A stretch of DNA of 64,000 bases from Nitrospirota bacterium (lineage in GTDB: Bacteria > Nitrospirota > Thermodesulfovibrionia > Thermodesulfovibrionales > UBA6898). The translations under genes were made by a program, and so were the position numbers. Positions within the stretch are counted from its first letter, which is position 1. Each line of letters begins with the position of its first letter. Location of the stretch: assembly GCA_021783515.1 (NCBI GenBank), contig JAJXTV010000014.1, forward strand, positions 1 to 64,000. The letters are read 5' to 3'. The notes beneath the pieces were generated by a model that was given only the letters and a program-made list of their open reading frames with translations, had not been told where the DNA came from and did not search any database. Shown here piece after piece: positions 1 through 64,000 of the stretch.

Positions 1-224
1 TGGCCACGACGATGATGGGCAGCATGATCAAGAAGATCAACTGGCCTTCCATCCCCGAGCTTGTCGACGCCTGCAGGGAGATGGAGGTGAAATTCATCGC
101 CTGCACCCCGACGCTCGAGATGACCGGGGTGAAGAAAGAGGACCTCGTCGAAGGCACAGTAACCGCCGGAGCGGCAGAGTTCCTCGACTTTGCGCTCGAC
201 GCCAATATAAGTCTGTTCGTGTAA
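1..224 (+). CDS. DsrE/DsrF-like family protein, C-terminal part
   Basis: The reading frame is open from the left edge (frame starts at base 3) to a TAA at 222-224, so the gene begins outside the window. The visible 74 residues include a segment on the cysteine-containing end of a DsrE/DrsH-type fold (FIACTPTLEMTGV, then a Gly/Ala-rich helix). Such small proteins are sulfur-trafficking or peroxiredoxin-like proteins often found in sulfur-metabolising bacteria. The nearby Cys in FIAC is the likely functional residue. Without the N-terminus the subfamily cannot be fixed. A clear terminator follows, so this is the last gene of its transcript. Confidence 0.6.
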   Translation, partial: ATTMMGSMIKKINWPSIPELVDACREMEVKFIACTPTLEMTGVKKEDLVEGTVTAGAAEFLDFALDANISLFV

Positions 225-306
225 GCCAACCCCGTGCGGGCATTTCTACCCTCCAGCTCGCACGGGAGTCCAGGGGGTTATCCCCGATCCCCAGCCCTCT
301 GGACAT

Positions 307-334
307 AGGCCCTCTTCGGAGGGCCTTTTTTTTT
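307..334 (+). terminator. Rho-independent terminator after the DsrE-like gene
   Basis: A GC-rich stem (AGGCCCTC paired with GAGGGCCT around a short TTCG loop) is followed directly by nine T residues. The TTCG tetraloop and the T-run are the classical arrangement. It lies about 80 bases after the DsrE-like stop codon. Confidence 0.9.
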
Positions 335-395
335 GACGTTCCGTGCATTGCCCACGCGGCTTGCTTCGGCTTCCTCTCGGAGATATACTGGAGCA

Positions 396-1706
396 GTGGC
401 ACCGTTCACCGCAACCCCACGAGAATCGACATTCGTAAGATTCCGGCGAAATCGTAGCGTCGCCCTCCACCTCGCACTCTGGCTTCTTCTTTCATTTCAG
501 ACTATTCGGCTTATTGAGCCGTCTTTCACCCGCCCGTCTTACGGCTTATCGATTGTCACGTCGGGCAACGAGGCGGTCATGACCATTCTCGATTTCCCTT
601 TTCACTTCAACTTCGCCCAAAAGTTCTGGCGCGGCCACACTACCGCAGACTCCGGGCAGTCTATTTATTCGCCGGAGAACCACCTCAGGGTGACCTCGGA
701 CTGGGCGGGCGCAAGAGTCAGTCACTCGTTACACTTCGGTTATTCGCCGACGATGCTGTGGGTCCTCGCGCCTCTGGCGCCTTTTTCTCATGCGACCGCC
801 TATATCCTTTTCAGTGCAGCCGGCCTCCTGGCGATATTCTGGATTACGCGCCCCTCCCGCTGCCGCGGGGGAATAGGCCTCTTCACTTTTTTCGGTCAAC
901 TCGCGCAGAGATGCTTCGCCATCGGGCAGACCGCATTGCTGACGGGAGCCGGGCTTTTGTATCTGGCTGAAAGAAGCCGCGACGATTGCCCTGCCGAAAC
1001 CTGGGGAAAGGCATTCCTCTCAGGTGTCGTCTTATGGGCATTGACCGCCAAGCCGCCGATTGCGCTGACCGCCGGGACCGTGCTGCTCGGATTGCGGCGA
1101 TGGCGTATCCTTGCCGCAGGGGCGGCGCTCACCCTATTGTCGACGCTTATCGCCGCTCCGTTGATGGGAGCGCACTGGATAAGCGATTACATCCATCTGC
1201 TCGGGGCCTACAACCGGGCGTCGGCCGGGACGATTTTCGCCTGGTCTATCCGTCCGGAGATGATGGTGAATCTTCGGGCCGTTCTGAATATCGACGCGGG
1301 CCTGGCCGATGACGCGGCAGGCGTCATTTCGGCCGCTGTCTGGCTAATCGCCCTCCTCTTCACGGCGCTGTGCGGTTTGAGGGGCCTTTTCGGCGCGGAT
1401 AAGCTCTGGGCAATAAGCATGCTCTCTTATCTCCTCTTCTGCCCTCATGTCACCTCCACCGAAGAGCTCCTGCTCGCCGTGGTGTTTTCTATTCTTATTC
1501 CCGTAAGGGGAAAGCTTTCCGGACGTGCTTTGGTCTTATTCTTCTTGCTGCCCCTCCTGCCCGTGCTATCTGCGTTGGCGGGTCCCCTTTATCCCGTACG
1601 CCTTCCTGTCTTCATAGTGCAGTTGTGCCTTATGGCCCTCATTGCCGCCGACTTCAGGAAACCGGCGGAGATGCCGGCCGCCGAACTGCCGATAGTTGCG
1701 TCATAA
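396..1706 (+). CDS. Polytopic membrane protein, GT87/DUF2029-like
   Basis: An integral membrane protein of about 436 residues with roughly ten hydrophobic segments. The stretch around residues 210-270, where an AKPP motif is followed by a basic RRWR loop and a helix ending before a DYIHLL segment, resembles the core of GT87 (DUF2029) mannosyltransferase-like proteins, which use polyprenyl-phosphate sugars at the membrane. The frame is open upstream to a TTG at 333, but that codon lies inside the terminator T-run. I prefer the GTG at 396, which has a weak GGAG just before it; the true start is uncertain. Donor and acceptor are unknown. It appears monocistronic, since the next gene has its own promoter. 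Confidence 0.6.
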   Translation: MAPFTATPRESTFVRFRRNRSVALHLALWLLLSFQTIRLIEPSFTRPSYGLSIVTSGNEAVMTILDFPFHFNFAQKFWRGHTTADSGQSIYSPENHLRVTSDWAGARVSHSLHFGYSPTMLWVLAPLAPFSHATAYILFSAAGLLAIFWITRPSRCRGGIGLFTFFGQLAQRCFAIGQTALLTGAGLLYLAERSRDDCPAETWGKAFLSGVVLWALTAKPPIALTAGTVLLGLRRWRILAAGAALTLLSTLIAAPLMGAHWISDYIHLLGAYNRASAGTIFAWSIRPEMMVNLRAVLNIDAGLADDAAGVISAAVWLIALLFTALCGLRGLFGADKLWAISMLSYLLFCPHVTSTEELLLAVVFSILIPVRGKLSGRALVLFFLLPLLPVLSALAGPLYPVRLPVFIVQLCLMALIAADFRKPAEMPAAELPIVAS

Positions 1707-1817
1707 GGAAGCGGCTGACGGATGTGAGACGAAAAGCGGCCCTTCTTCCCCTATGATTAATCGCCTCACCCGGTGCCCGCAGCCGGCCCTGCCCGTTCGG
1801 CCGCGTGCCGCACGATG

Positions 1818-1846
1818 TTGACCGACGGGCCATTTTTTGCTATAGT
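1818..1846 (+). promoter_or_regulatory. Sigma-70-type promoter of the kelch gene
   Basis: TTGACC at 1818-1823 and TATAGT at 1841-1846 are separated by exactly 17 bases. The predicted start of transcription near 1853 gives a leader of about 30 bases containing AAGGAGGG before the ATG at 1883. Confidence 0.75.
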
Positions 1847-1882
1847 TGATCAATTTTCGCGTTTTCAAAAGGAGGGTTTTAC

Positions 1883-2932
1883 ATGAAGAAGGTGCGTTTG
1901 TTCCCCTTAGTCATTTTGTCCGTCTGTCTGCTCGTTTCCGTTTCCGAGGCGGCGATCACCTGGACGACTCAGGCTGCCATGCCGACCGCGCGCGGCCAGC
2001 TGACCGTCGTCGCGGGCAATAACGGTCTGATTTACGCCATCGGAGGCTACGACAACGTCGGCGAGATGACTACGGTCGAGGCCTATGATCCGGCCTCCAA
2101 CACGTGGAGCACCAAGGCGTCGCTGCCGAATGCCACAAGGGGCGCAGCCGCCGCAAAGGGTCTGGATGGGAAGATATATGTCTTCGGCGGCTACAACAAT
2201 TCGATCGGGAACTCGCTGAATTACACACAGATTTATGACCCGGTGAGCGACACCTGGTCGGCCGGGGCGAACATGCCGACCGACGAATGGGAGGCCAGCG
2301 CGGCTGCAGGAAACAACGGAAGGATATATGTCTTCGGCGGCGAAACCAGCAATACGCTCGTACAGATATATAATCCGGCGAGCAACACCTGGTCGAGCGG
2401 CACGGCGATGCCTACCGGAAGGATCGGCTCGGGCGCGGTCACTATCAACGGCCTGATCTATGTGATCGGCGGTATGTACAATGGAAATGTCCCGTTGGGA
2501 ACAGTGGAGATCTATAATCCTGTCTCCAATACCTGGTCGACCGGAGCTTCGATGCCGACGCCCCGCTTTGAGTTCGGCATCGCCGCAGGACCCGGCACGT
2601 TCTATGCGGTGGGCGGCAATGACGGAGGCTTTCTCGCGACCAACGAGCAGGGAACGGTCACGGGATCAAGGATTTATGTGCTCGGAGGCTCCACCTCATA
2701 CAGCAATCAGGATCCTCCGTATATGAATACCTCAGAATCCTACGATCCGGTATCGAATACCTGGAGCGCCGAGACAAACCTGCCGACCGCAAGACGCGAA
2801 CTGGGCGCCGCCTTTGTTCAGGCTGCCGCCTCTGCGGTGCCTGCGATGGACGGCATTGGACTGGTTCTCTTCATGATAGCGGCCGGGATGGCTTCTCTTT
2901 ATATCATGAGGAGAAGGAATGTGAAAGGCTGA
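1883..2932 (+). CDS. Kelch-repeat exported protein with C-terminal sorting signal
   Basis: A 349-residue protein beginning with a signal peptide (basic MKKVR, hydrophobic core, cleavage near SEA-A). The body is about six kelch repeats of roughly 50 residues, each with an N-T-W-S motif, a P-T-R or similar segment, and an I-Y-V-x-G-G strand, which should fold as a beta-propeller. The last 30 residues are VPAMDG, a hydrophobic helix and a terminal RRR cluster. This is the layout of IPTL/PEP-CTERM-type sorting signals that direct proteins to the envelope or outside. The strong ribosome site AAGGAGGG and a consensus promoter fix the start. The ligand of the propeller is unknown, and no exosortase-like gene is visible here. 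Confidence 0.8.
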   Translation: MKKVRLFPLVILSVCLLVSVSEAAITWTTQAAMPTARGQLTVVAGNNGLIYAIGGYDNVGEMTTVEAYDPASNTWSTKASLPNATRGAAAAKGLDGKIYVFGGYNNSIGNSLNYTQIYDPVSDTWSAGANMPTDEWEASAAAGNNGRIYVFGGETSNTLVQIYNPASNTWSSGTAMPTGRIGSGAVTINGLIYVIGGMYNGNVPLGTVEIYNPVSNTWSTGASMPTPRFEFGIAAGPGTFYAVGGNDGGFLATNEQGTVTGSRIYVLGGSTSYSNQDPPYMNTSESYDPVSNTWSAETNLPTARRELGAAFVQAAASAVPAMDGIGLVLFMIAAGMASLYIMRRRNVKG

Positions 2933-2959
2933 GAAGCCTCCCTTCGGCCTACGAACGAA

Positions 2960-2993
2960 AAAGGCGGGGAGAATTCTCCCCGCCTTTTTTTAT
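2960..2993. terminator. Bidirectional terminator between convergent genes
   Basis: A perfect palindromic stem (AAAGGCGGGGAGAA / TTCTCCCCGCCTTT) carries a seven-T tail on the plus strand and a shorter T-tail on the minus strand. It lies between the kelch gene and the convergent ferredoxin gene and should stop transcription from both sides. Confidence 0.9.
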
Positions 2994-3058
2994 TGCCCGG
3001 GCGGCCGAATCGATCAATGCGCCGGCATGCGGCGAAGGGCCGGCCCCGAACGCTACAC

Positions 3059-3247
3059 TTATTCTATCGTAATCGCCTCGACCGGGCAGTTCTCCTCAGC
3101 CGCCTCGCAGCAGCCGACGAACTCGCAGTCCTCGGCGTCCATAACCTCCGCCTTTCCGATCACCTCGTCGAGATGAAAGACGGCGGGACAGATCTCCTGG
3201 CAGGTGCCGCATCCGATGCACGTATCCTGATCTACGACCACGTTCAT
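3059..3247 (-). CDS. Monocluster [4Fe-4S] ferredoxin
   Basis: A 62-residue ferredoxin with C10-x2-C13-x2-C16-x3-C20-P near the N-terminus and C54-P near the C-terminus. Following the Thermotoga-type single-cluster pattern, C10, C13, C16 and C54 should bind the cluster. C20 with one of C41, C46 or C47 could form a disulfide. It is a cytoplasmic low-potential electron carrier. Its ATG overlaps the stop codon of the upstream deoxyhypusine-synthase-like gene (ATGA), so the two are translationally coupled. The pairing is unusual and the redox partner is not evident from the window. Confidence 0.92.
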   Translation of the reverse strand: MNVVVDQDTCIGCGTCQEICPAVFHLDEVIGKAEVMDAEDCEFVGCCEAAEENCPVEAITIE

Positions 3248-4191
3248 TGCATTTCCTCCATTATCGCGGCCGCCAGAAGCGGGAACATGATCTCGTGGTG
3301 GCCGGTCAGGGCGTAACTGCGACCCTTCATCGACGTAGGCCTCCTCAGCACGTTCTCCCTCGGCCGGTAGTGCTGGATAAAGTCCATATTCACCGTAGTG
3401 AAGTCCTCGACCTTATGGCCGAGGTTTCGCGCAATGTTCAGCGCCTTCAGAAAGACCTCGGGAAGCACCACGGCCGACCCCAGATTCAGATAGACCCCGC
3501 CCTCAAGATCGGCGACGACCGCAGCAAGAAGCCTGAAGTCGCTCATGCTCCCCTTTCCTATGGCGGCGCCGTCGGCCTCAGGGTGCATATGGATAATGTC
3601 CGTGCCGACCGCTACGTGCACAGTAGCGGGGACGCCCAGGCCGATGGCCCTTGAGAAGATACTCTTTTCCTTGTGAGGAAATCGCCCCTTGCCGATATAT
3701 TCCCCTACCGACTTTCCGATCCCGTGTCCTTTTTTCACGCCGTTTCGGATCGCCAGGTTCAGCCCGCGCCCCGTCTCCCGGGCCATGCCGAACGTGCCGG
3801 TGCAGAGCTCCCTCGCGACGTCTTCCGACGTATGTCCGACCAGGGCGATCTCGAAGTCATGGACCGTCGATGCCCCGTTTGTCGCGACCGCGGTGATAAC
3901 GTCCCTGCGCATCAGTTCTATGATCAGGGGAGAAAGTCCCAGCTTGATCGGATGGGCGCCCATGCCCACTATTACCGGCCTTCCCTTTTCCCTCGCCTTC
4001 AGGACCGCCCCGACCACCGCCTTGAAGTCCCTTGCCGCGTAGGCATCGGGCAATTTATCGAGGAAATCCCTGAAACTATCGCCGCGGGCCGGAGTCCCGG
4101 CAAAGGACGCCACGGAGACCTTGCTTGCCCGTGCGCAGAGGGAGTAGGACTTTGCGGACTTCAGGGAAACCGGCCGATAGCGCTTCTTCAT
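3244..4191 (-). CDS. Deoxyhypusine-synthase-like protein of unknown function
   Basis: About 315 residues. A Gly-rich segment (VIVGMGAHPIKLGLSP), the motif TNGAS-x-HDFE and a later VAVGTDIIHMHP strand suggest a Rossmann-like NAD-binding fold related to deoxyhypusine synthase. Bacteria lack eIF5A, so the family assignment gives no substrate. The frame extends to an ATG at 4245; I choose the ATG at 4191 (MKKRYRP), because a TACAAT hexamer at 4199-4204 lies just upstream and nothing in the extra 18 residues looks conserved. No ribosome site precedes either start, so a leaderless transcript is possible. The last bases overlap the ferredoxin start, suggesting a two-gene operon. Function is unassigned. 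Confidence 0.6.
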   Translation of the reverse strand: MKKRYRPVSLKSAKSYSLCARASKVSVASFAGTPARGDSFRDFLDKLPDAYAARDFKAVVGAVLKAREKGRPVIVGMGAHPIKLGLSPLIIELMRRDVITAVATNGASTVHDFEIALVGHTSEDVARELCTGTFGMARETGRGLNLAIRNGVKKGHGIGKSVGEYIGKGRFPHKEKSIFSRAIGLGVPATVHVAVGTDIIHMHPEADGAAIGKGSMSDFRLLAAVVADLEGGVYLNLGSAVVLPEVFLKALNIARNLGHKVEDFTTVNMDFIQHYRPRENVLRRPTSMKGRSYALTGHHEIMFPLLAAAIMEEMQ

Positions 4192-4460
4192 GTCAGTGAT
4201 TGTACCACATCGGCCCTGTCCGGGATAACGAGAAAACGGCTGCATGCCGGATATCCACAGCGCCGACCCCGCATGAAATCAATCCGCGTCCGGAATACCG
4301 GGAGCCGATAATACAGCTTGCTTCTGACCTCCCCCTTTATCAAAAAGGGACCGCCATCTCAAAATCTCGCCGCCCGGTTGCGTCTGGGAGGCTTCCGGCC
4401 GGTTTCTCTTCTTCATTTCGGCAAAAGTTTGTACCACAGGTAAAACTGTAACAGCAAAAC

Positions 4461-4490
4461 TTGATTTAAAATAGCTTTTTATGGTAAAAA
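4461..4490 (+). promoter_or_regulatory. Possible rpsT promoter
   Basis: TTGATT at 4461-4466 and TAAAAA at 4485-4490 are 18 bases apart in an AT-rich stretch, about 30 bases before the rpsT start. The rest of the 4192-4506 interval shows no gene; it holds only this promoter and the upstream region of the divergent minus-strand gene. Confidence 0.4.
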
Positions 4491-4520
4491 ATAAGATACT
4501 TTTTCAAGGAGGAAACCAAT

Positions 4521-4811
4521 TTGGCGGCAAAGGCACCGGTAAAGAAGAACCTTTCAGCGATAAAGAGGGCCAGACAGGCCGAAAAGAGGAACGAACGCAA
4601 CAAGGTCGAGCGCTCGAAGATCAAGAGCGTGGTAAAAGCCGTCGAGGCAGCGGCCAAGGGCGGCGACCAGGATGCGGCGGCCGTTCTCCTGAAGGCGGTC
4701 AAGACGATCGACAGCGCCCGTTCGAAGGGCATCATCCACAAGAATAACGCAGCGAGAAAGATCTCAAGGCTGACAAAGAAGGTCAACGCGGCATCGCAGG
4801 CCGGCGCGTAA
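4521..4811 (+). CDS. rpsT: 30S ribosomal protein S20
   Basis: A 96-residue, strongly basic, all-helical protein. The N-terminal AKAPVKKNLSAIKRARQ and the later GIIHKNNAARKISRL are hallmarks of bacterial S20, which binds 16S rRNA early in 30S assembly. The only sensible start is a TTG at 4521, preceded by AAGGAGG at 4507-4513 with good spacing. E. coli rpsT also starts with TTG, where it matters for autogenous control, so the rare start here is probably functional. The gene is transcribed alone and is not next to holA, its neighbour in some genomes. Confidence 0.96.
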   Translation: MAAKAPVKKNLSAIKRARQAEKRNERNKVERSKIKSVVKAVEAAAKGGDQDAAAVLLKAVKTIDSARSKGIIHKNNAARKISRLTKKVNAASQAGA

Positions 4812-4932
4812 GAGCGCCGCAGCCCTTTTTCTTTTCCCGCCTATCCCGGCCGATTCGAGCCGGGCAGTTCCTGATCTCCCCTTCGGCAGAGACCGTAGTG
4901 AATGCGCTCCATTTAATATCTCCCGGCCTGCC

Positions 4933-5227
4933 GTTGCATGGGCAATTACCACAGAGGCGGAGAGAACGGCCCGAAAGGCCTTCCGCCGGTGTTCCTCATG
5001 GAAGCCGCGCCGGCGGATGCCGGGCCCGGTCTTCCCTTTCGATGAAGTCCCGAAATCTTGACGCCATGCCGTCAAATCCTATTGCATGAGATGAGCAGCA
5101 GGCCTCCAGCGAGCGAATGAAGGCAATAGCCGCTCCCTGCATCAGATTCCCTGCAGTCTTTATCTCAGGGAAGATCATAAAGATTTGAGGGACGCCCTCT
5201 CCGCCGGCATGCAGGGATAGGGTATAC
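4933..5227 (+). repeat. Interspersed repeat, copy 1
   Basis: This stretch fills most of the 450-base gap between rpsT and the next gene. Its left end (GTTGCAT, then GGCGGAGAG, then CGGCCCGAAAGGCC) and right end (AAAGATTTGAGGGA, then CTCTCCGCC, then CATGCAGGGATAGGGTAT) recur at 34.5 kb and 55.8 kb. The arms at 4956-4964 and 5197-5205 are a perfect 9-bp inverted pair. Compared with copy 3 it carries roughly 85 extra bases near 5090-5180. I see no credible gene in it. The right end carries TATACT, which could serve as a -10 element for the membrane protein that follows. Confidence 0.75.
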
Positions 5228-5263
5228 TTTTTGTATGCCACATAAAGGGGTTCGGGCCTGAAG

Positions 5264-6727
5264 ATGAAAAGGAACCTTCTTACCGCGCTCATCCTGCTCG
5301 CGGCGCTCCTGCCGCTCATCTTTCTCTGGTCCGCGGATTATCTCCCCTTCACCGATTATCCGAACCATCTTGCCGTCGTCAAGGTACTGAGGTCGTACGA
5401 CTCGGACCCGTTTTACCGGGAGTATTTCACGGTCCACTACCTCAATCCGCTGCCGGCGCCCAACATGATCTTCGACCTCTTCGCGGCAAAGCTTTTCCCT
5501 TTCGTCGATGAGGACATCGCAGGGAGGATATTCCTGAGCCTGTATGTCGTCCTGTCCCTGCTCTCGGTCATCCTTCTCAGCAGGGAAACCGGGGCGAATT
5601 CCGACGCGGCGCTCCTGGGCTATCTTCCGCTCCTCTATGGTTTTTTTTTCCAGGCGGCCTTCATGAACTTTCTCTTCAGCATCCCTCTCGTCTTCCTGGC
5701 GCTTGCGGCCCTTCTGCGCTTCGAGAAGAAAGGAGGGGGCCATTCCCTTGCCGCCCTCCTCTGCCTCTCCGGCCTCGTCTATCTCTCGCACATATTTTCG
5801 TTTCTCGTCCTCGCCCTCATCGTCACGATCCGCCTCCCCCGGGCCGGTCAGAAGAAGATCTTTCTTGGCGTCCTCGCCCTTTGTTTCGCCGCCGTGGCCG
5901 GATATCTCGTGAGCGCAGGTCTCTCGTTCCGCTGGCCCCCCTCGGTCGCAGGATATAAGCTGCATATCATGCCGCTTTACCTTCTCACGTATCCCCTTCA
6001 GTACTATGACGGGAAACTGGCGGACCTTTGTCTGGCACTTTACGGCGCCGCGCTCTGCTGGCTGCTGCTGTTTTCCGGGGTGAAGGAGAAACGCTTTCTC
6101 TTCGCGGCAGCCGCTCTGGCATTCTGTTATGCGGTCTTTCCGTTCAGCGGGGCCGGCGGTACGCTGATCGACGTCAGATTTCTGCCTTTTGCCGGACTCC
6201 TGTTTCTCGTCTCTCTCGGGAAAGACAACAGGACGCGATATGTCGTCCCCTTCTCGCTGCTGGGGATAGTCATCGCCCTCAAGCTGTTCGGATCTTTATC
6301 GTACTATGCGTCCTTCTCCAGGGAATTCCCGAAGATGATGGCATGCATGGAGCAGATCGGCGAACGATCGGCGGTACTGCCGGTCGTTTCGATCGAAGGG
6401 TCGAACATCAACCCCTATACTCATTCCTGGGGCTATCTTGTCCTGAAAAAAGATATCGTTACCCCCTACATCTTTGCCGGCGGCCAGCGGCCGCTGGGCT
6501 GGCGGCGCTCACTCTATGCCCCTTCCGGCATCTGGGGCTATGAAAGTGGCCGAGCCAAATCTCCCCTCTTATGGGAAAGGGTGGGGGAAACTTACGCATA
6601 CCTGCTGATCGTGGGGCGCACCGAAAGGATAGAGCGGCAGGCGGAGGAGATCGGCAGCAAACAGTGCGGAACCCCCGTTATGACGCTCTATCGCCTAAAC
6701 GGCCGGAATCAGATGCTCCCGCGGTAA
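5264..6727 (+). CDS. Polytopic membrane protein, possible GT-C glycosyltransferase
   Basis: A 487-residue membrane protein with about ten to eleven hydrophobic helices. A first extracytoplasmic loop holds TDYPNHLAVVK with acidic and basic residues, as in GT-C enzymes that use lipid-linked sugars. The C-terminal 120 residues form a soluble extracytoplasmic domain. There is no specific family motif I can name, so the glycosyltransferase label is by architecture only. The start ATG at 5264 follows a repeat element. Two other large membrane proteins of similar type lie at 396-1706 and 16317-17972, pointing to envelope or pilus glycosylation in this region. Confidence 0.55.
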   Translation: MKRNLLTALILLAALLPLIFLWSADYLPFTDYPNHLAVVKVLRSYDSDPFYREYFTVHYLNPLPAPNMIFDLFAAKLFPFVDEDIAGRIFLSLYVVLSLLSVILLSRETGANSDAALLGYLPLLYGFFFQAAFMNFLFSIPLVFLALAALLRFEKKGGGHSLAALLCLSGLVYLSHIFSFLVLALIVTIRLPRAGQKKIFLGVLALCFAAVAGYLVSAGLSFRWPPSVAGYKLHIMPLYLLTYPLQYYDGKLADLCLALYGAALCWLLLFSGVKEKRFLFAAAALAFCYAVFPFSGAGGTLIDVRFLPFAGLLFLVSLGKDNRTRYVVPFSLLGIVIALKLFGSLSYYASFSREFPKMMACMEQIGERSAVLPVVSIEGSNINPYTHSWGYLVLKKDIVTPYIFAGGQRPLGWRRSLYAPSGIWGYESGRAKSPLLWERVGETYAYLLIVGRTERIERQAEEIGSKQCGTPVMTLYRLNGRNQMLPR

Positions 6728-6789
6728 CCCTCCCCTCATCGCTGGGCTGACATAAATTGTCAATTATTAAATTTTTTTAACCTTGTCTC

Positions 6790-6818
6790 TTGACACCCTT
6801 GATCTTTACTGCTAAAAG
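6790..6818 (+). promoter_or_regulatory. Promoter of the Tad pilus operon
   Basis: A consensus TTGACA at 6790-6795 and TAAAAG at 6813-6818 are separated by 17 bases. Predicted transcription start is near 6825. This gives a long leader of about 130 bases before the first pilin gene. Confidence 0.75.
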
Positions 6819-6822
6819 TTGA

Positions 6823-6842
6823 ACTAAGAGGTCACTCTTAGT
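6823..6842 (+). promoter_or_regulatory. Perfect palindrome at the Tad transcription start
   Basis: ACTAAGAG and CTCTTAGT (8 bp each) flank GTCA. The element overlaps the predicted +1 position, where it could be a repressor operator in DNA or a protective 5' hairpin in RNA. The sequence alone cannot separate these. Confidence 0.5.
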
Positions 6843-6857
6843 GACCCGATTCTGGTT

Positions 6858-6959
6858 ATGGAGCATCGATTCATCCAAGGAGGTGATGGTCATCGGGCTA
6901 CCGGAGTAGTAAAGCGAGGGGATAGAGCAACTTTTAACCCTGTAAGGGGGAAACCATGA
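6858..6959 (+). other. Possible leader ORF overlapping the first flp gene
   Basis: An ATG at 6858 opens a 33-codon frame ending in a TGA that overlaps the flp ATG (ATGA at 6956-6959). Within it lies AAGGAGGTGAT at 6877-6887, an exact complement of the 16S rRNA 3' end, followed too closely by a seven-codon mini-ORF (6886-6909). Neither frame has a normally spaced ribosome site. This may be chance or a translational control leader. Confidence 0.2.
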
Positions 6960-7162
6960 AGAAGATAGCCGACGTCTACCAGAAGATCAATTTCAAGCTG
7001 TTCAGCGTCCTCACGAGCGAAAAAGGCCAGACGGCAATCGAGTATGCGCTCGTGGCGGTGCTTATCGCAATCGTGCTCGTCTTTGCCTTTAAAGGAACCG
7101 AGACCGGCATATCGACTGCGGCCAGCAAGGTCAACAGCACACTGGGCGCATCCGCCCAGTAG
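6956..7162 (+). CDS. flp: Flp/Fap-type pilin
   Basis: A 68-residue prepilin. A basic N-terminal leader is followed by EKGQTAIEYALVAVLIAIVLVFAF, the class IVb Flp signature: Gly before the cleavage site, Glu at +5 and Tyr at +6 of the mature protein, then a hydrophobic helix. The mature subunit of about 40 residues assembles into the Tad pilus. The ribosome site AAGGGGGA precedes the ATG. It is the first gene of the Tad operon and is matched by a second flp at 21905, which has the same Q-T-A-I-E-Y-A-L core but a different tail. Confidence 0.95.
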   Translation: MKKIADVYQKINFKLFSVLTSEKGQTAIEYALVAVLIAIVLVFAFKGTETGISTAASKVNSTLGASAQ

Positions 7163-7248
7163 CGCGGCAGGAGCTGATGACACAGGGGCGGCACTACCGC
7201 CCCTCAGCTCTCAACGTCCACCCATATAGCGAAGCCAAAGGTTCCGCC

Positions 7249-7704
7249 ATGAAAATACTCAGGAGGCCAAAGGGGCAGACGGTCATCGAGACCGCCCTCA
7301 TAATAACCCTTCTTCTCATGCTGTTTTTCGGCATCGCCGAGATCGCAAGGGCCTGGTGGATCAAGGGACAGCTGAACAATGCCGCCAGAGTCGGGGTAAG
7401 GGTCGCCATCGTGACATCGCCCCTTACGGGAGGCGACATCAATTGCGCGTCGGCCACGGATGCCGTCCGGGCTGCCGCATGCAATTCGATCTCCAGCGCC
7501 GACGTGAAAAATACCGCAGTGGTCACGGTCGGCAGCAGCGGGAGTCTTGAAGAGCCGCAGAGCGGAGATGAGATTACCGTGACGGTGATCGGCACCTTCA
7601 CTTCGGTAGTGCCCGGACTTTCTACCGGAGGAAACACCGGATGGGGCAGTCTTTTCCCCGCCAGCAAAGGGCTTGCCGGCGTGTCGGTGATGAGACACGA
7701 ATGA
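7249..7704 (+). CDS. tadE: TadE-like pseudopilin
   Basis: About 151 residues. The N-terminus KGQTVIETALIITLLLMLFFGIAEIAR is the TadE-like (PF07811) segment: a processed leader with Glu at +5 and one transmembrane helix, followed by a soluble periplasmic domain. TadE is a minor pilin of the Flp pilus. The frame is open upstream to 7177, but the intervening residues are polar and not family-like, so I choose the ATG at 7249 (MKILRRPKG). Its ribosome site is weak (AAAGG). It lies 86 bases after flp in the same direction. Confidence 0.85.
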   Translation: MKILRRPKGQTVIETALIITLLLMLFFGIAEIARAWWIKGQLNNAARVGVRVAIVTSPLTGGDINCASATDAVRAAACNSISSADVKNTAVVTVGSSGSLEEPQSGDEITVTVIGTFTSVVPGLSTGGNTGWGSLFPASKGLAGVSVMRHE

Positions 7705-7834
7705 AAAAGAAACGATAGGTCGAATTTTGAATAGACGGGGAAACAGGGTACATTCAGAGTTCGGGGCCGACGGCCGGAGCTTTGAGATAATTATGAGCAT
7801 TACTCATTAATCGTTTCGAAAGAGGGGGGTTATT

Positions 7835-8740
7835 ATGGCTGCGAAACCCAAATCCGTCGTTATCGTAGGTGTTCTGTCCCTGGCCATCGCCGCATTCGCG
7901 AGTTATTCTCTCTTCACCTACCTGAAGGGACAGGAAGCACGGGTGAAGTCGGCGGTCGCCACGTCCAAAGTCGTGGTGGCGGCGCAGGACATACCCATCG
8001 GCAATGCAATAAACATAACACAGGTGAAAGAGATCGACTGGCCGCAGGGCACCGCGCCGCAGGGCTCCTTTCAGTCGACTGACCAGGTAGTCTCCCGCGT
8101 GACGCTCGACCGCTTCGCGGCAGGAGAGCCGATACTCGACAGCAAGCTCGTTCCGAAAGAGGGACAGAAGGGCATCCTCACCTACCGGATACCGGAGGGC
8201 CATCGGGCTATGACGGTGAGGGTCGACGACGTCGCCGGAGTGGCCGGCTTCATCATGCCCGGCAACAAGGTCGACGTGGTGCTCACGACCCGCCAGGTTG
8301 CCAACCAGCAGCCGATCAGCAAGATCGTGATCCAGAACGTGCCCATTCTTGCGACCGGCCAGATCATCGAACAGAAGAAGGACGAAAAGCCGGTCGTCGT
8401 GCCGACGGTCACGATGGACGTCGTACCCGAGGATGCGGAAAAGCTCGCCATCGCCAGCACCCAGGGGACCCTGCAGCTGGTGCTCAGGAGAGCGGGGGAC
8501 GCCGATTTTGCAAAGACCTCAGGCGCCACCGTAGTCAAGGTGATCAAGTCGTCGAGCTTCCAGGGAGAGCCGTCACCGGCGCCGAAGGCGGCTCCGGGCA
8601 GGAAGATCCACGCCAGAAAGGCTGCTCCGCCGGTAAAGGAAGCGAAGGCCGAGAAGAAGCCCGCAGACTCAGGGTACGGCGTGGAGGTCTGGAAGAGCGG
8701 CAAAAAGACCACCGAATTCTTCAGGGGCGAGCAGGAGTGA
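7835..8740 (+). CDS. cpaB: Flp pilus assembly protein CpaB/RcpC
   Basis: A 301-residue protein with one N-terminal transmembrane helix (residues 8-28), a SAF domain (about 45-105, VVVAAQDIPIGNAI...) and an RcpC-type domain (about 110-230, MTVRVDDVAGVAGFIMPGNKVDVV). CpaB works at the outer-membrane secretin of the Tad system. The last 70 residues are Lys/Ala/Pro-rich and probably unstructured. The start is fixed by the AGAGGGGGG ribosome site. A 130-base gap precedes it and contains an imperfect palindrome near 7790-7808 (ATGAG and CTCAT). Confidence 0.92.
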   Translation: MAAKPKSVVIVGVLSLAIAAFASYSLFTYLKGQEARVKSAVATSKVVVAAQDIPIGNAINITQVKEIDWPQGTAPQGSFQSTDQVVSRVTLDRFAAGEPILDSKLVPKEGQKGILTYRIPEGHRAMTVRVDDVAGVAGFIMPGNKVDVVLTTRQVANQQPISKIVIQNVPILATGQIIEQKKDEKPVVVPTVTMDVVPEDAEKLAIASTQGTLQLVLRRAGDADFAKTSGATVVKVIKSSSFQGEPSPAPKAAPGRKIHARKAAPPVKEAKAEKKPADSGYGVEVWKSGKKTTEFFRGEQE

Positions 8741-8784
8741 GGGGGAAGGCCATGAACACTATTACACCATTGCGCGGAGGGAAC

Positions 8785-10143
8785 ATGAAAAAGAATACGG
8801 CGTTATATATTTTGGCATGCGTGATTCTCCTGGCTTTCGGTTCCGTGTCGTTGGCTGCGGTCCCGGTGAAGGTATCGGTGGGCAAAGGCACTATCATTAC
8901 ATTAAAAGAACCGAGCAAGCGCGTTTCGGTCTCGAACCCCGAGGTCGCGGACCTGAACCTCATCTCACCCTCGGAAATTCTCGTCAACGGGAAGAAGGTG
9001 GGCTCCACCAATCTTATCGTCTGGGACGCGAAAGGGAAGACCACATTTTTTGACGTCCTGGTGAGCGGAGACATAGGCGCGCTCGAAAACCAGATAAGAG
9101 AAGTCTTCCCGGGTGCGGACGTCACGGTGGAGGCGGCAGGCGACGCCCTGATTCTGAAGGGGGCCGTCCACAACGAGATCGTAAAGAAGAAGATCGAGCA
9201 GATAGCCCAGGCGTATACCCCGAAAGACTCCAAGATCGTGGACCTGATCGTGATAAAAGATGCCGAACAGGTGGTGCTCGAGGTGAGGGTGGCACAGATC
9301 GACAAGACAAAGCTGAAAGAGCTGGGGGTGAGCGGCATTGTGAAAGGCACGTCCGCAGAGGGGTTCATGAACCTGATAGGCGCTCCTTTATCTCAAGGTA
9401 CCACGACAGGCTCGGGAGGAGGCACTGTTAACACGGGCAGCAACGGAGGAATAACCGGCAACGTCCCCGGCCTCGGTTCTTTTCAGAATCTCGATACGTT
9501 TCAGCTCGGCGTTTCCTATTTCCCGGCCGGCGTCGGCGTCGTCCTCAATGCGCTTCAGCAGCAGGGCGTTGCGAAGATCCTCGCCCAGCCCAACCTCGTG
9601 GTGAGAAGCGGTGAGGAAGGCAAGTTCCTCGTCGGGACGAAGGTCCCGATCCAGACCGTCTCGGGGACGGGGGGAAGCCAGACGGCCTCGATAACCTTCG
9701 AGCAGGTCGGAATAAAACTGAACTTCAAGCCGGAGGTCCTCGACACGGGAGTGATACGCCTGAAGATAGACCCTGTCGAGGTGAGCAACATCATCCAGTT
9801 CCTCACCTTTTCGGGCGGGATAGCCGCTCCCGAGATCGACACGAGACAGATCAGCACGAGCGTCGACCTGAAAGACAGCGAAAGCCTGATCCTTGCGGGG
9901 CTCCTTTCCGAAGAGATGAAGAAGAACATCCAGAAACTTCCGCTCTTCGGGGACATCCCGATCCTCGGGGCGCTCTTCAGGAGCACCAGCGACGAGTTAA
10001 CGAAGAAAGAGCTGGCTTTTTTCATCACGCCGAGAATCGTCAAGCCGATCGCAAAGGACGAGGCGAGGCCGGAAATGCCCGGTGATAAACCGCTCACTCC
10101 TGAAGAAGAGAGGGAGTTTCAATGGATACCGCTCGGCAAATAG
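8785..10143 (+). CDS. cpaC: Tad outer-membrane secretin CpaC/RcpA
   Basis: About 452 residues. It has a signal peptide (MKKNTALYIL to SLAA), a pilus assembly N-domain (VSVGKGTIITLKEPSKRVSVSNPEVADL), a BON/STN-like segment (about 95-140) and a C-terminal secretin domain with the QPNLVVRSGEEGKFLVG and IPILGALFRS motifs. It forms the outer-membrane pore for the Flp pilus. The frame opens at 8737, but the ATG at 8785 follows GGAGGG and begins the signal peptide. A Gly/Thr/Asn-rich stretch at 215-245 is an insertion typical of these secretins. The last 22 bases overlap the TadG-like gene. Confidence 0.93.
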   Translation: MKKNTALYILACVILLAFGSVSLAAVPVKVSVGKGTIITLKEPSKRVSVSNPEVADLNLISPSEILVNGKKVGSTNLIVWDAKGKTTFFDVLVSGDIGALENQIREVFPGADVTVEAAGDALILKGAVHNEIVKKKIEQIAQAYTPKDSKIVDLIVIKDAEQVVLEVRVAQIDKTKLKELGVSGIVKGTSAEGFMNLIGAPLSQGTTTGSGGGTVNTGSNGGITGNVPGLGSFQNLDTFQLGVSYFPAGVGVVLNALQQQGVAKILAQPNLVVRSGEEGKFLVGTKVPIQTVSGTGGSQTASITFEQVGIKLNFKPEVLDTGVIRLKIDPVEVSNIIQFLTFSGGIAAPEIDTRQISTSVDLKDSESLILAGLLSEEMKKNIQKLPLFGDIPILGALFRSTSDELTKKELAFFITPRIVKPIAKDEARPEMPGDKPLTPEEEREFQWIPLGK

Positions 10144-11252
10144 GAAAAGAAACAGATAGGGGCAGCATCACGATCCTGCTGGCCGGGATCATGGTCGCCT
10201 TTCTCCTGATGTTTCTTGTCGTCGGAATAGACTTCGCGTACGTCTATTATGTGAGGGGCGAGCTCCAGAACGCGGCCGATGCGGCCGCGTTGGCAGGGGC
10301 AGGCAAACTCAGCACCCCAAACGACAAAGTCCAAACTGATGCAAGAACTGAAGCAATTAATTTCGCGTCAAAGAATAGGGCAGCAGGATCGGGAGTCGCC
10401 ATTGTGACCGATAGCTCAAACATATTGGGTAATAATAACGACATTACGGTCGGCAATTGGAACAGTCAAACACATATCTACACCCCCGATGCGACCCCGG
10501 TAAATGCTATTGAGGTTCGGCCGAGGAGGAGCGGTAGCGCGCCCGGCGGTCCTGTCGGGCTCCTTTTCGGCGGCCGCCTCATAAACTGGCCGTCAATGAA
10601 TATTGTCCGTCGCGCGGTAGCCGCCCGCCCTGCACGCGCAACTGCTCCGATTTCGGTCTGTTTTCGATCCTGCACGCTCGACCTGACAACCCCCAAACTC
10701 CTCTATTGGGCTCCCTATCCCAGTGAGATAGACCCGGGGACTCAGGGAATAGCATGGACAATCTTTTCACCGACATCCCAGTCAACACCCACTAACGAGA
10801 TCATCCCTTTCTTCTGCGGAAAGGATGTCGACGCCTGCGGCCTTACCATTTACACCAGTAACGGGAATGATAATTCTGCCGCCAGACAATTCCGGTGTGC
10901 GTTTAAGAATCCCCTGTATGACAGCGAACACAAGACCTGTAACGGAGGGGGGCCTTGCACCAGCGTCTCGGATAGCGTTGACGTGTGGAATGTTATCGTC
11001 CCCTATCTGAGCGAGAGTTCGTGCCCGCCCGGCTCCCAACCGCTGCCCTATCCCGTTATTGGGTTTGCGGAGCTCGGCGTTACTGAAGTTTATGCTGCCG
11101 GCGGAGGCGGAACTAGCAAGTGTGCGTGCGGGGCATATGATGCCGCCCCGCCCGGAGGACCGACACCAAATGCCATTATCATAAAGAGCATTCGATGCAT
11201 CGATTGCCCGGCGTCAGAGTTTCTCGGACATTCCGCTTTCTTGGTGAAATGA
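10122..11252 (+). CDS. TadG-like protein
   Basis: A 376-residue protein with an N-terminal Tad-like (PF13400) segment: RGSITILLAGIMVAFLLMFLVVGIDFAYVYYVRGELQNAADAAALAGA. This is the TadG/TadE-related membrane anchor, where residues after the helix mark secreted surface components. The rest is extracytoplasmic, rich in Thr, Pro and Asn, with about 16 cysteines that suggest disulfides. Its middle is less GC-rich than the neighbours and shows no family match I recognise, so this part may be variable or recently acquired. It overlaps the end of cpaC, so the genes are coupled. It could be a tip or minor surface protein of the pilus. Confidence 0.75.
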   Translation: MDTARQIGKETDRGSITILLAGIMVAFLLMFLVVGIDFAYVYYVRGELQNAADAAALAGAGKLSTPNDKVQTDARTEAINFASKNRAAGSGVAIVTDSSNILGNNNDITVGNWNSQTHIYTPDATPVNAIEVRPRRSGSAPGGPVGLLFGGRLINWPSMNIVRRAVAARPARATAPISVCFRSCTLDLTTPKLLYWAPYPSEIDPGTQGIAWTIFSPTSQSTPTNEIIPFFCGKDVDACGLTIYTSNGNDNSAARQFRCAFKNPLYDSEHKTCNGGGPCTSVSDSVDVWNVIVPYLSESSCPPGSQPLPYPVIGFAELGVTEVYAAGGGGTSKCACGAYDAAPPGGPTPNAIIIKSIRCIDCPASEFLGHSAFLVK

Positions 11253-11302
11253 GGGGCATGCAGTATATCGACTAATGACAAAAGGGAGATTGAAAGAATA
11301 AC

Positions 11303-12445
11303 ATGTCACAGGGAATCTCGACGGTCATCATAGACAGGGACACCGACACGCTCAACATCGTCGCGAAGTACATCAGGAACCTCGGCGACCATGCGAGCGT
11401 CGACGGGGTCGCGACCGACTTCGAAGGCGGCTACGAGCTGATCCACAGGAAGAAACCGATGGTCGTCATCATGGAGGTATGCAGCGACGACCTGGACCTC
11501 TCGCTCGAGAGGATGAAGATGATCGTGAACCGCTTCCCCCAGGTCTCGATCTTCGCCATGTGCGAGGACAAATCCTCCGACACGATCCTCAAGGTGATGA
11601 GGGCCGGCGCCGCCGAATACCTTCTCAAACCGCTCTCCGAGGTGGACCTCGTCTCGTCCCTGCAGAAGCTCGGCAGGCTGTGGGTGGCGAAACCCGCCCC
11701 TGAAGCCGAAACGGGGCAGTTGATAACCTTCTTCAGTCCCAAGGGCGGCGTAGGGGTCACGACGCTTGCGATCAACGTCGCCATCAACCTCCATGAGGCG
11801 ACCGGAAAGCCGACGATCATCGTCGACCTCGACCTCGAGGCCGGGGACGTCTCGACGTTCCTGAACCTGAAGCCGACCTATACGATAAGCGATGTGACCG
11901 CCAACATGACGCGTCTCGACAAGAGTCTTCTCCAAGGGGTCATCACCAAGCACGATTCGGGAGTATACGTCCTTGCCGAGCCCCAAAGGATCGAAGAAGG
12001 AGTCTCGATAACCGGCGACGATATCCGGAAGGTCCTCGGCCTCCTGAAAATGATGTTCCATTACATCGTCATCGACACCGAGGCGGGGCTGAACGACCGG
12101 ACGAGGGCGGCCGTCGACATGTCCGACACGATCTTTCTGACGTTCGTGATGAGTCTCCCGGGGATAAAGAACATCCAGCGGCATCTCCACTACTTCGAGA
12201 AACTGGGCGTCCGGAAAGACAAGATGAATCTGCTCGTAAACCGATATCTCAAGAAAGGCGATATCCAAACCGAGGACGCGGAGAAGATCCTGAAGCACAA
12301 GATCTTCTGGGCCATTCCGAACGAACACAGCACCGCCATCGCGTCCCTGAACAAGGGCGTCCCGATAAGCGAGTTCGAACCGAAGTCAAAGCTGAACCAG
12401 GCGATCAAGGAACTGGCCGCGTCATTGGCCGCGCGCAGAAGATAA
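11303..12445 (+). CDS. cpaE: Tad pilus localisation ATPase CpaE/TadZ
   Basis: A 380-residue protein with an atypical receiver domain (1-120) and a ParA/MinD-type ATPase domain (135-380). The receiver has Glu58 where phospho-accepting Asp normally lies, so it is probably not phosphorylated. The deviant Walker A is [10 protein letters not shown] at 145-154, with the signature Lys retained and the later Lys replaced, as in other CpaE proteins. A switch motif ([11 protein letters not shown]) follows. CpaE/TadZ positions the pilus machine at a cell pole. It lies between the TadG-like gene and cpaF. Confidence 0.93.
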
Positions 12446-12455
12446 GGAGGGCATC

Positions 12456-13754
12456 ATGGCATACGGCGACACCAAGACCTCGAAGGTAGACATGTATCAG
12501 AACCTCAAAACGAGGATCCACAGGAGACTGATCGAGGGGATGGACTTCACGAACATCGACGTGATCGACAAAACCGTCCTGATGAGGGAGATAGGCCGCG
12601 CCGTCGAGTCGCTGATAGACGAGGAGGGCATCCCCCTGAGCCAGGTCGAAAAGGAGAGCCTCATCGTCGACATCCAGCACGAGACCTTCGGCCTCGGCCC
12701 CCTCGAGCCGCTCCTCGCCGACCCTGACATCTCAGACATCCTCGTCAACCGGTACAACCAGCTTTACATCGAGAAATTCGGGAAACTCCAGAAGCTCGAC
12801 GTGATGTTCAGGGACGACAACCACCTCCTGCAGATCATCGACCGGATCGTCTCGAAGGTCGGCAGGAGGGTCGACGAATCGTCCCCGTACGTCGACGCCC
12901 GCCTGCCCGACGGCTCGAGGGTCAACGCGATCATACCGCCGCTGGCGCTCGACGGGCCGGTCCTTTCGATCAGGCGGTTCGGCGTCGATCCCCTGAAGAT
13001 GAACGACATCCTTGCCTTCGGCACGCTGACGCAGAACATGGCCACCATCCTCGAGGGCTGCGTGAAGACACGGCTCAACGTTCTCATCTCCGGCGGCACC
13101 GGAAGCGGCAAGACGACGCTCCTGAATATCCTTTCGGAGTTCGTTCCGACCACCGAGCGGATTATTACCGTGGAAGATTCCGCCGAGCTTCAGATGAAAC
13201 AGGAGCACGTCGTCAGGCTCGAGACCCGGCCCCCGAATATCGAGGGCAAGGGCGAGGTGACACAGAGGGACCTTGTCAGGAACTGCCTGAGGATGAGGCC
13301 GGACAGGATCATCGTCGGAGAGGTCAGAGGGGGCGAGGCCCTCGACATGCTCCAGGCGATGAACACCGGCCATGACGGCTCGCTTTCGACCATACACGCC
13401 AACTCAACGAGGGACGCGATGGCCCGTCTCGAGACGATGGTCCTCATGGCCGGTCTCGACCTGCCCGAAAGGGCGATCAAGGAGCAGGTGGCCTCGGCCA
13501 TCCAGCTGGTGGTCCAGCTGGCGCGCTTCTCGGACGGCTCCAGAAAGGTGATCAGCATGTCCGAGATCACCGGCATGGAAGGCAACACGATCGTCATGCA
13601 GGACATCTTCGTCCACAAAAAGACCGGCATCGGTCCCGACGGCAGGATCCTCGGCGAATTTCTCCCGACAGGGGTGAGGCCGAGGTTCATGGAAAAATTC
13701 AAGGTCTCGGGCGTCAACATACCCCTGCATATTTTCGAGGGGGGTGAGGTATGA
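12456..13754 (+). CDS. cpaF: Tad secretion ATPase CpaF/TadA
   Basis: A 432-residue type II/IV secretion ATPase. It has an N-terminal helical domain, Walker [10 protein letters not shown] near 212-220, an Asp box with VEDSAEL, Walker [16 protein letters not shown] near 285-300 and the His box [10 protein letters not shown]. It powers both extension and retraction of Flp pili by acting on the TadB/TadC platform. The ATG follows TAAGGAGGG, ten bases after cpaE, and its stop overlaps tadB (ATGA). Confidence 0.96.
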
Positions 13755-14716
13755 CGCCCTACCTGATCGTCATCTTGTTTTTTCTCGCCATAGTCCTTGG
13801 ATTGATCACGCTTTTCGCCGGATACGAGGCGGTCAAGGCATCTCCGTCTTTCGAGCTGAAGAAGCGCCTGAAGAAGCTGGCGGCGACATCGGACGACCGC
13901 CTCCCGTCCGAACTGACGGTCGAGATCCTGCGGGAGATGTCACCCCTCGAAAAGGTCCTTTACCGTCTCGGCATTCTGAGATATGTGGACAGGCTGATAG
14001 AGAAAGCCGGGCTGAAGACCGACCTCAAGATATTCCTTCTTATCATTATCGCTTCGGCCCTCGCCGGTCTCGGCATAGGGTTCTATCTGGGAAAACAGGT
14101 GATCGTGGCCGTTATCCTCGCTGCAGCGGGCTTTGTCGCGCCTTTCATCTACCTGAAGATGAAGGGTAAAGCCCGGGCGCTGAAATTCACCGAGCAGTTC
14201 CCCGACGCGCTCGATATGGTCGCACGGTCTCTTCAGGCCGGCCACTCGCTGTCTTCGGCTGTCCAGATGGTGGGCAAGGAGATGAACGATCCCGTGGCCA
14301 CCCTTTTCAAGTCGGCCTACGACGAGCAGTCGCTGGGAATGACCCTGAAGGACGCCCTTGACCATATGCTGCAGAGGATGAAGAGCCCCGATCTCATGCT
14401 CTTCGTGGCCGCAGTGAACATCCATAAGGACGTCGGCGGCAATCTCTCGGAAACGCTCGAGAGGCTCGCCCAAACGATACGGCAGCGTCTGAAGATACGG
14501 CGTCAGGTCAGGGTATATTCCGCACAGTCGAGGCTCTCGGCGGTCATCCTCGTATTGCTCCCGATCGTCATGGCGGCCTTCTTCTTTTTCAAGGTGCCGG
14601 GGTACGTTGAAGAGCTTCTCACCTCGGACCTGGGCAGGTACGGGATAGCTTTCGCGGTCATCGCCCAGTTGCTGGGCATTATTGTCATCAAGAAGATCAT
14701 CGATATCAGGATTTAA
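13751..14716 (+). CDS. tadB: Tad inner-membrane platform protein TadB
   Basis: A 321-residue T2SF-domain protein. It has an N-terminal transmembrane helix, a second hydrophobic pair near 95-130, the cytoplasmic T2SF domain with [22 protein letters not shown] and [13 protein letters not shown], and C-terminal helices near 260-315. TadB and TadC form the membrane platform driven by CpaF. Start overlaps the cpaF stop by four bases. Confidence 0.93.
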
Positions 14717-14808
14717 GGTATGCGCGGGCATGCGCCGGACAACATAAACGGAAGTTCTTCACCGGACAGGGGCAGGCGACCGGCCGGGTGCTGCAGATTG
14801 GAGGTCAT

Positions 14809-15726
14809 ATGTCGGTATACATGGTGATCGCTCTGGTGTTCATCGGGACGGCCTCTCTGGTGGCCTTTCTTCTTTATCTCGTCGTGCCGAAAGGAACGCC
14901 GATAGAGGAGCGGCTGAGAACGCTCGAACCCGGCAGCGAGCCGGCGGTGGCGTATGGGGAGAAGCCTCCCGGCGCGTTCAGGAAATTCCTGGGGCGGCTC
15001 GGGGCAAACATCCCGCTCAGGGTGCAGGATTACGGCAAGTATTCGAGAATGCTGATGGCCGCGGGGATCAGGAAAGAGAAGCTCCCGGTTTTCATGGGGG
15101 CAAAACTGCTCCTGGCCGTCCTCCTGCCGGCGATCTATCTCGTGCTGTACGGCTTTCCCGTCGAGACCGACCATTTGACCCGGGTCCTGTTAGTCGTGGT
15201 ATTCGGCATCCTGGGCTTTCTCATCCCGAGTTACTGGCTCTCGAAAGCGGTGAAAAAGCGGCAGCTGCAGATATTCCTCGACCTCCCGGACGTGCTCGAT
15301 CTGATGACGGTCTGCGTCGAGGCGGGCCTGAGCATGGATGCGGCGATGGTCGCCGTCTGTGCAAATCCGCACATGAAAGAAAGCCCCCTGGTCGCCGAGA
15401 TGACGACCGTGCTTCGTGAAACAAGGGCCGGGAAGCAGCGCTCCGAGGCGCTGAGGGACATGGGTGAGCGGGCGATGGTCGACGACCTGAAGGCCTTTAC
15501 CGCGATGCTCATTCAGACGGAGCGTTTGGGGACGAGCCTTGCACGGGCGCTCAGGATCCATTCGGATTCACTCAGGACGATACGTATGCAAAGGGCGGAG
15601 GAACTCGCGGCGAAGACGTCGATCAAGCTGCTCTTTCCTCTCGTCTTCTTTATCCTGCCCGCGCTCTTTGTGGTAATGCTCTTGCCGGCGGTGATCAGGA
15701 TTTTCAGGGTCATCAACGCCCTGTGA
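14809..15726 (+). CDS. tadC: Tad inner-membrane platform protein TadC
   Basis: A 305-residue T2SF-domain protein paralogous to TadB. The motif LPDVLDLMTVCVEAGLSMDAAM marks the T2SF domain, with paired transmembrane helices near 95-140 and at the C-terminus. I choose the ATG at 14809 because GGAGGTC lies just upstream; the frame is also open from a GTG at 14788. It closes the contiguous core of Tad genes. Confidence 0.93.
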   Translation: MSVYMVIALVFIGTASLVAFLLYLVVPKGTPIEERLRTLEPGSEPAVAYGEKPPGAFRKFLGRLGANIPLRVQDYGKYSRMLMAAGIRKEKLPVFMGAKLLLAVLLPAIYLVLYGFPVETDHLTRVLLVVVFGILGFLIPSYWLSKAVKKRQLQIFLDLPDVLDLMTVCVEAGLSMDAAMVAVCANPHMKESPLVAEMTTVLRETRAGKQRSEALRDMGERAMVDDLKAFTAMLIQTERLGTSLARALRIHSDSLRTIRMQRAEELAAKTSIKLLFPLVFFILPALFVVMLLPAVIRIFRVINAL

Positions 15727-15782
15727 CGCGGCGAGAGTGAAATGGAGGAGACGCAAAAATCTGAAAGGAGGGAGGTGAAAGT

Positions 15783-15875
15783 ATGGGCATCTATACTGCT
15801 TGTATACTTCTTCTCGTTATTGCGGTAGAGCTAGCGCTGATTTACGTCAGACTGGGTCAGAAGAAAATATCTTAA
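15783..15875 (+). CDS. 30-residue single-pass membrane peptide
   Basis: An ATG at 15783 follows an excellent ribosome site (AAAGGAGGGAGGTG) and encodes 30 residues: a short polar start, one hydrophobic helix (ACILLLVIAVELALIYV) and a basic tail (RLGQKKIS). The strong ribosome site and the helix argue for a real small protein. It sits 56 bases after tadC in the pilus operon. Function unknown; it may associate with the Tad membrane platform. Confidence 0.5.
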   Translation: MGIYTACILLLVIAVELALIYVRLGQKKIS

Positions 15876-15994
15876 TACACGCGGCGAAGGATCGCCGCCA
15901 GTCGTCCTTTTATGATGACCGCGGACATCTCCTCTCCTTTGGGAGCGCCCAGAGGAGAGGAGCGGAATAAAGGCGGGCACGCCGGAAGGTGAGA

Positions 15995-16336
15995 ATGAAA
16001 GCGGTAAACCTGACGACACATGAGGAGCTAGCCGATGACGTGACCGTTGCGCAGGGCGTAGTCGCCCGGATGAAGGGTCTGCTCGGTCAAAAGTCGATGC
16101 GCGCCGGCGCGGCGCTTCTCATCGTGCCGTGCAAGTCGGTCCATACGTTCGGCATGCGCTTCCCTCTGGATGTACTGTTTCTCGACAAGAAGGGCCGGGT
16201 TACCGCACTGAAGGAACACCTGCTCCCCAACCGCCTTACTCCGCTGTACATACGTGCGGCACGCGTAATCGAGATGCCGGCAGGAAGGATAGCGGCGACA
16301 CGCACGCGCATCGGAGATGAAATACAGATCGCCTGA
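15995..16336 (+). CDS. DUF192 family protein
   Basis: A 113-residue protein matching DUF192. Features are ARMKGLLGQKSM near the N-terminus, the conserved VHTFGMRFPLDVLFLDKKGRV strand pair, and the ending VIEMPAG-x-IAATRTRIGDEI. The fold is a small beta-barrel of unknown function. The ATG at 15995 has GGAAGGTG upstream; a GTG at 15989 is also possible. DUF192 genes occur in many Tad loci. It overlaps the next gene by 20 bases. Confidence 0.85.
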   Translation: MKAVNLTTHEELADDVTVAQGVVARMKGLLGQKSMRAGAALLIVPCKSVHTFGMRFPLDVLFLDKKGRVTALKEHLLPNRLTPLYIRAARVIEMPAGRIAATRTRIGDEIQIA

Positions 16337-17972
16337 ATGCACAGCAATCGATCCGGGGCAGGATGCGGCCCTCGCCGTCGCGCCAAAGACAGGCAGGAGC
16401 GAAGGCATACTGAGGTTCCTGCTGCCGTCGATCGGCGAGGTCCTTTTTCTCTGCGTCTTTCTTCCCCTTGCGCTGTCCAGGGGTACGGAACTCCTTTACG
16501 ACGCCGACACGGGCTACCATATCCGAGCCGGCCAATACATGCTGCGGACCCTTTCCGTCCCGACGCACGACATCTTTTCCTATCTGTCGCCGCCGCTTCC
16601 GTGGACCGCCCATGAGTGGCTGTCGGAAGTCATCATGGCCCTTCTCCACTCGTTTCAGGGCCTTACGACCGTCGTCCTCTTTTTTTCGTTTCTCATCGGC
16701 GTCGAATTCATCGTGCTCTTCAAGATGGTGCGGTCCAACGGAGGGGACATCTTCACCGATCTGCTGATAGTCCTTCCGGTCATTCTCGCTTCACAGATAC
16801 ACTGGCTGGCGCGACCCCACATTTTTTCCCTGCTGCTCATGACCCTCTGGTATTACGCCCTCGACCAGTACCAGTACCGGGACAGGAACCATCTGGTCTT
16901 TCTGCCGTGTGTCATGCTCCTCTGGGTGAACCTCCACGGCGGCTTTATTCTGGGATTGCTGCTCGTCTGTGTCTATCTGGCGGGCAACGCGCGCCCGGCC
17001 TTCTCCGCAGATGCCGCCGCCAGGACGGCGGCGCGCAGGAAAGTCAGGCACTACGGGCTTCTGCTGGCCTTTTGTCTGCTCGCGTCTCTCTGCAACCCGC
17101 AGGGTTTTCATATCCTTGCCTTTCCGTTCAGGGTCACCGCCAACTCCTATCTTATGGACAACGTTAATGAGTTCCTTTCCCCCAATTTCCATAAGACGAC
17201 GGTATTCCGCTATCTGCTGCTGCTGACGGTCGCAATTCTCGCCGCCTCGAGAAAGAGACTGGGCGACATCGAGATCCTGCTCCTTCTGCTCTTTCTTAAT
17301 ATGTCTCTCTTTTCGGCGCGCTATATCCCTCTGTTCGGAGTGATCGCGGCCCCCGTTCTTTCCCGGCAGGCAGGCGAGATCGTCAGGCGCGGGCGGGGAA
17401 AAGTCCTGGATTTCTTCCGAAGCCGGTCCCGCAGGATCGCGGCGGTAGACTCATCCGCGCGAGGGCACCTCTGGCCCCTTGCCGCAGTCCTCGCGGCTGC
17501 GGTGCTCACCTCCGCCGGAACGGTCAGCTTCGCGTTCGACAAGAACAGGGAGCCCGTCGCGGCGACGGATTTCCTGAAGCGCGAGCAGATCAGCGGGAAC
17601 ATGTTCAACAACGACGAGTTCGGCGATTACATCATCTATGCGGCCTGGCCGCAATACCACGTCTTCTTCGACGGCAGGTCCGACATGTACGGCGCTGCGC
17701 GGATGAAGGACTACTTCACGGTCTCCGGAGTGAAAAGAGACTGGGAGTCGGTCCTGAAGAAATACGGCATCAACTGGATCGTCTTCGACTCGGACTCCGC
17801 TCTGGCTACTTTCCTTGAAGGAAGAAAGGGCTGGAGGCTCGTCTATGCCGACGCAGTCGCCGAAATCTTCGTGAGGGACACCCCGGAGTATGCGACTCTG
17901 ATCGCAAAATATCCCGACGTCAAACCGGTGCGGCATCGCGCTTCGAAGGGAAAGCAGGCGGGCGATGGGTGA
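16317..17972 (+). CDS. Large polytopic membrane protein, possible glycosyltransferase
   Basis: 551 residues with about eleven hydrophobic helices after a cytoplasmic N-terminus. The first outside loop has DADTGYHIRAGQYM and later PWTAHEWLSEV, with acidic and His residues at the positions where GT-C enzymes bind lipid-linked sugar. The C-terminal 130 residues are soluble and contain NNDEFGDYIIYAAWPQYHVFFDGRSDMYG. I cannot name the family with certainty. Its start overlaps the DUF192 gene and its end overlaps the following gene by eight bases, so it belongs to the pilus-linked operon and may glycosylate pilins. Confidence 0.6.
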   Translation: MKYRSPECTAIDPGQDAALAVAPKTGRSEGILRFLLPSIGEVLFLCVFLPLALSRGTELLYDADTGYHIRAGQYMLRTLSVPTHDIFSYLSPPLPWTAHEWLSEVIMALLHSFQGLTTVVLFFSFLIGVEFIVLFKMVRSNGGDIFTDLLIVLPVILASQIHWLARPHIFSLLLMTLWYYALDQYQYRDRNHLVFLPCVMLLWVNLHGGFILGLLLVCVYLAGNARPAFSADAAARTAARRKVRHYGLLLAFCLLASLCNPQGFHILAFPFRVTANSYLMDNVNEFLSPNFHKTTVFRYLLLLTVAILAASRKRLGDIEILLLLLFLNMSLFSARYIPLFGVIAAPVLSRQAGEIVRRGRGKVLDFFRSRSRRIAAVDSSARGHLWPLAAVLAAAVLTSAGTVSFAFDKNREPVAATDFLKREQISGNMFNNDEFGDYIIYAAWPQYHVFFDGRSDMYGAARMKDYFTVSGVKRDWESVLKKYGINWIVFDSDSALATFLEGRKGWRLVYADAVAEIFVRDTPEYATLIAKYPDVKPVRHRASKGKQAGDG

Positions 17973-19653
17973 AACCGCCGGACTTTCGACTATGCAGCTG
18001 ATATGCTCCGTTGGCATGCATATCGCCCTTCTCCTGCCGCTGCTGGCGATGCCGGTGACGCGCGCCGAATCGGGAGACTGGAAATTCGAGGACTATGTGA
18101 TCTATCTGATGCTGAAAAACCCGCCTCCTGCCGCCCGGGGTGCGGCAGCGCAGGAAAAGAGCGCAACCCAGCCGGGCAGCGGGGCCATGGGAAAGGACGC
18201 CGTTGTTCCTGCTCCGGCCCCTGTTGAAAGGCGCGCGGCTCCTCCCGCCGATCAGGCGTTTACCGGAAAGGGGCCCGCGGGAAAAGGCATGCCGGCTGAT
18301 AATCCCGCCGCCGAAGCAGCCGTTCGGCCGGGCCAGCGGGAGGATGGGGAAGCCGGCACACTGAAAGAGGCGACAATGCGGAGCGGGAATTCCCAGGCTC
18401 CACAGGGAAAGCAGACTGAGTCCTTACCGAAAGATAGCCCCGGCGGGGCCGGAGATGCCGCGGGAGAGGAAGCGCTTGTGCTGCTGCCCGACACACCCGC
18501 CGCAAACGGCTTCTTCGATGCCGGCAATGCAACGGCCCCGATGGCCGCTGCGCCTTCCCTTCCCGCCGTGACTGCCGAAAGGGATGTTCCCCCTGCGAAA
18601 GATCCCGCATTGGCGGAGCGGCCGCGCATTGCGATGCCGGCGCCGCAGAAAGCTGCACCGGCAGACAACATCCCCGTCGCTGAACAAAAGGCGATCGTTC
18701 CTCTGCCCGCCACACCTCCCGTAAGCGGCCTCTTCGCCGCCGGGAGGACAACACTGACGCCCGCCCCGGCCAAGCCCGTTACGTCACGCGCTGCAGACAA
18801 GGGAAAGGCCGCTCTAAAAAAGACCAGGGTCGAAGAAAGAACAGCGGCTTCGGCGATTCAGGGAGTCCTGCTCCCCGGGCGGGGGCGTTCTCTTGACGGG
18901 TTGGTCCGGAGCGCCGCGGCCTCGCGCCTTCCTGAGCAGGGGGCGTCTTCCCTGAAAGCGGCCCCGTCCAGTCTTCCTGTGACAGACCTCACCAATACTC
19001 CCGGCCCTTCTTTGTCCGGGCAGCCCATCGTTTCAGCCATGGGGAAAAAGCCGGAGAAGACGACTGCACCGCCGCCTCTGCTTCCTCTGCAGACAGGGGG
19101 GGGCTCAACCGGCACGCCTGCGCCTCGGACCGCCCCCCAAGAGGAGGGCGAGGGCGGCAGGCTTCCGGTGCTCCCGCTTGCAGCCTACGCCCCGCTGAAG
19201 ATCGAGATCGCGTGCGCACAAAACTGCCTTCAGGACCTCTCGATGCGGCTGGTGAAAAAGCGCTATCCCGACGCCGGGAAACGGAGGGAGCCGGCAACCG
19301 AGGTCGACATGAAGGAGGAGACGCTGCGGTCCGCCGCCCGGGATACGAGGCTTATATCGGTGGCCGCTGCGGCACGCGGGACATACGCCTTCATGATCGT
19401 CAACAACAGCCGGGCCAGCGACGTTGTCGACATATCATTCCTTTTTTCCGATGGGCCGAAGCTCCTGAGAGTCAAGAAGTACACCGCCGCGACCATCGCC
19501 GCCGGGGGGAAGGCGACATATCGCTTCATCATCCCCGACGCAATCTTCTGGGACGACGAAGACCGCTTTGGCGGGACCATCGAGGACTCCGGTTCGATTA
19601 CAAAATTCAACGATGAAACAGGTCTGGTGTGGCGGGAAGAAAAGAGTTATTAG
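17965..19653 (+). CDS. Ala/Pro-rich exported protein of unknown function
   Basis: 562 residues. An N-terminal signal peptide (CSVGMHIALLLPLLAMPVTRA) is followed by about 370 residues dominated by Ala, Pro, Gly and Lys with loose repeats (LLPDTPAANGFFDAGNATAP resembles LPATPPVSGLFAAGRTTLTP). The last 170 residues are ordinary in composition and predicted beta-rich (a Cys pair IACAQNCLQ, then TYAFMIVNNSRASDVVDISF). The layout suggests a periplasm-spanning or cell-wall linker with a globular C-terminal domain. ATGs at 17965 and 17992 are both possible starts. I recognise no family. Its place between the membrane protein and the AAA+ ATPase suggests a pilus-linked role. Confidence 0.55.
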   Translation: MGETAGLSTMQLICSVGMHIALLLPLLAMPVTRAESGDWKFEDYVIYLMLKNPPPAARGAAAQEKSATQPGSGAMGKDAVVPAPAPVERRAAPPADQAFTGKGPAGKGMPADNPAAEAAVRPGQREDGEAGTLKEATMRSGNSQAPQGKQTESLPKDSPGGAGDAAGEEALVLLPDTPAANGFFDAGNATAPMAAAPSLPAVTAERDVPPAKDPALAERPRIAMPAPQKAAPADNIPVAEQKAIVPLPATPPVSGLFAAGRTTLTPAPAKPVTSRAADKGKAALKKTRVEERTAASAIQGVLLPGRGRSLDGLVRSAAASRLPEQGASSLKAAPSSLPVTDLTNTPGPSLSGQPIVSAMGKKPEKTTAPPPLLPLQTGGGSTGTPAPRTAPQEEGEGGRLPVLPLAAYAPLKIEIACAQNCLQDLSMRLVKKRYPDAGKRREPATEVDMKEETLRSAARDTRLISVAAAARGTYAFMIVNNSRASDVVDISFLFSDGPKLLRVKKYTAATIAAGGKATYRFIIPDAIFWDDEDRFGGTIEDSGSITKFNDETGLVWREEKSY

Positions 19654-19683
19654 CCGGATGCGCAACCCGATGAGAGGCGAAAC

Positions 19684-21087
19684 ATGGAAAGATTTCTCGG
19701 ACAGAAGCTTCTGAAGGAAAGGGTAGTCACGGACGAGCAGCTGGCAAATGCCCTGGAGAGGCAGAGCATCCTCGGGGGAAGGCTGGGAGACAACCTGGTG
19801 GCCCTCGGGTATACGACGCACGAGCAGCTCGCCACGTTTTTCACTCGCCATCCGCAGCCCCCCAAGACCGCCGCCGAGGCCGGCCTCGACCTTTCGTTTA
19901 TCGCCGACCTCGTCCTCAAGCATATCCTCTTCTGCGGCGAATTCACGCTTCGCGACGTCTCGGAAAGCGTCAAACTCCCGATTGCGATCATCGATGCGGC
20001 AATCGAGTCCCTCCGTCGCGACAAGCTCGTGGAGGTGAAGGGCGCCGCAGATTTCGCCCGGGTGACCTATAAATTCATCCTCACCCAGCAGGGAAGGCGG
20101 CACGCCTCCGAGCTCCTGGAGGTCTGCCAGTATGTCGGACCGGCCCCGGTCCCCCTCTCCGATTACGTCGAAATGGTCGAATTTCAGACTATCAAGAATA
20201 TTATCGTACGGGAGGAGGACACCAAACGGGCTTTCTCTCACCTCATCGTCAGCGAAGAGCTCCACAGGCGGCTCGGCCCCGCCGTCAGTTCCGGCAAGGC
20301 GATCTTCATCTACGGTCCTCCCGGGAACGGAAAGACGAGCATCGCCGAGACGATCGGGAAGATCCTCCCGGGAGGGGTCTACATTCCCCATTCGCTGATT
20401 GTCGGCGGACAGATCATCAAGATGTTCGATCCTATCAATCACATCCCGCTCACGCAGGGACACGAGGAAGAGACGGACAAGAGATGGCTCCTCATCAAAA
20501 GACCGATCGTGCATACCGGGGGAGAGCTCACCCTCAGGATGCTCGACCTGGACTTCAACCCGATCGCCAAGTTCTATGAGGCGCCCCTGCAAATCCGGAG
20601 CAATAACGGCCTTTTTATCGTCGACGACTTCGGGAGGCAGCAGATGGACCCCGCGAGCCTCCTGAACCGGTGGATCGTGCCGCTCGAGCGGAACGTCGAT
20701 TTTCTGACCCTGCATACCGGGATGAAGTTCGATGTCCCCTTTGACCAGCTCGTCATATTCTCGACGAACATAGAGCCGAAAAAGCTGGTAGACGAGGCGT
20801 TCCTGAGGAGGATCAGGTACAAGATCAGGATCGACCATCCGTCCGAGGCGGAATTCGAGGCGATCTTCAGGAGGGTCTGCGAGGTCAACAGGATCGAGTT
20901 CAGGAGAGAGGTTTTCCAATACCTCAAAGACGCCTATTACGCGAAGTCGAAGATCGAGTACAACGCCTGCCATCCGAGGGACCTGATAGACCATATCATA
21001 GACGACGCGCACTACTATAACCACCCCCCTAAACTTACGAAGGAAGGGATCGACATCGCATGGAAGAATTACTTCGTGGACATGTAA
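19684..21087 (+). CDS. AAA+ ATPase with MshEN-like cyclic-di-GMP domain
   Basis: 467 residues in three parts. Residues 4-27 and 33-56 are two 24-residue motifs of the form x-L-G-x3-L...L-x3-x-x2-Q/H separated by exactly five residues, which is the layout of the MshEN cyclic-di-GMP-binding domain. Residues 60-165 look like a winged helix (IADLVLKHILFCGEFTLRDVSESV). Residues 170-467 form an AAA+ module with Walker A GPPGNGKTS, Walker B LFIVDDFGR and sensor FSTNIEPKKL. It resembles gate-keeping ATPases rather than secretion ATPases. It probably regulates the pilus or its glycosylation. Its end overlaps the glycosyltransferase gene by 28 bases. Confidence 0.75.
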   Translation: MERFLGQKLLKERVVTDEQLANALERQSILGGRLGDNLVALGYTTHEQLATFFTRHPQPPKTAAEAGLDLSFIADLVLKHILFCGEFTLRDVSESVKLPIAIIDAAIESLRRDKLVEVKGAADFARVTYKFILTQQGRRHASELLEVCQYVGPAPVPLSDYVEMVEFQTIKNIIVREEDTKRAFSHLIVSEELHRRLGPAVSSGKAIFIYGPPGNGKTSIAETIGKILPGGVYIPHSLIVGGQIIKMFDPINHIPLTQGHEEETDKRWLLIKRPIVHTGGELTLRMLDLDFNPIAKFYEAPLQIRSNNGLFIVDDFGRQQMDPASLLNRWIVPLERNVDFLTLHTGMKFDVPFDQLVIFSTNIEPKKLVDEAFLRRIRYKIRIDHPSEAEFEAIFRRVCEVNRIEFRREVFQYLKDAYYAKSKIEYNACHPRDLIDHIIDDAHYYNHPPKLTKEGIDIAWKNYFVDM

Positions 21088-21866
21088 CTGCAAGGCCCGA
21101 CTTCCTGTCGGTCGTGGTGCCGGCGTACAACGAGGCCTCGCGTCTCGCGCCCACCCTGTCGCGCATTGCGGAATATCTCCCCTGCGCGTTCGGATCTTAC
21201 GAGATCATCGTGGTCGATGACGGCAGCACGGACGACACCGCGGCGGTTGTGAGGGCGGCGGGGCTCAGACTGAAGGGAATTCGCCTGATGCGGTACTCCC
21301 GAAACAGGGGGAAAGGGTATGCCGTGCGCACCGGGTGTCTCGCCTCCAGGGGGGATCTTCTGCTCGTCAGCGACGCCGATCTCTCCACCCCCATCGAGGA
21401 GATTGAGAAGCTTCTCCCCTTCATCGACAGCGGGTTCGACGTGGCGATAGGGTCGCGCGCCATCCCGGGGGCGGACATCGCCGTCAGACAGTCGCGCGTC
21501 AGGGAGACCATGGGCAAGACGTTCAACCTCCTGGTCAGGGCCCTGACGATAGGCGGCATCAAGGATACGCAGTGCGGTTTCAAGCTGATGAAAGGGGGAC
21601 CCGGGCGGGAGCTTTTCTCCCGTTGTCTCATCGACGGCTTTGCCTTCGACGTAGAGATGCTCTTGCTGGCGAAGAAGGCAGGCTGCAGGATCAGGGAGGT
21701 CCCGATACGCTGGCTCAATTCGCCGAATTCCCGCGTCCGGCTGATGAGGGACCCTCTGTGCATGCTGACGGAATTATTCAGGATCAGGGCATATGCGCTT
21801 TGGGGCAGGTATGAGCGAACGGCCCCCGTAAGCGGTCAGATCTCCCTGAAGCACCCGACTGCATAA
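21060..21866 (+). CDS. Family 2 glycosyltransferase, dolichyl/polyprenyl-phosphate sugar synthase-like
   Basis: 268 residues. A GT-A fold is shown by VVVPAYNEASRL, IIVVDDGSTDDT and the metal-binding SDADLSTP, then DTQCGFKLMKG and FDVEMLLLAKKAG. This matches dolichyl-phosphate glucosyl/mannosyltransferase relatives, which charge polyprenyl phosphate with a hexose. That product is what the GT-C-like membrane proteins nearby would use. There is no C-terminal membrane domain. Coupled to the AAA+ gene by overlap and followed 38 bases later by the second pilin. Confidence 0.85.
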   Translation: MEELLRGHVTARPDFLSVVVPAYNEASRLAPTLSRIAEYLPCAFGSYEIIVVDDGSTDDTAAVVRAAGLRLKGIRLMRYSRNRGKGYAVRTGCLASRGDLLLVSDADLSTPIEEIEKLLPFIDSGFDVAIGSRAIPGADIAVRQSRVRETMGKTFNLLVRALTIGGIKDTQCGFKLMKGGPGRELFSRCLIDGFAFDVEMLLLAKKAGCRIREVPIRWLNSPNSRVRLMRDPLCMLTELFRIRAYALWGRYERTAPVSGQISLKHPTA

Positions 21867-21904
21867 GAGAATAGCCGCACCCAGCACAGAAAAGGAGGAA
21901 GAAG

Positions 21905-22102
21905 ATGGAGAAGCTCAGAAGACTCATCTCGCGGGCGGCCGGAACCGTCGGCGGCACAAAGGGGCAGACGGCGATAGAGTATGCCCTCGTCGCGACACTC
22001 ATCGCCATCGTGCTCGTCTTTGCGTTCAAGAACGCGCATGTGGAATCCGGGATAAGTGCGGCGGCGAGCAAGGTCCAAAGCACACTGGAAGGCCCTCCGT
22101 AA
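21905..22102 (+). CDS. flp: Second Flp/Fap-type pilin
   Basis: A 65-residue prepilin with the core TKGQTAIEYALVATLIAIVLVFAFKNA and a short Ala/Ser-rich tail. The Glu and Tyr of the Flp motif are present. AAAGGAGGAAG precedes the ATG. It shares its central 20 residues almost exactly with the first pilin (6956) but differs at both ends, so it is a diverged duplicate. It ends twelve bases from the convergent holA stop. Confidence 0.93.
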   Translation: MEKLRRLISRAAGTVGGTKGQTAIEYALVATLIAIVLVFAFKNAHVESGISAAASKVQSTLEGPP

Positions 22103-22114
22103 GGGAGACCCCTC

Positions 22115-23023
22115 TCAGGCGCGTTCTTTCGAAAGGCGGAGCAGCTTCACGAGAAGAAGCTCGACGGGATAGGAGCCTCCTGAGCTCTTGATGTCCGCAT
22201 CGGCCCCGTTGAGGAGTCCGAAGACACGCCAGAGGCGCCTCCGCTCGGCGGGCGAGTCTTTTCCCTCGAAGTGCCTTGCGTACTGCCAGTTGAGGGCGCC
22301 GAGAAGGCTGTAGGGTTCCTCGGTTTCCCGCAGGACCCGATAGATCCTGAGCGTCTTTTCGGTGTCCTGCGCGCGGATGGCGTCGACAAGCGCAAAGGCG
22401 TTGTATGTCCGCCTCCCTTCGACGATCTCGGCGATGTCGTCCCGTTCGACCTTCGCCTTGCCCAAGAGCGTGAATTTGTCGAGTTCCGAAGAGAGGAGCC
22501 CCAGGTCCGGGCCGATCGTGCCGACAAGGTAATCCGCTGCATCGGCCGACAGCTCGATCCCCCTCGAGCGGGCCCTGGCGTTCAGCCATGCCGGTATCTC
22601 CTTCTCGCTGATGTCGAGCGGTATCTGCTTCACCCCGGTGAGGGCCTCCTTCATCTCTTTCTTCACCGTCCCGAGATGCAGCAGCACGGGGAGTGAGCTT
22701 TCGGAGGGTCTGAGAAAATACTGCCCGAGTTTCTTCAGGTCCTTCTTGAGGAGTTTCTGGGCATTTTCGATCACCACCACCTTTCTCCCCGGGAAGAAAG
22801 GGACCGTGTTGAGGACGTCGAGTATCTGGTCGAGCGGCACCTCCGAGGCCTTTCCCGCAGCCAGGTCGAAGCTCTGAAAATTGAACTCCCTTTCTCCCTC
22901 CGGCACGCGTTCCCTGATAAGGGAGACCGCCTCGGAATGAAGAAAAGGGTCGGAGGCCGACAGCAGATATCCGGCCGCCGGGGTCCCCTTTTTTATCTCC
23001 TCCAAAAAATTCCGGTAGCTCAT
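22115..23023 (-). CDS. holA: DNA polymerase III subunit delta
   Basis: 302 residues. The N-terminal domain of the clamp-loader delta subunit is shown by YLLSASDPFLHSEAVSLIRE and FFPGRKVVVIENAQKLLKKD, and the C-terminal collar by IVEGRRTYNAFALVDAI and LGALNWQYARHFEG. Delta opens the beta clamp during loading. It overlaps lptE by four bases and belongs to the usual leuS-lptE-holA set. Confidence 0.95.
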   Translation of the reverse strand: MSYRNFLEEIKKGTPAAGYLLSASDPFLHSEAVSLIRERVPEGEREFNFQSFDLAAGKASEVPLDQILDVLNTVPFFPGRKVVVIENAQKLLKKDLKKLGQYFLRPSESSLPVLLHLGTVKKEMKEALTGVKQIPLDISEKEIPAWLNARARSRGIELSADAADYLVGTIGPDLGLLSSELDKFTLLGKAKVERDDIAEIVEGRRTYNAFALVDAIRAQDTEKTLRIYRVLRETEEPYSLLGALNWQYARHFEGKDSPAERRRLWRVFGLLNGADADIKSSGGSYPVELLLVKLLRLSKERA

Positions 23024-23532
23024 CGGTACAGAAGTGCCCCGGCAATCTCCATCGCAATGTCCCTCATCGCCTCTTCTTCCGCAACCTCTTTCGCGGCGAG
23101 CAGCGCCGCGAGATTCTCGGCGGAGTTGACCGAAACGATAAACGGCGAACCGATATTGCCGGTCTTCACGGCCTTTCCGTTGCTGTCGAGGACCCTGAAA
23201 GCGACATTCACCACAACCCGGTAATCAACGGCAACGCCCCCTTTTTCCGACATGCTCACCATATCGAAGCTGTTGATCGACACGGCAAGCGTATACCGGG
23301 CAGCGGGATCGACGCGCACCCCCTGCTTCAGAAATTCTTCGGTAAGGGCGCGGGAGAGTTTGTCCTGGAGTTTCGGCTCCCTGGTGTTGTTGACGACCGG
23401 CGCGATCTGCACCTCCTTCGCCGGCAGGCTGCTCTGCGGGTGGATGCTGTATCCGCAGCCCGGCACAAAAAGCAAAAAGGCAACGAGCGCAATGCGTAAT
23501 GCGTAACGCCTGATCTTCCTCTCACCCATCAC
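23020..23532 (-). CDS. lptE: LPS assembly lipoprotein LptE
   Basis: 170 residues with a lipoprotein signal peptide ending in VPGC (Cys26) and the LptE pattern GCGYSIHPQSSLP, IAPVVNNTREPKLQDKLSRALTEEF and VDYRVVVNVAFRVLD. LptE plugs the LptD barrel for lipopolysaccharide insertion in the outer membrane, so this organism has a conventional LPS-type outer membrane. It lies between leuS and holA in one operon. Confidence 0.93.
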   Translation of the reverse strand: MMGERKIRRYALRIALVAFLLFVPGCGYSIHPQSSLPAKEVQIAPVVNNTREPKLQDKLSRALTEEFLKQGVRVDPAARYTLAVSINSFDMVSMSEKGGVAVDYRVVVNVAFRVLDSNGKAVKTGNIGSPFIVSVNSAENLAALLAAKEVAEEEAMRDIAMEIAGALLYR

Positions 23533-23551
23533 TCTTCACCCCTCACAGCCT

Positions 23552-26017
23552 TTATCCCACCACGATATTGACGAGTCTGCCCTTGACGACGATCACCTTC
23601 CTGATGCTCTTGCCGCTGATCCATTCCGCCGTCTTCTCGTCATCGAGAGCCCGCTTCTTCAACTCCTCGTCCGACAGGCCGAAGGCCACCATCAGTTTTC
23701 CCCTGAGCTTGCCGTTGACCTGCACGACGAGCTCTATCTCATCTTCCCTGGCGAGTTCCTCGTCCCAGCCCGGCCACGCCCGGGCCGCGATGAAGGGCGG
23801 ATTGCCGATCGCCTCCCAGAGCTCCTCGGCGATATGGGGCGTAAACGGGGCGAGAAGGAGGAGGGTGCTTTCGACCGCGGCCTTCAGGGCGATCCGGTCT
23901 TCCCCTGCGGGGTTCTCCAACCCGGTCACCTCGTTCACCAGCTCCATGAGCGCGGCGATCGCCGTATTGAAATGGTATTCCTTTTCGATATCGGACGTCA
24001 CTTTCTTGATCGTCTGATGGGTCTTTCTGAGGACCCCCCGGCCCGCTTCGGACAGGGCGGACACATCGGGATTCCGGCCGGCAGGAACGGCCGCCCTCAG
24101 AACATCGAGGTTCCGGAAGACCACGTTCCAGACGCGGGAGAGGAACCGGTACGCGCCCTCGACCCCCTTGTCGGACCAGTCGAGGTCCTTTTCGGGGGGC
24201 GCGGCAAAGAGGGAGAAGAGCCTCGACGTGTCAGACCCGTACCGGTCGATCAGATAGTCGGGGTCCACGACGTTGCCCTTGGACTTCGACATCTTCGAAC
24301 CGTCCTTGATCACCATCCCCTGCGTAAGAAGGTTCAGAAAAGGCTCGTCGCATTCGGTCAGCCCGAGGTCTCGCAGCACCCTCGTGAAGAAACGCGAGTA
24401 CAGAAGATGCAGCACCGCATGCTCGACGCCCCCTATGTACTGGTCGACCGGCATCCAGTAGCGCAGTTCGGGGCTCATCGTCCTCATCTTCGAACCCACG
24501 CCGGGATCGTTCTTTTCGAAGCAGTAGCGCACGAAATACCAGGAAGAATCGACGAAGGTATCCATCGTATCGGTCTCCCGTCTCGCCTTTCCGCCGCAGG
24601 CCGGGCAGGCGGTCTCGAGAAACGACGGGGAATCCAGCAGCGGAGAGCCCCCCTTCCCCGTAAATTTTACGTCCTCCGGAAGAATGACCGGCAGGTCTTT
24701 TTCCGGCACCGCCACGATGCCGCAGCCGTCGCAGTAGACGACGGGGATCGGCGTGCCCCAGTACCGCTGTCTCGATATCCCCCAGTCGCGCAGCTTATAG
24801 TTGACCACCTTTTTCCCGAGGCCTTTATTCTCGAGATACAGCGCGATCTTTTCCCTCGCGGCAGCGCTGTCCGTCCCGGTGAAATCTCCCGAATTCACCA
24901 GCGCGCCTTCCTCTTCGTAGGCCTCCTGCAGGGGCGACCCTTGCGTTTGCCCGCTCTCCGGGGCAATCACCTGACGGATCGGGAGACCGTATTTCGCCGC
25001 GAAGTCAAAGTCCCGCTGGTCGTGGGCAGGCACCGACATGATCGCGCCCGTGCCGTACTCCATGAGCACGAAGTTGGCGACATAGATCGGGATCTTCTCT
25101 CCGTTGACCGGATTGACGCAATAACGGCCGGTAAAAAGACCGATCTTCTCGTCGGCCTTACCGTACTGGGCGGTAATCTTTTCGAGCCCCGCCTTGTCCT
25201 GGACAAGCTGCTGCGAAAGCGGATGGGGCGGCGAAAGGCAGATGAAGGTCGCACCGAAGAGGGTATCGGGCCGCGTCGTAAAGATCCGGATATTTTCGCC
25301 GGAGCCGTCGACCCTGAAGTCGACCTCCACGCCGAAGCTCTTCCCTATCCAGTTCTTCTGCATCAGGACGACCTTTTCGGGCCATCCCGTAAGCCTGCCG
25401 CAGGCGTCCAGCAGCTCGTCCGCATACCGGGTGATCCTGAGGAACCACTGAAACAGCTCCTTCTGGATGACGACGCTGTCGCACCTCCAGCACTTCGTAT
25501 CGATCACCTGCTCGTTGGCAAGTACCGTCTCGCAGGAGGGACACCAGTTTACGTAGGAGGACTTCCGGTAGGCGAGGTCCCTTTCGAGCATCTTGATGAA
25601 AAACCACTGGTTCCAGCGGTAGTAGTCGGGGCTGCAGGTCGTCACTTCCCTGTCCCAGTCGTAGCTCAGGCCGAGCTTGTTCAGCTGGCTTTTCATGTAG
25701 GAGATATTCTCGTAGGTCCACTTCGAGGGATGGACGCCGTGTTTGATCGCCGCGTTTTCGGCCGGCATGCCGAACGAGTCCCACCCCATCGGATGCAGGA
25801 CGTTGCAGCCCTGCATGCGCCGATACCGTGCGATCACGTCTCCGATCGCATAGTTTCTGACGTGCCCCATATGGATCTTCCCCGAGGGATAGGGGAACAT
25901 CTCGAGACAATAGAACTTCTTCAGGGTCTCGTCGAACCTGGTTTTATAAAGGTTTTTTTCGGCCCACAGCGTCTGCCACTTCGGCTCGACCTTCTTCGGG
26001 TCGTATCGTTCTTCCAC
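23552..26017 (-). CDS. leuS: Leucyl-tRNA synthetase
   Basis: A class I synthetase of about 821 residues. It has [11 protein letters not shown] (HIGH motif near residues 43-52), zinc-type Cys pairs around 155-180 (WCPSC, CWRC), the editing domain with [20 protein letters not shown], and the C-terminal anticodon and VQVNGKLRG domains. The frame extends to 26146, but the additional 43 residues are not family-like. I choose the GTG at 26017 ([15 protein letters not shown]), which has GGAGGTGG eight bases upstream. First gene of the leuS-lptE-holA operon. Confidence 0.95.
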
Positions 26018-26128
26018 GAACGGCCACCTCCGGAAAATCTTTTCTGATCGGGAATTTCGTATTATACCATAGAAGAATATCCGGGGAGCGAGCCTGCATG
26101 GCGAAGTTGGGACCGTAAGCAAAAGCAA

Positions 26129-26157
26129 AAAGGAAAGGGGCGACACCCGCCCCTTTT
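26129..26157 (-). terminator. Terminator after the broken YD/CARDB gene
   Basis: On the minus strand AAAGGGGCG and CGCCCCTTT form a 9-bp stem with a five-base loop, followed by CCTTTTTGC. It lies 40 bases past the end of the broken gene and just upstream of leuS. Confidence 0.7.
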
Positions 26158-26194
26158 CAGGAAGTCGTCCCGACGAATTGCTTCTCTTTCAGCC

Positions 26195-26653
26195 TTACGG
26201 CGATGAGACCGTCATCTGGTTGCCCGCAAGGGCGTTGTTCGTCTCGTCCGTCTCCGCGACCCTCACGTCACTGTCCGCTATACCCCGAAGGTGTGTGTCC
26301 CGGCGGCCTGGTTCATCATTATTGTCGCATTGCAACTGACCGTCTGCTGCGCTCCCGCCGCAAGCCCCGACACGAATGCCAGGCACAAATACTGGTCCGC
26401 CGTCGTGATCGTCGCGTCGGTCGATAGATAGAACCCCACATAAAAAGGCCCTGCCGCTCCAGTCCCCTGGTTCTTCACCGTTGACCTTGTCGTAGGTGTA
26501 GTGAGTAACGGTGCCATTGCTGTTTTCATAGATCAGCCGGTTCGCCGCGTCGTAGGTGTAGGTGACCGGCCCGGCGAAGGCCGCGGCGGCCGACAGCAGA
26601 AACAGCAACGCGAGCATCGCCGTCAGCGCCCTGTTGTTTATTCTTCTAGTCAT
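26195..26653 (-). pseudogene. Broken gene: signal peptide, one YD repeat and a CARDB domain
   Basis: The ATG at 26653 follows GGAGGGGG and begins a signal peptide (AMLALLFLLSAAAAFAG) and one RHS/YD repeat (TYTYDAANRLIYENSNG). Then the frame is wrong: a CARDB-like adhesion segment (VKNQGTGAAGPFYVGFYLSTD) continues in the next frame, and its final strand (IADSDVRVAETDETNNAL) returns to the first frame. So at least two frame breaks exist. The simplest reading is a deletion that fused the start of a YD-repeat gene to the end of a CARDB protein, with another single-base slip near 26283. Not functional as it stands. Confidence 0.75.
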
Positions 26654-26708
26654 GAGTTCTTCCCCCTCCCGATTTTTTAAATCAAAATTCAGCATTCAGC
26701 TTTAAGCT

Positions 26709-26746
26709 CCCCTCCTTGGGTAAGGAGGGGCCAGGGGTGGTTTGCC
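26709..26746 (+). repeat. 38-bp direct repeat, left copy, beside DUF559
   Basis: A 38-base segment beginning CCCCTCCTTGGG and ending GGTGGTTTGCC recurs at 27178-27215 with one mismatch. The two copies bracket the DUF559 gene. A partial inverted relative follows at about 26757-26803 and encodes the tail of that protein. Confidence 0.85.
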
Positions 26747-27162
26747 TAAGATCGATTACCACCCCGTCCTTCGGACACCCCTCCTAAATTAGGCGGGGAA
26801 CTGGAAGTCAGATTCTTCCTGATCTCCTCCACAATTCCTTCCGCATTTTCAAGAATATCCTTATTTTCGAATCTCAGAACGCGAATATTAAAGGCGCCCA
26901 GATATTCCGTTCTGGCACTGTCGTATTCCCATCCTCCATCCGTATAATGCGCGGCTCCGTCAACTTCAATGCAAAGCTTCTCCGACGGACAATAAAAGTC
27001 GAGGACATACTGCCCGACACTATGCTGTCTTCTGAACTTTCTGCCCGCAAGCCTGCTGTTTTTCAAAAGCGCCCAGAGTCTTGCCTCCGCGGGCGTAAGA
27101 CTGTTTCTCAGCCGTCTCCTGTTTTCTCTCAATGCTGTTTTGTTATGAATTCTTTCCGTCAT
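26746..27162 (-). CDS. DUF559 endonuclease-like protein
   Basis: 138 residues. The DUF559 (Vsr/PD-D/ExK-type) pattern is clear: RLRNSLTPAEARLWALLKN, KFRRQHSVGQYVLDFYCPSEKLCIEVDG (catalytic D and E-x-D candidates), then YLGAFNIRVLRFENKDIL. The last 18 residues (SSPPNLGGVSEGRGGN region) are encoded by a repeat related to the flanking 38-bp repeats. The gene is therefore a self-contained cassette: endonuclease body, repeat-derived tail and direct repeats on both sides. The target is unknown. Confidence 0.85.
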   Translation of the reverse strand: MTERIHNKTALRENRRRLRNSLTPAEARLWALLKNSRLAGRKFRRQHSVGQYVLDFYCPSEKLCIEVDGAAHYTDGGWEYDSARTEYLGAFNIRVLRFENKDILENAEGIVEEIRKNLTSSSPPNLGGVSEGRGGNRS

Positions 27163-27177
27163 GTTCCATTCTCAACA

Positions 27178-27215
27178 CCCCTCCTTGGGTAAGGAGAGGC
27201 CAGGGGTGGTTTGCC
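27178..27215 (+). repeat. 38-bp direct repeat, right copy, beside DUF559
   Basis: Identical to the copy at 26709-26746 except for one G-to-A change. It lies 16 bases upstream of the DUF559 start codon. The following stretch to 27382 shows no gene on either strand. Confidence 0.85.
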
Positions 27216-27382
27216 CCTTCTTTTTGCTGCCCTGCAAGATACAAGACCTGGCACCCTTTTCTTTGTCCCCGCGCATGACTCGGGGCCATGATGTTCAGCT
27301 ATTACTTTCATGTAAGGCTCTTTCATCCTCTACTCTATGCCGGTTTATCCCGGCGCTTTCGCCTGTCCCCTTTTCTTTGTCC

Positions 27383-27661
27383 TCAGAGGAGCACGTCGAC
27401 GATAAATAATAGGAACAAACAAGTAATTCCCACGACGGAAGAAACAACAAAAATATGGTACCACGTTCCTTCTCGTCCAACGATATTTCTCGACGTTTCT
27501 CTATATTTTCTTATGACATAAAACAAGTTGAAATTATAAAGTCTAGATCTGACAATTCCTCTATCTTTCAAGAAGCCAAGCATTCCAAAAGTAGATACAA
27601 CACTAACTCCAATTGCAATCAAGGCAACGTTATAACTTATTTTTGTGATTAATCGCAGCAT
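27383..27661 (-). CDS. Small two-helix membrane protein, possible immunity protein of the RHS tip
   Basis: 92 residues with two hydrophobic segments (about 8-28 and 68-92) and a basic cytoplasmic loop between them (KYRETSRNIVGREG). The DNA is clearly more AT-rich than its surroundings. Its start overlaps the end of the RHS tip gene by 13 bases, the order and spacing typical of a polymorphic toxin followed by its immunity protein. A membrane immunity protein would suit a toxin that attacks the inner membrane. I recognise no family; the assignment is by position only. Confidence 0.45.
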   Translation of the reverse strand: MLRLITKISYNVALIAIGVSVVSTFGMLGFLKDRGIVRSRLYNFNLFYVIRKYRETSRNIVGREGTWYHIFVVSSVVGITCLFLLFIVDVLL

Positions 27662-28344
27662 TTTCCCACTATTTGCTTATCATATATATGGTTGTAGCAA
27701 ACAGTAAATTTCCCCCCACCCCCCCCTCCAACACCGCATATCAGGACAGGCGGATCTGAAAAACTAAAGCTGCATTCTGCAGGACCGCCACCGCCTTCAA
27801 GGGTAAATCCTTCATACATGTCTGGACATTGATTCTGATTTCCTTTCACAACCACATTGCCTCCATCACTGTATCCCAACCCATCACCTAAGCAAACCTT
27901 GAAGGTTCTGACACGCCATCTATTATGTCCATCACAACAATAGTTTGAATCGAAGCCGCCACCAAATAGAGCGTGACCTTCGAACCCGCCGCCTCCGCCA
28001 ATAATGCCCGACAGGCCAGAAAAATCTGTTAACTTTGTTGGATTACTTCCCACGTACGCATAAAAATTCACATCTCCTCCGTTAAGCCCAATCGGATCCT
28101 CACTCACAAACCTCTGCAACTCCGGCGAGTAGTACATCGCTCTATAGTAATACAGCCCTGTCCCGTCGTTCTCCCTGCCCGTATACTGAAACGGATTATC
28201 CGACATCTCGCCCGATATCGTCACATGCCCGAAGGCATCATAGGCATAGGTCGTCACCATCTGGCCGGTCTCGTTCGATAGCCCGATGATGCTGCCCAAG
28301 GCGTCGGCGTGATAATACCGCACCGTATTCGTCGCAAGGTCCAC
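27649..28344 (-). CDS. RHS-repeat-associated core protein, truncated, with variable Cys/Gly-rich tip
   Basis: 231 residues from the GTG at 28344. Residues 1-110 are the RHS-associated core: RYYHADALGSIIGLSNETG, YDAFGHVTISGE, FQYTGRENDGTGLYYYRAMYYSPELQRFVSEDPIGL and FYAYVGSNP. Residues 120-231 are a unique tip rich in Gly and Cys (12 Cys) with no family I know. YD repeats continue in the same frame upstream to about 28520 (FVYDALGRRIQKT, YLYDGKDIVQEI) but no start codon or earlier RHS body exists, so this is a displaced 3' fragment of an RHS gene. Such orphan tips usually travel with their immunity gene, which could be the downstream overlapping ORF. Confidence 0.7.
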   Translation of the reverse strand: MDLATNTVRYYHADALGSIIGLSNETGQMVTTYAYDAFGHVTISGEMSDNPFQYTGRENDGTGLYYYRAMYYSPELQRFVSEDPIGLNGGDVNFYAYVGSNPTKLTDFSGLSGIIGGGGGFEGHALFGGGFDSNYCCDGHNRWRVRTFKVCLGDGLGYSDGGNVVVKGNQNQCPDMYEGFTLEGGGGPAECSFSFSDPPVLICGVGGGGGGKFTVCYNHIYDKQIVGKCCD

Positions 28345-28432
28345 CCTGGCCAGCGGCTCGTCGATATTGAGCGTGCGGACATAGTTGTACGACGGCAGGC
28401 CGTTTTCGATCTCCTGGACGATGTCCTTTCCG

Positions 28433-28582
28433 TCATAGAGATACTGGATCGTCCTTCCGTTTATCGTCTTCTGTATCCTTCTTCCAAGGGCGTCGTAGAC
28501 GAAAGAGGCGGTTAGAGAGGTGCAGATAACGCCGCAATGAATCAGCTTCCCACGAATTGTATTCCAGCAGGCGTTCTTTCAT
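28433..28582 (-). other. Short ORF fused upstream of the RHS fragment
   Basis: An ATG at 28582 with GGAGGGAGATGGGGAT before it opens a 49-codon frame that runs out of frame through the RHS remnant. The good ribosome site suggests this was the 5' end of another gene joined to the RHS fragment by a deletion. The rest of 28583-28755 contains nothing recognisable. Confidence 0.25.
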
Positions 28583-28755
28583 ATCCCCATCTCCCTCCAT
28601 TTTTCACACAACGGCATACCGCTAATCAAACACGGCGCGTTTTTATATCATGGATAAAGCCGCGGTGTCAAATTTATAGGCCGTTACAATTCATAGGCTG
28701 CTGTCCGCAAGGCGACCTCCGGCCTCGAATCGGCAGGCTGGCCACGACCTCCAGC

Positions 28756-29508
28756 TCAGACCTTGTCCGTGAGGATGTCCTCGTCCTGTTCCTTCAGCAG
28801 GTCGCCGGCAAGGGACTGGGTGATGTAGGCGCTCAGCATACCCGTTTCGAGCGCGGAGAGGTCCTTGAACTCGACCGCCATTCCCGGGTCGATCGCGTCG
28901 CTGAAGACGTCTTTATGGTAGATGACGACCCCCCTGACATTGAGGGTAGTGCCGGCAGCCAGGGGAAGAGAGAGCTCCAGCTCCGCGCCGAGGGGAAGGG
29001 GCTCCTTCGTTCTCAGGTAGATCCCTCTTTCGGAAATAGTCACCGCGTGGTAGCTCTTGTTCAGCCCGTACACCGAGACAGAAACGCTTTGTTTAAGCGT
29101 AGTCCTGAGGTTCACCCGTCTCTTCCCTCCGCCGTACGTGACGCACTCCTGCAGCAGGTTATGCAGTTCCTTGATGTTGATCGGCTTCTTGATATATCCG
29201 GCCGCGCCGGCCTTCGCGAAGTCGTCCACCCCGCTTCGATGGGAGTGGGCGGTCACCATGATTACCGGAACATCCTTCAACTGGGGATCGCTTTTGATAT
29301 GCCGCAGGGTGCTCAGGCCGTCCATCACCGGCATCGTATAATCGAGCATCACGAGGTCGGGCTGCGAGATTTTTATCAGCTTCAGCACCTCGACGCCGTT
29401 TTTAGCCGGCACGACCTGGAAGCCCATCCTCCTCATGAGGACGGCGAGATACATGACAGACGAAGCATGGTCGTCGGCGATGATGACTTTTTTCCCGGAT
29501 TCGCTCAC
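28756..29508 (-). CDS. Response regulator with REC and PilZ domains
   Basis: 250 residues. The receiver (1-122) has acidic DD at 12-13, phospho-acceptor Asp56 in LVMLDYTMPVMDG, and conserved T/K (VTAHS, KKP). The PilZ-like domain (about 125-230) begins with KRRVNLR, a short form of the RxxxR cyclic-di-GMP motif, and includes RGIYLRTKEPLPLG and PGMAVEFKDLS in place of the D/NxSxxG motif, so binding of the nucleotide is likely but not certain. Starts with GTG after AGGGGAGA. No kinase is adjacent. With the MshEN ATPase in the pilus locus it suggests cyclic-di-GMP control of surface behaviour. Confidence 0.88.
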   Translation of the reverse strand: MSESGKKVIIADDHASSVMYLAVLMRRMGFQVVPAKNGVEVLKLIKISQPDLVMLDYTMPVMDGLSTLRHIKSDPQLKDVPVIMVTAHSHRSGVDDFAKAGAAGYIKKPINIKELHNLLQECVTYGGGKRRVNLRTTLKQSVSVSVYGLNKSYHAVTISERGIYLRTKEPLPLGAELELSLPLAAGTTLNVRGVVIYHKDVFSDAIDPGMAVEFKDLSALETGMLSAYITQSLAGDLLKEQDEDILTDKV

Positions 29509-29605
29509 TGGTCTCCCCTAAAAAGACGAATATATTACTATACTTCTTCCCTGCAGTGAGATGTCAAGACATGAAAGGGAAGCCTCCGAAGACAAGTCCA
29601 AAAAA

Positions 29606-30331
29606 TCAGAAGTTGATGCCGAGGTCGGGGAAAAAAGAGGTGAGCGCCCGGACGTTATTTGTCAGGAGAAGCACCCCGAACACGATGAGCAGCGCACCGC
29701 TCGATAGCATGATCACCCTCATATATTTGCGTATCTTGACGACGTAGCTGAGGAAGGTATTAAACATGAGCGACGAGAGGAAAAAGGGCAGCGCAAGGCC
29801 GAGGGAGTATACGGCAAGGAGCTTGAAGCCGTAATCCGCAGACCCCCGGGAACTCGCGTAAAGGAGGATCGTCCCGAGGATCGGACCGATGCAGGGCGTC
29901 CATGCGGCGGCGAAGGTCATCCCGACGAAGAACGAGCCGATGTAACCGGCCGGCTTTCCGGTCATATGAAACTTCCTCTCCCGCGTCAGAAAGTCGAGTT
30001 TGATTACGCCCGACACGAAGAGCCCGAAAAATATGACGAGGACCCCGCCGACGATCCTGATCCAGTCCTGGTACTCGAAAAAGAATTTACCGACGACCGA
30101 AGACGAGGCCCCGAGGGAGATAAAGACGGTCGAAAACCCGGCGATAAAGGCGAGCGAATTTGTGATCGTCAGAAAATGGATCTTCTTCCGGTCGCCCCCC
30201 TCGCGAAGGTCCTCGAAGGAGATGCCGGTGATGAAAGAGACGTAAGACGGCACGAGGGGAAGTACGCAGGGAGAAAGAAACGATAATATTCCGGCAAGAA
30301 AGGCGAGCGGGAAAGAGACCTCTTTCATCAT
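29606..30331 (-). CDS. ccdA: CcdA-type thiol-disulfide membrane transporter
   Basis: 241 residues with six transmembrane helices. The first helix holds FLSPCVLPLVPSYVSFITG and the fourth holds AAAWTPCIGPILG, the two Pro-Cys motifs that carry electrons across the membrane. CcdA feeds reductant from cytoplasmic thioredoxin to periplasmic thiols for cytochrome c maturation, which fits the three cytochrome c genes nearby. It overlaps the mog gene by four bases. Confidence 0.92.
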   Translation of the reverse strand: MMKEVSFPLAFLAGILSFLSPCVLPLVPSYVSFITGISFEDLREGGDRKKIHFLTITNSLAFIAGFSTVFISLGASSSVVGKFFFEYQDWIRIVGGVLVIFFGLFVSGVIKLDFLTRERKFHMTGKPAGYIGSFFVGMTFAAAWTPCIGPILGTILLYASSRGSADYGFKLLAVYSLGLALPFFLSSLMFNTFLSYVVKIRKYMRVIMLSSGALLIVFGVLLLTNNVRALTSFFPDLGINF

Positions 30332-30825
30332 GGCTGAGGGTCCTTCCGTCCGCAGTCCCGGGGATCACCCTTGATCTTCTCGACGGCGTGGGGGATGACC
30401 TCCGCAATCGCCTCGAGCCCTTCTCGCACCGCTCTGGGGCTGCCCGGAAGGTTCACGATCAGCGCGGCCCCTCTTACCCCCGCAACCGCCCGCGAAAGCA
30501 TCGCCCGCTTCGTCTTCTTCAGACCTTCCATTCTCATCGCCTCGGCGATTCCCGGTATCTCCCGGTCGATCACCTCGAGCGTCGCATCGGGGGTCACGTC
30601 CCGGGGGAAAAGCCCGGTCCCTCCTGTCGTCACGATCACGTCCACGCTTTTACTGTACTCGATGAGCTTTTCTTTTATCAATTCCTTTTCGTCGGGGATT
30701 ACCTCGCTGTGCTCCACCCTGGCGCCGACCCGCGACATGATCTCCCTGATCACAGGCCCGCTGAGGTCTTCGCGCTCGCCACGGGAGCCCTTGTCGCTGA
30801 CGGTGAGGACCGCAACCGTAATCAT
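30328..30825 (-). CDS. mog: Molybdopterin adenylyltransferase (MogA/MoaB family)
   Basis: About 165 residues beginning MITVAVLTVSDKGSRGEREDLSG, with TTGGTGLFPRDVTPDAT and LPGSPRAVREGLEAI, the signature of MogA/MoaB proteins that adenylate molybdopterin. The frame is open to 30954, but the upstream 43 residues are a shadow of the MOSC gene in another frame; the ATG at 30825 overlaps the MOSC stop by four bases. The gene implies molybdenum or tungsten enzymes elsewhere in the genome. Confidence 0.92.
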   Translation of the reverse strand: MITVAVLTVSDKGSRGEREDLSGPVIREIMSRVGARVEHSEVIPDEKELIKEKLIEYSKSVDVIVTTGGTGLFPRDVTPDATLEVIDREIPGIAEAMRMEGLKKTKRAMLSRAVAGVRGAALIVNLPGSPRAVREGLEAIAEVIPHAVEKIKGDPRDCGRKDPQP

Positions 30826-31265
30826 ACCGAATCGGTGACGGCAACGCTGTCGCCCGCCTTCACCCTGCCGCCCCGGAGCACCGTGATGAAAATCCCCTCC
30901 TTCGGCATGACGCAGTCGCCGGCCTGATAGTAGATCGCGCATCTCGCATGGCATTCCTTGCCTATCTGGCTCACCTCGCCCAGAACGCCGCCGATCATAA
31001 GCTTCGTTCCGACCGGCAAAGAGACGAGGTCGATCCCCTCGGTCGTGATATTTTCGGCGAAGTCCCCTGGAGAGACATCAAGCCCCGCTTCCCTCATCTT
31101 GCGGATGCTTTCAAGCGCAAGGAGGCTCACCTGCCGGTGCCATTCCGAAGACGCGTGCGCATCGCCTTCGATGCCGTATCCGGTCTTCAGAACGACCTCG
31201 TCGACCGGCTTCTTTCTGACGCCCTTTCTCTCGCTGACGTTGACCGAAACGACCCTGGCGGACAT
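30822..31265 (-). CDS. MOSC-domain protein
   Basis: 147 residues matching the MOSC domain: VVSVNVSERKGVRKKPVDEVVLKTGYGIEGDAHASSEWHRQVSLL, DVSPGDFAENITTEGIDL and GKECHARCAIYYQAGDCVMPKEGIF. The Cys residues in the last segment are the proposed sulfur carriers. MOSC proteins act in molybdenum cofactor sulfuration or detoxification. Stand-alone MOSC genes paired with mog are common, and the ATGA overlap shows they are translated together. Confidence 0.92.
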   Translation of the reverse strand: MSARVVSVNVSERKGVRKKPVDEVVLKTGYGIEGDAHASSEWHRQVSLLALESIRKMREAGLDVSPGDFAENITTEGIDLVSLPVGTKLMIGGVLGEVSQIGKECHARCAIYYQAGDCVMPKEGIFITVLRGGRVKAGDSVAVTDSV

Positions 31266-31312
31266 GCTTTACCTTACCACAAAAGCGACCGCCGGACAAC
31301 CTCAGGCCAGGA

Positions 31313-31708
31313 CTACCAGACCTTGATCTTCCACCCCCCTTTTTCCCTGACGAGGTCTTCGCTGACCTTGACCGAGACCGGCTCACTCCGGTGCAGCTTT
31401 TCCGATGGGGCGAAGGTCAGCCGCACCTCCGCGCGGGCGTTATTATCGCCGTCCTTATTCAGCGACAGCACCTGATAGGACTGCAGGACCGACGCCTCTT
31501 TCCGGTGTTTCACATAGTCTTCCCTGCTCACCTTCGCCATATAGGGCGCATAATAGCAGTCATACGTCGTCGCATAGTCCTGCCTGACCGCCGATGCAAA
31601 ATAGCGGTCGAGGAGGGCACTGGGGCCGCCATCTTGCGATTGGCAGCCCGCCGCAAAGATGAGCACGGCAGCCGCCAGCACCGCATATACTGTAATAATA
31701 CTCTTCAT
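31313..31708 (-). CDS. Small lipoprotein, NTF2/DUF4878-like
   Basis: About 131 residues with a lipoprotein signal peptide ending FAAGC. The mature part (LLDRYFASAVRQDYATTYDCYYAPYMAKVSREDYV...VREKGGWKIKVW) has the look of the small cystatin-like or NTF2-like fold that ends in a WKI strand. Function unknown. AAGGAGGAAG precedes the ATG at 31708; a TTG two codons earlier is possible. It follows the heptahaem cytochrome on the same strand after a 94-base gap with a hairpin. Confidence 0.7.
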   Translation of the reverse strand: MKSIITVYAVLAAAVLIFAAGCQSQDGGPSALLDRYFASAVRQDYATTYDCYYAPYMAKVSREDYVKHRKEASVLQSYQVLSLNKDGDNNARAEVRLTFAPSEKLHRSEPVSVKVSEDLVREKGGWKIKVW

Positions 31709-31757
31709 TGACAATCTTCCTCCTTAATTGTTTTCTTCCGTTATCGCGTCATGGCCG

Positions 31758-31784
31758 GCGGGAGGGCCGGACGGACCCTCCCGC
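31758..31784 (-). terminator. GC-rich hairpin after the seven-haem cytochrome gene
   Basis: GCGGGAGGG and CCCTCCCGC form a 9-bp perfect stem 18 bases past the cytochrome stop. There is no T-run, so it may attenuate or protect the mRNA end rather than terminate. Confidence 0.4.
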
Positions 31785-31801
31785 TGGTGACTTCTCCGCC
31801 C

Positions 31802-33643
31802 TCAGTCGCTGAAAGAGCCGCCGGAGGTCGCCGTTCCGCTTCCGCTATGCATCTGGCGCTGCGTCTGGCCGCTGTGGCAGACGGTGCAGCTCCAGATCCA
31901 GTAGTTGTCGCCCTGAAACCTCTGAGAGATTACGGGGTCTGCGGGATTGGCGGTCGTCAGCTCCGCATGCGGACCGTTGTGGCAGGCCTCGCAATAGATC
32001 TTGCCGCTCATGCCCTCGGGAGCGTTCATGATCACCGAGTTGCGATAGAGTGTGTTGGCGTTTTCGGCATGGTCGGCGCCGTGGCATCCGCCGCACTGAG
32101 GCTCCTGCAGCCAGGGTTGGCGGCCGCTTTGGAGCGAAGCCGTCATCCCGTACATGTCGCCGTGGCAATCGGTACAGGTCTTGCCGGCCCTGAACATGAT
32201 GCCCCTCAGGCACTGCGTCTTGGGTCCCGGATGGCAGTTATAGCATCCCGGGGTGGTGGCTGCCGAGGCAGCGGTCGTGTTCATCTTGTCCTTGTGGAAA
32301 TTATGCATCGCCAGCGAGAGGCTTTCGACACCGACCTTCCCGGGAGCGCCGAGTGCGTTTTCTGAATGGCATTCCGAGCACGAATGGACCTTGCCTGCCG
32401 CCTGGTCGGACGCCAGCTTGGTGCCGTTATACGCGTCGTGGGCCTGCAGGATGCTCAGCTGCGCGGCCTGCTGATTTGCGGTGCCGTCGCCGTGGCAGTT
32501 GCTGCACATCATCTCGGTCGAGACAGGCGCCACAACGTTGGTCGTCTGAAGAACGTTGCCCGAACTGTCTTTCACCGTGATCACGGCGGTGCCGTACGGG
32601 TCCCATGTCCCGTCGTCGTCATAGGGGGTTATCGGGATGCCGACCGCCTCCCACCCGAGGCTCTTTGCATCGACTGTCATGTTTCCGGCAAGGGGCGTTC
32701 CGGTGATGCCTACGTTTGTCGGCACACTGTACCCGTACTGCGGCGCGTAGTCCCAGAAGTTGGTATGGAGCGCCGAGTTAGTCTTTTTCGGGAAGGAATA
32801 GCTCACGGTGATTCCGCTGGTGACGACGCTTGCCCCTTCGCCGCCCCGCTGGAAGACCTGCGCGTGAAGGGTATTAAACGGGGGGAGCACCATGAAATAG
32901 GAGTAGTCGTTTTGGTCGCAGTGCATCCCGAGGTCGTTCCATGCGAGAATGACGTAGTTCATTCCGGCCGCAGGGATTTTCTGGGTGCCGTACGATTTTG
33001 TCAACGCCCAGTTGACAGTCGTCGTTAAGCCGGAAGTCACTGCCGCGGCCTGGTAGGTCGTCAGATAGCCGGATTTCGAAATGGTGAGGGTATAGCTGCC
33101 GGCAGCTTCGTTCAGGGTATATCCGCCGTTACTGCCTGTCGTCGTGCTGTTCGTGCCGTCGCTGATCGCTGCGCCTGAAATGGCCGATCCGGTTACGATA
33201 TCCAGCACGATGCCGGAAATCCCGGTCGTCCCGCTTCCGGTACCTCCTCCGGCACCCCCGCCCGAGCCGGCGCCGCCTGTGCTGCCGAGGGTGATCGTCA
33301 CCGATGCGCTCTTGCTTGTCGATACGTTGCCTGCCGCATCTTTCGCCCACGCATACAGCGTCTTGGCGCCCGCGGAGCTGAATGTATAACTTGCGGTCGG
33401 GGTCCGCGTCCAGCCGGAGGCGCTTGCCCGTGGCTGTGTTGATGTCTGGGTCACGAGGTACCCCGTTACCCCTGCGTTGTCGGTTGCAGCGAATGCGGAT
33501 ATCGGCACCGTCAGTTCGCCGTACGTCGATGGGATGCTGAAGACGGTCACCGTCGGCGCCGTACGGTCGCGATAAGCGTCGGCCGCGCCGTAGCCTGCCG
33601 CCAGCACTATCAAGAAGACCGGGATGAATATGAGCTTCTTCAT
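31802..33643 (-). CDS. Seven-haem c-type cytochrome with Ig-like and carboxypeptidase-regulatory-like domains
   Basis: 613 residues. A signal peptide is followed by an Ig-like segment (TVTVFSIPSTYGELTVPI...YAWAKDAAGNVS), a Gly/Ser/Thr linker, a carboxypeptidase-regulatory-like domain (GISGIVLDIVTGSAISGAAI), a domain with WNDLGMHCDQNDYSYFMVLPPFNT, and a C-terminal region with seven CxxCH motifs (CSNCH, CSECH, CYNCH, CTDCH, CGGCH, CEACH, CTVCH). It is a secreted or periplasmic electron carrier. The layout of adhesion-type domains before haems suggests the cell surface. CAGGAGG lies before the ATG. ccdA nearby supports cytochrome c assembly. Confidence 0.9.
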   Translation of the reverse strand: MKKLIFIPVFLIVLAAGYGAADAYRDRTAPTVTVFSIPSTYGELTVPISAFAATDNAGVTGYLVTQTSTQPRASASGWTRTPTASYTFSSAGAKTLYAWAKDAAGNVSTSKSASVTITLGSTGGAGSGGGAGGGTGSGTTGISGIVLDIVTGSAISGAAISDGTNSTTTGSNGGYTLNEAAGSYTLTISKSGYLTTYQAAAVTSGLTTTVNWALTKSYGTQKIPAAGMNYVILAWNDLGMHCDQNDYSYFMVLPPFNTLHAQVFQRGGEGASVVTSGITVSYSFPKKTNSALHTNFWDYAPQYGYSVPTNVGITGTPLAGNMTVDAKSLGWEAVGIPITPYDDDGTWDPYGTAVITVKDSSGNVLQTTNVVAPVSTEMMCSNCHGDGTANQQAAQLSILQAHDAYNGTKLASDQAAGKVHSCSECHSENALGAPGKVGVESLSLAMHNFHKDKMNTTAASAATTPGCYNCHPGPKTQCLRGIMFRAGKTCTDCHGDMYGMTASLQSGRQPWLQEPQCGGCHGADHAENANTLYRNSVIMNAPEGMSGKIYCEACHNGPHAELTTANPADPVISQRFQGDNYWIWSCTVCHSGQTQRQMHSGSGTATSGGSFSD

Positions 33644-33758
33644 TTATGAAACCTCCTGCATTTTCTTAATTTTGTTTCTTCACTATGCTTCCCTGTTCGC
33701 CTGCCGTCCGGGCCGGCAAAGGACCTGCTACTGCGGACGGGCGACTTCGACCTTGCGC

Positions 33759-34040
33759 TCAGACGACGAACCCGGGAGGGGCGCGGGCGATCAGCCCATT
33801 GCGGTGGGGCGCGGCAGTTCGCATCGGGGGTTCCGCGCAGTCATAGAGAGGGATTAAATATGGCCGTACAGGCCGAATAGGAGCGGCATTGTCCGCGGCG
33901 CAGAATTCGGCGACGATTTTGCAAAAACCGCATCCGGAGCGATACGAAAAACGGTGGTGGTGATAGAAGGAGGTGAGCAGCGTTGAATAAAGAAGCGCTG
34001 CAATACAAATGAGAGATAATTTTCTGATCTTCCCGTTCAT
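33759..34040 (-). CDS. Small membrane-anchored protein with HHH and CGFC
   Basis: 93 residues from the ATG at 34040, which has AAGG before it; the frame also extends to 34094. One hydrophobic helix (LICIAALLYSTLL) is followed by FYHHHRFSYRSGCGFCKIVAEFC, so three His and a C-x2-C pair lie just outside the membrane. These could bind a metal or haem. It resembles DUF2946-type short proteins, but the family is uncertain. It is immediately upstream of the seven-haem cytochrome on the same strand. Confidence 0.45.
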   Translation of the reverse strand: MNGKIRKLSLICIAALLYSTLLTSFYHHHRFSYRSGCGFCKIVAEFCAADNAAPIRPVRPYLIPLYDCAEPPMRTAAPHRNGLIARAPPGFVV

Positions 34041-34217
34041 GCCTACCTTCCGGATAAATAGTGCCTTGTTTATTAACTTAGCAACTATACCCATCCAGCA
34101 TGAAAATTCGATTAAAGCGGGGTTAAATCATTTTAATACGGGAAAAAGCCGAAAGACTCGAAAGAAGAAGGCGTCTCTTTTGTCATCGGGAAGTCTTCAG
34201 CAATAAAAGAAATATTA

Positions 34218-34489
34218 TTAGCCGGCAGGCCCCTCGCCTGCCGCGGACTTCGGCCTTATCACGATGTCGAGCCTCCGCCTCCAGCCGCCCTTTTCCGAAG
34301 AACCCGTCTTTTGGCGACCTGTCAGCTGGAGCGCGTCGACCAGCTTGAGCATGTCGTAGAAGTTCCTTTCCCCGGTCCGGGGCTGATAGAGCTTCGCCCT
34401 CAGGACCCCCTGCGGATCGACGATAAAGACGTTATAGGTGATACTGCCCGCGTTGTCAAGGACCAACTCTCCCGTTGCATATATATCGC
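34218..34489 (-). pseudogene. C-terminal fragment of a 1-Cys (Prx6-type) peroxiredoxin
   Basis: The frame encodes the C-terminal third of a Prx6-like protein: SITYNVFIVDPQGVLRAKLYQPRTGERNFYDMLKLVDALQLT, followed by a tail ending near WRRRLDIVIRP. The catalytic half with the peroxidatic Cys is missing. Upstream of about 34490 the frame runs into the interspersed repeat copy 2 and becomes Pro/Arg-rich nonsense. The gene was evidently cut at the repeat. Confidence 0.75.
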
Positions 34490-34551
34490 CACGGAGGCGG
34501 GGAGGGCGGCCCGAAAAGCCTTTCGTCCGGCATGCAGCGATAGGGTATAAC
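34474..34551 (+). repeat. Interspersed repeat, copy 2 (short form)
   Basis: The left end (GTTGCAT, then GGAGGCGGGGAGGGCGGCCC, GAAAAGCCTTTCG) is joined directly to the right-end tail (CCGGCATGCAGCGATAGGGTAT) without the roughly 150-220 internal bases of the other copies. It lies at the break point of the peroxiredoxin fragment. Confidence 0.7.
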
Positions 34552-34579
34552 GCCTTCCCTTTTCACTTGACAGGGGGGG

Positions 34580-34612
34580 CGAGGGGCTTCCCGTGGGGGA
34601 TTGGAAGCCCCT
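34580..34612 (-). terminator. Hairpin downstream of ftsZ
   Basis: GAGGGGCTTCC and GGAAGCCCCTC form an 11-bp perfect stem 21 bases after the ftsZ stop. No T-run follows. It marks the end of the division and cell-wall operon. Confidence 0.55.
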
Positions 34613-34632
34613 CAGGGGGGAAAACAGCGAAA

Positions 34633-35790
34633 TCAGATTTCCTTAGGGGTGGATCTTCTCAAAAACGCGGGAAGATCGATCGCGTCTTCGTAGTTGAAGG
34701 CATCCTCCCTCGGCGTTCCCACGTCCAGTTTCGTGCTGAGACTCTTTGCAAGCACCCGTTCCGATCCTCTGAAGACGGCAGGCTCTTCGACCGGCGTCCA
34801 CTTCTTTATCTGGGGAAGTTCGACCTTCTCTTTCTTCCCGTCGAACCCGGTGGCGATGACCGTCACCCTGACCTCATCCTTTATATCGGGGTCGATGACA
34901 GCACCGAATATCACGTTGACGTCTTCGTGCGCGGAGTCATGGATCAGGGCGGTAGCGTCCTGCACCTCGCCCAGAGAAAGTTCCAGGCCGCCCGTGATAT
35001 TGATCAGGATGCCCTTGGCGCCTTCTATCGAGGAATCCTCGAGCAGCGGGTTCGTGATCGCCTTCTTGGCGGCTTCGAATGCACCGCCTTCGCCTTTGCC
35101 GGTCCCGGTCCCCATCACGGCACGGCCGACGTTGTCCATGATCGTCCTGACGTCGGCGAAGTCTACGTTGATGAGGCCGGGCACGAGGATGATGTCCGAA
35201 ATTCCCTGGACAGCCTGTCTCAGCACGTCGTTGGCAATCGAGAAAGACTTGAGCATCGGCGTCCCCTTGTCGACCACGAGGCTGATCCTGTCGTTGGGGA
35301 TGACGATGAGCGTATCGACGTGTTTCGTGAGTTCCTTGATCCCGGCCTCTGCGTTAGTCAGCCGCTTCTTCCCTTCATAAAAGAAAGGCTTGGTCACCAC
35401 CGCGACGGCCAGGACGCCCATCTCTTTGGCGATCTCGGCAATCACCGGCACAGCGCCGGTGCCGGTACCGCCTCCCATGCCCGCGGTGATGAAGACCATA
35501 TCGCAGTCGTCCATGCATTCCATGATCGCCGCCTTGTTTTCGTACGCCGCCTGCCTGCCGATCTCGGGGTTCGAGCCCGCGCCGAGCCCCCTCGTGAGTT
35601 CGGTCCCTATCTGTACCTTGACGGGCGCAAGCGAGGTCTCGAGCACCTGCAGGTCGGTGTTGATCGCGATAAACTCCACCCCCTGGAGGTTCGAGGCGAT
35701 CATATTGTTGATCGCATTTCCGCCTGCCCCGCCCGCTCCGATCACCTTGATCTTCGCCTTCTGCCCCCTTATTTCCTCGATTTCAAACAT
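34633..35790 (-). CDS. ftsZ: Cell division protein FtsZ
   Basis: 385 residues. The tubulin-type GTP site is shown by [20 protein letters not shown] and [16 protein letters not shown] (tubulin signature), followed by the T7 loop region NVDFADVR. A short linker and C-terminal peptide ([17 protein letters not shown]) would bind FtsA. FtsZ polymerises into the division ring. The ATG at 35790 has AGGAAGGGGG upstream; the frame is open far upstream, but that part is a shadow of ftsA. Last gene of the operon. Confidence 0.97.
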
Positions 35791-37049
35791 AGTATTCCCC
35801 CTTCCTTTCTGTTCATAAAATGAAAATGGTCTGCGTTTTTGAATATATCCTTGACCAGGCCCGTCATCCTGGAAAGTGCGCCCTGCATCACGTCCGGCCG
35901 GGGAGTCCCTTGCGGCTCGGATTCGCCTCCGGCGGCGGCAAGTCCTGCGCCGGCCGCATAAAGGGGCGCCTCGGCAATAGCCCTCAGCCCCCTGATCGCC
36001 CCGGGCGAGCCCAGCCTCACCGGGAGGCCGAGGACCGCCTCGGCGAGTTGGTCTAAACCGGTCAGGCGGGAGACTCCCCCCGTCAGGACGATGCCGCAGA
36101 CGGCGCTCCCGTACCCTCCGCATTTCTTGATCTCATCCCTCAGAAGATCGAGCATCTCCTCGCATCTGGGCTGGAGGATTTCGGCCAGATATTTCTTCGG
36201 AAGAGTCCTTTGCTGGCCCCCCGCCTGGGTAATTTCTATCTTTTCTGCGGAAGCCACGATCAGCTCGTATGCGGCCCCCGCCTCCTTCTTCAGCCGTTCG
36301 GCCTCCTTCATCGTGACGCGGAGTCCCACGGCAATATCGTTTGTAAAGTGGTTCCCGCCGACCGCGATGACGGAGGCATGCCGCAGGTTCCCGCCTTTGA
36401 ACAGCACGATGTCGGTCGTGCCGCCGCCGATGTCTACCACAATAACACCCGCCTCTTTTTCTTCTTTTGAAAGCACGGCGCGGGCCGATGCGAGCGGTGC
36501 AAAGACGACTTCCGCCACCTCGACGCCTGCCCTGCCGCAGCACTTTAACAGGTTCTGCAGCGGGGACACGGCGGCGGTAATGATATGGACCCTCGCCTCG
36601 AGCCTCACCCCGGACATCGCAACCGGGTCGGTGATGCCCTCCTGGCCGTCCAGGACATATTCATTCGGCACGGTATGAAGCAGCTCACGGTCAAGAGGGA
36701 TATAGACCGTCCTCGCCGAATCGATCGCCCGCTTCACATCCGAGTCGGTCACTTCCCTTCCCCGTATGCCGATGGCGCCTGAACTGTCGAAGCCCCTGAT
36801 ATGACTTCCCGATATGCCGACCGAGACGGATTTTATCTTCACCCCGGCGGACGACTCCGCCTCCCTCACCGCCTTATTTATCGAATCGACCGTCTCGTCG
36901 ATATTGATCACCATGCCTTTTCTGAGCCCCGCCGAAGGCGCCAGTCCGCACCCGAGCATCTCGGCGCCGGAGCCCCGAAGGGCCGCCACGACCACGCAGG
37001 TCTTTGTAGTCCCCACGTCGAGGCCGACCATAATCTGCTGTCCCGTCAT
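35769..37049 (-). CDS. ftsA: Cell division protein FtsA
   Basis: 426 residues of the actin/HSP70 superfamily: [14 protein letters not shown] (phosphate 1), [17 protein letters not shown] (phosphate 2) and [14 protein letters not shown] (adenosine). The 1C domain lies between about 85 and 165. The C-terminus carries an amphipathic helix ([17 protein letters not shown]) that would bind the membrane, followed by a 16-residue extension that is unusual. FtsA ties FtsZ filaments to the membrane. It overlaps ftsQ (4 bp) and ftsZ (22 bp). Confidence 0.96.
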
Positions 37050-37822
37050 CTGACCACCTCATTGACCGGCTTCACCACGACCCTGTTGGCAAACCGCAGG
37101 TCGATATAGTCCACCGGAATCTGCCGGTCTTTGATCTGCTCCTCGAGCTCGGCAAGCCGCGAGAGCTTCTCCTCATAGTCGCCTGCCCCGACCTTCACGA
37201 CGAGTCCGTCGAGGTTGACGGCGATCTCGTTCAGCGTGCGCGCGATAATCTCGATACGGTTCTTTTTTTCCATGAGGCCGGTTTCCCTGACCGCCTGGAC
37301 AAGGCGCAGCGACTCCGCATAGACCTCCTTGTTCCCGAAGGGGTCCCCCGATATGATCGGCAAGAACGGCATCGAGCTCTCCCTGAGCTCCTGAAGCATC
37401 TTTCCCCGCTCGTCGACGATGAAAAGACGCCCCTTCATGTCGAGCAGCGCAAAGGGCTCGGTCTCCTTCACACGGACAAGGAGTTTGTCCGGAAGCTCCT
37501 TTCTCACCGCAACCGACATGACCCAGGGGGTTGCCGAGATCTTCCGGTAGACTTCCGCGCTCGAAAGGGTTATCATGCTCTCGCCGCCCTTGATTCCGGC
37601 GAGCGCCCTGAGTTCTTCGTCCGAAAGATGGGCATTGCCGCTGAAGACGACCTTATTGACGACAAAGGCCGACCGCGCCGCCTCCGAAACAAGATAGCCT
37701 GCTGCCACGATGCAGAACACCGGCAGCGCGATCAGGAGAAACCCTTTCACCCTCGAAAAGGCGACGGCGAACTTTCCCCTCTTTGCCATCATGTTCTTCT
37801 TGACGCTCTTCTTAGTACGCAC
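37046..37822 (-). CDS. ftsQ: Cell division protein FtsQ
   Basis: About 258 residues: a basic cytoplasmic tail, one transmembrane helix (FLLIALPVFCIVAAGYLV), a POTRA domain (VNKVVFSGNAHLSDEELRALAG) and the FtsQ beta domain ending PVDYIDLRFANRVVVKP. FtsQ links the cytoplasmic ring to FtsL/FtsB. The frame is open to 37876, but the GTG at 37822 has GGAGG eight bases upstream and lies over the end of ddl, so I choose it; an ATG at 37792 is another possibility. Confidence 0.92.
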   Translation of the reverse strand: MRTKKSVKKNMMAKRGKFAVAFSRVKGFLLIALPVFCIVAAGYLVSEAARSAFVVNKVVFSGNAHLSDEELRALAGIKGGESMITLSSAEVYRKISATPWVMSVAVRKELPDKLLVRVKETEPFALLDMKGRLFIVDERGKMLQELRESSMPFLPIISGDPFGNKEVYAESLRLVQAVRETGLMEKKNRIEIIARTLNEIAVNLDGLVVKVGAGDYEEKLSRLAELEEQIKDRQIPVDYIDLRFANRVVVKPVNEVVR

Positions 37823-38777
37823 CCGAAACGCCTCCGAGTATCTCTTCGAGAAGTTCGGGGAATTCGAACCCGGCATGTCTTGCGATCTTCGGCAGAAGGC
37901 TCGTTTCGGTCATGCCGGGGATAGTATTGACTTCGAGGACAAAAGGATTCCCACGGGAGAGGATCAGGTCCACCCTCGTGGCCCCGCTGCAGCCGAGCGC
38001 CGCATGGGCCGAAAGTGCCGCCGACATCGCCTTCTCATACACCCTCCGGGGGAGCTGCGGCGGCAGGATATACTCGGTCATTCCCGCCGTGTATTTAGCC
38101 TCGTAGTTATAGAACTCGGCCGAGGGTCTCACCTCCACGCCCCCGAGCACTTTTCCGTTGAGGATCCCGATCTGGACCTCCTTGCCGGCAATATACTGCT
38201 CGATGACCGCCCGGTCTCCGAACTCGAATGCCTTCTTGAGCGCCCCGGAGACAGACTTGCGGTCTTTTACGATCTCGACCCCGACGCTCGACCCTTCGGT
38301 AGCCGGCTTGACGACCCACGGAAGGGGAAAACCGGCTTTGAGCACTAAGCCTTGAGTATTGCGCGCCCCTGCCTTTCCCGAACCCGCAACGGTGAACTCG
38401 CAACGGTGAACTATTCTGAACGCCGGCACCGGGACGTCGTGGTAGACGAATATCTTCTTGGAGGCTTCCTTGTCCATCGCCAGCGCAGAGGCGAGGACCC
38501 CGGAGCCGGTGTAAGGGATCTGCATCACTTCGAGAAGCCCCTGGATCGCGCCGTTTTCGCCATGGCCGCCGTGCAGCACGATGAAGGCGACCTCGATATG
38601 CTTCTTTCTGAGCTGGCCGCAGAGGTCTCCTGCGGGGTCGATCGCTGCGACCTTGTATTTTTTCGCGAGGAGCGCGCGGTAGACCGCCATGCCGGATTTG
38701 AGCGATACCTCGCGCTCGGCCGACTTTCCTCCCATCAGCACTCCTATGGTCTTCTTCCTGAGCATTGCCTTCTTCAT
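37812..38777 (-). CDS. ddl: D-alanine--D-alanine ligase
   Basis: 321 residues with an ATP-grasp fold: GVLMGGKSAEREVSLKSG near the N-terminus, LHGGHGENGAIQGLLE, LPWVVKPATEGSSVGV and LEVNTIPGMTETSLLP (metal-binding end motif). It makes the D-Ala-D-Ala dipeptide used by MurF. It overlaps murB at one end and ftsQ at the other, as in many dcw clusters. Confidence 0.96.
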   Translation of the reverse strand: MKKAMLRKKTIGVLMGGKSAEREVSLKSGMAVYRALLAKKYKVAAIDPAGDLCGQLRKKHIEVAFIVLHGGHGENGAIQGLLEVMQIPYTGSGVLASALAMDKEASKKIFVYHDVPVPAFRIVHRCEFTVAGSGKAGARNTQGLVLKAGFPLPWVVKPATEGSSVGVEIVKDRKSVSGALKKAFEFGDRAVIEQYIAGKEVQIGILNGKVLGGVEVRPSAEFYNYEAKYTAGMTEYILPPQLPRRVYEKAMSAALSAHAALGCSGATRVDLILSRGNPFVLEVNTIPGMTETSLLPKIARHAGFEFPELLEEILGGVSGAY

Positions 38778-39709
38778 CCCTTTATCTCCCTGCCCGCAAC
38801 CCGTATCTCGGGTTCGAGGCTGATGCCGAACTTCTTTTGCACGGTCTCCGAAACCCGGTCCATCAGCTCCAGATATTCAGAGGCGGTGCCGCCGCCTTTA
38901 TTGACGAAAAAATTCGCATGCACGCCGCTCACCTCTATTGCACCGACCCTCATCCCCTTGCAGCCGGCCTCGTCGATAAGCCGTCCCGCCGGAGAGCCCC
39001 CGGGGTTCCTGAAGACGCATCCCGCCGACCTGTCCGAGATCGGCTGGGTCTGTTTTTTCTCGAAAAAAAATCTTTCCGTGCGTCCGGCAACATCCTCTTT
39101 GTCGTCGCGCCGGAGTTTCATGTTGGCGCTGAGAACGATATCGGCCTGCGCGATGCCGGATTTCCGGTATCCGAATTCGAGGCCTTCTGCCTTGAAGCGG
39201 TCGAGCCTCCCGGCGGCATCCATGATCGCTGCCGAAACAAGCACGTCCTTCATCTCGCAGCCGTATGACCCTGCATTTCCGCATATCGCCCCACCGACGC
39301 TGCCGGGGATCCCCGTGAGTCCTTCTATCCCCGAATAGCCGTGCTCCTTGCAGAAATTCACGAGCTTCTGGAGCGGGACCCCCGCCTCGACAAACAATTC
39401 CGCGCAGGTATCTCCTTCCTTGAGCACCTCGACCCTTCCGAACTCTTTCAGCGAAAGGACCACCCCTTCCATCCCGCCGTCGCGGATCAGGACGTTCGTG
39501 CCGCCGCCCAGCGTAAAGAAGGGCACGCCTTTCTTCTTGAGCGTCACCATCAGGTTCCTTATCGAAAGAGGCTCCTCCGGCCTCAGGAATACGTCGGCAG
39601 GCCCGCCGATCGCAAGTCCGGTATGTTCTTTCATCGGAATGTCGAACCCGACTTCCCCCTGAAAGATTCCCTTCAGCGTATCAAGCCACTCCTGTTCGCT
39701 ATAACGCAT
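38774..39709 (-). CDS. murB: UDP-N-acetylenolpyruvoylglucosamine reductase
   Basis: 311 residues. FAD-binding signatures: HTGLAIGGPADVFLRP, GGGTNVLIRDGG, GLTGIPGSVGGAICGNAGSYG and SAGCVFRNPGG with the catalytic Ser of type II MurB, ending LEPEIRVAG. MurB forms UDP-MurNAc. I choose the ATG at 39709 (MRYSEQEW), which has GGAGAAACTGC before it; the frame is open to 39757 within murC. murB between murC and ddl is common outside enterobacteria. Confidence 0.95.
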   Translation of the reverse strand: MRYSEQEWLDTLKGIFQGEVGFDIPMKEHTGLAIGGPADVFLRPEEPLSIRNLMVTLKKKGVPFFTLGGGTNVLIRDGGMEGVVLSLKEFGRVEVLKEGDTCAELFVEAGVPLQKLVNFCKEHGYSGIEGLTGIPGSVGGAICGNAGSYGCEMKDVLVSAAIMDAAGRLDRFKAEGLEFGYRKSGIAQADIVLSANMKLRRDDKEDVAGRTERFFFEKKQTQPISDRSAGCVFRNPGGSPAGRLIDEAGCKGMRVGAIEVSGVHANFFVNKGGGTASEYLELMDRVSETVQKKFGISLEPEIRVAGREIKG

Positions 39710-41087
39710 GCAGTTTCTCCAGGACCTTCTCGCCCAGTTTCCAGACATCTCCCGCACCGAGAGTGAGCATGACGTCGCCCGCCTTCAGCTGGCGCAGGAG
39801 ATGACGGACCGCCTCTTCCCTGTCGGGGAAATAATTCACGTTCCGGCGGCCGCCCTTGGCCAGCTTCTCGCAGAGCGCCTCCGCCGTCACGCCTTCGATC
39901 GGTCTTTCGCCGGCGGGATAGATATCAAGGAGCGCCACCGGATACTCCCCGTCAAACGAACCGGCGAACTCGTCCATAAGGTCCGCCGTCCTCGTGAAAC
40001 GGTGCGGCTGAAAGACGACATAAAGCCCTGCGTCCTTCCCGAGATAGCGGAGATTGTCCGCTGCGGCCGCCAGGGTCGCCCGTATCTCGGTGGGGTGATG
40101 TCCGTAGTCGTCATAGACCTTTATGCCCTTCGCCTCGCCCTTGAACTCGAACCGCCGCTGGATGCCGCCGAAGGAGGCGAGCGATTCGCGGATCCTGCCG
40201 GGCTCGATCTTCAGCTCGTTCGCCACCCCGATGCAGGCCAGCGTGTTCAGCACGTTGTGGGAGCCCGGGACGGGGACCGTAAACCTGCCGAAGCCGGCGC
40301 CCTTCATAACGACTTCGAAGCTTGTCTCCATGAACTTCTTTTCGATGTCGGTTGCATAGATGTCCGAGGAAGCCGAAAGTCCGTAGGTGAGAAACCTCCG
40401 GTGAATGCCGGTAATCAGCCCCCGGAGATGCTCGTTTTCGGAGCAGATAAACGACACCCCGTAAAAGGGCACCTTGTTGATAAAAGAAAGGAAGGCATCC
40501 TTCAGGGCCTTCATGTCCTTGAAAAACTCCATATGCTCCCGGTCGATATTCGTGACGACCGCGATCGTCGGAGAGAGCTTCAGGAACGAGCCGTCGCTTT
40601 CGTCCGCCTCCGCCACGAGAAAATCCCCCTTCCCGAGCTTGGCGTTGCTGCCGATCGCCTTCAGCTTGCCCCCGATAACAATCGTCGGATCCAGCCCGCC
40701 GGCGCCGAGGACCGTCGAGATGAGGGACGTCGTGGTCGTCTTGCCGTGGGCGCCCGCAACGAGAATGCTGTATTTCAGTCTTCCCAACTCCGCCAGCATC
40801 TCGGCGCGCGGGATCACCGGGACGCTGCGCCTCCTGGCCGCATCAACTTCCGGATTATCGAAAGGAACGGCGGAAGAGACGACCACGACATGCGCGCGGT
40901 CAATGTTCTCTTCGCGGTGGCCGATATGGATCCGTATTCCCATGCCGCGCAGCCTCTTCGTCGTATCCGACTCCTTCTTGTCGGAGCCGGTCACCTCGTA
41001 CCCGAGGTTCGCAAGGACCTCGGCGATGCCGGACATCCCTATCCCGCCTATGCCCACAAAGTGTATGACCCGGTATTTCTCAAACAC
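39699..41087 (-). CDS. murC: UDP-N-acetylmuramate--L-alanine ligase
   Basis: 462 residues. Mur ligase features: N-terminal VHFVGIGGIGMSGIAEVL, the ATP loop GAHGKTTTTSLIS, FLVAEADESDGSFL and the C-terminal DDYGHHPTEI motif typical of MurC. It adds the first residue, L-Ala, to UDP-MurNAc in the cytoplasm. Overlaps murG and murB by a few bases. Confidence 0.97.
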   Translation of the reverse strand: MFEKYRVIHFVGIGGIGMSGIAEVLANLGYEVTGSDKKESDTTKRLRGMGIRIHIGHREENIDRAHVVVVSSAVPFDNPEVDAARRRSVPVIPRAEMLAELGRLKYSILVAGAHGKTTTTSLISTVLGAGGLDPTIVIGGKLKAIGSNAKLGKGDFLVAEADESDGSFLKLSPTIAVVTNIDREHMEFFKDMKALKDAFLSFINKVPFYGVSFICSENEHLRGLITGIHRRFLTYGLSASSDIYATDIEKKFMETSFEVVMKGAGFGRFTVPVPGSHNVLNTLACIGVANELKIEPGRIRESLASFGGIQRRFEFKGEAKGIKVYDDYGHHPTEIRATLAAAADNLRYLGKDAGLYVVFQPHRFTRTADLMDEFAGSFDGEYPVALLDIYPAGERPIEGVTAEALCEKLAKGGRRNVNYFPDREEAVRHLLRQLKAGDVMLTLGAGDVWKLGEKVLEKLHAL

Positions 41088-42237
41088 GCGCGCTCCCTTT
41101 TTTTCTCACCGCTCCGCCGTTTCCTTCCTTCGTTTTGCGCCCCTCGTTCTTCGCGAGGCTCACGGCGATGTCCACGATCCGGCCGCAGGCGTCCGGCATG
41201 CCGAGGCTGCGGCTCGCCTTCTGCATCTCCACCCGGGCCGCATCATTTTCATAGAGTGCCCTGATATATGAGGCGAGCGTCTCGCCCTTCATTTCGTCCT
41301 CGAGCATCACGTGGGCGGCCCCCATCTCCTTAAGCTTGACGGCATTGAATTCCTGGTGGCGTCCGGCGGCATAGGGAAACGGGATCAGGACGGCCGGCTT
41401 CCCCAGCGCGGTGATCTCCGCCAGGGTGGTTGCGCCGGCCCGTGAAACCACCACATCGGCGATCGCGTATGCCTCGGCCATCTGGTAGATGAACGGGGCG
41501 ACCGTGCCCTTTGCTCCCGCCTTCCGGTAGGCGTCCCGTATGTTTTCGAAATCCCTGTCTCCCGTCTGGTGAAGAAACTGCATCTTGTCCTTCAGGTCGG
41601 TAAGGTAATTGAGGGCGTCGACCATCGTCCTGTTGATCGATCGCGCCCCGGTGCTGCCTCCGAAGATAAAGACGGTAAAAAGGTCCCGTTCGAGCGAAAA
41701 AAGCCGGCATGCCGCGTCCCGCTCTCCCTTGAGAATCCTCGCGCGGATCGGGTTGCCGGTAAAGAAGGTCTTGCCCATCGGAAAAGAAGGGATGCTCTCA
41801 TGATAGGTTACGCAGACCCTCCTGACGATCTTTCCGAGCATCCTGTTCGTCAGGCCCGGCACGGAATTCTGTTCGTGGATCATCGTGGGGATCGACTTGA
41901 GCCCGGCCATCAGCACGACCGCGCCGGAAGAATACCCTCCGACCCCGATGACGATGTCCGGGACGACTGAGTCGAGGATCTTTCTGGCGTCGCGCATGGA
42001 AAGCAGCAGCATGCCGAACGCCCTCGCCTTCTTCAGGAAGGACTTCCCGACGATCCCTTCCGACCTCACGTATCTGATCGGATACCCTTCCCGGGGGATG
42101 ATCCGTGCTTCGATCCCGTGCTCGGTGCCGGCGAAGACCACTTCGTTGCTCTCGTCCCTCCTCCTTAATTCCTCCGCAATAGCAAGGCCCGGGAAGAGGT
42201 GCCCGCCTGTACCGCCTCCGGCGATCAGGACCTTCAT
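41080..42237 (-). CDS. murG: UDP-GlcNAc:lipid I GlcNAc transferase
   Basis: 385 residues. GT28 signatures: GGGTGGHLFPGLAIAEEL, GGYSSGAVVLMAGL, HEQNSVPGLTNR, FGGSTGARSIN and SRAGATTLAEI with ALGKPAVLIPFPYA. MurG converts lipid I to lipid II at the inner face of the membrane. The ATG at 42237 overlaps the ftsW stop (ATGA). The last 20 residues are a Lys/Gly-rich tail beyond the usual length. Confidence 0.96.
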   Translation of the reverse strand: MKVLIAGGGTGGHLFPGLAIAEELRRRDESNEVVFAGTEHGIEARIIPREGYPIRYVRSEGIVGKSFLKKARAFGMLLLSMRDARKILDSVVPDIVIGVGGYSSGAVVLMAGLKSIPTMIHEQNSVPGLTNRMLGKIVRRVCVTYHESIPSFPMGKTFFTGNPIRARILKGERDAACRLFSLERDLFTVFIFGGSTGARSINRTMVDALNYLTDLKDKMQFLHQTGDRDFENIRDAYRKAGAKGTVAPFIYQMAEAYAIADVVVSRAGATTLAEITALGKPAVLIPFPYAAGRHQEFNAVKLKEMGAAHVMLEDEMKGETLASYIRALYENDAARVEMQKASRSLGMPDACGRIVDIAVSLAKNEGRKTKEGNGGAVRKKGSARV

Positions 42238-43442
42238 CGTCCGTATCCCTTTCTGCTGTAAATATTCCGTCTGGCGATCCTCCTCGCCTTTACGGACGCA
42301 TCCTCTTCTGCCGCGCGCTCGTAGTCCCCCTTGGATATCTTCAGGAGTATGCCGATCGCCGCCATGTTCACCAGGAGCGCCGACCCTCCGTAGCTCATGA
42401 AGGGCAGGGGGAGTCCCTTTGTCGGGACAAGCCCGGTGACGACCGCGAAATTGATCAGCGCCTGGAGCGATATCATGAGGGTAAGGCCGTACGCGAGATA
42501 TCCGACGAATTTGTCCTGAGCCCGGGAGGCGATAGAGATGCCGCGGGCGAACAGGAACACGAAGAGGGCGATCAGCACCGAGGCCCCGATCAGCCCGAGT
42601 TCCTCTCCCACCAGGCAGAAGATGAAATCCGTATGCGAGGCGGGCAGAAACGAGAGCTTCTGTTTCGACTCTCCGAGGCCCAGTCCGGTGATGCCTCCGC
42701 TGCCCAGTGAGATAAAGGACTGCACCAGCTGAAATCCGCTGCCGAGCGGGTCCTTCCACGGGTCGAGGAAGGAGGTGACCCGCCTCAGCCGGTACGGTTC
42801 CATGACAAGCTTGTAGACTACCGGAAGTGCCAAAACCATCACGGAGGCGATATAGCGAAGCCGCATCCCCGAGATGAAGATCATCGCAAAGGTGAGAAAC
42901 GCCAGGCTCATCGTCGAGCCGAAATCCGGCTGTTTCAAAAAAACCAACTGGAACGAGGCCATCACGAGAAGCGGCTTCACAAAGGAAGCGAAGCTCTCGG
43001 TGCGATAGCCGGGCAGCGAAAGGTATTTCGCAAGAAAGATGACCATCGCGAGTTTGACCAGCTCCGACGGCTGAAACGTCGTCGGCCAGAGCCGTATCCA
43101 TCTCCTCGCGCCGCCGGCTGTCACGCCTATATGGGGCACGAATACCAGACCGAGGAGTATGAACGAGAAGACGAGGAGGGGCACCGACAGCCTCTTCAGC
43201 GTGGAAGGGCTCAGCAGATAGGTGAAGAGCATCGCCGCGCTGCCGAGGATCACCGTAAGAACGTGGCGCTTGAAATAGTAAAACTCGGTGATATTCTTTT
43301 TCGCGTTGAGGGGCGTAACGACGGACGTCGAACTGTAGATCATGAGCGCCCCGAACGCCAGAAGCATCAGCATGATGAAGAGAAGGACCCTGTCGTATGT
43401 CCTGGGGACCGGCGCCGTAATCTCATGCGCTCTGCTGCTCAT
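42234..43442 (-). CDS. ftsW: Lipid II polymerase FtsW
   Basis: 402 residues with about ten transmembrane helices and SEDS features: KHVLTVILG, ARRWIRLWPTTFQPSELVKLAMVIFLAKYLS, LVQSFISLGSGGITGLGLGESKQKLSFLPASHTDFIFCLVGEELG and GLVPTKGLPLPFMSYGGSAL. FtsW is the septal glycan polymerase working with FtsI. It lies between murD and murG. A short basic C-terminal tail follows the last helix. Confidence 0.96.
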   Translation of the reverse strand: MSSRAHEITAPVPRTYDRVLLFIMLMLLAFGALMIYSSTSVVTPLNAKKNITEFYYFKRHVLTVILGSAAMLFTYLLSPSTLKRLSVPLLVFSFILLGLVFVPHIGVTAGGARRWIRLWPTTFQPSELVKLAMVIFLAKYLSLPGYRTESFASFVKPLLVMASFQLVFLKQPDFGSTMSLAFLTFAMIFISGMRLRYIASVMVLALPVVYKLVMEPYRLRRVTSFLDPWKDPLGSGFQLVQSFISLGSGGITGLGLGESKQKLSFLPASHTDFIFCLVGEELGLIGASVLIALFVFLFARGISIASRAQDKFVGYLAYGLTLMISLQALINFAVVTGLVPTKGLPLPFMSYGGSALLVNMAAIGILLKISKGDYERAAEEDASVKARRIARRNIYSRKGYGR

Positions 43443-44902
43443 ACGGACAACTCCATGACCGCCTTCTTGAACTGCTCCCCCCGGTCTTCAAAATCCCGGA
43501 ACATGTCGAAACTTGCGCAGGCAGGCGAAAGGAGCACCACGTCCCCCGCCTTTGCCTTCCTGCGGGCAATCGCGACCGCGTCCGCCAGACTGCCGGCCGT
43601 CACCGTATCGGTCGCGTCCCCGACGGCATCTCCGATCTTCCGGGCCGCCTCGCCGATCAGGACGAGCGACTTGACCTTCCGGGAGACGAGTTCCCGCAGC
43701 GCAGAAAAATCCCCCGCCTTGTCCCGTCCCCCGGCGATCAGGACCACCGGCTGAACGAAGCTCTCGATCGATTTGATCACCGCGCCGACATTCGTCCCTT
43801 TCGAGTCGTTGACATACCTCACGCCGTCGAGCTCGCGCACGAACTCGAGCCTGTGCTCGAGCCCGCCGAACTCCCTCAGGGCCTCTATCACCGCCCCCGG
43901 GGGGCAGCCTGCAAGGAGAGCCATGGCCGAAGCGGCCATGGCGTTCTCCAGGTTATGGACGCCTTGAATTCGTATCTCGGAGGCTGAAATGAGAGGCCTC
44001 CCGGGACCGCAGGGCAGAAGCGGGATATCGCAATAAACGCTCCCGTCCCTGAAAAAGAGCCCCTTCACCTCGTGTTTTCGGCTGAAAAAAAAGACCGCAG
44101 GTCCATCCTTCCGGAGTTGCAGTTCCTCTCGTTCGATCTTCATGGTTTCAGGGTCGTCGGCGTTCAGGACGAGGAAATCGCCTTCCCTCTGATTCTTGAA
44201 TACCCTTGCCTTGGAGCGGGCATATTCCCCGGCCGAGGCATACCGGTCGAGATGGTCCGGGGTGATGTTGAGGACCGCCGCGATATGCGGTCTGAACGCA
44301 TCGGTCGCATCGAGCTGGAAGCTCGACACTTCAAGGACGATGCAGTCGGGCAGATTAAAGGACAAAGGGGATGCGGGGCGGTCGTCTCCTCGGCCGCCCT
44401 TCGCTGCCGGCGCGTCGCCCCCGGCCGTATTCAGGAGCTCTTCCGTCAGCGCATTGCCGATATTGCCGGCAAGCATCGTCCCGAAGCCGCCCTTTCTCAT
44501 CATCATATCGAGGAGGGTCGTCGTCGTGGATTTCCCGTTGCTGCCGGTGACCGCCAGAAACGGCACCCTGCCCGCGGCTGCGCCCTCGGCGATCTGAAAA
44601 GCCAGTTCGAGTTCGCCGATCACCGGCACGCCGGCCGCCCGCGCGGCCACGATCTGCTGCATATCGAGCGGGACGCCGGGACTCACGACAAGCAGGTCTG
44701 CGCCCCGGAATATCTCTTCCGGATGCCCGCCGAGCGCCCTCTTGGCCAGGGGAGAAAGCCTGGCAACAGGGCCCGACAATTCGGACTCTGCCCGCGCGTC
44801 CGTAACCGTGACGTCGGCCCCGAGCCGCGCGAGGAGGTTCGCCGCGCCGACGCCGGAGCGTGCAAGCCCGACTACCGTGATTTTCTTACCCTTGGTTTCC
44901 AT
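43439..44902 (-). CDS. murD: UDP-N-acetylmuramoylalanine--D-glutamate ligase
   Basis: 487 residues. Mur ligase features: ITVVGLARSGVGAANLLARLG, VTGSNGKSTTTTLL, ILNITPDHLDRY, and YVNDSKGTNVGAVIKSI with VVLIAGGRDKAGDF. MurD adds D-Glu. I start at the ATG at 44902 (METKGKK); upstream open frame is a shadow of the carboxypeptidase. A Gly/Ala/Asp-rich insertion near 150-170 is not part of the usual fold. Overlaps dacA by 17 bases. Confidence 0.96.
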   Translation of the reverse strand: METKGKKITVVGLARSGVGAANLLARLGADVTVTDARAESELSGPVARLSPLAKRALGGHPEEIFRGADLLVVSPGVPLDMQQIVAARAAGVPVIGELELAFQIAEGAAAGRVPFLAVTGSNGKSTTTTLLDMMMRKGGFGTMLAGNIGNALTEELLNTAGGDAPAAKGGRGDDRPASPLSFNLPDCIVLEVSSFQLDATDAFRPHIAAVLNITPDHLDRYASAGEYARSKARVFKNQREGDFLVLNADDPETMKIEREELQLRKDGPAVFFFSRKHEVKGLFFRDGSVYCDIPLLPCGPGRPLISASEIRIQGVHNLENAMAASAMALLAGCPPGAVIEALREFGGLEHRLEFVRELDGVRYVNDSKGTNVGAVIKSIESFVQPVVLIAGGRDKAGDFSALRELVSRKVKSLVLIGEAARKIGDAVGDATDTVTAGSLADAVAIARRKAKAGDVVLLSPACASFDMFRDFEDRGEQFKKAVMELSV

Positions 44903-46049
44903 TCTCCTGCTTCTTCGCAATGCTGTCACTCTTGGGCTTTTTGCCCTTCGACACCGCCTGCGCCCTGCTACGCTTCGCGGCCTTCTTCTTCGCGTGCGCC
45001 AGATGGACCGGCCGGCCGCGCTTCTTCGCGGCAAGTCGCGGGGACTTCTTTGCGTGCCGGGCATGCACCGACCCCTTTCTTCCCCTCTTTTTCGACTTCT
45101 TTACCACCGGGTGGTCTTCCTCCGTGTAGAGCGCCTTTGTCGCCCGCACCGCGTCCCGGTCGTCCTTCGTCAGATAAATGACCGGCTCTTCGGCCTTGTT
45201 CACCACCTTGATTCCGAAGTCCATCAGCTCTTCGGACTCTTTCCAGAGCAGGTCGCGGCTCGGCGCGCCGAGGAGCGCCACGATTATCGTCTCGTTGTCG
45301 CGTTCTCCGGCGCAGACGAAGCAATGCCTGGCCTTCCGTGTGTAACCCGTCTTTCCCCCGAGGAGTTCTTCGTCGGACCAGAGAAGGCGGTTCGTATTCT
45401 TGATGAACATCGTTTTGCCGGTTTCGGTCGAGACCTCGGCGATGCGCGTGCCGATGATCTCCTTAAGAACGGGATACTTGATGGCCTGTCTCATGATCTT
45501 CGAAAGGTCGTAGGCGGTGATATACTGTCCCGGCAGCGGCAGCCCGTTGGCATTTACGAAATGAGTATCGTCGGCGCCGATCGCAAGCGCCTTCCTGTTC
45601 ATGAGCGTCACGAACGCCTCCTCCGAGCCGGCCACCGCTTCGGCCAGCGCTACTGCCGCGTCGTTGGCGGACTTCATGAGTGCCGCATAAAGGAGCGTCT
45701 CGATCGTCACCCTGTCGCCCGCCTTCAGGCCCGCCTTCGTCGGGGGCGCCGCGGCCGCCCTCGCGCTGACCGTCGTCACGTCCTTCAGGTTGGCGCGTTC
45801 AAGGACCACGAGGGCCGTCATCAGTTTCGTCGTACTCGCCGGCAGAAGTTTGAGGTCCGGGTTCTTCGCATACAGCACCCTGCCGGTCACGGCGTCCATC
45901 ACCACGGCGGCACGGGACTTTATCTCTTCGGCTGAAGCGGTGAGGAGTGAAAGGTGAAAGGTGAAAAGAAAGAAGACGAGAAAGAAGAGCATCTTTTCCC
46001 CTCCACGCGGAGACTTTGACCGTTGTTGAAATGTAAGCTGCTTCTTCAT
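44886..46049 (-). CDS. dacA: D-alanyl-D-alanine carboxypeptidase (S11) with Lys-rich tail
   Basis: 387 residues. A signal peptide (FFLVFFLFTFHLSLLTASA) precedes the S11 penicillin-binding fold with PASTTKLMTAL (SxxK), SANDAA (SxN) and GGKTGYT (KTG). It trims the stem pentapeptide in the periplasm. After residue about 305 comes a tail of 80 residues with over a third Lys/Arg (repeats of HAKK-type), instead of the usual beta domain and amphipathic anchor. The tail may bind anionic polymers or the membrane. GAGGTGATC precedes the ATG at 46049. Placement inside the dcw operon between mraY and murD is unusual. The symbol follows the family, not an exact orthologue. Confidence 0.9.
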   Translation of the reverse strand: MKKQLTFQQRSKSPRGGEKMLFFLVFFLFTFHLSLLTASAEEIKSRAAVVMDAVTGRVLYAKNPDLKLLPASTTKLMTALVVLERANLKDVTTVSARAAAAPPTKAGLKAGDRVTIETLLYAALMKSANDAAVALAEAVAGSEEAFVTLMNRKALAIGADDTHFVNANGLPLPGQYITAYDLSKIMRQAIKYPVLKEIIGTRIAEVSTETGKTMFIKNTNRLLWSDEELLGGKTGYTRKARHCFVCAGERDNETIIVALLGAPSRDLLWKESEELMDFGIKVVNKAEEPVIYLTKDDRDAVRATKALYTEEDHPVVKKSKKRGRKGSVHARHAKKSPRLAAKKRGRPVHLAHAKKKAAKRSRAQAVSKGKKPKSDSIAKKQENGNQG

Positions 46050-46051
46050 GA

Positions 46052-47134
46052 TCACCTCAATTTCAGCGTCGCCAGACTCAGCAACGCAAGCATTATACCG
46101 ACGATCCAGAACCGTACGATGACCTTCGATTCGTGCCATCCTTTCAGTTCGAAATGGTGATGGATCGGGGCCATTCTGAAAATCCTCTTGCCGGTAAGTT
46201 TGAAAGACGCAACCTGAAAGACCACCGACAGCGTCTCTATCACAAAGATCCCTCCGACGAGCGTCAGGACGATCTCGTGCTTGGTGATGATCGCCAGCGT
46301 GCCGAGCGCCCCGCCGAGGCTGAGCGATCCTACGTCGCCCATAAATATGTCGGCCGGATAAGAGTTGAACCAGAGAAAGCCGAGAGAGGCGCCGAGCATC
46401 GCGCCGCAGACTACCGTGAGCTCGCCCGTGCCCTGGAGATAAAGGACCTGCAGATACTGCGCGAATTTTGCGTTGCCCGAGATATAGACGAGGATCATGT
46501 TCGCCAGGATCGCAATGCCGACCAGCCCGATCGCCAGGCCGTCGATCCCGTCGGTCAGGTTGACCGCGTTGGAGGAACCGACAATGACCAGGACCGAAAA
46601 GGGGATGTAGAACCAGCCGAGGTTGAAGAGCCACCGCTTGAAAAACGGGATGCTCAGCACGTCGGTATACGGGTCCTTCGGGTTCAGATAGAGCAGCATG
46701 CCTATAGCGAGGGCGAGGACGATCTGCGCGCCGAACTTATAGCAGGCCCTGAGCCCTTTCGGGTTCTTCCGGATCACCTTCAGGTAGTCGTCGAGCAGCC
46801 CGATGCCTCCGTAGCCGAGGAGGGAAAGCACCATGACCCAGACGTACATATTTTCGAGGTCGCCCCAGAGCAGCAAAGAGATGAGGATGCAAAGGAGAAT
46901 GATGATGCCGCCCATCGTGGGCGTGCCGGATTTTTTCAGATGGGTCTGCGGACCGTCGTTACGGATCTGCTGGGTCAGGCTCACCTTCTTCAGCCACGCG
47001 ATGATCCTCGGTCCTATGAAGAGAGAGAGCAGCATCGCCGAGATCACCGCGAGGGCGGCCCGGAAGGTGATATACCGGAAGACGTTCAGCGGGGAATAGT
47101 ACTCATGCAGGCTATAGAGCACCCTATAGAGCAT
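46052..47134 (-). CDS. mraY: Phospho-N-acetylmuramoyl-pentapeptide transferase
   Basis: 360 residues, ten transmembrane helices. Signatures: LKKSGTPTMGGIIIL, GLLDDYLKVI (catalytic DD), SNAVNLTDGIDGLAIG, DVGSLSLGGALG and MAPIHHHFEL. MraY makes lipid I by moving phospho-MurNAc-pentapeptide to undecaprenyl phosphate. Two bases separate its stop from the carboxypeptidase start; it overlaps murF by 11 bases. Confidence 0.97.
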   Translation of the reverse strand: MLYRVLYSLHEYYSPLNVFRYITFRAALAVISAMLLSLFIGPRIIAWLKKVSLTQQIRNDGPQTHLKKSGTPTMGGIIILLCILISLLLWGDLENMYVWVMVLSLLGYGGIGLLDDYLKVIRKNPKGLRACYKFGAQIVLALAIGMLLYLNPKDPYTDVLSIPFFKRWLFNLGWFYIPFSVLVIVGSSNAVNLTDGIDGLAIGLVGIAILANMILVYISGNAKFAQYLQVLYLQGTGELTVVCGAMLGASLGFLWFNSYPADIFMGDVGSLSLGGALGTLAIITKHEIVLTLVGGIFVIETLSVVFQVASFKLTGKRIFRMAPIHHHFELKGWHESKVIVRFWIVGIMLALLSLATLKLR

Positions 47135-48494
47135 TCGTCTTCTCCTCTTCGCGCGGCAGTCCGCCGGCCTGCAGCACCTTCTCCATGCGCATACCGCGAG
47201 ACCCCTTTATCAGGACGGTGTCGCCTTCCGAAAGCACTTCCGAAAGTATCGGCCCCGCCGAAGCGGCATCGTCGGCCCGGTAACAGGCCCCTCTGAATCC
47301 GGCGCCGGCCCTCTTCATTTCAGGTCCCACGGCGATCAGGATGTCGAGACCGCAGCGGGAGAGAAGTCCGACAAGTTCCCGATGGGCCTCTTCCGAATAG
47401 CCGCCGAGTTCGAACATGTCGCCGAGCACGGCGATCGTCCTCTTCCGCTTCAACCGCATCAACTCTCCGACCGCGCCTTCCATCGACGCAGGGTTCGCAT
47501 TATAGACGTCGCTGATCACCAGCGCCCCTGCAATCTCCTTCATCTCGAGCCTCATCGGGACCCCGGTGAAACACTCCAGCCCCCCCTTGATCTCCCCCCG
47601 GTCCACGCCGAGTTCGTCGGCAAGCGATGCGGCGGCAAGCGCATTAAGGATATTGAATCTGCCCGAGAGACGCAGGTTAACCGGAAGCCTGCCCCCGTCG
47701 GGGAAACGTATCACGAAGCGTGATCCTCTTTCTCCGAGCTCGACATCCTCCGCATGCACGTCGGCCCGGTTCTTCATTCCGTAGGTGATGACCTTCCCCC
47801 CGAACCCTTTCACTCCCTCCATAAGGAACGTGTCGTCGGCGTTCATCGAGGCGGCTTTTACGTGCCCGAGTATTTCGAGGTCGGTCTTTCTGACGGTCTC
47901 GATGCTGCCGAACCCCTCGAGGTGGGCAGGCCCGACGTTCGTGACCACCGCGTAATCCGGCCGCGCGATATCGCACAAAAGAGCGATATCGCCCTCCGCG
48001 TTCGATCCCATCTCGAGGACCATGACCGATTCGTCCCCTTTCATGCGGGAGATGCAGAGTGGCAGGCCGATATGGTTGTTGAGGTTCCCTTCGGTCTTGA
48101 GTATACGGTGCCTCCTGCCCAGCACGGAGGCGAGAAGCTCCTTGGTGGTCGTCTTCCCGTTCGTGCCGGTGACGCCCACCACGGTGGCGTGCCCGGACAT
48201 GCGGAGATGCCGGGCGATGTCCTGCAGCGCGGCCAGGGTGTCTTTCACCAGGATGATCGTCTTGCCGGCAAATGTGCCTGCCGGAGGATGGTCGACGAGC
48301 GCGCCGGCCCCGGCTTTGAGCGCGTCGTCAAGGAAGTCGTGCCCGTCAAAGCGCTCCCCCCTGAGCGCAACGAAAAGCTCGCCGTCCTTGATCGTCCGCG
48401 AGTCGATGGACAGGCCGGTAAACTCCGGCCGATCGCCGTAGAGTGTTTCGCCCCCTGCCGCCTTTACTATATCTTCGAGTAATACATGCGCCAT
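47124..48494 (-). CDS. murF: UDP-MurNAc-tripeptide--D-alanyl-D-alanine ligase
   Basis: 456 residues. Mur ligase features: FTGLSIDSRTIKDGELFVALRG, VGVTGTNGKTTTKELLASVL, LEMGSNAEGDI, NVGPAHLEGFGSIE and VYNANPASMEGAV, the last typical of MurF. It adds D-Ala-D-Ala to complete the pentapeptide precursor. Overlaps mraY; separated from murE by 40 bases. Confidence 0.96.
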   Translation of the reverse strand: MAHVLLEDIVKAAGGETLYGDRPEFTGLSIDSRTIKDGELFVALRGERFDGHDFLDDALKAGAGALVDHPPAGTFAGKTIILVKDTLAALQDIARHLRMSGHATVVGVTGTNGKTTTKELLASVLGRRHRILKTEGNLNNHIGLPLCISRMKGDESVMVLEMGSNAEGDIALLCDIARPDYAVVTNVGPAHLEGFGSIETVRKTDLEILGHVKAASMNADDTFLMEGVKGFGGKVITYGMKNRADVHAEDVELGERGSRFVIRFPDGGRLPVNLRLSGRFNILNALAAASLADELGVDRGEIKGGLECFTGVPMRLEMKEIAGALVISDVYNANPASMEGAVGELMRLKRKRTIAVLGDMFELGGYSEEAHRELVGLLSRCGLDILIAVGPEMKRAGAGFRGACYRADDAASAGPILSEVLSEGDTVLIKGSRGMRMEKVLQAGGLPREEEKTNAL

Positions 48495-48534
48495 ACTTTA
48501 TTTATATTGCCCCCCTCGTAAACGCCGATACATC

Positions 48535-50013
48535 TCAGTCATTTTTTACGAGTTGCCGTATCGCCTCTGCAAGCACCTCCCTGTCGCTGAAATGGAAACT
48601 CTTTCCCCCGATAATCTGGCAGTCCTCGTGCCCCTTCCCCGCCACAAGGACGACGTCGCCGTCGCCCGCAAGGAGCACCGCCCTTCTGATCGCTTCCCTT
48701 CTGTCGGGCTCGACGAGGTAGTTCTTTCTCACCGCGCCCGCTTCGACTGCGCCGATGATCTGCGCAGGGTCTTCGGACCTGGGATTGTCCGACGTGATGA
48801 CGACGAGATCGCTCAGCTTCGTGGCGACCGCTCCCATCCGCGGCCTCTTGCCCCGGTCCCTGTCGCCTCCGCATCCGAAGACAGTGATCACCTTTCCTTC
48901 CGTCAGGCCGCGCGCCGTATAGATGAGCCGTTCCAGCGCGTCCTCGGTGTGTGCATAATCGACAATCGCCAGGAATTTCTGCCCCGCATCGACCTTCTCG
49001 AACCTTCCCGTTACCGGCCCCGCCTCCCCGATACCGCGGAGGATATCCGTCCAGGGCACGCCGAGGACGATCGCCGCGCCTGCCGCCGAGAGGATATTGT
49101 AGACATTCGGCAGCCCCACGAGTGACGAGCGGACCGCATACCCTGCGCCCTCCGAGACGATCGTGAACCTCAGCCCGTCGAAGGAGTCCTGTATCTCGGA
49201 GGCGATCATGTCCGCTCCCGTCTCGAGCCCATAGCTGAGCGTTCGTTGTGTCTCCTGCAGACCGCCGATGTCGGAGAGCAGCCTCCTCCCGTAGCCGTCG
49301 TCGTAGTTGACGACCGCCGGACCCGACAGCAATTCCGCGAAAAACCGCTCTTTCGCAAGAAAATAGTCTTCCATCGTCCGGTGGTAATCGAGATGGTCCC
49401 TCGTCAGGTTCGTAAAGACGCCCGCCCTGAATACCGTACCGTCCACCCGCCGCTGCGCAAGCGCGTGCGAGGAGACCTCGGAAACCACGTGGGTGCATCC
49501 GGCCTCGTGCATCCTGCGGAGGAGCTGCTGAAATTCGGGCGCCTCCGGAGTCGTGTGCTCCGCCTCGAAGACCTCTCTTCCGATCATGCTCCTGATCGTC
49601 CCCACCAGCCCGGTCTTCTTCCCCCAGGCCTCCAGTATCGACTTAAGAAGATAGGTCGTCGTCGTCTTTCCGTTCGTTCCGGTCACCCCGATTACACAGA
49701 GTGATTCGGACGGTCGGCCGTAGTAGTTGTTCGCGATCGCCGCAAGGGCCTTTCTGCTGTCCCCGACGCGGACGAGCGAGACACCCTGAGGGACCGCGCC
49801 CGCAGGCTCCCTTTCGCAGACGACCGCGGCAGCGCCTTGGGCAACGGCCGCTCCGATATAATCGTGGCCGTCCGCATGCTCGCCCCGCACCGCTACAAAA
49901 AGATAATCACGCCCCACCTTTCGCGAGTCATACGAGATTCCCTCGACAGGGGTTCCCGTTGTGCCCCGGACGCCCGACGTTTCGACTCCTCTTAATAATT
50001 CGTTCACTTTCAT
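48535..50013 (-). CDS. murE: UDP-MurNAc-L-alanyl-D-glutamate--diaminopimelate ligase
   Basis: 492 residues. Features: GISYDSRKVGRDYLFVAVRGEHADGHDYI, VIGVTGTNGKTTTTYLL, EVSSHALAQRRVDG, NLTRDHLDYHRTMEDYF and TSDNPRSEDPAQI. The DNPR motif in the C-terminal domain marks meso-diaminopimelate specificity, so the cell wall uses mDAP like other Gram-negatives. It overlaps ftsI by four bases. Confidence 0.96.
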   Translation of the reverse strand: MKVNELLRGVETSGVRGTTGTPVEGISYDSRKVGRDYLFVAVRGEHADGHDYIGAAVAQGAAAVVCEREPAGAVPQGVSLVRVGDSRKALAAIANNYYGRPSESLCVIGVTGTNGKTTTTYLLKSILEAWGKKTGLVGTIRSMIGREVFEAEHTTPEAPEFQQLLRRMHEAGCTHVVSEVSSHALAQRRVDGTVFRAGVFTNLTRDHLDYHRTMEDYFLAKERFFAELLSGPAVVNYDDGYGRRLLSDIGGLQETQRTLSYGLETGADMIASEIQDSFDGLRFTIVSEGAGYAVRSSLVGLPNVYNILSAAGAAIVLGVPWTDILRGIGEAGPVTGRFEKVDAGQKFLAIVDYAHTEDALERLIYTARGLTEGKVITVFGCGGDRDRGKRPRMGAVATKLSDLVVITSDNPRSEDPAQIIGAVEAGAVRKNYLVEPDRREAIRRAVLLAGDGDVVLVAGKGHEDCQIIGGKSFHFSDREVLAEAIRQLVKND

Positions 50014-51740
50014 TTCGACACCAGAAGCAGGTTCTTATCCTGCACGTCATCACGCGGGACATCGAGGTATGACAACGCCTGATCGGCGATGTTCCTGAAG
50101 ACAGGCCCCGCCACGACCCCTCCGTATATCTGCCCCTTCGGCTCATACACAACGACGATCATGGCGATCCTCGGGCTGTCTGCCGGCACGAATCCGACAA
50201 AGGAGCTCACATACCTGTCTTTCGAATACCTCTTCGTCCGCCGGTCGATCAGCTGCGCGGTGCCGGTCTTGCCCGCCACCTTATTCCCGGCCACCGACGC
50301 CTCGGTAGCGGTCCCCCCCTCCTCGACGACCGTTTCGAGTATCTTCTTGAAAATCGCAGCGGTCTTCGCCGAGATCACCTGCTTTCTCTCCGTCCGGCCG
50401 AACGACGCCACAGTCTGACCGTCATGGGTCCTGACCCCGGAGACGACATGAGGGCTCACCAGGTACCCCCCGTTGGCGATCGCCGAGTAGGCCCTCAGCA
50501 CCTGAAGCGGCGTCACCGCCACCTCCTGCCCTATCGGGACGGCGCCGATCGAGGTCGCAGACCATCTCTCCGGTTTTCTGATCCAGCCCGAAACCTCTCC
50601 GGGAAGGTCGATGCCGGTATCGTCGCCGAACCCGTAGCGTTTCGCGTATTCATAAATCTTTTCCTTCCCGAGTCTCATCCCGACCATGATCGAGCCGACG
50701 TTCGAGGACTTCTGTATCACCTCCTGAAACGTCAGCACCCCGTGCCGGTGGGCGTCGTGCACAACCTTCCCTCCCACCTCGATGCTCCCCCTGCTCACGT
50801 CAAACGTCGACTCCGTCGTGAATATCTTCTCTTCCAGCGCCGCCGTGCCGATCACAATCTTGAATGTGGACCCCGGCTCGTAAACGTCGGTAATCGCCCT
50901 GTCCCGGACTTCGTTTCTTCCCGCCCTGTTCAGCTCGTTGAGATCATACGTCGGCCTGTTCGCCAGCGCCAGGATCTCGCCGGTAAAGGGATCCATCATA
51001 ATCACCGTGCCGGCGACCGCCCTCCACTGCGCCATCGCGCGGTCAAGTTCCCTCTCTACGATATACTGGAGCCCCTCGTCGAGCGTAAGCACCACGTCGT
51101 CGCCCTTCGCCTCCATGTTGACGCCGAGGGAAAGCGTTCGCCCGCTGGCGTCCCTTTCGAGATGTATCTTCCGCCCGGAGGTCTTCAGGTACCGGTTGTA
51201 TTTCAGCTCCACGCCCTCAAGCGCCTGGTTGTCGAGTCCCACCGCGCCGATTACGTGGGCGGCGAGGGTACCTTTCGGATAAAACCGCTTTGCCTCCGGA
51301 ACGAAGCCGAATCCCTCCGCAGCCTCCGTTTCCGCGTTCGCACTTATCCCGAGCAGCGCCTTCACCGCCCCGGCCTTCTGCGGCGACAGTTTTCTGTCTA
51401 TCCAGGTAAACCTCTTTTCGGGCTCGAACTTCGCCCTGACGGCCTTCGGCTCCATGCCGAGCACCGCCGAAAGCTTATTTACCTTCTCCTTGTCGATGTC
51501 GACCTCCGTCGAATCGCAGTAGAGCGATTCGAGCTCGAGATTCACGGCAAATTCCCGCCCTCTCCGGTCGTAGATATTGCCCCTCATCGCCTGGATGTCT
51601 TCGGTCTTGATCTGCTGGAGCTTCGCCCTTTCGGAAAGGGCCTTGTGGTCGACTATCATGAGCGAAAACAGGCGGAGAAAGATCGCGAAGAACCCGAAGA
51701 TGATCGCAGTATTGAGGATAATCGCCCGTTTTCTGTTCAC
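50010..51740 (-). CDS. ftsI: Septal transpeptidase FtsI (PBP3)
   Basis: 576 residues: one transmembrane helix near 8-28, a pedestal domain (about 40-220, RGNIYDRRGREFAVN), and the transpeptidase domain with GSTFKIVIG (SxxK), KSSNVG (SxN) and VAGKTGTAQ (KTG). It crosslinks septal peptidoglycan together with FtsW. Lies directly after ftsL (16 bases). Confidence 0.96.
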   Translation of the reverse strand: MNRKRAIILNTAIIFGFFAIFLRLFSLMIVDHKALSERAKLQQIKTEDIQAMRGNIYDRRGREFAVNLELESLYCDSTEVDIDKEKVNKLSAVLGMEPKAVRAKFEPEKRFTWIDRKLSPQKAGAVKALLGISANAETEAAEGFGFVPEAKRFYPKGTLAAHVIGAVGLDNQALEGVELKYNRYLKTSGRKIHLERDASGRTLSLGVNMEAKGDDVVLTLDEGLQYIVERELDRAMAQWRAVAGTVIMMDPFTGEILALANRPTYDLNELNRAGRNEVRDRAITDVYEPGSTFKIVIGTAALEEKIFTTESTFDVSRGSIEVGGKVVHDAHRHGVLTFQEVIQKSSNVGSIMVGMRLGKEKIYEYAKRYGFGDDTGIDLPGEVSGWIRKPERWSATSIGAVPIGQEVAVTPLQVLRAYSAIANGGYLVSPHVVSGVRTHDGQTVASFGRTERKQVISAKTAAIFKKILETVVEEGGTATEASVAGNKVAGKTGTAQLIDRRTKRYSKDRYVSSFVGFVPADSPRIAMIVVVYEPKGQIYGGVVAGPVFRNIADQALSYLDVPRDDVQDKNLLLVSK

Positions 51741-51756
51741 ACTGTGCTCTTCCCTT

Positions 51757-52128
51757 TCACTCCTTGTTCTTCACCGTCAGTGAAGCGCGGTAAGGGCCGG
51801 GGGTCGCGTTTCTCCGGACATGGATGACCCTTACCCTGTTTGAAAAGATGTTCTCGCCTGCGGCGAGCGTAGCGTTGCCCTGCGTGCCGCTGCGGAACGA
51901 CGCGCCGATTTTTTCGAGAGACATGAGCTTTGCCCTTTCGGCAAGGAGTATGTTCCTTTCCTTGAGAGACTCCATCTTCTTTTCCTCAAGGTTCCTGAGG
52001 TCGTATGCTACCGTCACTACGCCGGATCTGAGCCATATAAGTCCGAACAGGCACAAAAGGAGGATCACTGCACACAGAGGTTTATACAGTAATGATACCA
52101 TATTGCCGTATGTTTTCGCGCCGATCAT
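51757..52128 (-). CDS. ftsL: Cell division protein FtsL
   Basis: 123 residues with one transmembrane helix (LCAVILLLCLFGLIWL) followed by a heptad-type coiled coil (VAYDLRNLEEKKMESLKERNILLAERAKLMSLEKI). FtsL is poorly conserved in sequence; topology, size and position between rsmH and ftsI identify it. It recruits FtsW/FtsI with FtsB and FtsQ. Confidence 0.88.
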   Translation of the reverse strand: MIGAKTYGNMVSLLYKPLCAVILLLCLFGLIWLRSGVVTVAYDLRNLEEKKMESLKERNILLAERAKLMSLEKIGASFRSGTQGNATLAAGENIFSNRVRVIHVRRNATPGPYRASLTVKNKE

Positions 52129-53000
52129 GTCAGCTCCGCCCCCCTGAGTTTCGCGCTCCTCGAAGAGGGATTCTCCCTGATTTCCCGGGCACCCGGGACG
52201 ACCGGTTTTTTCACGAGCAGTCTCACCCTTCCCTCCTTCGCGCGGTCTCTCATGAAATTCTTCACGACCCTGTCCTCAAGCGAGTGATAGGCGATGACGC
52301 AGAGTCTGCCGCCGGGCTTCAGGACATCCAGAGAGGCGTCGAGACCGGCCTTCAGCTCCTCGATCTCCCGGTTTACCTCGATCCTGAGAGCCTGGAATGT
52401 CTTTGTGGCGGGATGAATCCTCCCCCTTCTCCCGCAGGCCTTGGAGATGAGGCCGGCCAGTTCCGCGCAGGTGTCGATCGTGCGCCTGCTCCTCTCTGCG
52501 ATGATAGCCCTGACGATCCTCGGAGCAAGATATTCCTCTCCGTATTCCCGGAGAATCCGGACGAGTTCTTTTTCGTCGTAGGTGTTGACAACGTCCCAGG
52601 CCGAAAACGCCTGGCTGCCGTCCATCCGCATGTCGAGCCTCTCTTCGGAATTGAAACTGAATCCCCTCGCCAGGTCCCTGATTTGCATCATCGAGACGCC
52701 GAGGTCGAAGAGAATGCCGTCCACCGCGCGGACATCAAGTGAATCAAGTATCGTCTTCACCTCTGAGAATCTCCCTTTCCGAAGGACCATCCGTTCATCC
52801 GCCAGGCGCCCGGCGGCCCGTGCGAGCGCCCTCTCGTCCCTGTCGATTCCGATGATTCTTCCTTCTCTGCCGATCGTCTTCATTATTTCCTCGGAGTGTC
52901 CCCCGAGCCCGACTGTTGCATCCACGTAAATCCCCCCCCGTCCGGGAGCAAGCAATTCGATCACCTCCCTCAAAAGGACCGGGAGATGCTCGACGGTCAT
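52125..53000 (-). CDS. rsmH: 16S rRNA (cytosine1402-N4)-methyltransferase
   Basis: 291 residues. SAM-binding start HLPVLLREVIELLAPGRGGIYVDATVGLGGHSEEIM, then FDLGVSMMQIRDLARGFSF, ATKTFQALRIEVNREIEELK and VIAYHSLEDRVVKNFM. RsmH (MraW) modifies C1402 in the ribosomal decoding site. Its ATG follows the mraZ stop directly (TAAATG) and its stop overlaps ftsL. Confidence 0.96.
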   Translation of the reverse strand: MTVEHLPVLLREVIELLAPGRGGIYVDATVGLGGHSEEIMKTIGREGRIIGIDRDERALARAAGRLADERMVLRKGRFSEVKTILDSLDVRAVDGILFDLGVSMMQIRDLARGFSFNSEERLDMRMDGSQAFSAWDVVNTYDEKELVRILREYGEEYLAPRIVRAIIAERSRRTIDTCAELAGLISKACGRRGRIHPATKTFQALRIEVNREIEELKAGLDASLDVLKPGGRLCVIAYHSLEDRVVKNFMRDRAKEGRVRLLVKKPVVPGAREIRENPSSRSAKLRGAELT

Positions 53001-53453
53001 TTAAAGACCGTAACCCGCAAGTTTATGTGCAATAGCCCTCTTGTCGATCTTCGAAAGATCGTTGGCCGCATCCCACTCTTTCCTGTCCCACAGGTCGATC
53101 TTGTCGAGCTGCCCGACTATCACGATATCGGAACTCAGTCCGGAGTCTTCCCTCTGGGCCGCCGATATCAGTATCCTGCCCTGCTTGTCTATCTCCGTTT
53201 CCTGGGCCGAGCCTATCACAACTCTTTTGTAAAGGTTCACGTGCTCATCCATACTGGGAAGCGTCCTGACCTTCTCCTCGAGTTTGGACCACTCCTCCTG
53301 GGGGTAGATATGGAGGCATTTGTCAAAAAGATCATTGACAACATAGAGTTTAGGATTATAATTAGTGGAAATTATTTCTCGGAAAGGAGCCGGTATAATG
53401 ACTCTCCCTTTGGGGTCCAGGCTGTAATAATATTTTCCAGAGAAAGCTGGCAC
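53001..53453 (-). CDS. mraZ: Transcriptional regulator MraZ
   Basis: About 150 residues with two SpoVT-AbrB-like halves: YYYSLDPKGRVIIPAPFRE and SAQETEIDKQGRILISAAQRE, each with the D-x-K/Q-G-R-(V/I)-x-(I/L)-P/S motif. MraZ binds upstream repeats and controls the operon. GTG codons at 53474 and 53453 are both in frame. The predicted transcription start is near 53480, so the 53474 codon would leave almost no leader; the 53453 GTG has GGAGGAGAC directly upstream and is preferred. Confidence 0.93.
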   Translation of the reverse strand: MPAFSGKYYYSLDPKGRVIIPAPFREIISTNYNPKLYVVNDLFDKCLHIYPQEEWSKLEEKVRTLPSMDEHVNLYKRVVIGSAQETEIDKQGRILISAAQREDSGLSSDIVIVGQLDKIDLWDRKEWDAANDLSKIDKRAIAHKLAGYGL

Positions 53454-53458
53454 GTCTC

Positions 53459-53483
53459 CTCCACTTTCTACCACTATTTACCA
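53459..53483 (-). promoter_or_regulatory. Three MraZ-type operator repeats
   Basis: Reading the minus strand, AGTGG occurs three times at exact 10-base intervals (TGG at 53481-53483, 53471-53473 and 53461-53463). Known MraZ sites are three TGG-containing repeats separated by five bases. The repeats cover the predicted transcription start. Confidence 0.7.
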
Positions 53484-53486
53484 CTC

Positions 53487-53515
53487 AATATAAGGTAGAT
53501 TGATTTTTATGTCAA
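53487..53515 (-). promoter_or_regulatory. Promoter of the dcw operon
   Basis: On the minus strand, a perfect TTGACA (53515-53510) is followed after 17 bases by TATATT (53492-53487). It drives mraZ and probably the whole operon to ftsZ, since the seventeen genes overlap or nearly touch. Confidence 0.85.
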
Positions 53516-53545
53516 GCGGAAAATATTGTCCGGACGCGCCTGCCC

Positions 53546-53582
53546 ACATGTAGTGGCGCTGCTCTCCACCGCCACTACATGT
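53546..53582. repeat. 13-bp perfect inverted repeat
   Basis: ACATGTAGTGGCG and its exact complement CGCCACTACATGT are separated by 11 bases. It lies between the divergent dcw promoter and the DUF1573-cytochrome selenoprotein gene. There is no T-run. It may be a hairpin barrier or a protein site; the arms are not repeated elsewhere in the window. Bases 53583-53720 show nothing else. Confidence 0.7.
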
Positions 53583-53732
53583 TGGCTCTCATCTCCTGTC
53601 TTGTCCCGCTCCAGATTTTGCCGGGAGTTTCCGCCGGGAACAGCCCGAAAGAAAGCGACCGCGCCGGCGGTGAGCAATCTGCAAGGGTCCCATGCGGGCT
53701 TTTCGGAGAAGGACCTGATGTAAAATAGACAA

Positions 53733-54404
53733 ATGAGACACTTGCTTCTGATAGCGCTGCTTCTCGTCCTCGCGCCCCTGACTGCCGGCGCAGCTCCTGC
53801 GATACGGTTCGACGATCTCTCCTACGCTTCCCCGGTCATCTCGCAGACGGACATGGCGGAACATACATTCGGGTTCGTGAACTCGGGCGACAGCGAACTC
53901 GTCATAGAAGACATCGCTCCATCCTGAGGCTGCACGGCCGTGATGGCTAGTTCAAGCCGTCTCAAACCGGGAGAAAGAGGCAGGATCAAAGCAACGGTCG
54001 ATATCAGGGGGAGGACCGGGGTTATCACCAAGACAGTCTCCGTCCGCTCGAACGATCCGGAGAGACCGGTGACGCTTCTGTCGCTACGGATGTCGATAAA
54101 AGACCAGACGCATATCGGTAGATACCACCCGACGGAGATATTCAGTGAACGATGCAGGGGATGTCACGTTGACCGGGGAAAGGGGAAGAGGGGATGGAAC
54201 CTCTTCAGGGCCGATTGCTTCATTTGCCATAATGCCGGCGCCAGCACATCGCTTACGCAGATGAGCAAGAAACCGAGGGGATCCCTCGAAAGGATAATAC
54301 GAGAGGGGATCGAAAATACCGTGATGCCCGGGTGGGATGAGAAGCACGGAGGGCCGCTCGACGAGACGGATATCGAGTCATTGCTCGATCTGCTCTCCCG
54401 GTAG
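53733..54404 (+). CDS. Candidate selenoprotein: exported DUF1573 domain fused to dihaem cytochrome c, Sec65 at in-frame TGA
   Basis: A 223-residue frame interrupted only by TGA at 53925-53927 (codon 65). Residues 1-20 are a signal peptide. Residues 25-125 match DUF1573: HTFGFVNSGDSELVIEDIAPS, then position 65, then GCTAV, then LKPGERGRIKATVDIRGRTG and KTVSVRSNDPERPVT. The family has SCGCT, so TGA replaces the first Cys of the C-G-C motif, giving S-U-G-C-T. Residues 141-145 (CRGCH) and 162-166 (CFICH) are haem sites with Met198 as possible ligand. A SECIS-like hairpin starts 14 bases after the TGA. No ribosome site; TAAAAT lies six bases before the ATG, so the mRNA may be leaderless. The alternative is a recent nonsense mutation. 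Confidence 0.72.
53942..53961 (+). promoter_or_regulatory. SECIS-like hairpin in the DUF1573-cytochrome gene
   Basis: GATGGCT and AGCCGTC form a 7-bp stem with one U-G pair; the six-base loop is AGTTCA. It starts 14 bases after the TGA, placing the loop 21 bases after it, within the range of bacterial SECIS elements, and the loop has the expected G-U. Confidence 0.65.
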
Positions 54405-54448
54405 CCAAGAATTCCGGCGCTGCCGGGCGCAATACGCCAAAGGACAGA

Positions 54449-54883
54449 TTATTGTATGTCGGGTTTAAAGACCGAGTACTCCAGGTTTCTGACTTCAAAT
54501 CGTCCTTTCGAGAGCTCCCTCACCTCGCATTTCAGAAAGTCATGAAGCTTGAAGGCATCCCCCTTCCTGAAATCCGTGCCGTCATCCGCCCTGAAAGACC
54601 GGGTGACAATATGCATGCTCTGGATTTCACCCTTCACGTAATAAACCGGCTTTCCTCCGATCTTCGTTCTGCCGACAATCTCCAGACCGGATTTACTCAC
54701 TTCCACGTCCACGTCCCCCCCGAACTGTTCCTTTACTTTCTTCCGGCTCATCTCCTTATATTCTCTTACAACGGCCTTCTTGATCTTTTCCTTGATGTCG
54801 CGCGGCACGTCGTTCGCTCCGGCTGCACCGCAAACGGTAGCGGCAAGAAGCACCAGACAAACGACAATGAGTTTCCTGTACAT
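54449..54883 (-). CDS. Exported protein of unknown function
   Basis: 144 residues with a signal peptide (LIVVCLVLLAATVCGAAGA). The mature part is a charged helix (IKEKIKKAVVREYKEMSRKKVKEQFGGD) followed by beta-strands (VEVSKSGLEIVGRTKIGGKPVYYVKGEI, then FEVRNLEYSVF), perhaps a PepSY/NTF2-like sandwich. I recognise no family. It is convergent with the selenoprotein gene, 44 bases away. Confidence 0.65.
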   Translation of the reverse strand: MYRKLIVVCLVLLAATVCGAAGANDVPRDIKEKIKKAVVREYKEMSRKKVKEQFGGDVDVEVSKSGLEIVGRTKIGGKPVYYVKGEIQSMHIVTRSFRADDGTDFRKGDAFKLHDFLKCEVRELSKGRFEVRNLEYSVFKPDIQ

Positions 54884-54995
54884 AATACGCTCCTCGGCAA
54901 TATTCCTGAGATAATAAATCCAGATGAGAGTTTACTCCGGCGGGGCGTGCTTGTCAATACTCGGTCCGGGGCAATCCGGACTCGAGGGGACTCTC

Positions 54996-55703
54996 TCAGT
55001 AGTGAACGGCCGACATCTTCGCGTCGAGGACCATCGCCCCGGCCGGATACAGCGCGACGGGGTTCAGGTCGATCTCCTGGAACCTTCCCGAAGCCATCAG
55101 ACGGGAGACCGACACAAGGATGTCGCAGAGTGCCCCGATGTCCGCAGCAGGCCTCCCGCGATAGCCCTCCAGGAGGCGGTATCCCTTCACCTCTTTCGCC
55201 ATCCTGAGCGCTTCTTCACGGTCAAGAGGCGCAAGCCCGAAGGAGACATCCTTAAAGAGCTCGACGAAGATGCCGCCGAGGCCGAACATCACGACCGGGC
55301 CGAACTGCGCGTCTACGATGCCCCCTACGATGACCTCGGTCCCCCGGGGCGCCATCTCCTCGACAAGCACCCCTTCGGCCCCCTCGATCCGGAAAAGCTC
55401 ATTGACGGCTGCCCGAAGCGCCCCTTCGTCCGCCAGACCGGTGCGCACGCCGTGCAGATCGCTTTTCGAAACGATCTTCCGTGACGAAACCTTTGCCGCA
55501 AGGGGATAGGCGAGCTGCAGTTTCTCCGGCAAGGGCTCGCCCTTCTTGACGAAGATGCCTTTCGGCACAGGCAGTCCCATTGCGGTCAGCAGCCCTTTGG
55601 CCTCGTGTTCGAGAAAGACCTTTTCTTCCCCGTTCTTCCCGCTGGCGTCGTCGACGATCCGCTGAACTTCCGCGTCAGAAAGAGATCTGTCCTGACCGTC
55701 CAC
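54996..55703 (-). CDS. acdB: ADP-forming acetate/acyl-CoA ligase, beta subunit (ATP-grasp)
   Basis: 235 residues. The ATP-grasp_5 domain is shown by EHEAKGLLTAMGLPVPKG, YPLAAKVSSRKIVSKSDLHGV (the phosphate-transfer His is after SDL), VEEMAPRGTEVIVGGIVDAQFGPVVMFGLGGIFVELFKDV and FQEIDLNPVALYP. It pairs with an alpha subunit (not in the window) to make ATP from acyl-CoA or to activate acids. Full length for the separate beta subunit type. Confidence 0.9.
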   Translation of the reverse strand: MDGQDRSLSDAEVQRIVDDASGKNGEEKVFLEHEAKGLLTAMGLPVPKGIFVKKGEPLPEKLQLAYPLAAKVSSRKIVSKSDLHGVRTGLADEGALRAAVNELFRIEGAEGVLVEEMAPRGTEVIVGGIVDAQFGPVVMFGLGGIFVELFKDVSFGLAPLDREEALRMAKEVKGYRLLEGYRGRPAADIGALCDILVSVSRLMASGRFQEIDLNPVALYPAGAMVLDAKMSAVHY

Positions 55704-55818
55704 TCCGTCACCTCCCTGCTGGTATCAGGCAAATTATATCATGAATAAAATGCGGGACGCTGAAGTTGCCGGAAATACTGTAGAAAAAGATCGTGCTCTG
55801 CACAATGTCATCTGTCGA

Positions 55819-56020
55819 GTTGCATGAAAGCACCACAAAGGCGGGAAGAGCGGCCCGAAAAGCCTTTCGCGGCGATTCCTCAGCGCATCGGAAGCCGCCC
55901 TGCGACAAGCTCAGGGTGACAATAAAGTGAGCCTGTCGAACCATCGACGCCATGCTCTATAAGATCTTATCGCATCAGAAAGATTTGAGGGATGCTCTTC
56001 CCGCCGATTCGCAACTATAG
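55819..56020 (+). repeat. Interspersed repeat, copy 3
   Basis: The element fills most of the 320-base gap between acdB and the tetrahaem cytochrome. Its left end (GTTGCAT, GGCGGGAAGAGC at 55840-55851, CGGCCCGAAAAGCC) and right end (AAAGATTTGAGGGA, GCTCTTCCCGCC at 55994-56005) form a perfect 12-bp inverted pair. The core contains a stretch (CTGCGACAAGCTCAGGGTGA) familiar from short repeats scattered in many genomes. No gene is credible here. Confidence 0.75.
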
Positions 56021-56022
56021 GA

Positions 56023-56361
56023 TCACTTGCTGTGGCAGGATATACAGATATCCGAAGCAGGCTTTCTCAGCATGCCGCTCGTTCTGGCATGGGGGTCATG
56101 GCAGGTGAGACAGGACACCTTTCCCGAATAGAGAGGAAGGTCTTTCACGACCATCGAAGGAATAATCCCGGTCTTATGTTCACCCGTCTGCAGCCTCTCT
56201 GCATGGCATCCCGAGCAGAGCTGGTCGAGGTCTGCATTCAGGAGCACCATCTTCCCCATATGGCTGGAATGGCAATACTCGCAGGGCTTCTCTACGGCAG
56301 ACGCCAGGGAACACACCATAAGGAGAGCAAGACAGCCGATCAGCGCAACAACCTTTTCCAT
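56023..56361 (-). CDS. Four-haem periplasmic cytochrome c
   Basis: 112 residues: signal peptide (VALIGCLALLMVCSLASA) and four CxxCH motifs in two pairs (CEYCH, CSGCH; CLTCH, CISCH). The first pair is followed by SSHMG and the last by a short C-terminus; HDPHA is typical of the doubled CxxCH family. A small periplasmic electron shuttle. The ATG at 56361 lies back to back with larC. Confidence 0.9.
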   Translation of the reverse strand: MEKVVALIGCLALLMVCSLASAVEKPCEYCHSSHMGKMVLLNADLDQLCSGCHAERLQTGEHKTGIIPSMVVKDLPLYSGKVSCLTCHDPHARTSGMLRKPASDICISCHSK

Positions 56362-56426
56362 TCTTTTTGCCTTCCTCTTTCATTATAACGGCAAGCCGCA
56401 TTGCCTGTACAGCAGAGAGGACGGGC

Positions 56427-56456
56427 TTGTTTTGGATTGCCGCCTTGGAATATAGT
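56427..56456 (+). promoter_or_regulatory. Promoter of larC
   Basis: TTGTTT at 56427-56432 and TATAGT at 56451-56456 are 18 bases apart. The ATG at 56462 is only five bases past the -10 element, so larC mRNA would be leaderless. Confidence 0.5.
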
Positions 56457-56461
56457 AAGAA

Positions 56462-57703
56462 ATGCTGCCGAGGAGAGGGACCGGGAAAAAGGGCGCTGAG
56501 ACAGGCGCGAAACGGAGAAGAATCGCCTATTTTGACTGCTCCTCCGGGATCAGCGGGGACATGTGTCTCGGCGCCCTCGTAGACGCCGGCGTCTCCCTGG
56601 AAAAGCTTTCTACGGCGCTGAAGAGACTCCCTCTGCGGGGCTACAGACTCGAAAGGAAGAAGGTACTCCGCGCCGGGCTTGCGGCAACTAAGGTCGACGT
56701 CGTGGCCGCGTCGAAAGGCCCCCGGACGCCGGCAGCGAGTTGGGAATACGTGAGAAGTATCATCCTCTCCTCTTCATTGCGGGAAGAGATAGCCAGTAAA
56801 GGCCTCGCCGTCTTCAAGCTGCTCTTTGACGCCGAGGCCAAGGTTCACGGCACGACGGCCGGGAAGGTCCATCTCCATGAGCTCGGCGCGGTGGACTGCA
56901 TGGTGGATATCTTCGGCACGCTCATCGGCCTCGACCTCCTCGGCGTCGACGAGGTATACGCCTCTGCGGTGAACCTCGGCAGCGGCACGATCAAAACCTG
57001 CCACGGCATAATGCCGGTCCCCGCGCCGGCGACTGCGGAAATTCTGAAGCATATGGCGGTATACTCTTCCGGCATCCCTTATGAACTCGCCACGCCGACA
57101 GGCGCCGCCTTACTTAAGTATTTGGCGAAGGGCGTCGTGGCAGTCCCCGCATTCACTCCCGATACGATAGGGACCGGAGCAGGCTCCCGCGACACCGGAG
57201 ACAGCCCCAATGTCCTGCGCATCTTCGCGGGACTTGCCGCCGACGCGCCGAACGCTGCAGAAAGGGTGACAATCATAGAGACGAATATCGACGACATGAA
57301 CCCGCAGATATATGAGTATCTGACCGAGAGACTCTTCCTGGCGGGTGCGCTCGATGTTTCACTCACCCAGACGGTGATGAAGAAGATGAGACCGGCGGTG
57401 CTTCTCACCGTGCTTTGCGAAAAGGCGTCCAGAGACAGCCTCATCGACATCATACTCAGGGAAACGACGACTATCGGCGTCAGGTATCACGAGGTGTCAC
57501 GGGTGACGATGGACCGGCAGATCCGGCAAGTGAAGACCCGCGGCGGCAGCGTGAGGGTGAAGTTCTCGTCGCGCGGAGACGTCATAAAGGCCATGCCCGA
57601 ATATGACGACTGCCGGAAGGCGGCCAAAAAGAGCGGCGCCTCCCTTATCGAAATAGCGGAAGAGGCGAAGAGGGCTGCAGGCAGAGAGGGGAGGAACCGT
57701 TGA
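56462..57703 (+). CDS. larC: Nickel pincer cofactor biosynthesis protein LarC
   Basis: 413 residues. LarC (DUF111) signatures: IAYFDCSSGISGDMCLGALVDAG, HLHELGAVDCMVDIFGTLIGLDLL, LGSGTIKTCHGIMPVPAPAT, ELATPTGAALLKYLA and ETNIDDMNPQIYEYLTERLF. LarC inserts nickel into pyridinium-dithiocarboxylate mononucleotide for lactate racemase-type enzymes. No larA, larB or larE is in the window. The first 20 residues are basic and beyond the normal start, but ATG at 56462 is the only start codon. Its stop overlaps the next gene. Confidence 0.93.
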   Translation: MLPRRGTGKKGAETGAKRRRIAYFDCSSGISGDMCLGALVDAGVSLEKLSTALKRLPLRGYRLERKKVLRAGLAATKVDVVAASKGPRTPAASWEYVRSIILSSSLREEIASKGLAVFKLLFDAEAKVHGTTAGKVHLHELGAVDCMVDIFGTLIGLDLLGVDEVYASAVNLGSGTIKTCHGIMPVPAPATAEILKHMAVYSSGIPYELATPTGAALLKYLAKGVVAVPAFTPDTIGTGAGSRDTGDSPNVLRIFAGLAADAPNAAERVTIIETNIDDMNPQIYEYLTERLFLAGALDVSLTQTVMKKMRPAVLLTVLCEKASRDSLIDIILRETTTIGVRYHEVSRVTMDRQIRQVKTRGGSVRVKFSSRGDVIKAMPEYDDCRKAAKKSGASLIEIAEEAKRAAGREGRNR

Positions 57704-58857
57704 CGGTGCAGGGCAGATCAATGGACCTTTTCGGAAAGGCCGATTTCCTTCACCGCCTTTTCGACACGATCCCTTCATTTCTCTTCATCGTCGACAGTGA
57801 CGTACGCATCTTCCACCTGAACAACGCGGCGCTGAAACTGCTTGGCGGGGACAGAAACCGGCTCCTGCTGAAGAGGGGCGGCGAGGCCCTGCACTGCATC
57901 CATTCCTTTGAGGTGCCCGAAGGGTGTGGAAATGCCCCGCATTGCAGGGACTGTGTGGTCAGAAACAGTGTGGACAGGGCTTTCCGCGGCGAGGCGGTCC
58001 GCCGGCAGCTGACCAGGATGACCCTGGTTTCGGGCGGTGTAACGGCCGAGGTCCATCTGTCTGTTACCGCCGACCGCATGGACTATGAAGGACAGCCGTT
58101 CGTGCTACTCATCATGGAAGACGTGACAGGGCTGAAAAGGGTGGAGGAAGAGCTCCGGCGGCGGACCAGGGAACTCGAAGCGATCAACGAGGAGCTTGAC
58201 GCCTTCGGCTATTCGGTCGCCCACGATCTTCGCGCTCCCCTCCGGGCGATCACTGGCTTCACCGAGGCCCTGGTAGAAGACCACGCCGCAAGCCTGGATG
58301 CGACGGCCGGCGATTACCTCGAACGGATCTCAAACGCAGGCAGGAGGATGTCCCAGATGATCGATGACCTTCTGAAGCTCTCCCGCCTGTGCGGAGAGAT
58401 GGTGCGTGAAAAGGTGGACCTGAGCAGACTGGCGGAAGACGTTGCCGGCCAGCTCGCCGCCCTGGAGCCGGGCCGCAAGGTCGAGTTCTCGGTCGCGGAC
58501 GGAATGGAGGACTGGGCCGACGCCCCCCTGATGAGGGCCGTCTTCGAAAACCTTCTCGGCAACTCCTGGAAATTCACATCGAGGCGAAGCCCGGCGCGCA
58601 TAGAGTTTTCTAAACGGACAGACGGCGCCACCACGGTTTACTTCATCCGCGACAACGGCGTCGGCTTCGATATGGCCTATGCCGGGAAATTGTTCGACCC
58701 CTTCCAGCGCCTTCATTCCCAGGAAGAGTTCCCGGGATCGGGCATAGGGCTGGCGACCGTGCGACGCATTATCAGGCGTCACGGCGGCGCCATATGGGCC
58801 GAGGCAGCGCCCGACCGGGGCGCAACGTTCTTCTTCACCCTTAACGAAAACGTTTAG
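57700..58857 (+). CDS. PAS-domain sensor histidine kinase
   Basis: 385 residues. A PAS domain (about 15-150) with a Cys cluster at 66, 76, 82 and 85 (C-x9-C-x5-C-x2-C) that could bind a metal or sense redox state. A HisKA domain follows with FGYSVAHDLRAPLRAITGF (phospho-accepting His near 172), then HATPase with N box FENLLGNSWKF, G1 DNGVGF and G2 GSGIGL. No transmembrane helix, so cytoplasmic. The start is a TTG with GGGAGGAACCG upstream, overlapping the larC stop; an ATG at 57721 is possible. No response regulator is adjacent. Confidence 0.88.
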   Translation: MTVQGRSMDLFGKADFLHRLFDTIPSFLFIVDSDVRIFHLNNAALKLLGGDRNRLLLKRGGEALHCIHSFEVPEGCGNAPHCRDCVVRNSVDRAFRGEAVRRQLTRMTLVSGGVTAEVHLSVTADRMDYEGQPFVLLIMEDVTGLKRVEEELRRRTRELEAINEELDAFGYSVAHDLRAPLRAITGFTEALVEDHAASLDATAGDYLERISNAGRRMSQMIDDLLKLSRLCGEMVREKVDLSRLAEDVAGQLAALEPGRKVEFSVADGMEDWADAPLMRAVFENLLGNSWKFTSRRSPARIEFSKRTDGATTVYFIRDNGVGFDMAYAGKLFDPFQRLHSQEEFPGSGIGLATVRRIIRRHGGAIWAEAAPDRGATFFFTLNENV

Positions 58858-59007
58858 CGCCCCCGTTTTCCGCAATCATCCTCCGGTCTTTTTTCTCCCC
58901 TGCCTTGGAATCTTTCCTCTCTTCCCTCTTCCCGGTCACGCGGAGTTTTCCCGCTTTGTCGCATGCAACGTGAGAGCAACGGGAAGGCCGCCGCCTGACT
59001 GCCGTGT

Positions 59008-61470
59008 TTAGGCCGCCCTGAACTTCTTCAGCCTTAGGGCGTTCGTCACCACCGTGACCGACGAAAAGCCCATAGCCCCCGCGGCAAGCATGGGGTTCAA
59101 GAGGATGCCGAAGGAGGGAAAAAGCACGCCGGCCGCAACCGGGATCAGGATCACATTATAGGCAAAGGCCCAAAAGAGGTTCTGCCTGATGTTCCTCAGC
59201 GTCGCCTTCGAAAGCGCGATCGCCGTAACCACACCCTTGAGTCTGCCCCCTATCAGCGTGATGTCGGCCGCCTCCATCGCAACGTCCGTGCCGGTCCCGA
59301 TCGCGATCCCCACATCGGCCTGCGCAAGGGCGGGGGCGTCGTTTATTCCGTCGCCGACCATGGCGACCACCTGCTCCCCGGCCTGGAGCTTCTTCACCTC
59401 CCCCGCCTTGTCTTCGGGCAGAACCTCGGCCAGCACCCTGTCGATCCCGACCTGGCGGGCGATCGCCTCTCCGGTGCGCCGGTTGTCGCCGGTCATCATC
59501 ACGACCTCGATGCCGAGGCTATGGAGGGCCTTTACCGCATCCGCCGAATCCTCCTTGAGAGAGTCGGCGACCACCACGATGCCGGCCGCCCTTCCGTCGA
59601 TGCCGAGAAACATCGGGGTCTTCCCCTCGGCGGCAAAAGCGGCGGCTCGACCGCCGAGTCCGGCGGCCGAGATGCCCTCTTCCGCCATGAATCTTTCATT
59701 CCCGAGGAGGACCTTCCTGCCGCCTATCCCGGCCCTGATGCCGTGGCCCGGCACCGCCTCGAAATATTCGGGCGTCTTCAGCGCGATATTCCTCTCTTTC
59801 GCCTTTCTTACGATCGCCTCAGCGAGCGGGTGCTCCGATCCCTTCTCGGCCGACCCGGCGTAATACAGGATATCTTCTTCGCTGAATCCCTCCGGAGTGA
59901 TCCCCACCACCTCCGGCTCGCCCTTTGTCAGTGTGCCGGTCTTGTCGAAAACGACCGTGGTGATCTTGTGGGCGGTCTCGAGGGCCTCTCCGCTTCTGAT
60001 CAGCACCCCGTTTTCGGCGCCCTTTCCGGTACCCACCATGATCGACGTAGGTGTGGCGAGACCGAGCGAACAGGGGCATGCGATGATGAGGACCGCAATA
60101 AAATTGAGGACCGCATACCGAAAGGAAGGCTCGGGGCCCAAAAGATACCATACGATGAAGGTAAGCGTCGCGACGCCGATGACGGCCGGCACGAAATACG
60201 AGGCGATACGGTCAGCGAGCCGCGCGATCGGCGGCTTCGAGCCCTGCGCCGTCTGGACCATATCGATGATATGGGCGAGCATAGTGTCCCGTCCTACCTT
60301 CGTCGCCTCGAACGTGAAAGACCCCGTCTTGTTTATCGTCGCGCCGATCACATCGTCTCCGGCATGCTTTTCGACCGGCATCGACTCGCCCGTCACCATC
60401 GATTCGTCTACCGAAGAATACCCTTCCCTGATCGTCCCGTCGACCGGTATCTTCTCGCCGGGCCGCACCACCACGCTATCTCCTATCTCCACATCCTCCA
60501 CCGGGATATCCGCCTCCGCCCCGCCCCTTACGACCCGCGCCGTCTTTGCCTGGAGGCCGATCAGGTTCTTGATCGCCTCGGACGTCTGGCCCTTCGCGCG
60601 GGCCTCGAAGAGCCTCCCAAGCAGGATGAGCACGACGATCGTGGCGGCGGTGTCGAAATAGACGGCCGCGGTGTATCCCTTCAGCTCGAAGACGGACGGG
60701 AAGAAGGTTGCCACGACGCTGTAGAGATACGCCGAAGAGGTGCCGACCGCGATCAGCGTGTTCATATTGGTAGTCCTGTGGCGCGCCGCAGATATTGCCC
60801 CCGTGTAAAACTGCCATCCGATCCAGAACTGCACCGGCGTTTCGATCAGAAGCTGGAGCATGAAATTCGCCTGCCTCGAAAGCGGGAGGACCTTTGCCAG
60901 CCCGGTCCTGTCCCAATGCATGAGGATGAAGAGGGGGACGGCAAGCATGGCGCCGGAGATCACCTTCCGTTTCAGCGTCCGGTATGCCGCCTCTCTTTCG
61001 CGCTGCTCCTTTTCGACCGCGTCCTCGCCCTTCTCCGCTTCGACGATGTCGTAGCCGGCCTCCCGGACCGTCTTTCTGAACTCCCGGACGCCGACCTGAG
61101 AAGGGAAATATTCTATCGCCGCCTTCTCGGTGGCGAAATTCACCGACGCCGAGATCACGCCCTCGAGCGAGCCGAGCGCCCTCTGCACCGCCTCGACGCA
61201 GGCGGCGCAGGACATGCCCTTGATCGGCAGGATGATCCGTGAGACGGAAACGCCGTAGCCGAGGTCCTTCACTGTTTTGATGAAATCATCGACGGTGACC
61301 TTTGAGGTGTCGTAGACGACCGACGCCTTTTCGGCGGCGAAATTCACCGACGCCTCCTCGACGCCACCGAGTCCGGCGAGACTTTCCTGGACATGGGCCG
61401 CACAGGAGGCACAGGACATGCCGGTAATAGGCAGGTCTATCCTGGTCGATGACTTCTGCTTTTCATCCAT
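59008..61470 (-). CDS. copA: Copper-translocating P-type ATPase with two metal-binding domains
   Basis: 820 residues. Two heavy-metal domains ([13 protein letters not shown] at about 15, [13 protein letters not shown] at about 84), eight transmembrane helices, TGES actuator loop, ACPC metal site near 464-468, DKTGT phosphorylation site near 507, HPLAEAI and [20 protein letters not shown] hinge. It exports Cu(I) from the cytoplasm. The ATG at 61470 is two bases past the stop codon of the seleno-glutaredoxin gene, so the two are one operon. The intervening 58858-59007 contains nothing evident. Confidence 0.95.
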
Positions 61471-61471
61471 A

Positions 61472-61735
61472 TCAATCTCCCTGTGCGATCACGTCGAGCA
61501 GTTTCTCGATCTCCTGTCTGTTCTGCCTGAACCCAAGGAAGACCCTGCCCCGAATCACCAGCGTAGGGGTCGCCAGTCTTCCGTGCTTCGACGCGAGCTC
61601 TTCCCTGGCGGAATTGTCCGCCGCGATGTCCTTGTTGACAAACTTCACTCCCCTCGCCGAAAGAAACTCTTTCAGTGCGTGGCAGTCATGTCAGTTCGGC
61701 GAGGTATAAAGTACGATCTCGGTCTCTTCGTGCAT
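61472..61735 (-). CDS. Candidate seleno-glutaredoxin, Sec15 at in-frame TGA (U-x-x-C)
   Basis: An 87-residue frame broken only by TGA at 61693-61691 (codon 15). Sequence around it: IVLYTSPN, position 15, [17 protein letters not shown]. Then [15 protein letters not shown], where TPT is the cis-Pro loop that faces the active site. Glutaredoxins have C-x-x-C here, and TGA replaces the first Cys exactly. Downstream and upstream frames are intact with normal codon use. A SECIS-like hairpin starts 15 bases after the TGA. Directly upstream of copA (two-base gap), suggesting thiol or selenol control of copper handling. As a plain CDS it would be read as two fragments. The alternative is a nonsense mutation. 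Confidence 0.75.
61657..61675 (-). promoter_or_regulatory. SECIS-like hairpin in the glutaredoxin gene
   Basis: On the minus strand CTGAAAG and CTTTCGG form a 7-bp stem with one U-G pair; the loop is AGTTT. It starts 15 bases after the TGA, placing the loop 22 bases after it. The geometry is almost the same as the hairpin in the DUF1573-cytochrome gene. Confidence 0.65.
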
Positions 61736-61781
61736 GGTCTCGCGTCGCTTTCGTGGCGCTAAGTAGTTGCGAATGCGCTTA

Positions 61782-61812
61782 ATTATAACATCTTTTCGTT
61801 GTCGGGCAGCAA
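61782..61812 (-). promoter_or_regulatory. Promoter of the glutaredoxin-copA operon
   Basis: On the minus strand TATAAT (61787-61782) is preceded by TTGCTG (61812-61807) with a long 19-base spacer. The leader to the ATG at 61735 would be about 40 bases. The 61813-61901 remainder shows nothing else. Confidence 0.45.
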
Positions 61813-61901
61813 TGTACGGAACGATAATCCACACAGACCGAGGGTTTATGGCCAAACGCAGAAACGAAGTCGGATAATGGGGGCTCCGCGGGACCGACCG
61901 G

Positions 61902-63701
61902 CTATTTTCCCCCGGCCGGGACGAAGACCTTCCTGCAGGAAAAATGCCTGAGATTGCCGTCGTAATCCCCCACGGCGATCCCTATATTCCCGCCCCGGTC
62001 GACGACCGACGGCGCGCTGTGATCTTTGACGGCGATGCCGTCGAGAAAGCCGTCGGGCTGAAACTCCGTGGACCCCGGACCGCTTCCCTCCGCCGTAAAA
62101 AGAGAGATCCTTCCGTCCTGCCGGCCGACAAGCAGGAAGACCGTCCCGCCGTCGCGGAAGAGGGCCGGGGACGCATACCGGTCTACCCTGACCTCGTCGA
62201 AGACTCCTTTGATGCTCTTCCACAAAGGTGCTCCGTCGTCCGCCTCGCCGTACCGGAATCCCCGGACCCGCCCATCGACATCGCCGACGATCAACTCCCA
62301 TCTGCCGTCCCCGTCGAGGTCGAAGACCTCCGGCGAGGAATGCATCATCTTCGGGAGCCCCGCAAAGAAATTCTTCTCCTCCGTCCAGACCGGGCCGGCC
62401 CGGCTGCCGGTGTTCAGAAATGCCTTTATCAGCCCGTCCTGCTGGCCGGTAACGAGGAGAGTGCCCCCCCCCCATTCTGCGAGCACGCCCTTTGAAAATC
62501 CCGAAAGCTTGATCCCTCTGAAATAATCCGGCCTTTCGACCGGCACCGTCCCTTCGGCCGGGGTGTCGAAAGCGAAAAACTTCATTTCCCCGTAGGCGTT
62601 CCCCGAGGTCATAAAGAGCCGGCCACCGTCCGATCCCAGCACCGGCGTGCAGGCGGGACCCGGCAGGACACGTCCCGAAAAGAGCTCGCCCGATTCTTTC
62701 CATTCGCGGAAACTGCCCCGCCTGTTCCTGAAATAGCGGAATTTCCCGGTTCCGTCCGCCACCACGAGGTCGGGGAAATCTGCGCCGGGAAGCCGCACAA
62801 AAGAAGGAGAGGCGAAACCGGTCGTGGATATCCCCAGTGTCGTCCTGCTCCAACCGCCTGCTCTTCCGTCGGCCCCTTCGAAGAGATAGAGCTTCCCCAT
62901 GTCGTTGCCGACGACGATGTGGGCCTTCCCGCCGGCTGCAAACGCCGCAGGAGCCGCATACATTCCGATCCGCACCCCCCTGAAATAAGCCGGGTCCTTC
63001 CTGAATACGATCCGGCCGTCCTTCGATCTGTTACGGTAATATAATAGGCGGCCTTCAGAGTTTCCGACCAGGAGATCCGGCCTGCCCTTTTTGCCTGTTT
63101 CGACGAGACTGGGTGCGGCGTCGTTGCCGACCCGAATTTCCGGCATGTCGACCGCCCGCCAGGAGGGCTCCGCCTCGGTTCCGGCATTTCTGAATATCAG
63201 CACCCTGCCCGAGTCTGAAGAGAATCCTCCCGTGCCGACGATCACCTCCGGCCTGCCATCGCCGTCGATGTCCCCTACGGCCGGGGAGGAAAAAGCCCCC
63301 GCGGATATACCGTAAAAATAATTCCTCTCCTGCCGCCACTCGGGCTCCTCCGCCGTGCCGTAATTCTTATAGAGACGAAGCGCACCGCCCTTGCCGCCCT
63401 CAACCATCTCGTCCACGCCGTCGCCGTCGATGTCGTAAAACACGATCCTCGCAAACGGGAGCGACTCGAGGCCGCAATGGTTGAATACCTCCTTCGTGTC
63501 TTCCCTGCACTGCAGGGAGACCCGCAGCTTCGGCGGCGGCGGCGTGGGAGGAGGCTGCGGTTTCACGACAGGCGGCGGGGCAGGCGGAGTTTCCGCGGGA
63601 CGGGAAACCTCTTTTTCCGTCGCGCAGGAGGCGACCACGACAATAAGAGCGGCGGCGGAAATCGCCCTTGTGACAATGGACAACGATACGCATTTCATCA
63701 T
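61902..63701 (-). CDS. FG-GAP repeat lipoprotein
   Basis: 599 residues. A lipoprotein signal peptide ending VVASC is followed by a Pro-rich linker (about 35-60) and about seven FG-GAP/VCBS-like repeats of 60-70 residues, each with a D-x-D-G-D-x-x-x-E/D calcium motif or a degenerate form (YDIDGDGVDEMV, GDIDGDGRPEVIVG, FDLDGDGRWELIVG). It should fold as a beta-propeller anchored to a membrane, facing the periplasm or surface. Function unknown; it lies after the OmpA-type gene on the same strand. Confidence 0.8.
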   Translation of the reverse strand: MMKCVSLSIVTRAISAAALIVVVASCATEKEVSRPAETPPAPPPVVKPQPPPTPPPPKLRVSLQCREDTKEVFNHCGLESLPFARIVFYDIDGDGVDEMVEGGKGGALRLYKNYGTAEEPEWRQERNYFYGISAGAFSSPAVGDIDGDGRPEVIVGTGGFSSDSGRVLIFRNAGTEAEPSWRAVDMPEIRVGNDAAPSLVETGKKGRPDLLVGNSEGRLLYYRNRSKDGRIVFRKDPAYFRGVRIGMYAAPAAFAAGGKAHIVVGNDMGKLYLFEGADGRAGGWSRTTLGISTTGFASPSFVRLPGADFPDLVVADGTGKFRYFRNRRGSFREWKESGELFSGRVLPGPACTPVLGSDGGRLFMTSGNAYGEMKFFAFDTPAEGTVPVERPDYFRGIKLSGFSKGVLAEWGGGTLLVTGQQDGLIKAFLNTGSRAGPVWTEEKNFFAGLPKMMHSSPEVFDLDGDGRWELIVGDVDGRVRGFRYGEADDGAPLWKSIKGVFDEVRVDRYASPALFRDGGTVFLLVGRQDGRISLFTAEGSGPGSTEFQPDGFLDGIAVKDHSAPSVVDRGGNIGIAVGDYDGNLRHFSCRKVFVPAGGK

Positions 63702-63720
63702 TTTTTCCGGCGGTTAGAAC

Positions 63721-63759
63721 GCCGAAAGCCCCGGGCGCTTCCCGTCCGGGGCTTTCGGC
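63721..63759 (-). terminator. 14-bp hairpin between the OmpA-type and FG-GAP genes
   Basis: GCCGAAAGCCCCGG and CCGGGGCTTTCGGC form a perfect 14-bp stem with an 11-base loop. There is no T-run on the minus strand. It lies 22 bases after the OmpA-type stop and may reduce read-through into the FG-GAP gene. Confidence 0.5.
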
Positions 63760-63781
63760 TGATCTACTATGAATTGTACTA

Positions 63782-64000
63782 CTATTTTATGATAATTTCA
63801 AAGTGGACCCGTCTGTTGATCTTCGCCCCCTTGGACTCCTTCCGGTACGGCCGCAGTTCCGGAACTTCCAGCTTCGTCTTGCCGTATCCGACCGTCGTCA
63901 TTCTCTCCGGCGCGATCCCCTTCTGAGCGAGATAGGCCTTCACCCCATCCGCCCTCTTCCAGCTGAGCTTCATATTGTAGAGCGCGCTGCCTACTGCGGA
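63782..64000 (-). CDS. OmpA/Pal-type peptidoglycan-binding protein, C-terminal part
   Basis: The frame is open to the right edge, so the N-terminus is outside the window. The visible 72 residues match the end of an OmpA domain: SALYNMKLSWKRADGVKAYLAQKGI, MTTVGYGKTK and KGAKINRRVHFEI, where the Asn-Arg-Arg strand is the usual family ending. Such proteins tie the outer membrane to peptidoglycan. Confidence 0.88.
   Translation of the reverse strand, partial: SAVGSALYNMKLSWKRADGVKAYLAQKGIAPERMTTVGYGKTKLEVPELRPYRKESKGAKINRRVHFEIIIK

Follow-up and report, generated by a model that had tools for sequence, protein, structure and literature searches.

A Tad-linked family of AAA+ ATPases with an MshEN domain in one branch that likely binds cyclic di-GMP

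A family of AAA+ ATPases for which neither Pfam nor NCBIfam has a curated name appears, by its linkage to Tad genes and its co-occurrence with the motor ATPase CpaF across lineages, to be an accessory component of many Tad pilus systems. The member described here is encoded in the window, a 64,000-nucleotide stretch of DNA from a Nitrospirota bacterium, and its branch of the family carries an N-terminal MshEN domain. We consider the chances about even that this protein is an accessory AAA+ ATPase of Tad pili which, in the branch of the window, receives a cyclic di-GMP (c-di-GMP) input through MshEN. Database entries name the family members "AAA family ATPase", "ATP-binding protein" or "hypothetical protein". 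To our knowledge, the ATPase is missing from lists of Tad genes, and no title or abstract found in the open-licence PMC literature describes it together with Tad loci. It is also absent from the Tad components named in a figure legend of PMC6581867.

The window contains a Tad/Flp pilus operon, and CpaB, CpaC, CpaE, CpaF, TadB, TadC and a pilin were all identified by Pfam (Table 1). For CpaF, the best NCBIfam match was TIGR03819 with 356 bits, which is under the cut-off of 373.15. The ATPase gene is located downstream of this operon on the same strand and overlaps by 28 bases with a glycosyltransferase family 2 (GT2) gene, which is followed by a second pilin gene with a Flp_Fap match over the cut-off; both had been proposed in an earlier note on this DNA. 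The leader ahead of the first pilin gene (~6820-6955) appeared structured by eye, and no Rfam family reached its gathering threshold within the window.

Table 1. Features of the Tad locus and the ATPase region in the window
Feature	Positions	Strand	Basis and remarks
First Flp-type pilin, 68 aa	6956..7162	+	From sequence alone
TadE-like pseudopilin	7177..7704	+	From sequence alone; start possibly 7249
CpaB/RcpC	7835..8740	+	PF16976, 108.2 bits
CpaC secretin	8737..10143	+	PF00263, PF13629
TadG-like	10122..11252	+	PF13400, PF09977
CpaE/TadZ (receiver + ParA-type ATPase)	11303..12445	+	Pfam
CpaF/TadA motor ATPase	12456..13754	+	T2SSE PF00437, 235.2 bits
TadB	13751..14716	+	T2SSF PF00482, 72.2 bits
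TadC	14788..15726	+	T2SSF PF00482, 61.5 bits
DUF192 protein	15989..16336	+	PF02643, 70.4 bits; 20-base overlap with next gene
Polytopic membrane protein, GT-C-like, 551 aa	16317..17972	+	DADTGYH stretch near N terminus
Protein of 562 aa with a hydrophobic stretch at the N terminus, a long linker rich in Pro/Ala and a conserved domain at the C terminus	17965..19653	+	
MshEN - winged helix - AAA+ ATPase, 467 aa	19684..21087	+	MshEN 4-56, winged helix ~70-149, AAA+ ~165-467
MshEN c-di-GMP-type domain, 53 residues	19693..19851	+	NF053729, 53.8 bits, cut-off 38
GT2, dolichol/polyprenyl-phosphate sugar synthase type, 268 aa	21060..21866	+	PF00535, 104.6 bits
Second Flp-type pilin, 65 aa	21905..22102	+	Flp_Fap PF04964, 33.0 bits, cut-off 32.2

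The order of domains given for the ATPase in the earlier note, namely MshEN, winged helix and AAA+ module, was confirmed. Its Walker A motif is GPPGNGKT, and residues G211, G214, G216, K217, D314, D315, T361, N362, R375 and R376 are unchanged across the 61 rows of an alignment hand-picked for spread from 96 (L199, L200, L201 and 32 others were omitted); we take these residues to belong to Walker A, Walker B, sensor 1 and an arginine-rich region. All Pfam AAA matches of the protein were below threshold, with 18.7 bits for PF00004 against a cut-off of 21.2, which is exceeded by its relatives L071 (24.3) and L163 (26.2). The best 60 of 311 PDB matches obtained with a profile of the family were AAA ATPases. 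The Walker A region can be aligned with CdvC/Vps4-, spastin-, proteasomal, YifB- and IetA-type AAA ATPases, and the region around "DEAFLRRI" likewise with spastin. In NCBIfam, the AAA+ part scored best with IteA, YifB and CdvC, at 26-36 bits against cut-offs of 362-650, which does not assign it to any of these families. No match to the secretion ATPase family T2SSE (PF00437) was found by Pfam up to an E-value of 1; the protein is indeed a non-secretion ATPase with MshEN, as had been stated before. An anti-phage role was rejected because of the Tad context: the IetA/IteA matches to the ATP-binding region are weak (35.8 bits against 510; 38.4 bits elsewhere) and common to all 61 relatives. Among 166 pattern matches in IMG/VR, no true viral relative was present.

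A structure model built from 7 sequences had a mean pLDDT of 55.4 and was poor at residues 171-380 (block means 26-62); for the winged helix, pLDDT values were 84-93 at residues 61-120 and 91 at 131-140. A second model of residues 1-150 from 4 sequences reached a mean pLDDT of 70.1, with 43-58 in the MshEN part. The top Foldseek matches of both models were MarR-type winged helices, and structure comparison revealed a MarR fold of this domain (Z 12.5, rmsd 1.9 over 77 residues), a likeness of fold that is by itself no evidence of function. MshEN or AAA+ chains were not among the Foldseek matches listed for either model, which is no argument against either domain.

The MshEN domain shows the expected layout of two 24-residue motifs (residues 4-27 and 33-56) separated by a five-residue spacer (28-32). 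The NCBIfam model NF053729, which describes a c-di-GMP-binding domain related to MshE, matches residues 5-54 with an E-value of 1.2e-14 and a score well over its curated cut-off; the match therefore exceeds chance, and together with the residue layout it bears out the MshEN pattern that had been recognized earlier. The 90-position Pfam model PF05157 did not report the window ATPase, its 9 matches in the genome all lying elsewhere, and we therefore restrict the claim to the 53-residue MshEN_N type. The strict published consensus fits neither motif copy: in motif I, F stands in for R1 and R for G10, and in motif II the last L is replaced by F and the final Q by H. Hence, the domain call rests on the curated model and on conservation, not on the strict consensus. 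Mean entropy over 29 rows was 1.18 bits at 22 motif positions as compared to 1.86 bits at 26 others.

As the ligand site we used the Vibrio MshE positions R9, L10, G11, G18, L25, L29, Q32, R38, L39, G40, G47, L54, L58 and Q61. Ten of these 14 positions are retained in the window ATPase, R9, G18, L58 and Q61 being altered, and this makes it likely that its MshEN domain binds c-di-GMP. Among 46 rows, Q32 and G47 are conserved in all and R38 is an arginine in 43; the R9 and Q61 positions are replaced in most relatives. An isolated Vibrio MshEN_N domain (residues 1-62) is reported to bind c-di-GMP (PMC5013675). With MshE, PilB and PilF the window protein shares the two motifs, the spacer and most hydrophobic contact positions; in contrast to these proteins, it has the four altered positions named above, its MshEN domain precedes a winged helix and a non-T2SSE AAA+ module, and an MshEN_C part is lacking. 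A comparable arrangement is found in NfrB, a c-di-GMP-activated glycosyltransferase (PRK11234; E-value 0.00064, residues 3-54), where MshEN likewise is an add-on sensor on a non-secretion enzyme; there it lies within the glycosyltransferase chain, whereas in the window it is carried by a separate ATPase.

NF053729 matched 28 of the 61 aligned relatives. Much of the family is devoid of MshEN, and c-di-GMP is therefore not its core function. All 29 rows with MshEN according to a profile of our own are located in one 31-row clade (SH-aLRT 99). The tree fits one gain of the domain, and this gain looks to have taken place in a branch that includes both Nitrospirota and the class to which a Desulfuromonadales genome belongs.

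The distribution of the ATPase was compared with that of CpaF in three sampled groups of genomes. CpaF was present in 131 of 138 genomes with the ATPase, with odds ratios of 53-91. The counts used throughout were obtained by scanning every ORF with profiles and BLAST; the gene calls made as greedy longest ORFs miss or misread some genes. For Nitrospirota, CpaF was found in 14/16 genomes with the ATPase as compared to 20/279 without it (P = 5e-13), for the class of genome G308 in 37/40 as compared to 20/106 (P = 1e-16), and for the phylum of genome G309 in 80/82 as compared to 44/119 (P = 6e-21). The genomes counted are mutually related and many are fragmented; the effect of kinship is lessened only in the Nitrospirota table by genus, which gave 8/10 against 7/125 (P = 1e-7). 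Flagellar FlhA, used as a control in the class of G308, showed no positive association (25/40 and 83/106). Seven of the 138 ATPase genomes had no CpaF match, one of them being G030, where the ATPase gene is broken; a broken gene in a genome with no CpaF match speaks for the Tad link. The ATPase was absent from 84 of 215 CpaF genomes (20 in Nitrospirota, 20 in the class of G308 and 44 in the phylum of G309), and therefore it is not a core Tad component.

Furthermore, linkage to Tad genes recurs in unlike layouts. Besides Nitrospirota, the class of G308 and the phylum of G309, the family occurs in Alpha-, Beta- and Gammaproteobacteria, and its position in the operon differs between them: the ATPase gene can be divergent, downstream on the same strand as in the window, or directly upstream of cpaF. 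It is divergent from cpaF in 21 of 37 rows (20 distinct genes). Annotated Tad operons of Rhizobium, Burkholderia and Salipiger have the ATPase in or beside them; it is the last gene, after tadC, on R. etli p42e, lies between the prepilin peptidase and cpaB in Burkholderia pyrrocinia and Paraburkholderia terrae, and is convergent with tadC in Salipiger. Matches were found in 75 plasmid records, and in all 12 opened, CpaF was encoded within 7 kb of the ATPase. One locus, L070, was assigned as Tad-linked by hand (CpaC adjacent, contig end). The survey of other genomes suggested in the earlier note thus proved strongly positive, both in co-occurrence and in recurrent linkage. Linkage is not universal: in the class of G308, 19 of 38 MshEN-bearing rows are not within 12 kb of cpaF, and seven genomes (f30) have the ATPase gene and no Tad genes in the stretches fetched, two of which (L076, L077) end at contig ends.

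We propose that the family may serve many Tad (Flp, type IVc) pilus systems as an accessory component and that the branch of the window would have acquired the N-terminal 53-residue MshEN domain, most likely as a c-di-GMP-binding unit. Apart from c-di-GMP binding, we also infer that the protein forms a ring, what this ring acts on and which way control runs: the AAA+ subunits may assemble as a ring that works on the base of the Tad machine in the cytoplasm (CpaF/CpaE/TadBC), the ring would use ATP to remodel or license this base, and c-di-GMP on the MshEN bundle would alter this action. The signal would enter via the helper ATPase rather than the motor, since CpaF of the window had no MshEN match in the family search. 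In MSHA/T4a pili, by contrast, c-di-GMP acts via the motor itself. It is plausible that c-di-GMP gates the assembly or the activity of the pilus. More tentatively, and with somewhat less than an even chance of being right, the family would represent an overlooked Tad accessory ATPase that acts on the motor complex and that came, by a single fusion in one branch, under direct c-di-GMP control via the helper. For Caulobacter, PMC6581867 states that Tad pilus retraction is promoted by c-di-GMP and that "exactly how" "remains to be shown"; an ATPase that is linked to Tad genes and carries MshEN itself offers a concrete candidate for a c-di-GMP receptor in other bacteria. Its MshEN-free relatives offer a natural comparison for a signal-independent function of the ATPase. 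If the family serves Tad pili, vague annotations have concealed part of a widespread pilus machine.

The winged helix and its likeness to MarR-family DNA-binding domains would also fit a regulator that controls transcription of the Tad operon in response to c-di-GMP and that would bind the Tad promoter with this domain and oligomerize via its AAA+ part; the frequent divergent orientation towards cpaF is typical of regulator genes. We regard this as unlikely, as the putative recognition helix is mostly hydrophobic or acidic at 102-104 and 106-108 (D/E at 104 in 47/61 rows, E/D at 108 in 38/61; position 101 mostly holds N, S, G or T, and 105 has a mixed composition) and the gene is not divergent in Rhizobium, in loci of the window type and in 8/41 loci of the phylum of G309, where it is placed downstream of the operon, within it or at its end. 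Furthermore, the divergent loci L206, L208, L210 and L213 have a separate gene for a sigma-54-type activator nearby (Pfam was run on the L206 one only). A PilZ domain in this activator, suspected from an RLDVR stretch, had no Pfam match and was dropped. There is also a small chance that MshEN no longer binds c-di-GMP and persists as a relic or as a module for protein interaction, the ATPase serving the Tad machine independently of this signal. The replacement of R9 and Q61 in most relatives and the many relatives that function without MshEN agree with this, as do XpsE, given in PMC5013675 as an example of an MshEN domain that has lost binding, and PilF GSPII-A, described in PMC11731258 as a non-binder in which H ends motif I and motif II is degenerate. 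However, the other contact positions are conserved and the motifs have the lower entropy, and PilF GSPII-B is reported to bind at 6 nM despite K and L replacing both motif arginines (PMC11731258). We retain the accessory ATPase with a probable c-di-GMP input as the preferred reading.

The earlier note had suggested that c-di-GMP gates glycosylation of the pilus or surface, with the ATPase controlling the overlapping sugar synthase and a GT-C-like protein. The GT2 protein is a putative polyprenyl-phosphate sugar synthase with a domain closest to dolichol-phosphate mannose synthase and ArnC, its best PDB matches (dolichol monophosphate mannose synthase 5mlz, E-value 5.9e-18); by crude hydropathy it has no membrane segment and, in contrast to these enzymes, lacks a C-terminal membrane domain. 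Of the two upstream genes taken for GT-C proteins, the one for the polytopic 551-residue protein (7 crude hydropathy peaks) is plausible as such and not more, because it had neither an above-threshold Pfam match nor a PDB match. The 562-residue protein, with its single N-terminal hydrophobic stretch and no Pfam or NCBIfam family, is not GT-C. The genes from DUF192 through these two, the ATPase and GT2 to the pilin are densely packed, and relatives of the ATPase, GT2, the 562- and the 551-residue protein are jointly present in 5 rows, among them the window and L158, the latter from the class of G308. Against a role in glycosylation, GT2 is found within 3 kb of the ATPase in just 5 of 27 MshEN-bearing Tad-linked rows (window counted), in 0/19 unlinked MshEN rows and in 0/9 linked MshEN-free rows. 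Moreover, L048 combines Tad genes, a relative of the 562-residue protein and the ATPase without such a GT2, genome G030 (no CpaF match at E 1e-70) has an intact GT2 gene next to a broken ATPase gene, and Pfam and NCBIfam searches detected no c-di-GMP domain in GT2. The proposed gating of pilus glycosylation is thus unsupported and appears very improbable to us, and the link of the ATPase to glycosylation is weak. Relatives of the 562- and the 551-residue protein were located within 14 kb in 7 and 8 of the 27 MshEN-bearing Tad-linked rows, respectively (window counted in both). The family of the 551-residue protein was detected in 85 of 295 Nitrospirota genomes at an E-value of 1e-20 and in only 7 below 1e-80. 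One of these 7, G180, had no ATPase match; in the other 6 (G000, G018, G012, G048, G072, G063) an ATPase with MshEN is encoded, though for G072 and G063 the match and the Tad locus are on different contigs.

The ATPase carries two 24-residue motifs with a spacer of 5 residues between them (residues 4-56) and a MarR-type winged helix (residues 71-149); the remainder is an AAA+ module with no close named family. Model NF053729 scored 53.8 bits (cut-off 38), and the Pfam MshEN model of 90 positions did not report the protein. No T2SSE domain was listed in the Pfam search; the ATPase therefore does not belong with the secretion or pilus motor ATPases of which PilB, GspE and CpaF are examples, and the MshEN domain does sit on a non-secretion ATPase, as the earlier note had proposed. 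Relatives are annotated as 'AAA family ATPase', 'ATP-binding protein' or 'hypothetical protein'. MshEN itself is a known domain, as are its fusions to varied partners (PMC5013675).

Features of the Tad region in the window
Feature	Position	Strand	Remark
Leader	6820-6955		ahead of first pilin; long, structured-looking by eye
First Flp-type pilin	6956-7162	+	recognised from sequence
TadE-like gene		+	after first pilin; recognised from sequence
GT-C-like membrane protein (16317)	16317-17972		
Gene 17965	17965-19653		
ATPase	19684-21087	+	467 residues
GT2	21060-21866	+	28-base overlap with ATPase gene
Second Flp-type pilin	21905-22102		downstream of GT2
Short ORF	26195-26695		start resembles RHS/YD-repeat protein; probably fragmentary (from sequence alone)

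Upstream of the ATPase gene and on the same strand lie Pfam-confirmed genes for CpaB, CpaC, TadG-like, CpaE, CpaF, TadB and TadC. After the TadC gene come a gap of 262 bases and then a second run of closely spaced genes, DUF192 - 16317 - 17965 - ATPase - GT2 - pilin, with intergenic gaps of -20, -8, 30, -28 and 38 bases in this order; the coordinates agree with the overlapping GT2 and following pilin described previously. The two pilins are closely similar and lie at either end of the Tad region, some 15 kb from each other. Rfam at gathering threshold gave no match in the leader. The product of gene 17965 combines a hydrophobic stretch at its N terminus with a long linker of Pro and Ala and a conserved domain of about 150 residues at the C terminus; it fell into no family, and its relatives recur adjoining the ATPase gene in other loci. 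Positions 15500-22300 contain 18 terminator-like patterns, many intragenic, as compared to 6.1 (sd 2.4) in shuffles.

Three genome sets were searched: Nitrospirota, the class of G308 (genome of record L046, 'Desulfuromonadales bacterium') and the phylum of G309 (genome of record L047, 'Candidatus Gracilibacteria'). The ATPase core matched in 16/295 (one match broken), 40/146 (the G373 match in two pieces) and 82/201 genomes, respectively, and CpaF (threshold E 1e-70) in 34, 57 and 124. CpaF was present in 14/16 Nitrospirota genomes with the ATPase versus 20/279 without (p 5e-13; by genus 8/10 versus 7/125, p 1e-7), in 37/40 versus 20/106 for the class of G308 (p 1e-16) and in 80/82 versus 44/119 for the phylum of G309 (p 6e-21), these p values being only indicative since the genomes are related to one another and taxonomy labels are lacking for two of the sets. 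Flagellar FlhA, the sole control, was searched in the class of G308 and gave 25/40 versus 83/106 (odds ratio 0.46, p 0.06). Linkage of the ATPase to Tad in other genomes was thereby borne out, with CpaF in 131 of the 138 ATPase genomes of the pooled groups and at all 12 plasmid loci opened. The ATPase is an accessory and not a core Tad part, because 84 of 215 CpaF genomes lack it.

In the class of G308, the ATPase gene lies 4.8-8.2 kb from CpaF in 19/40 genomes. At distances of up to 12 kb, ATPase and CpaF genes form 37 pairs (35 distinct, two genes being counted twice): 21 divergent, eight with the ATPase downstream and on the same strand, and eight with it immediately ahead of cpaF, the spacing ranging from a ~29-base overlap to a ~92-base gap. 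All eight of the latter come from the 41 phylum-of-G309 loci (40 plus L047); the remaining 33 showed no CpaF within 12 kb of the examined stretch. Seven f30 genomes of Nitrospirota have the ATPase and no Tad genes nearby (two stretches end at contig ends); six of them encode CpaF elsewhere. Plasmid matches occurred in 75 of 72,556 records; at the 12 opened loci CpaF lay within 7 kb, and our own MshEN profile found no such domain. RHE_RS25680, the ATPase on R. etli CFN 42 p42e, closes the operon 15 bases past tadC. Two MshEN ATPase genes stand in tandem at L156:8272-11196 (G453).

The ATPase would act as an accessory AAA+ protein of the Tad machine, with c-di-GMP feeding into it through MshEN in the window's branch; we give this reading about an even chance. 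Its positions within operons and adjoining cpaF argue for a machine role, as does the association with CpaF, which holds even for unlinked genes. A role in transcription would suit a protein with a MarR-like winged helix and a divergently placed gene; however, the recognition helix is largely hydrophobic or acidic and a separate sigma-54-type activator gene lies near the ATPase in four examined divergent loci, and we consider this role rather unlikely. One such activator gene (L206:11404-12870; Sigma54_activat 231.8 bits, HTH of Fis type) faces an MshEN ATPase gene head to head at the front of a Tad operon, an arrangement also seen in L208, L210 and L213 of the class of G308; the N-terminal 115 residues of the L206 activator matched no Pfam family above threshold. 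A literature search among open-licence PMC papers, mostly by title and abstract, found no description of the ATPase family together with Tad loci.

The window ATPase keeps 10 of 14 contact positions of the Vibrio c-di-GMP site (taken from PMC5013675; a widened consensus appears in PMC11731258), the altered ones being R9 to F, G18 to R, L58 to F and Q61 to H (Vibrio numbers). Across the 46 distinct rows that bear MshEN, of which 27 are Tad-linked and 19 unlinked, positions Q32 and G47 never vary, R38 is R and G40 is G in 43 each and G11 is G in 40, and R9 and Q61 vary widely. The motifs vary less than the remaining positions, with a mean entropy of 1.18 bits at 22 motif positions versus 1.86 at 26 others (29 rows). 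According to PMC5013675, the isolated Vibrio domain, residues 1-62, binds c-di-GMP; therefore, the missing MshEN_C part is no objection. What counts against binding is PilF GSPII-A, reported in part of PMC11731258 not to bind, in which H ends motif I and motif II is degenerate. Judged from these residues, c-di-GMP binding by the window ATPase is likely, and a non-binding MshEN is rather unlikely.

Of the 40 class-of-G308 ATPase genomes, 37 have MshEN and G308 itself (L046) lacks it, a count that covers all but G371 and G373. MshEN was found in 7/16 Nitrospirota ATPase genomes and in 0/41 phylum-of-G309 loci. In a tree of the ATPase core from 61 relatives (MshEN columns excluded; quick method, LG+G4), all 29 MshEN rows fell within one 31-row clade (SH-aLRT 99), whose MshEN-free members L046 and L069 look like losses. 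The MshEN label required 3 changes versus a shuffled mean of 20.6.

The window GT2 is of DPMS type (best PDB match 5mlz, E 5.9e-18; ArnC next). GT2 relatives occur no more than 3 kb away from the ATPase in 5/27 linked and 0/19 unlinked MshEN-bearing rows, and in 0/9 linked and 6/42 unlinked MshEN-free rows. In five of these six (L171, L172, L173, L174, L175; related, phylum of G309), the GT2 is of DPMS type, is 34-35% identical to that of the window and lies on the opposite strand, directly adjoining the ATPase. The sixth, G030, has a broken ATPase gene beside an intact GT2 (61%) at L066:9529-10878; its genome gave no CpaF match, and ATPase decay following Tad loss is possible. GT2 is thus separable from the ATPase, by row counts and by the intact GT2 of G030, and the idea that the ATPase gates pilus glycosylation in response to c-di-GMP, put forward earlier, is not supported; we regard gating as very unlikely. 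Lying near the Tad pilins, the 16317-GT2 pair could reasonably have a glycan role, which is a separate question. An independent glycosyltransferase-Tad neighbourhood occurs at L224:1380-5432 on Burkholderia pyrrocinia pBPJTT, where the flp genes of a Tad locus that also holds the ATPase have two GT87 genes, one GT2 gene and one GtrA gene as divergent neighbours.

Follow-up and report, generated by a model that had tools for sequence, protein, structure and literature searches.

The window, the whole stretch of 64,000 nucleotides of Nitrospirota DNA analysed here, carries a gene for an exported protein that combines a DUF1573 domain with a two-haem cytochrome c. Comparison with its relatives indicates, with a probability of about 97%, that this protein is a selenoprotein, with selenocysteine (Sec) predicted at codon 65. 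It represents a known selenoprotein family in a new architecture, and it comes with a first functional lead.

The frame translates as MRHLLLIALLLVLAPLTAGA... and ends with a TAG stop after 223 codons, the sole internal stop being a TGA (see the table below). The initial annotation had described a single frame of this length with one TGA at codon 65, intact on both sides, the TGA standing for the first Cys of the SCGCT motif of DUF1573, two CxxCH motifs in the same frame and a hairpin 14 bases downstream of the TGA. All of this was confirmed on re-reading positions 53733-54404, the two CxxCH motifs starting at residues 141 and 162 and the hairpin lying at 53942-53961. The Pfam model of DUF1573 (PF07610) gives the protein 73.6 bits, above the curated cut-off of 26.1, and the protein read with Sec also matches Cytochrome_CBB3 at residues 151 to 204 (E value of 7e-10). 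With two CxxCH motifs behind an export signal, the protein has the features of a two-haem c-type cytochrome, the attachment of the haems being predicted. By analogy with class I cytochromes c, Met198 is the likely axial ligand of the second haem.

Two further features lie next to this gene. An inverted repeat with 20-nucleotide arms, 90% complementary and 5 nucleotides apart, is found between mraZ and the cytochrome gene (53542-53586) and is possibly a terminator or an operator. On the reverse strand, convergent with the selenoprotein gene, positions 54449-54883 encode an apparently exported protein of 144 residues with no Pfam or NCBIfam match.

Table. Features of the DUF1573-dihaem cytochrome c gene, in window positions.
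Feature	Position	Strand	Remarks
DUF1573-dihaem cytochrome c CDS	53733..54404	+	223 residues; exported (predicted); predicted Sec at codon 65
Predicted Sec-type signal peptide	53733..53795	+	about residues 1-21, AGA|APA; hydrophobic N terminus also in homologues
DUF1573 (Ig/ASH-like) domain	53808..54077	+	residues 26-115; Pfam PF07610, E value of 1.3e-20; model and Foldseek matches
Putative Sec codon TGA (codon 65)	53925..53927	+	first position of the UGC redox motif; CGC in the Cys form
Cys67	53931..53933	+	partner of Sec65; invariant in the alignment of 55 fusions
SECIS-like hairpin	53942..53961	+	stem 53942-53948 / 53955-53961; loop AGUUCA 53949-53954
First haem c site, C141-x-x-C-H145	54153..54167	+	invariant in the alignment of 55 fusions
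Second haem c site, C162-x-x-C-H166	54216..54230	+	invariant in the 55 fusions; 21 residues after the first
Met198 in the invariant MP(G) motif	54324..54326	+	invariant in the alignment of 55 fusions

The genome to which the window belongs is 98.7% complete and contains the machinery for Sec. Matches were obtained for selA (598 bits), selB (373 bits) and selD (346 bits), the last of which itself carries one TGA, and for a tRNA-Sec with the anticodon TCA (67.6 bits). Both DUF1573 matches of this genome carry a TGA, which in the second copy (L038) stands at the same codon. Homologues are present in 16 of the 27 genomes of the same family, and each of their 22 matches has exactly one internal stop, which is always TGA; in those read out, it sits in a U-G-C motif, with U-G-G in one. 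Close TGA fusions from 31 related genomes likewise have exactly one TGA each. The selA gene is found in 30 of these 31 genomes, the remaining one (G313) being a fragmented assembly that is 89% complete. All 28 Nitrospirota TGA fusion loci read out in the named genome collection have their TGA at this codon.

The hairpin (GATGGCT-AGTTCA-AGCCGTC) has seven base pairs and begins at the distance from the TGA that is usual in Sec genes. When folded as a single sequence, its stability is unremarkable (z of -0.9), and weight was therefore placed on covariation. When 31 distinct Sec genes are aligned without gaps, 94.5% of the cells of the 7-bp stem with its 6-nucleotide loop are paired, and changes on both sides occur at five of the seven pairs. 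None of 500 shuffles matches the paired percentage or the covariation score of this stem, and shifting the stem partner by one to three columns leaves pairing at 41.5% or below. RNAalifold recovers the same hairpin unaided. Rfam has no above-threshold match in the window or in the hairpin region. A stem of at least 5 bp is present at this place in 41 of 54 Sec sites but in none of 57 Cys sites. The loop starts with AGTT in 45 of the 54 Sec sites at the main register, and several of the remaining sites have an AGTT loop one codon later or GGTT-like loops. The Ser codon at +8 from the TGA is AGT in all 28 fusions. Codons +5 to +11, those across the hairpin, are the only ones at which third-position variation is reduced. 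The region thus looks, at the level of its sequence, as a SECIS within a coding sequence should.

Genes with Cys at this position show how the two forms are distributed. In the contigs of named genomes, 28 loci have TGA at this codon and 41 have TGC or TGT, the Cys fusions being mostly from Vampirovibrionia and Obscuribacterales. In a set of 396 Nitrospirota genomes, TGA is present in the close fusions from the class of the window (Thermodesulfovibrionia by name) and in none of those from families f22, f23, and f28, which belong to other Nitrospirota classes. A tree of 55 fusions requires three Sec/Cys changes. None of the ten Cys-fusion genomes of f22 and f28 has selA; four f23 genomes have it, yet encode Cys at this codon. 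The Cys-form proteins of other Nitrospirota and of Vampirovibrionia/Obscuribacterales have the same domain order as the Sec form, and the 21-residue spacing from CxxCH to CxxCH is common to the Sec and the Vampirovibrionia-type Cys fusions. The Cys-form genes differ in having TGC or TGT in place of TGA and no hairpin, and those of f22 and f28 also in forming an operon with a DsbA-like gene.

Several relatives depart from the common motif. Two DUF1573-dihaem proteins (L163 and L164, from G084 and G110) have lost CGC and retain only one Cys (TCVY); the redox pair is therefore dispensable in some fusions. A short DUF1573 Sec protein (L042, G018:C112) has U-G-G for U-G-C and thus a Sec without its partner Cys. 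In L181 (G357:C267:14748-19422), L182, and L183, DUF1573 stands behind a longer N-terminal part, and the TGA is found within U-R-x-C or U-K-x-A-T. The DUF1573 domain is duplicated in tandem in L181, and both copies carry a TGA and an AGTTC hairpin of their own.

The gene might instead yield no selenoprotein, being a pseudogene, an assembly error or a case of deliberate truncation after 64 residues, and a shuffled sequence does also give a hairpin as strong as that of the window. The identical TGA, however, recurs in dozens of independent assemblies, including the paralogue, with the cytochrome part intact, and it is accompanied by the covarying hairpin and the sel genes, which makes such readings extremely improbable. 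Reassignment of UGA to another amino acid was considered separately and rejected: UGA is the true stop of several homologues, and the in-frame UGA aligns with Cys. The initial annotation had read the TGA as Sec, with selA, selB, selC, and selD, Cys/TGA exchange and a SECIS hairpin as checks, and with random stops or frameshifts in relatives as grounds for rejecting it. All four genes were found (selC as tRNA-Sec), the exchange occurs at exactly this codon, the hairpin covaries and is by comparison specific to TGA genes, and every close TGA fusion has a single TGA, with no random stops or frameshifts in the relatives. Together these strongly support the Sec reading.

The surroundings of the Cys forms point to a partner. 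In all ten Cys-fusion genomes of f22 and f28, a DsbA-like gene stands immediately before the Cys-form gene. This neighbour matches Pfam DSBA with an E value of about 1e-18 and has a CPHC or CSHC motif, and the start and stop of the two genes overlap where read in detail; at L155, a TlpA-like gene lies additionally upstream in the operon. In f23, the L151 frame runs on past its cytochrome part into a DsbA-like domain as far as the contig end, with a DsbA profile match inside the frame, and L149 has a frame-broken remnant of such a domain behind the fusion. That Cys relatives adjoin or are fused to a DsbA-like protein suggests that electrons pass between protein thiols and haems. DsbB was found in none of the 69 Nitrospirota genomes searched. 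VKOR is present in 11 of these 69 and in 3 of the 45 with a close fusion, but it is rare in fusion-less genomes too, and the contrast within the family (3/13 versus 8/14, P = 0.12) is not significant. This distribution fits a replacement of DsbB and VKOR by the fusion and is no proof of it.

In the Sec-form neighbourhoods examined, no DsbA-like gene adjoins the fusion, a scan for thioredoxin motifs likewise gave no DsbA, and no gene is conserved across families; some Sec-form genes are followed by UbiA/UbiX-like genes. The window genome contains no close relative of the partner DsbA. It does encode a VKOR-domain protein (L191, G000:C25:39294-39632) with, as read from the sequence, a C-terminal thioredoxin-like CKYC part; this protein would be the alternative disulfide generator of the genome. 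Elsewhere in the phylum, DsbA-like frames with one in-frame TGA are found at G313:C290, G002:C1:1314136, G009:C156, G213:C69, and G379:C135 and C240, and these may be Sec DsbA proteins.

The AlphaFold model of the protein, built with 55 sequences, is confident (pLDDT of 92, pTM of 0.65), the placement of the domains relative to each other being uncertain. In it, strands 56-63 and 68-72 of DUF1573 are connected by the loop that carries Sec65 and Cys67. A Foldseek search retrieved generic Ig/PapD-like domains, and a sequence search of the PDB gave weak matches only. In the mechanism that we propose, UGA codon 65 would be decoded as Sec by SelB and tRNA-Sec with the downstream hairpin. A two-electron exchange would take place between the selenol/thiol pair U65/C67 and the CxxC of a thioredoxin-fold protein in the periplasm, and the electrons would then pass singly to the two haems and onward to the respiratory chain. 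As one-electron acceptors, the two haems would suit a dithiol or selenolthiol, which gives up two electrons. Met198, again by analogy, suggests a rather high potential of the second haem, favouring oxidation. On this view, the protein would be a soluble equivalent of DsbB/VKOR: acting as a thiol(selenol):cytochrome c oxidoreductase, it would return a DsbA-like protein to the oxidised state, with the adjacent or fused DsbA-like protein as the partner in the Cys-using relatives.

The chances of such a relay from thiol or selenol to haem are about even, the electron exchange, the transfer to haem and the oxidising direction all being steps that we infer; the relay would probably oxidise its thioredoxin-fold partner. 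Counting against it in the Sec lineage are the lack of an adjacent dsbA, the unconserved neighbourhoods and the VKOR-domain protein of the window genome. A need for the haems is countered by the short DUF1573-only Sec forms, which have no haem, so that the redox motif also works haem-free. The wider proposal is a new class of disulfide-generating system in the periplasm, which would stand in for DsbB/VKOR in many Nitrospirota. The soluble DUF1573-dihaem cytochrome would oxidise DsbA-like proteins via CGC or UGC and hand the electrons over to cytochromes, Thermodesulfovibrionia using the selenium version. This is put forward tentatively, as a possibility that is more doubtful than the relay itself.

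The electrons might also run the opposite way, the haems feeding respiratory electrons to the UGC or CGC pair, which would reduce a thioredoxin-fold protein (an isomerase or a TlpA/CcmG-like one) in a DsbD-like manner. The TlpA-like gene in the L155 operon would suit this direction, and an Ig fold with a redox Cys pair recalls the N-terminal domain of DsbD. It is nonetheless rather unlikely, since the partner that recurs is a DsbA-like protein, whose CPHC or CSHC motif is typical of oxidants, and since Met-ligated haems tend to have potentials too high for dithiol reduction. As a terminal reductase or peroxidase, the protein would use its selenol to attack a small substrate (peroxide or a sulfur or selenium species), and the two haems would restore the selenol from the Se-S or selenenic form. 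Many Sec proteins are peroxidases or reductases, and short DUF1573 Sec proteins without haem are frequent in the same order. DUF1573 has no known peroxidase-type residues, however, and the association of the Cys forms with DsbA suggests that the partner is a protein thiol, leaving this function quite unlikely.

An improbable reading dispenses with redox turnover altogether: the UGC or CGC motif would bind a soft metal such as copper, or guard cytochrome thiols during maturation. Close Cys/Sec pairs can bind Cu(I), and the assembly of cytochromes and of CuA involves partner thioredoxins. A switch to Sec is rare among pure metal ligands, though, and the U-x-x-C and U-x-x-A-T variants argue for chemistry at Sec over a fixed metal site; nor does any recurring neighbour of the Sec forms hint at metal handling.

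With DsbB and VKOR, the fusion would share the passage of electrons from a DsbA-like protein to the respiratory chain. Those proteins, however, are membrane quinone reductases, whereas the fusion is an exported Ig-domain haem protein, similar in its proposed task but not a member; neither a DsbB nor a VKOR domain was found in the window protein with Pfam. The N-terminal domain of DsbD has an Ig-like fold, one loop of which bears a redox-active pair of cysteines, and serves thioredoxin-fold partners. It has no demonstrated sequence relation to the fusion, and DsbD is fed by a membrane domain and is haem-free.

The OS_HP2 selenoprotein was reportedly described by Zhang and Gladyshev in 2007, from Olavius. 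NCBIfam model NF041425 (OS_HP2) gives the window protein 58.3 bits and ten Sec relatives 62.8 to 82.1 bits, all below its cut-off of 100. Tables of PMC9312934 and PMC13188914 include DUF1573 (OS_HP2) with UGC among the selenoproteins. As listed there, it shares with the window protein a Sec at the first UGC position of DUF1573 and one Sec per domain; these tables give a DUF1573-domain protein only, whereas the window protein, from Nitrospirota, adds the two-haem cytochrome c. Among c-type cytochromes, the multihaem ExtKL and octahaem tetrathionate reductase-type proteins are also listed as selenoproteins (PMC13188914); these families are distinct from the fusion, and the tables name no DUF1573 for them. 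No description of a DUF1573-cytochrome selenoprotein was found in the literature searched, OS_HP2 being compared through the table listings and NF041425. The initial annotation had regarded the combination as apparently new to the described selenoprotein families. This appears to hold for the cytochrome fusion, but Sec in the UGC motif of DUF1573 had already been catalogued (OS_HP2, NF041425).

Genes of this kind can be misread as broken, as normal reading stops at codon 65 and the NCBI family model stays below its cut-off. For the DUF1573 selenoproteins, so far without any function assigned to their domain, the link to DsbA-like proteins and haems as redox partners is a first concrete lead. 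If the relay is true, it would constitute a haem-coupled route to extracellular disulfides in bacteria without DsbB, and its Sec and Cys forms would be a natural pair in which to measure the effect of selenium on an electron path from thiol to haem.
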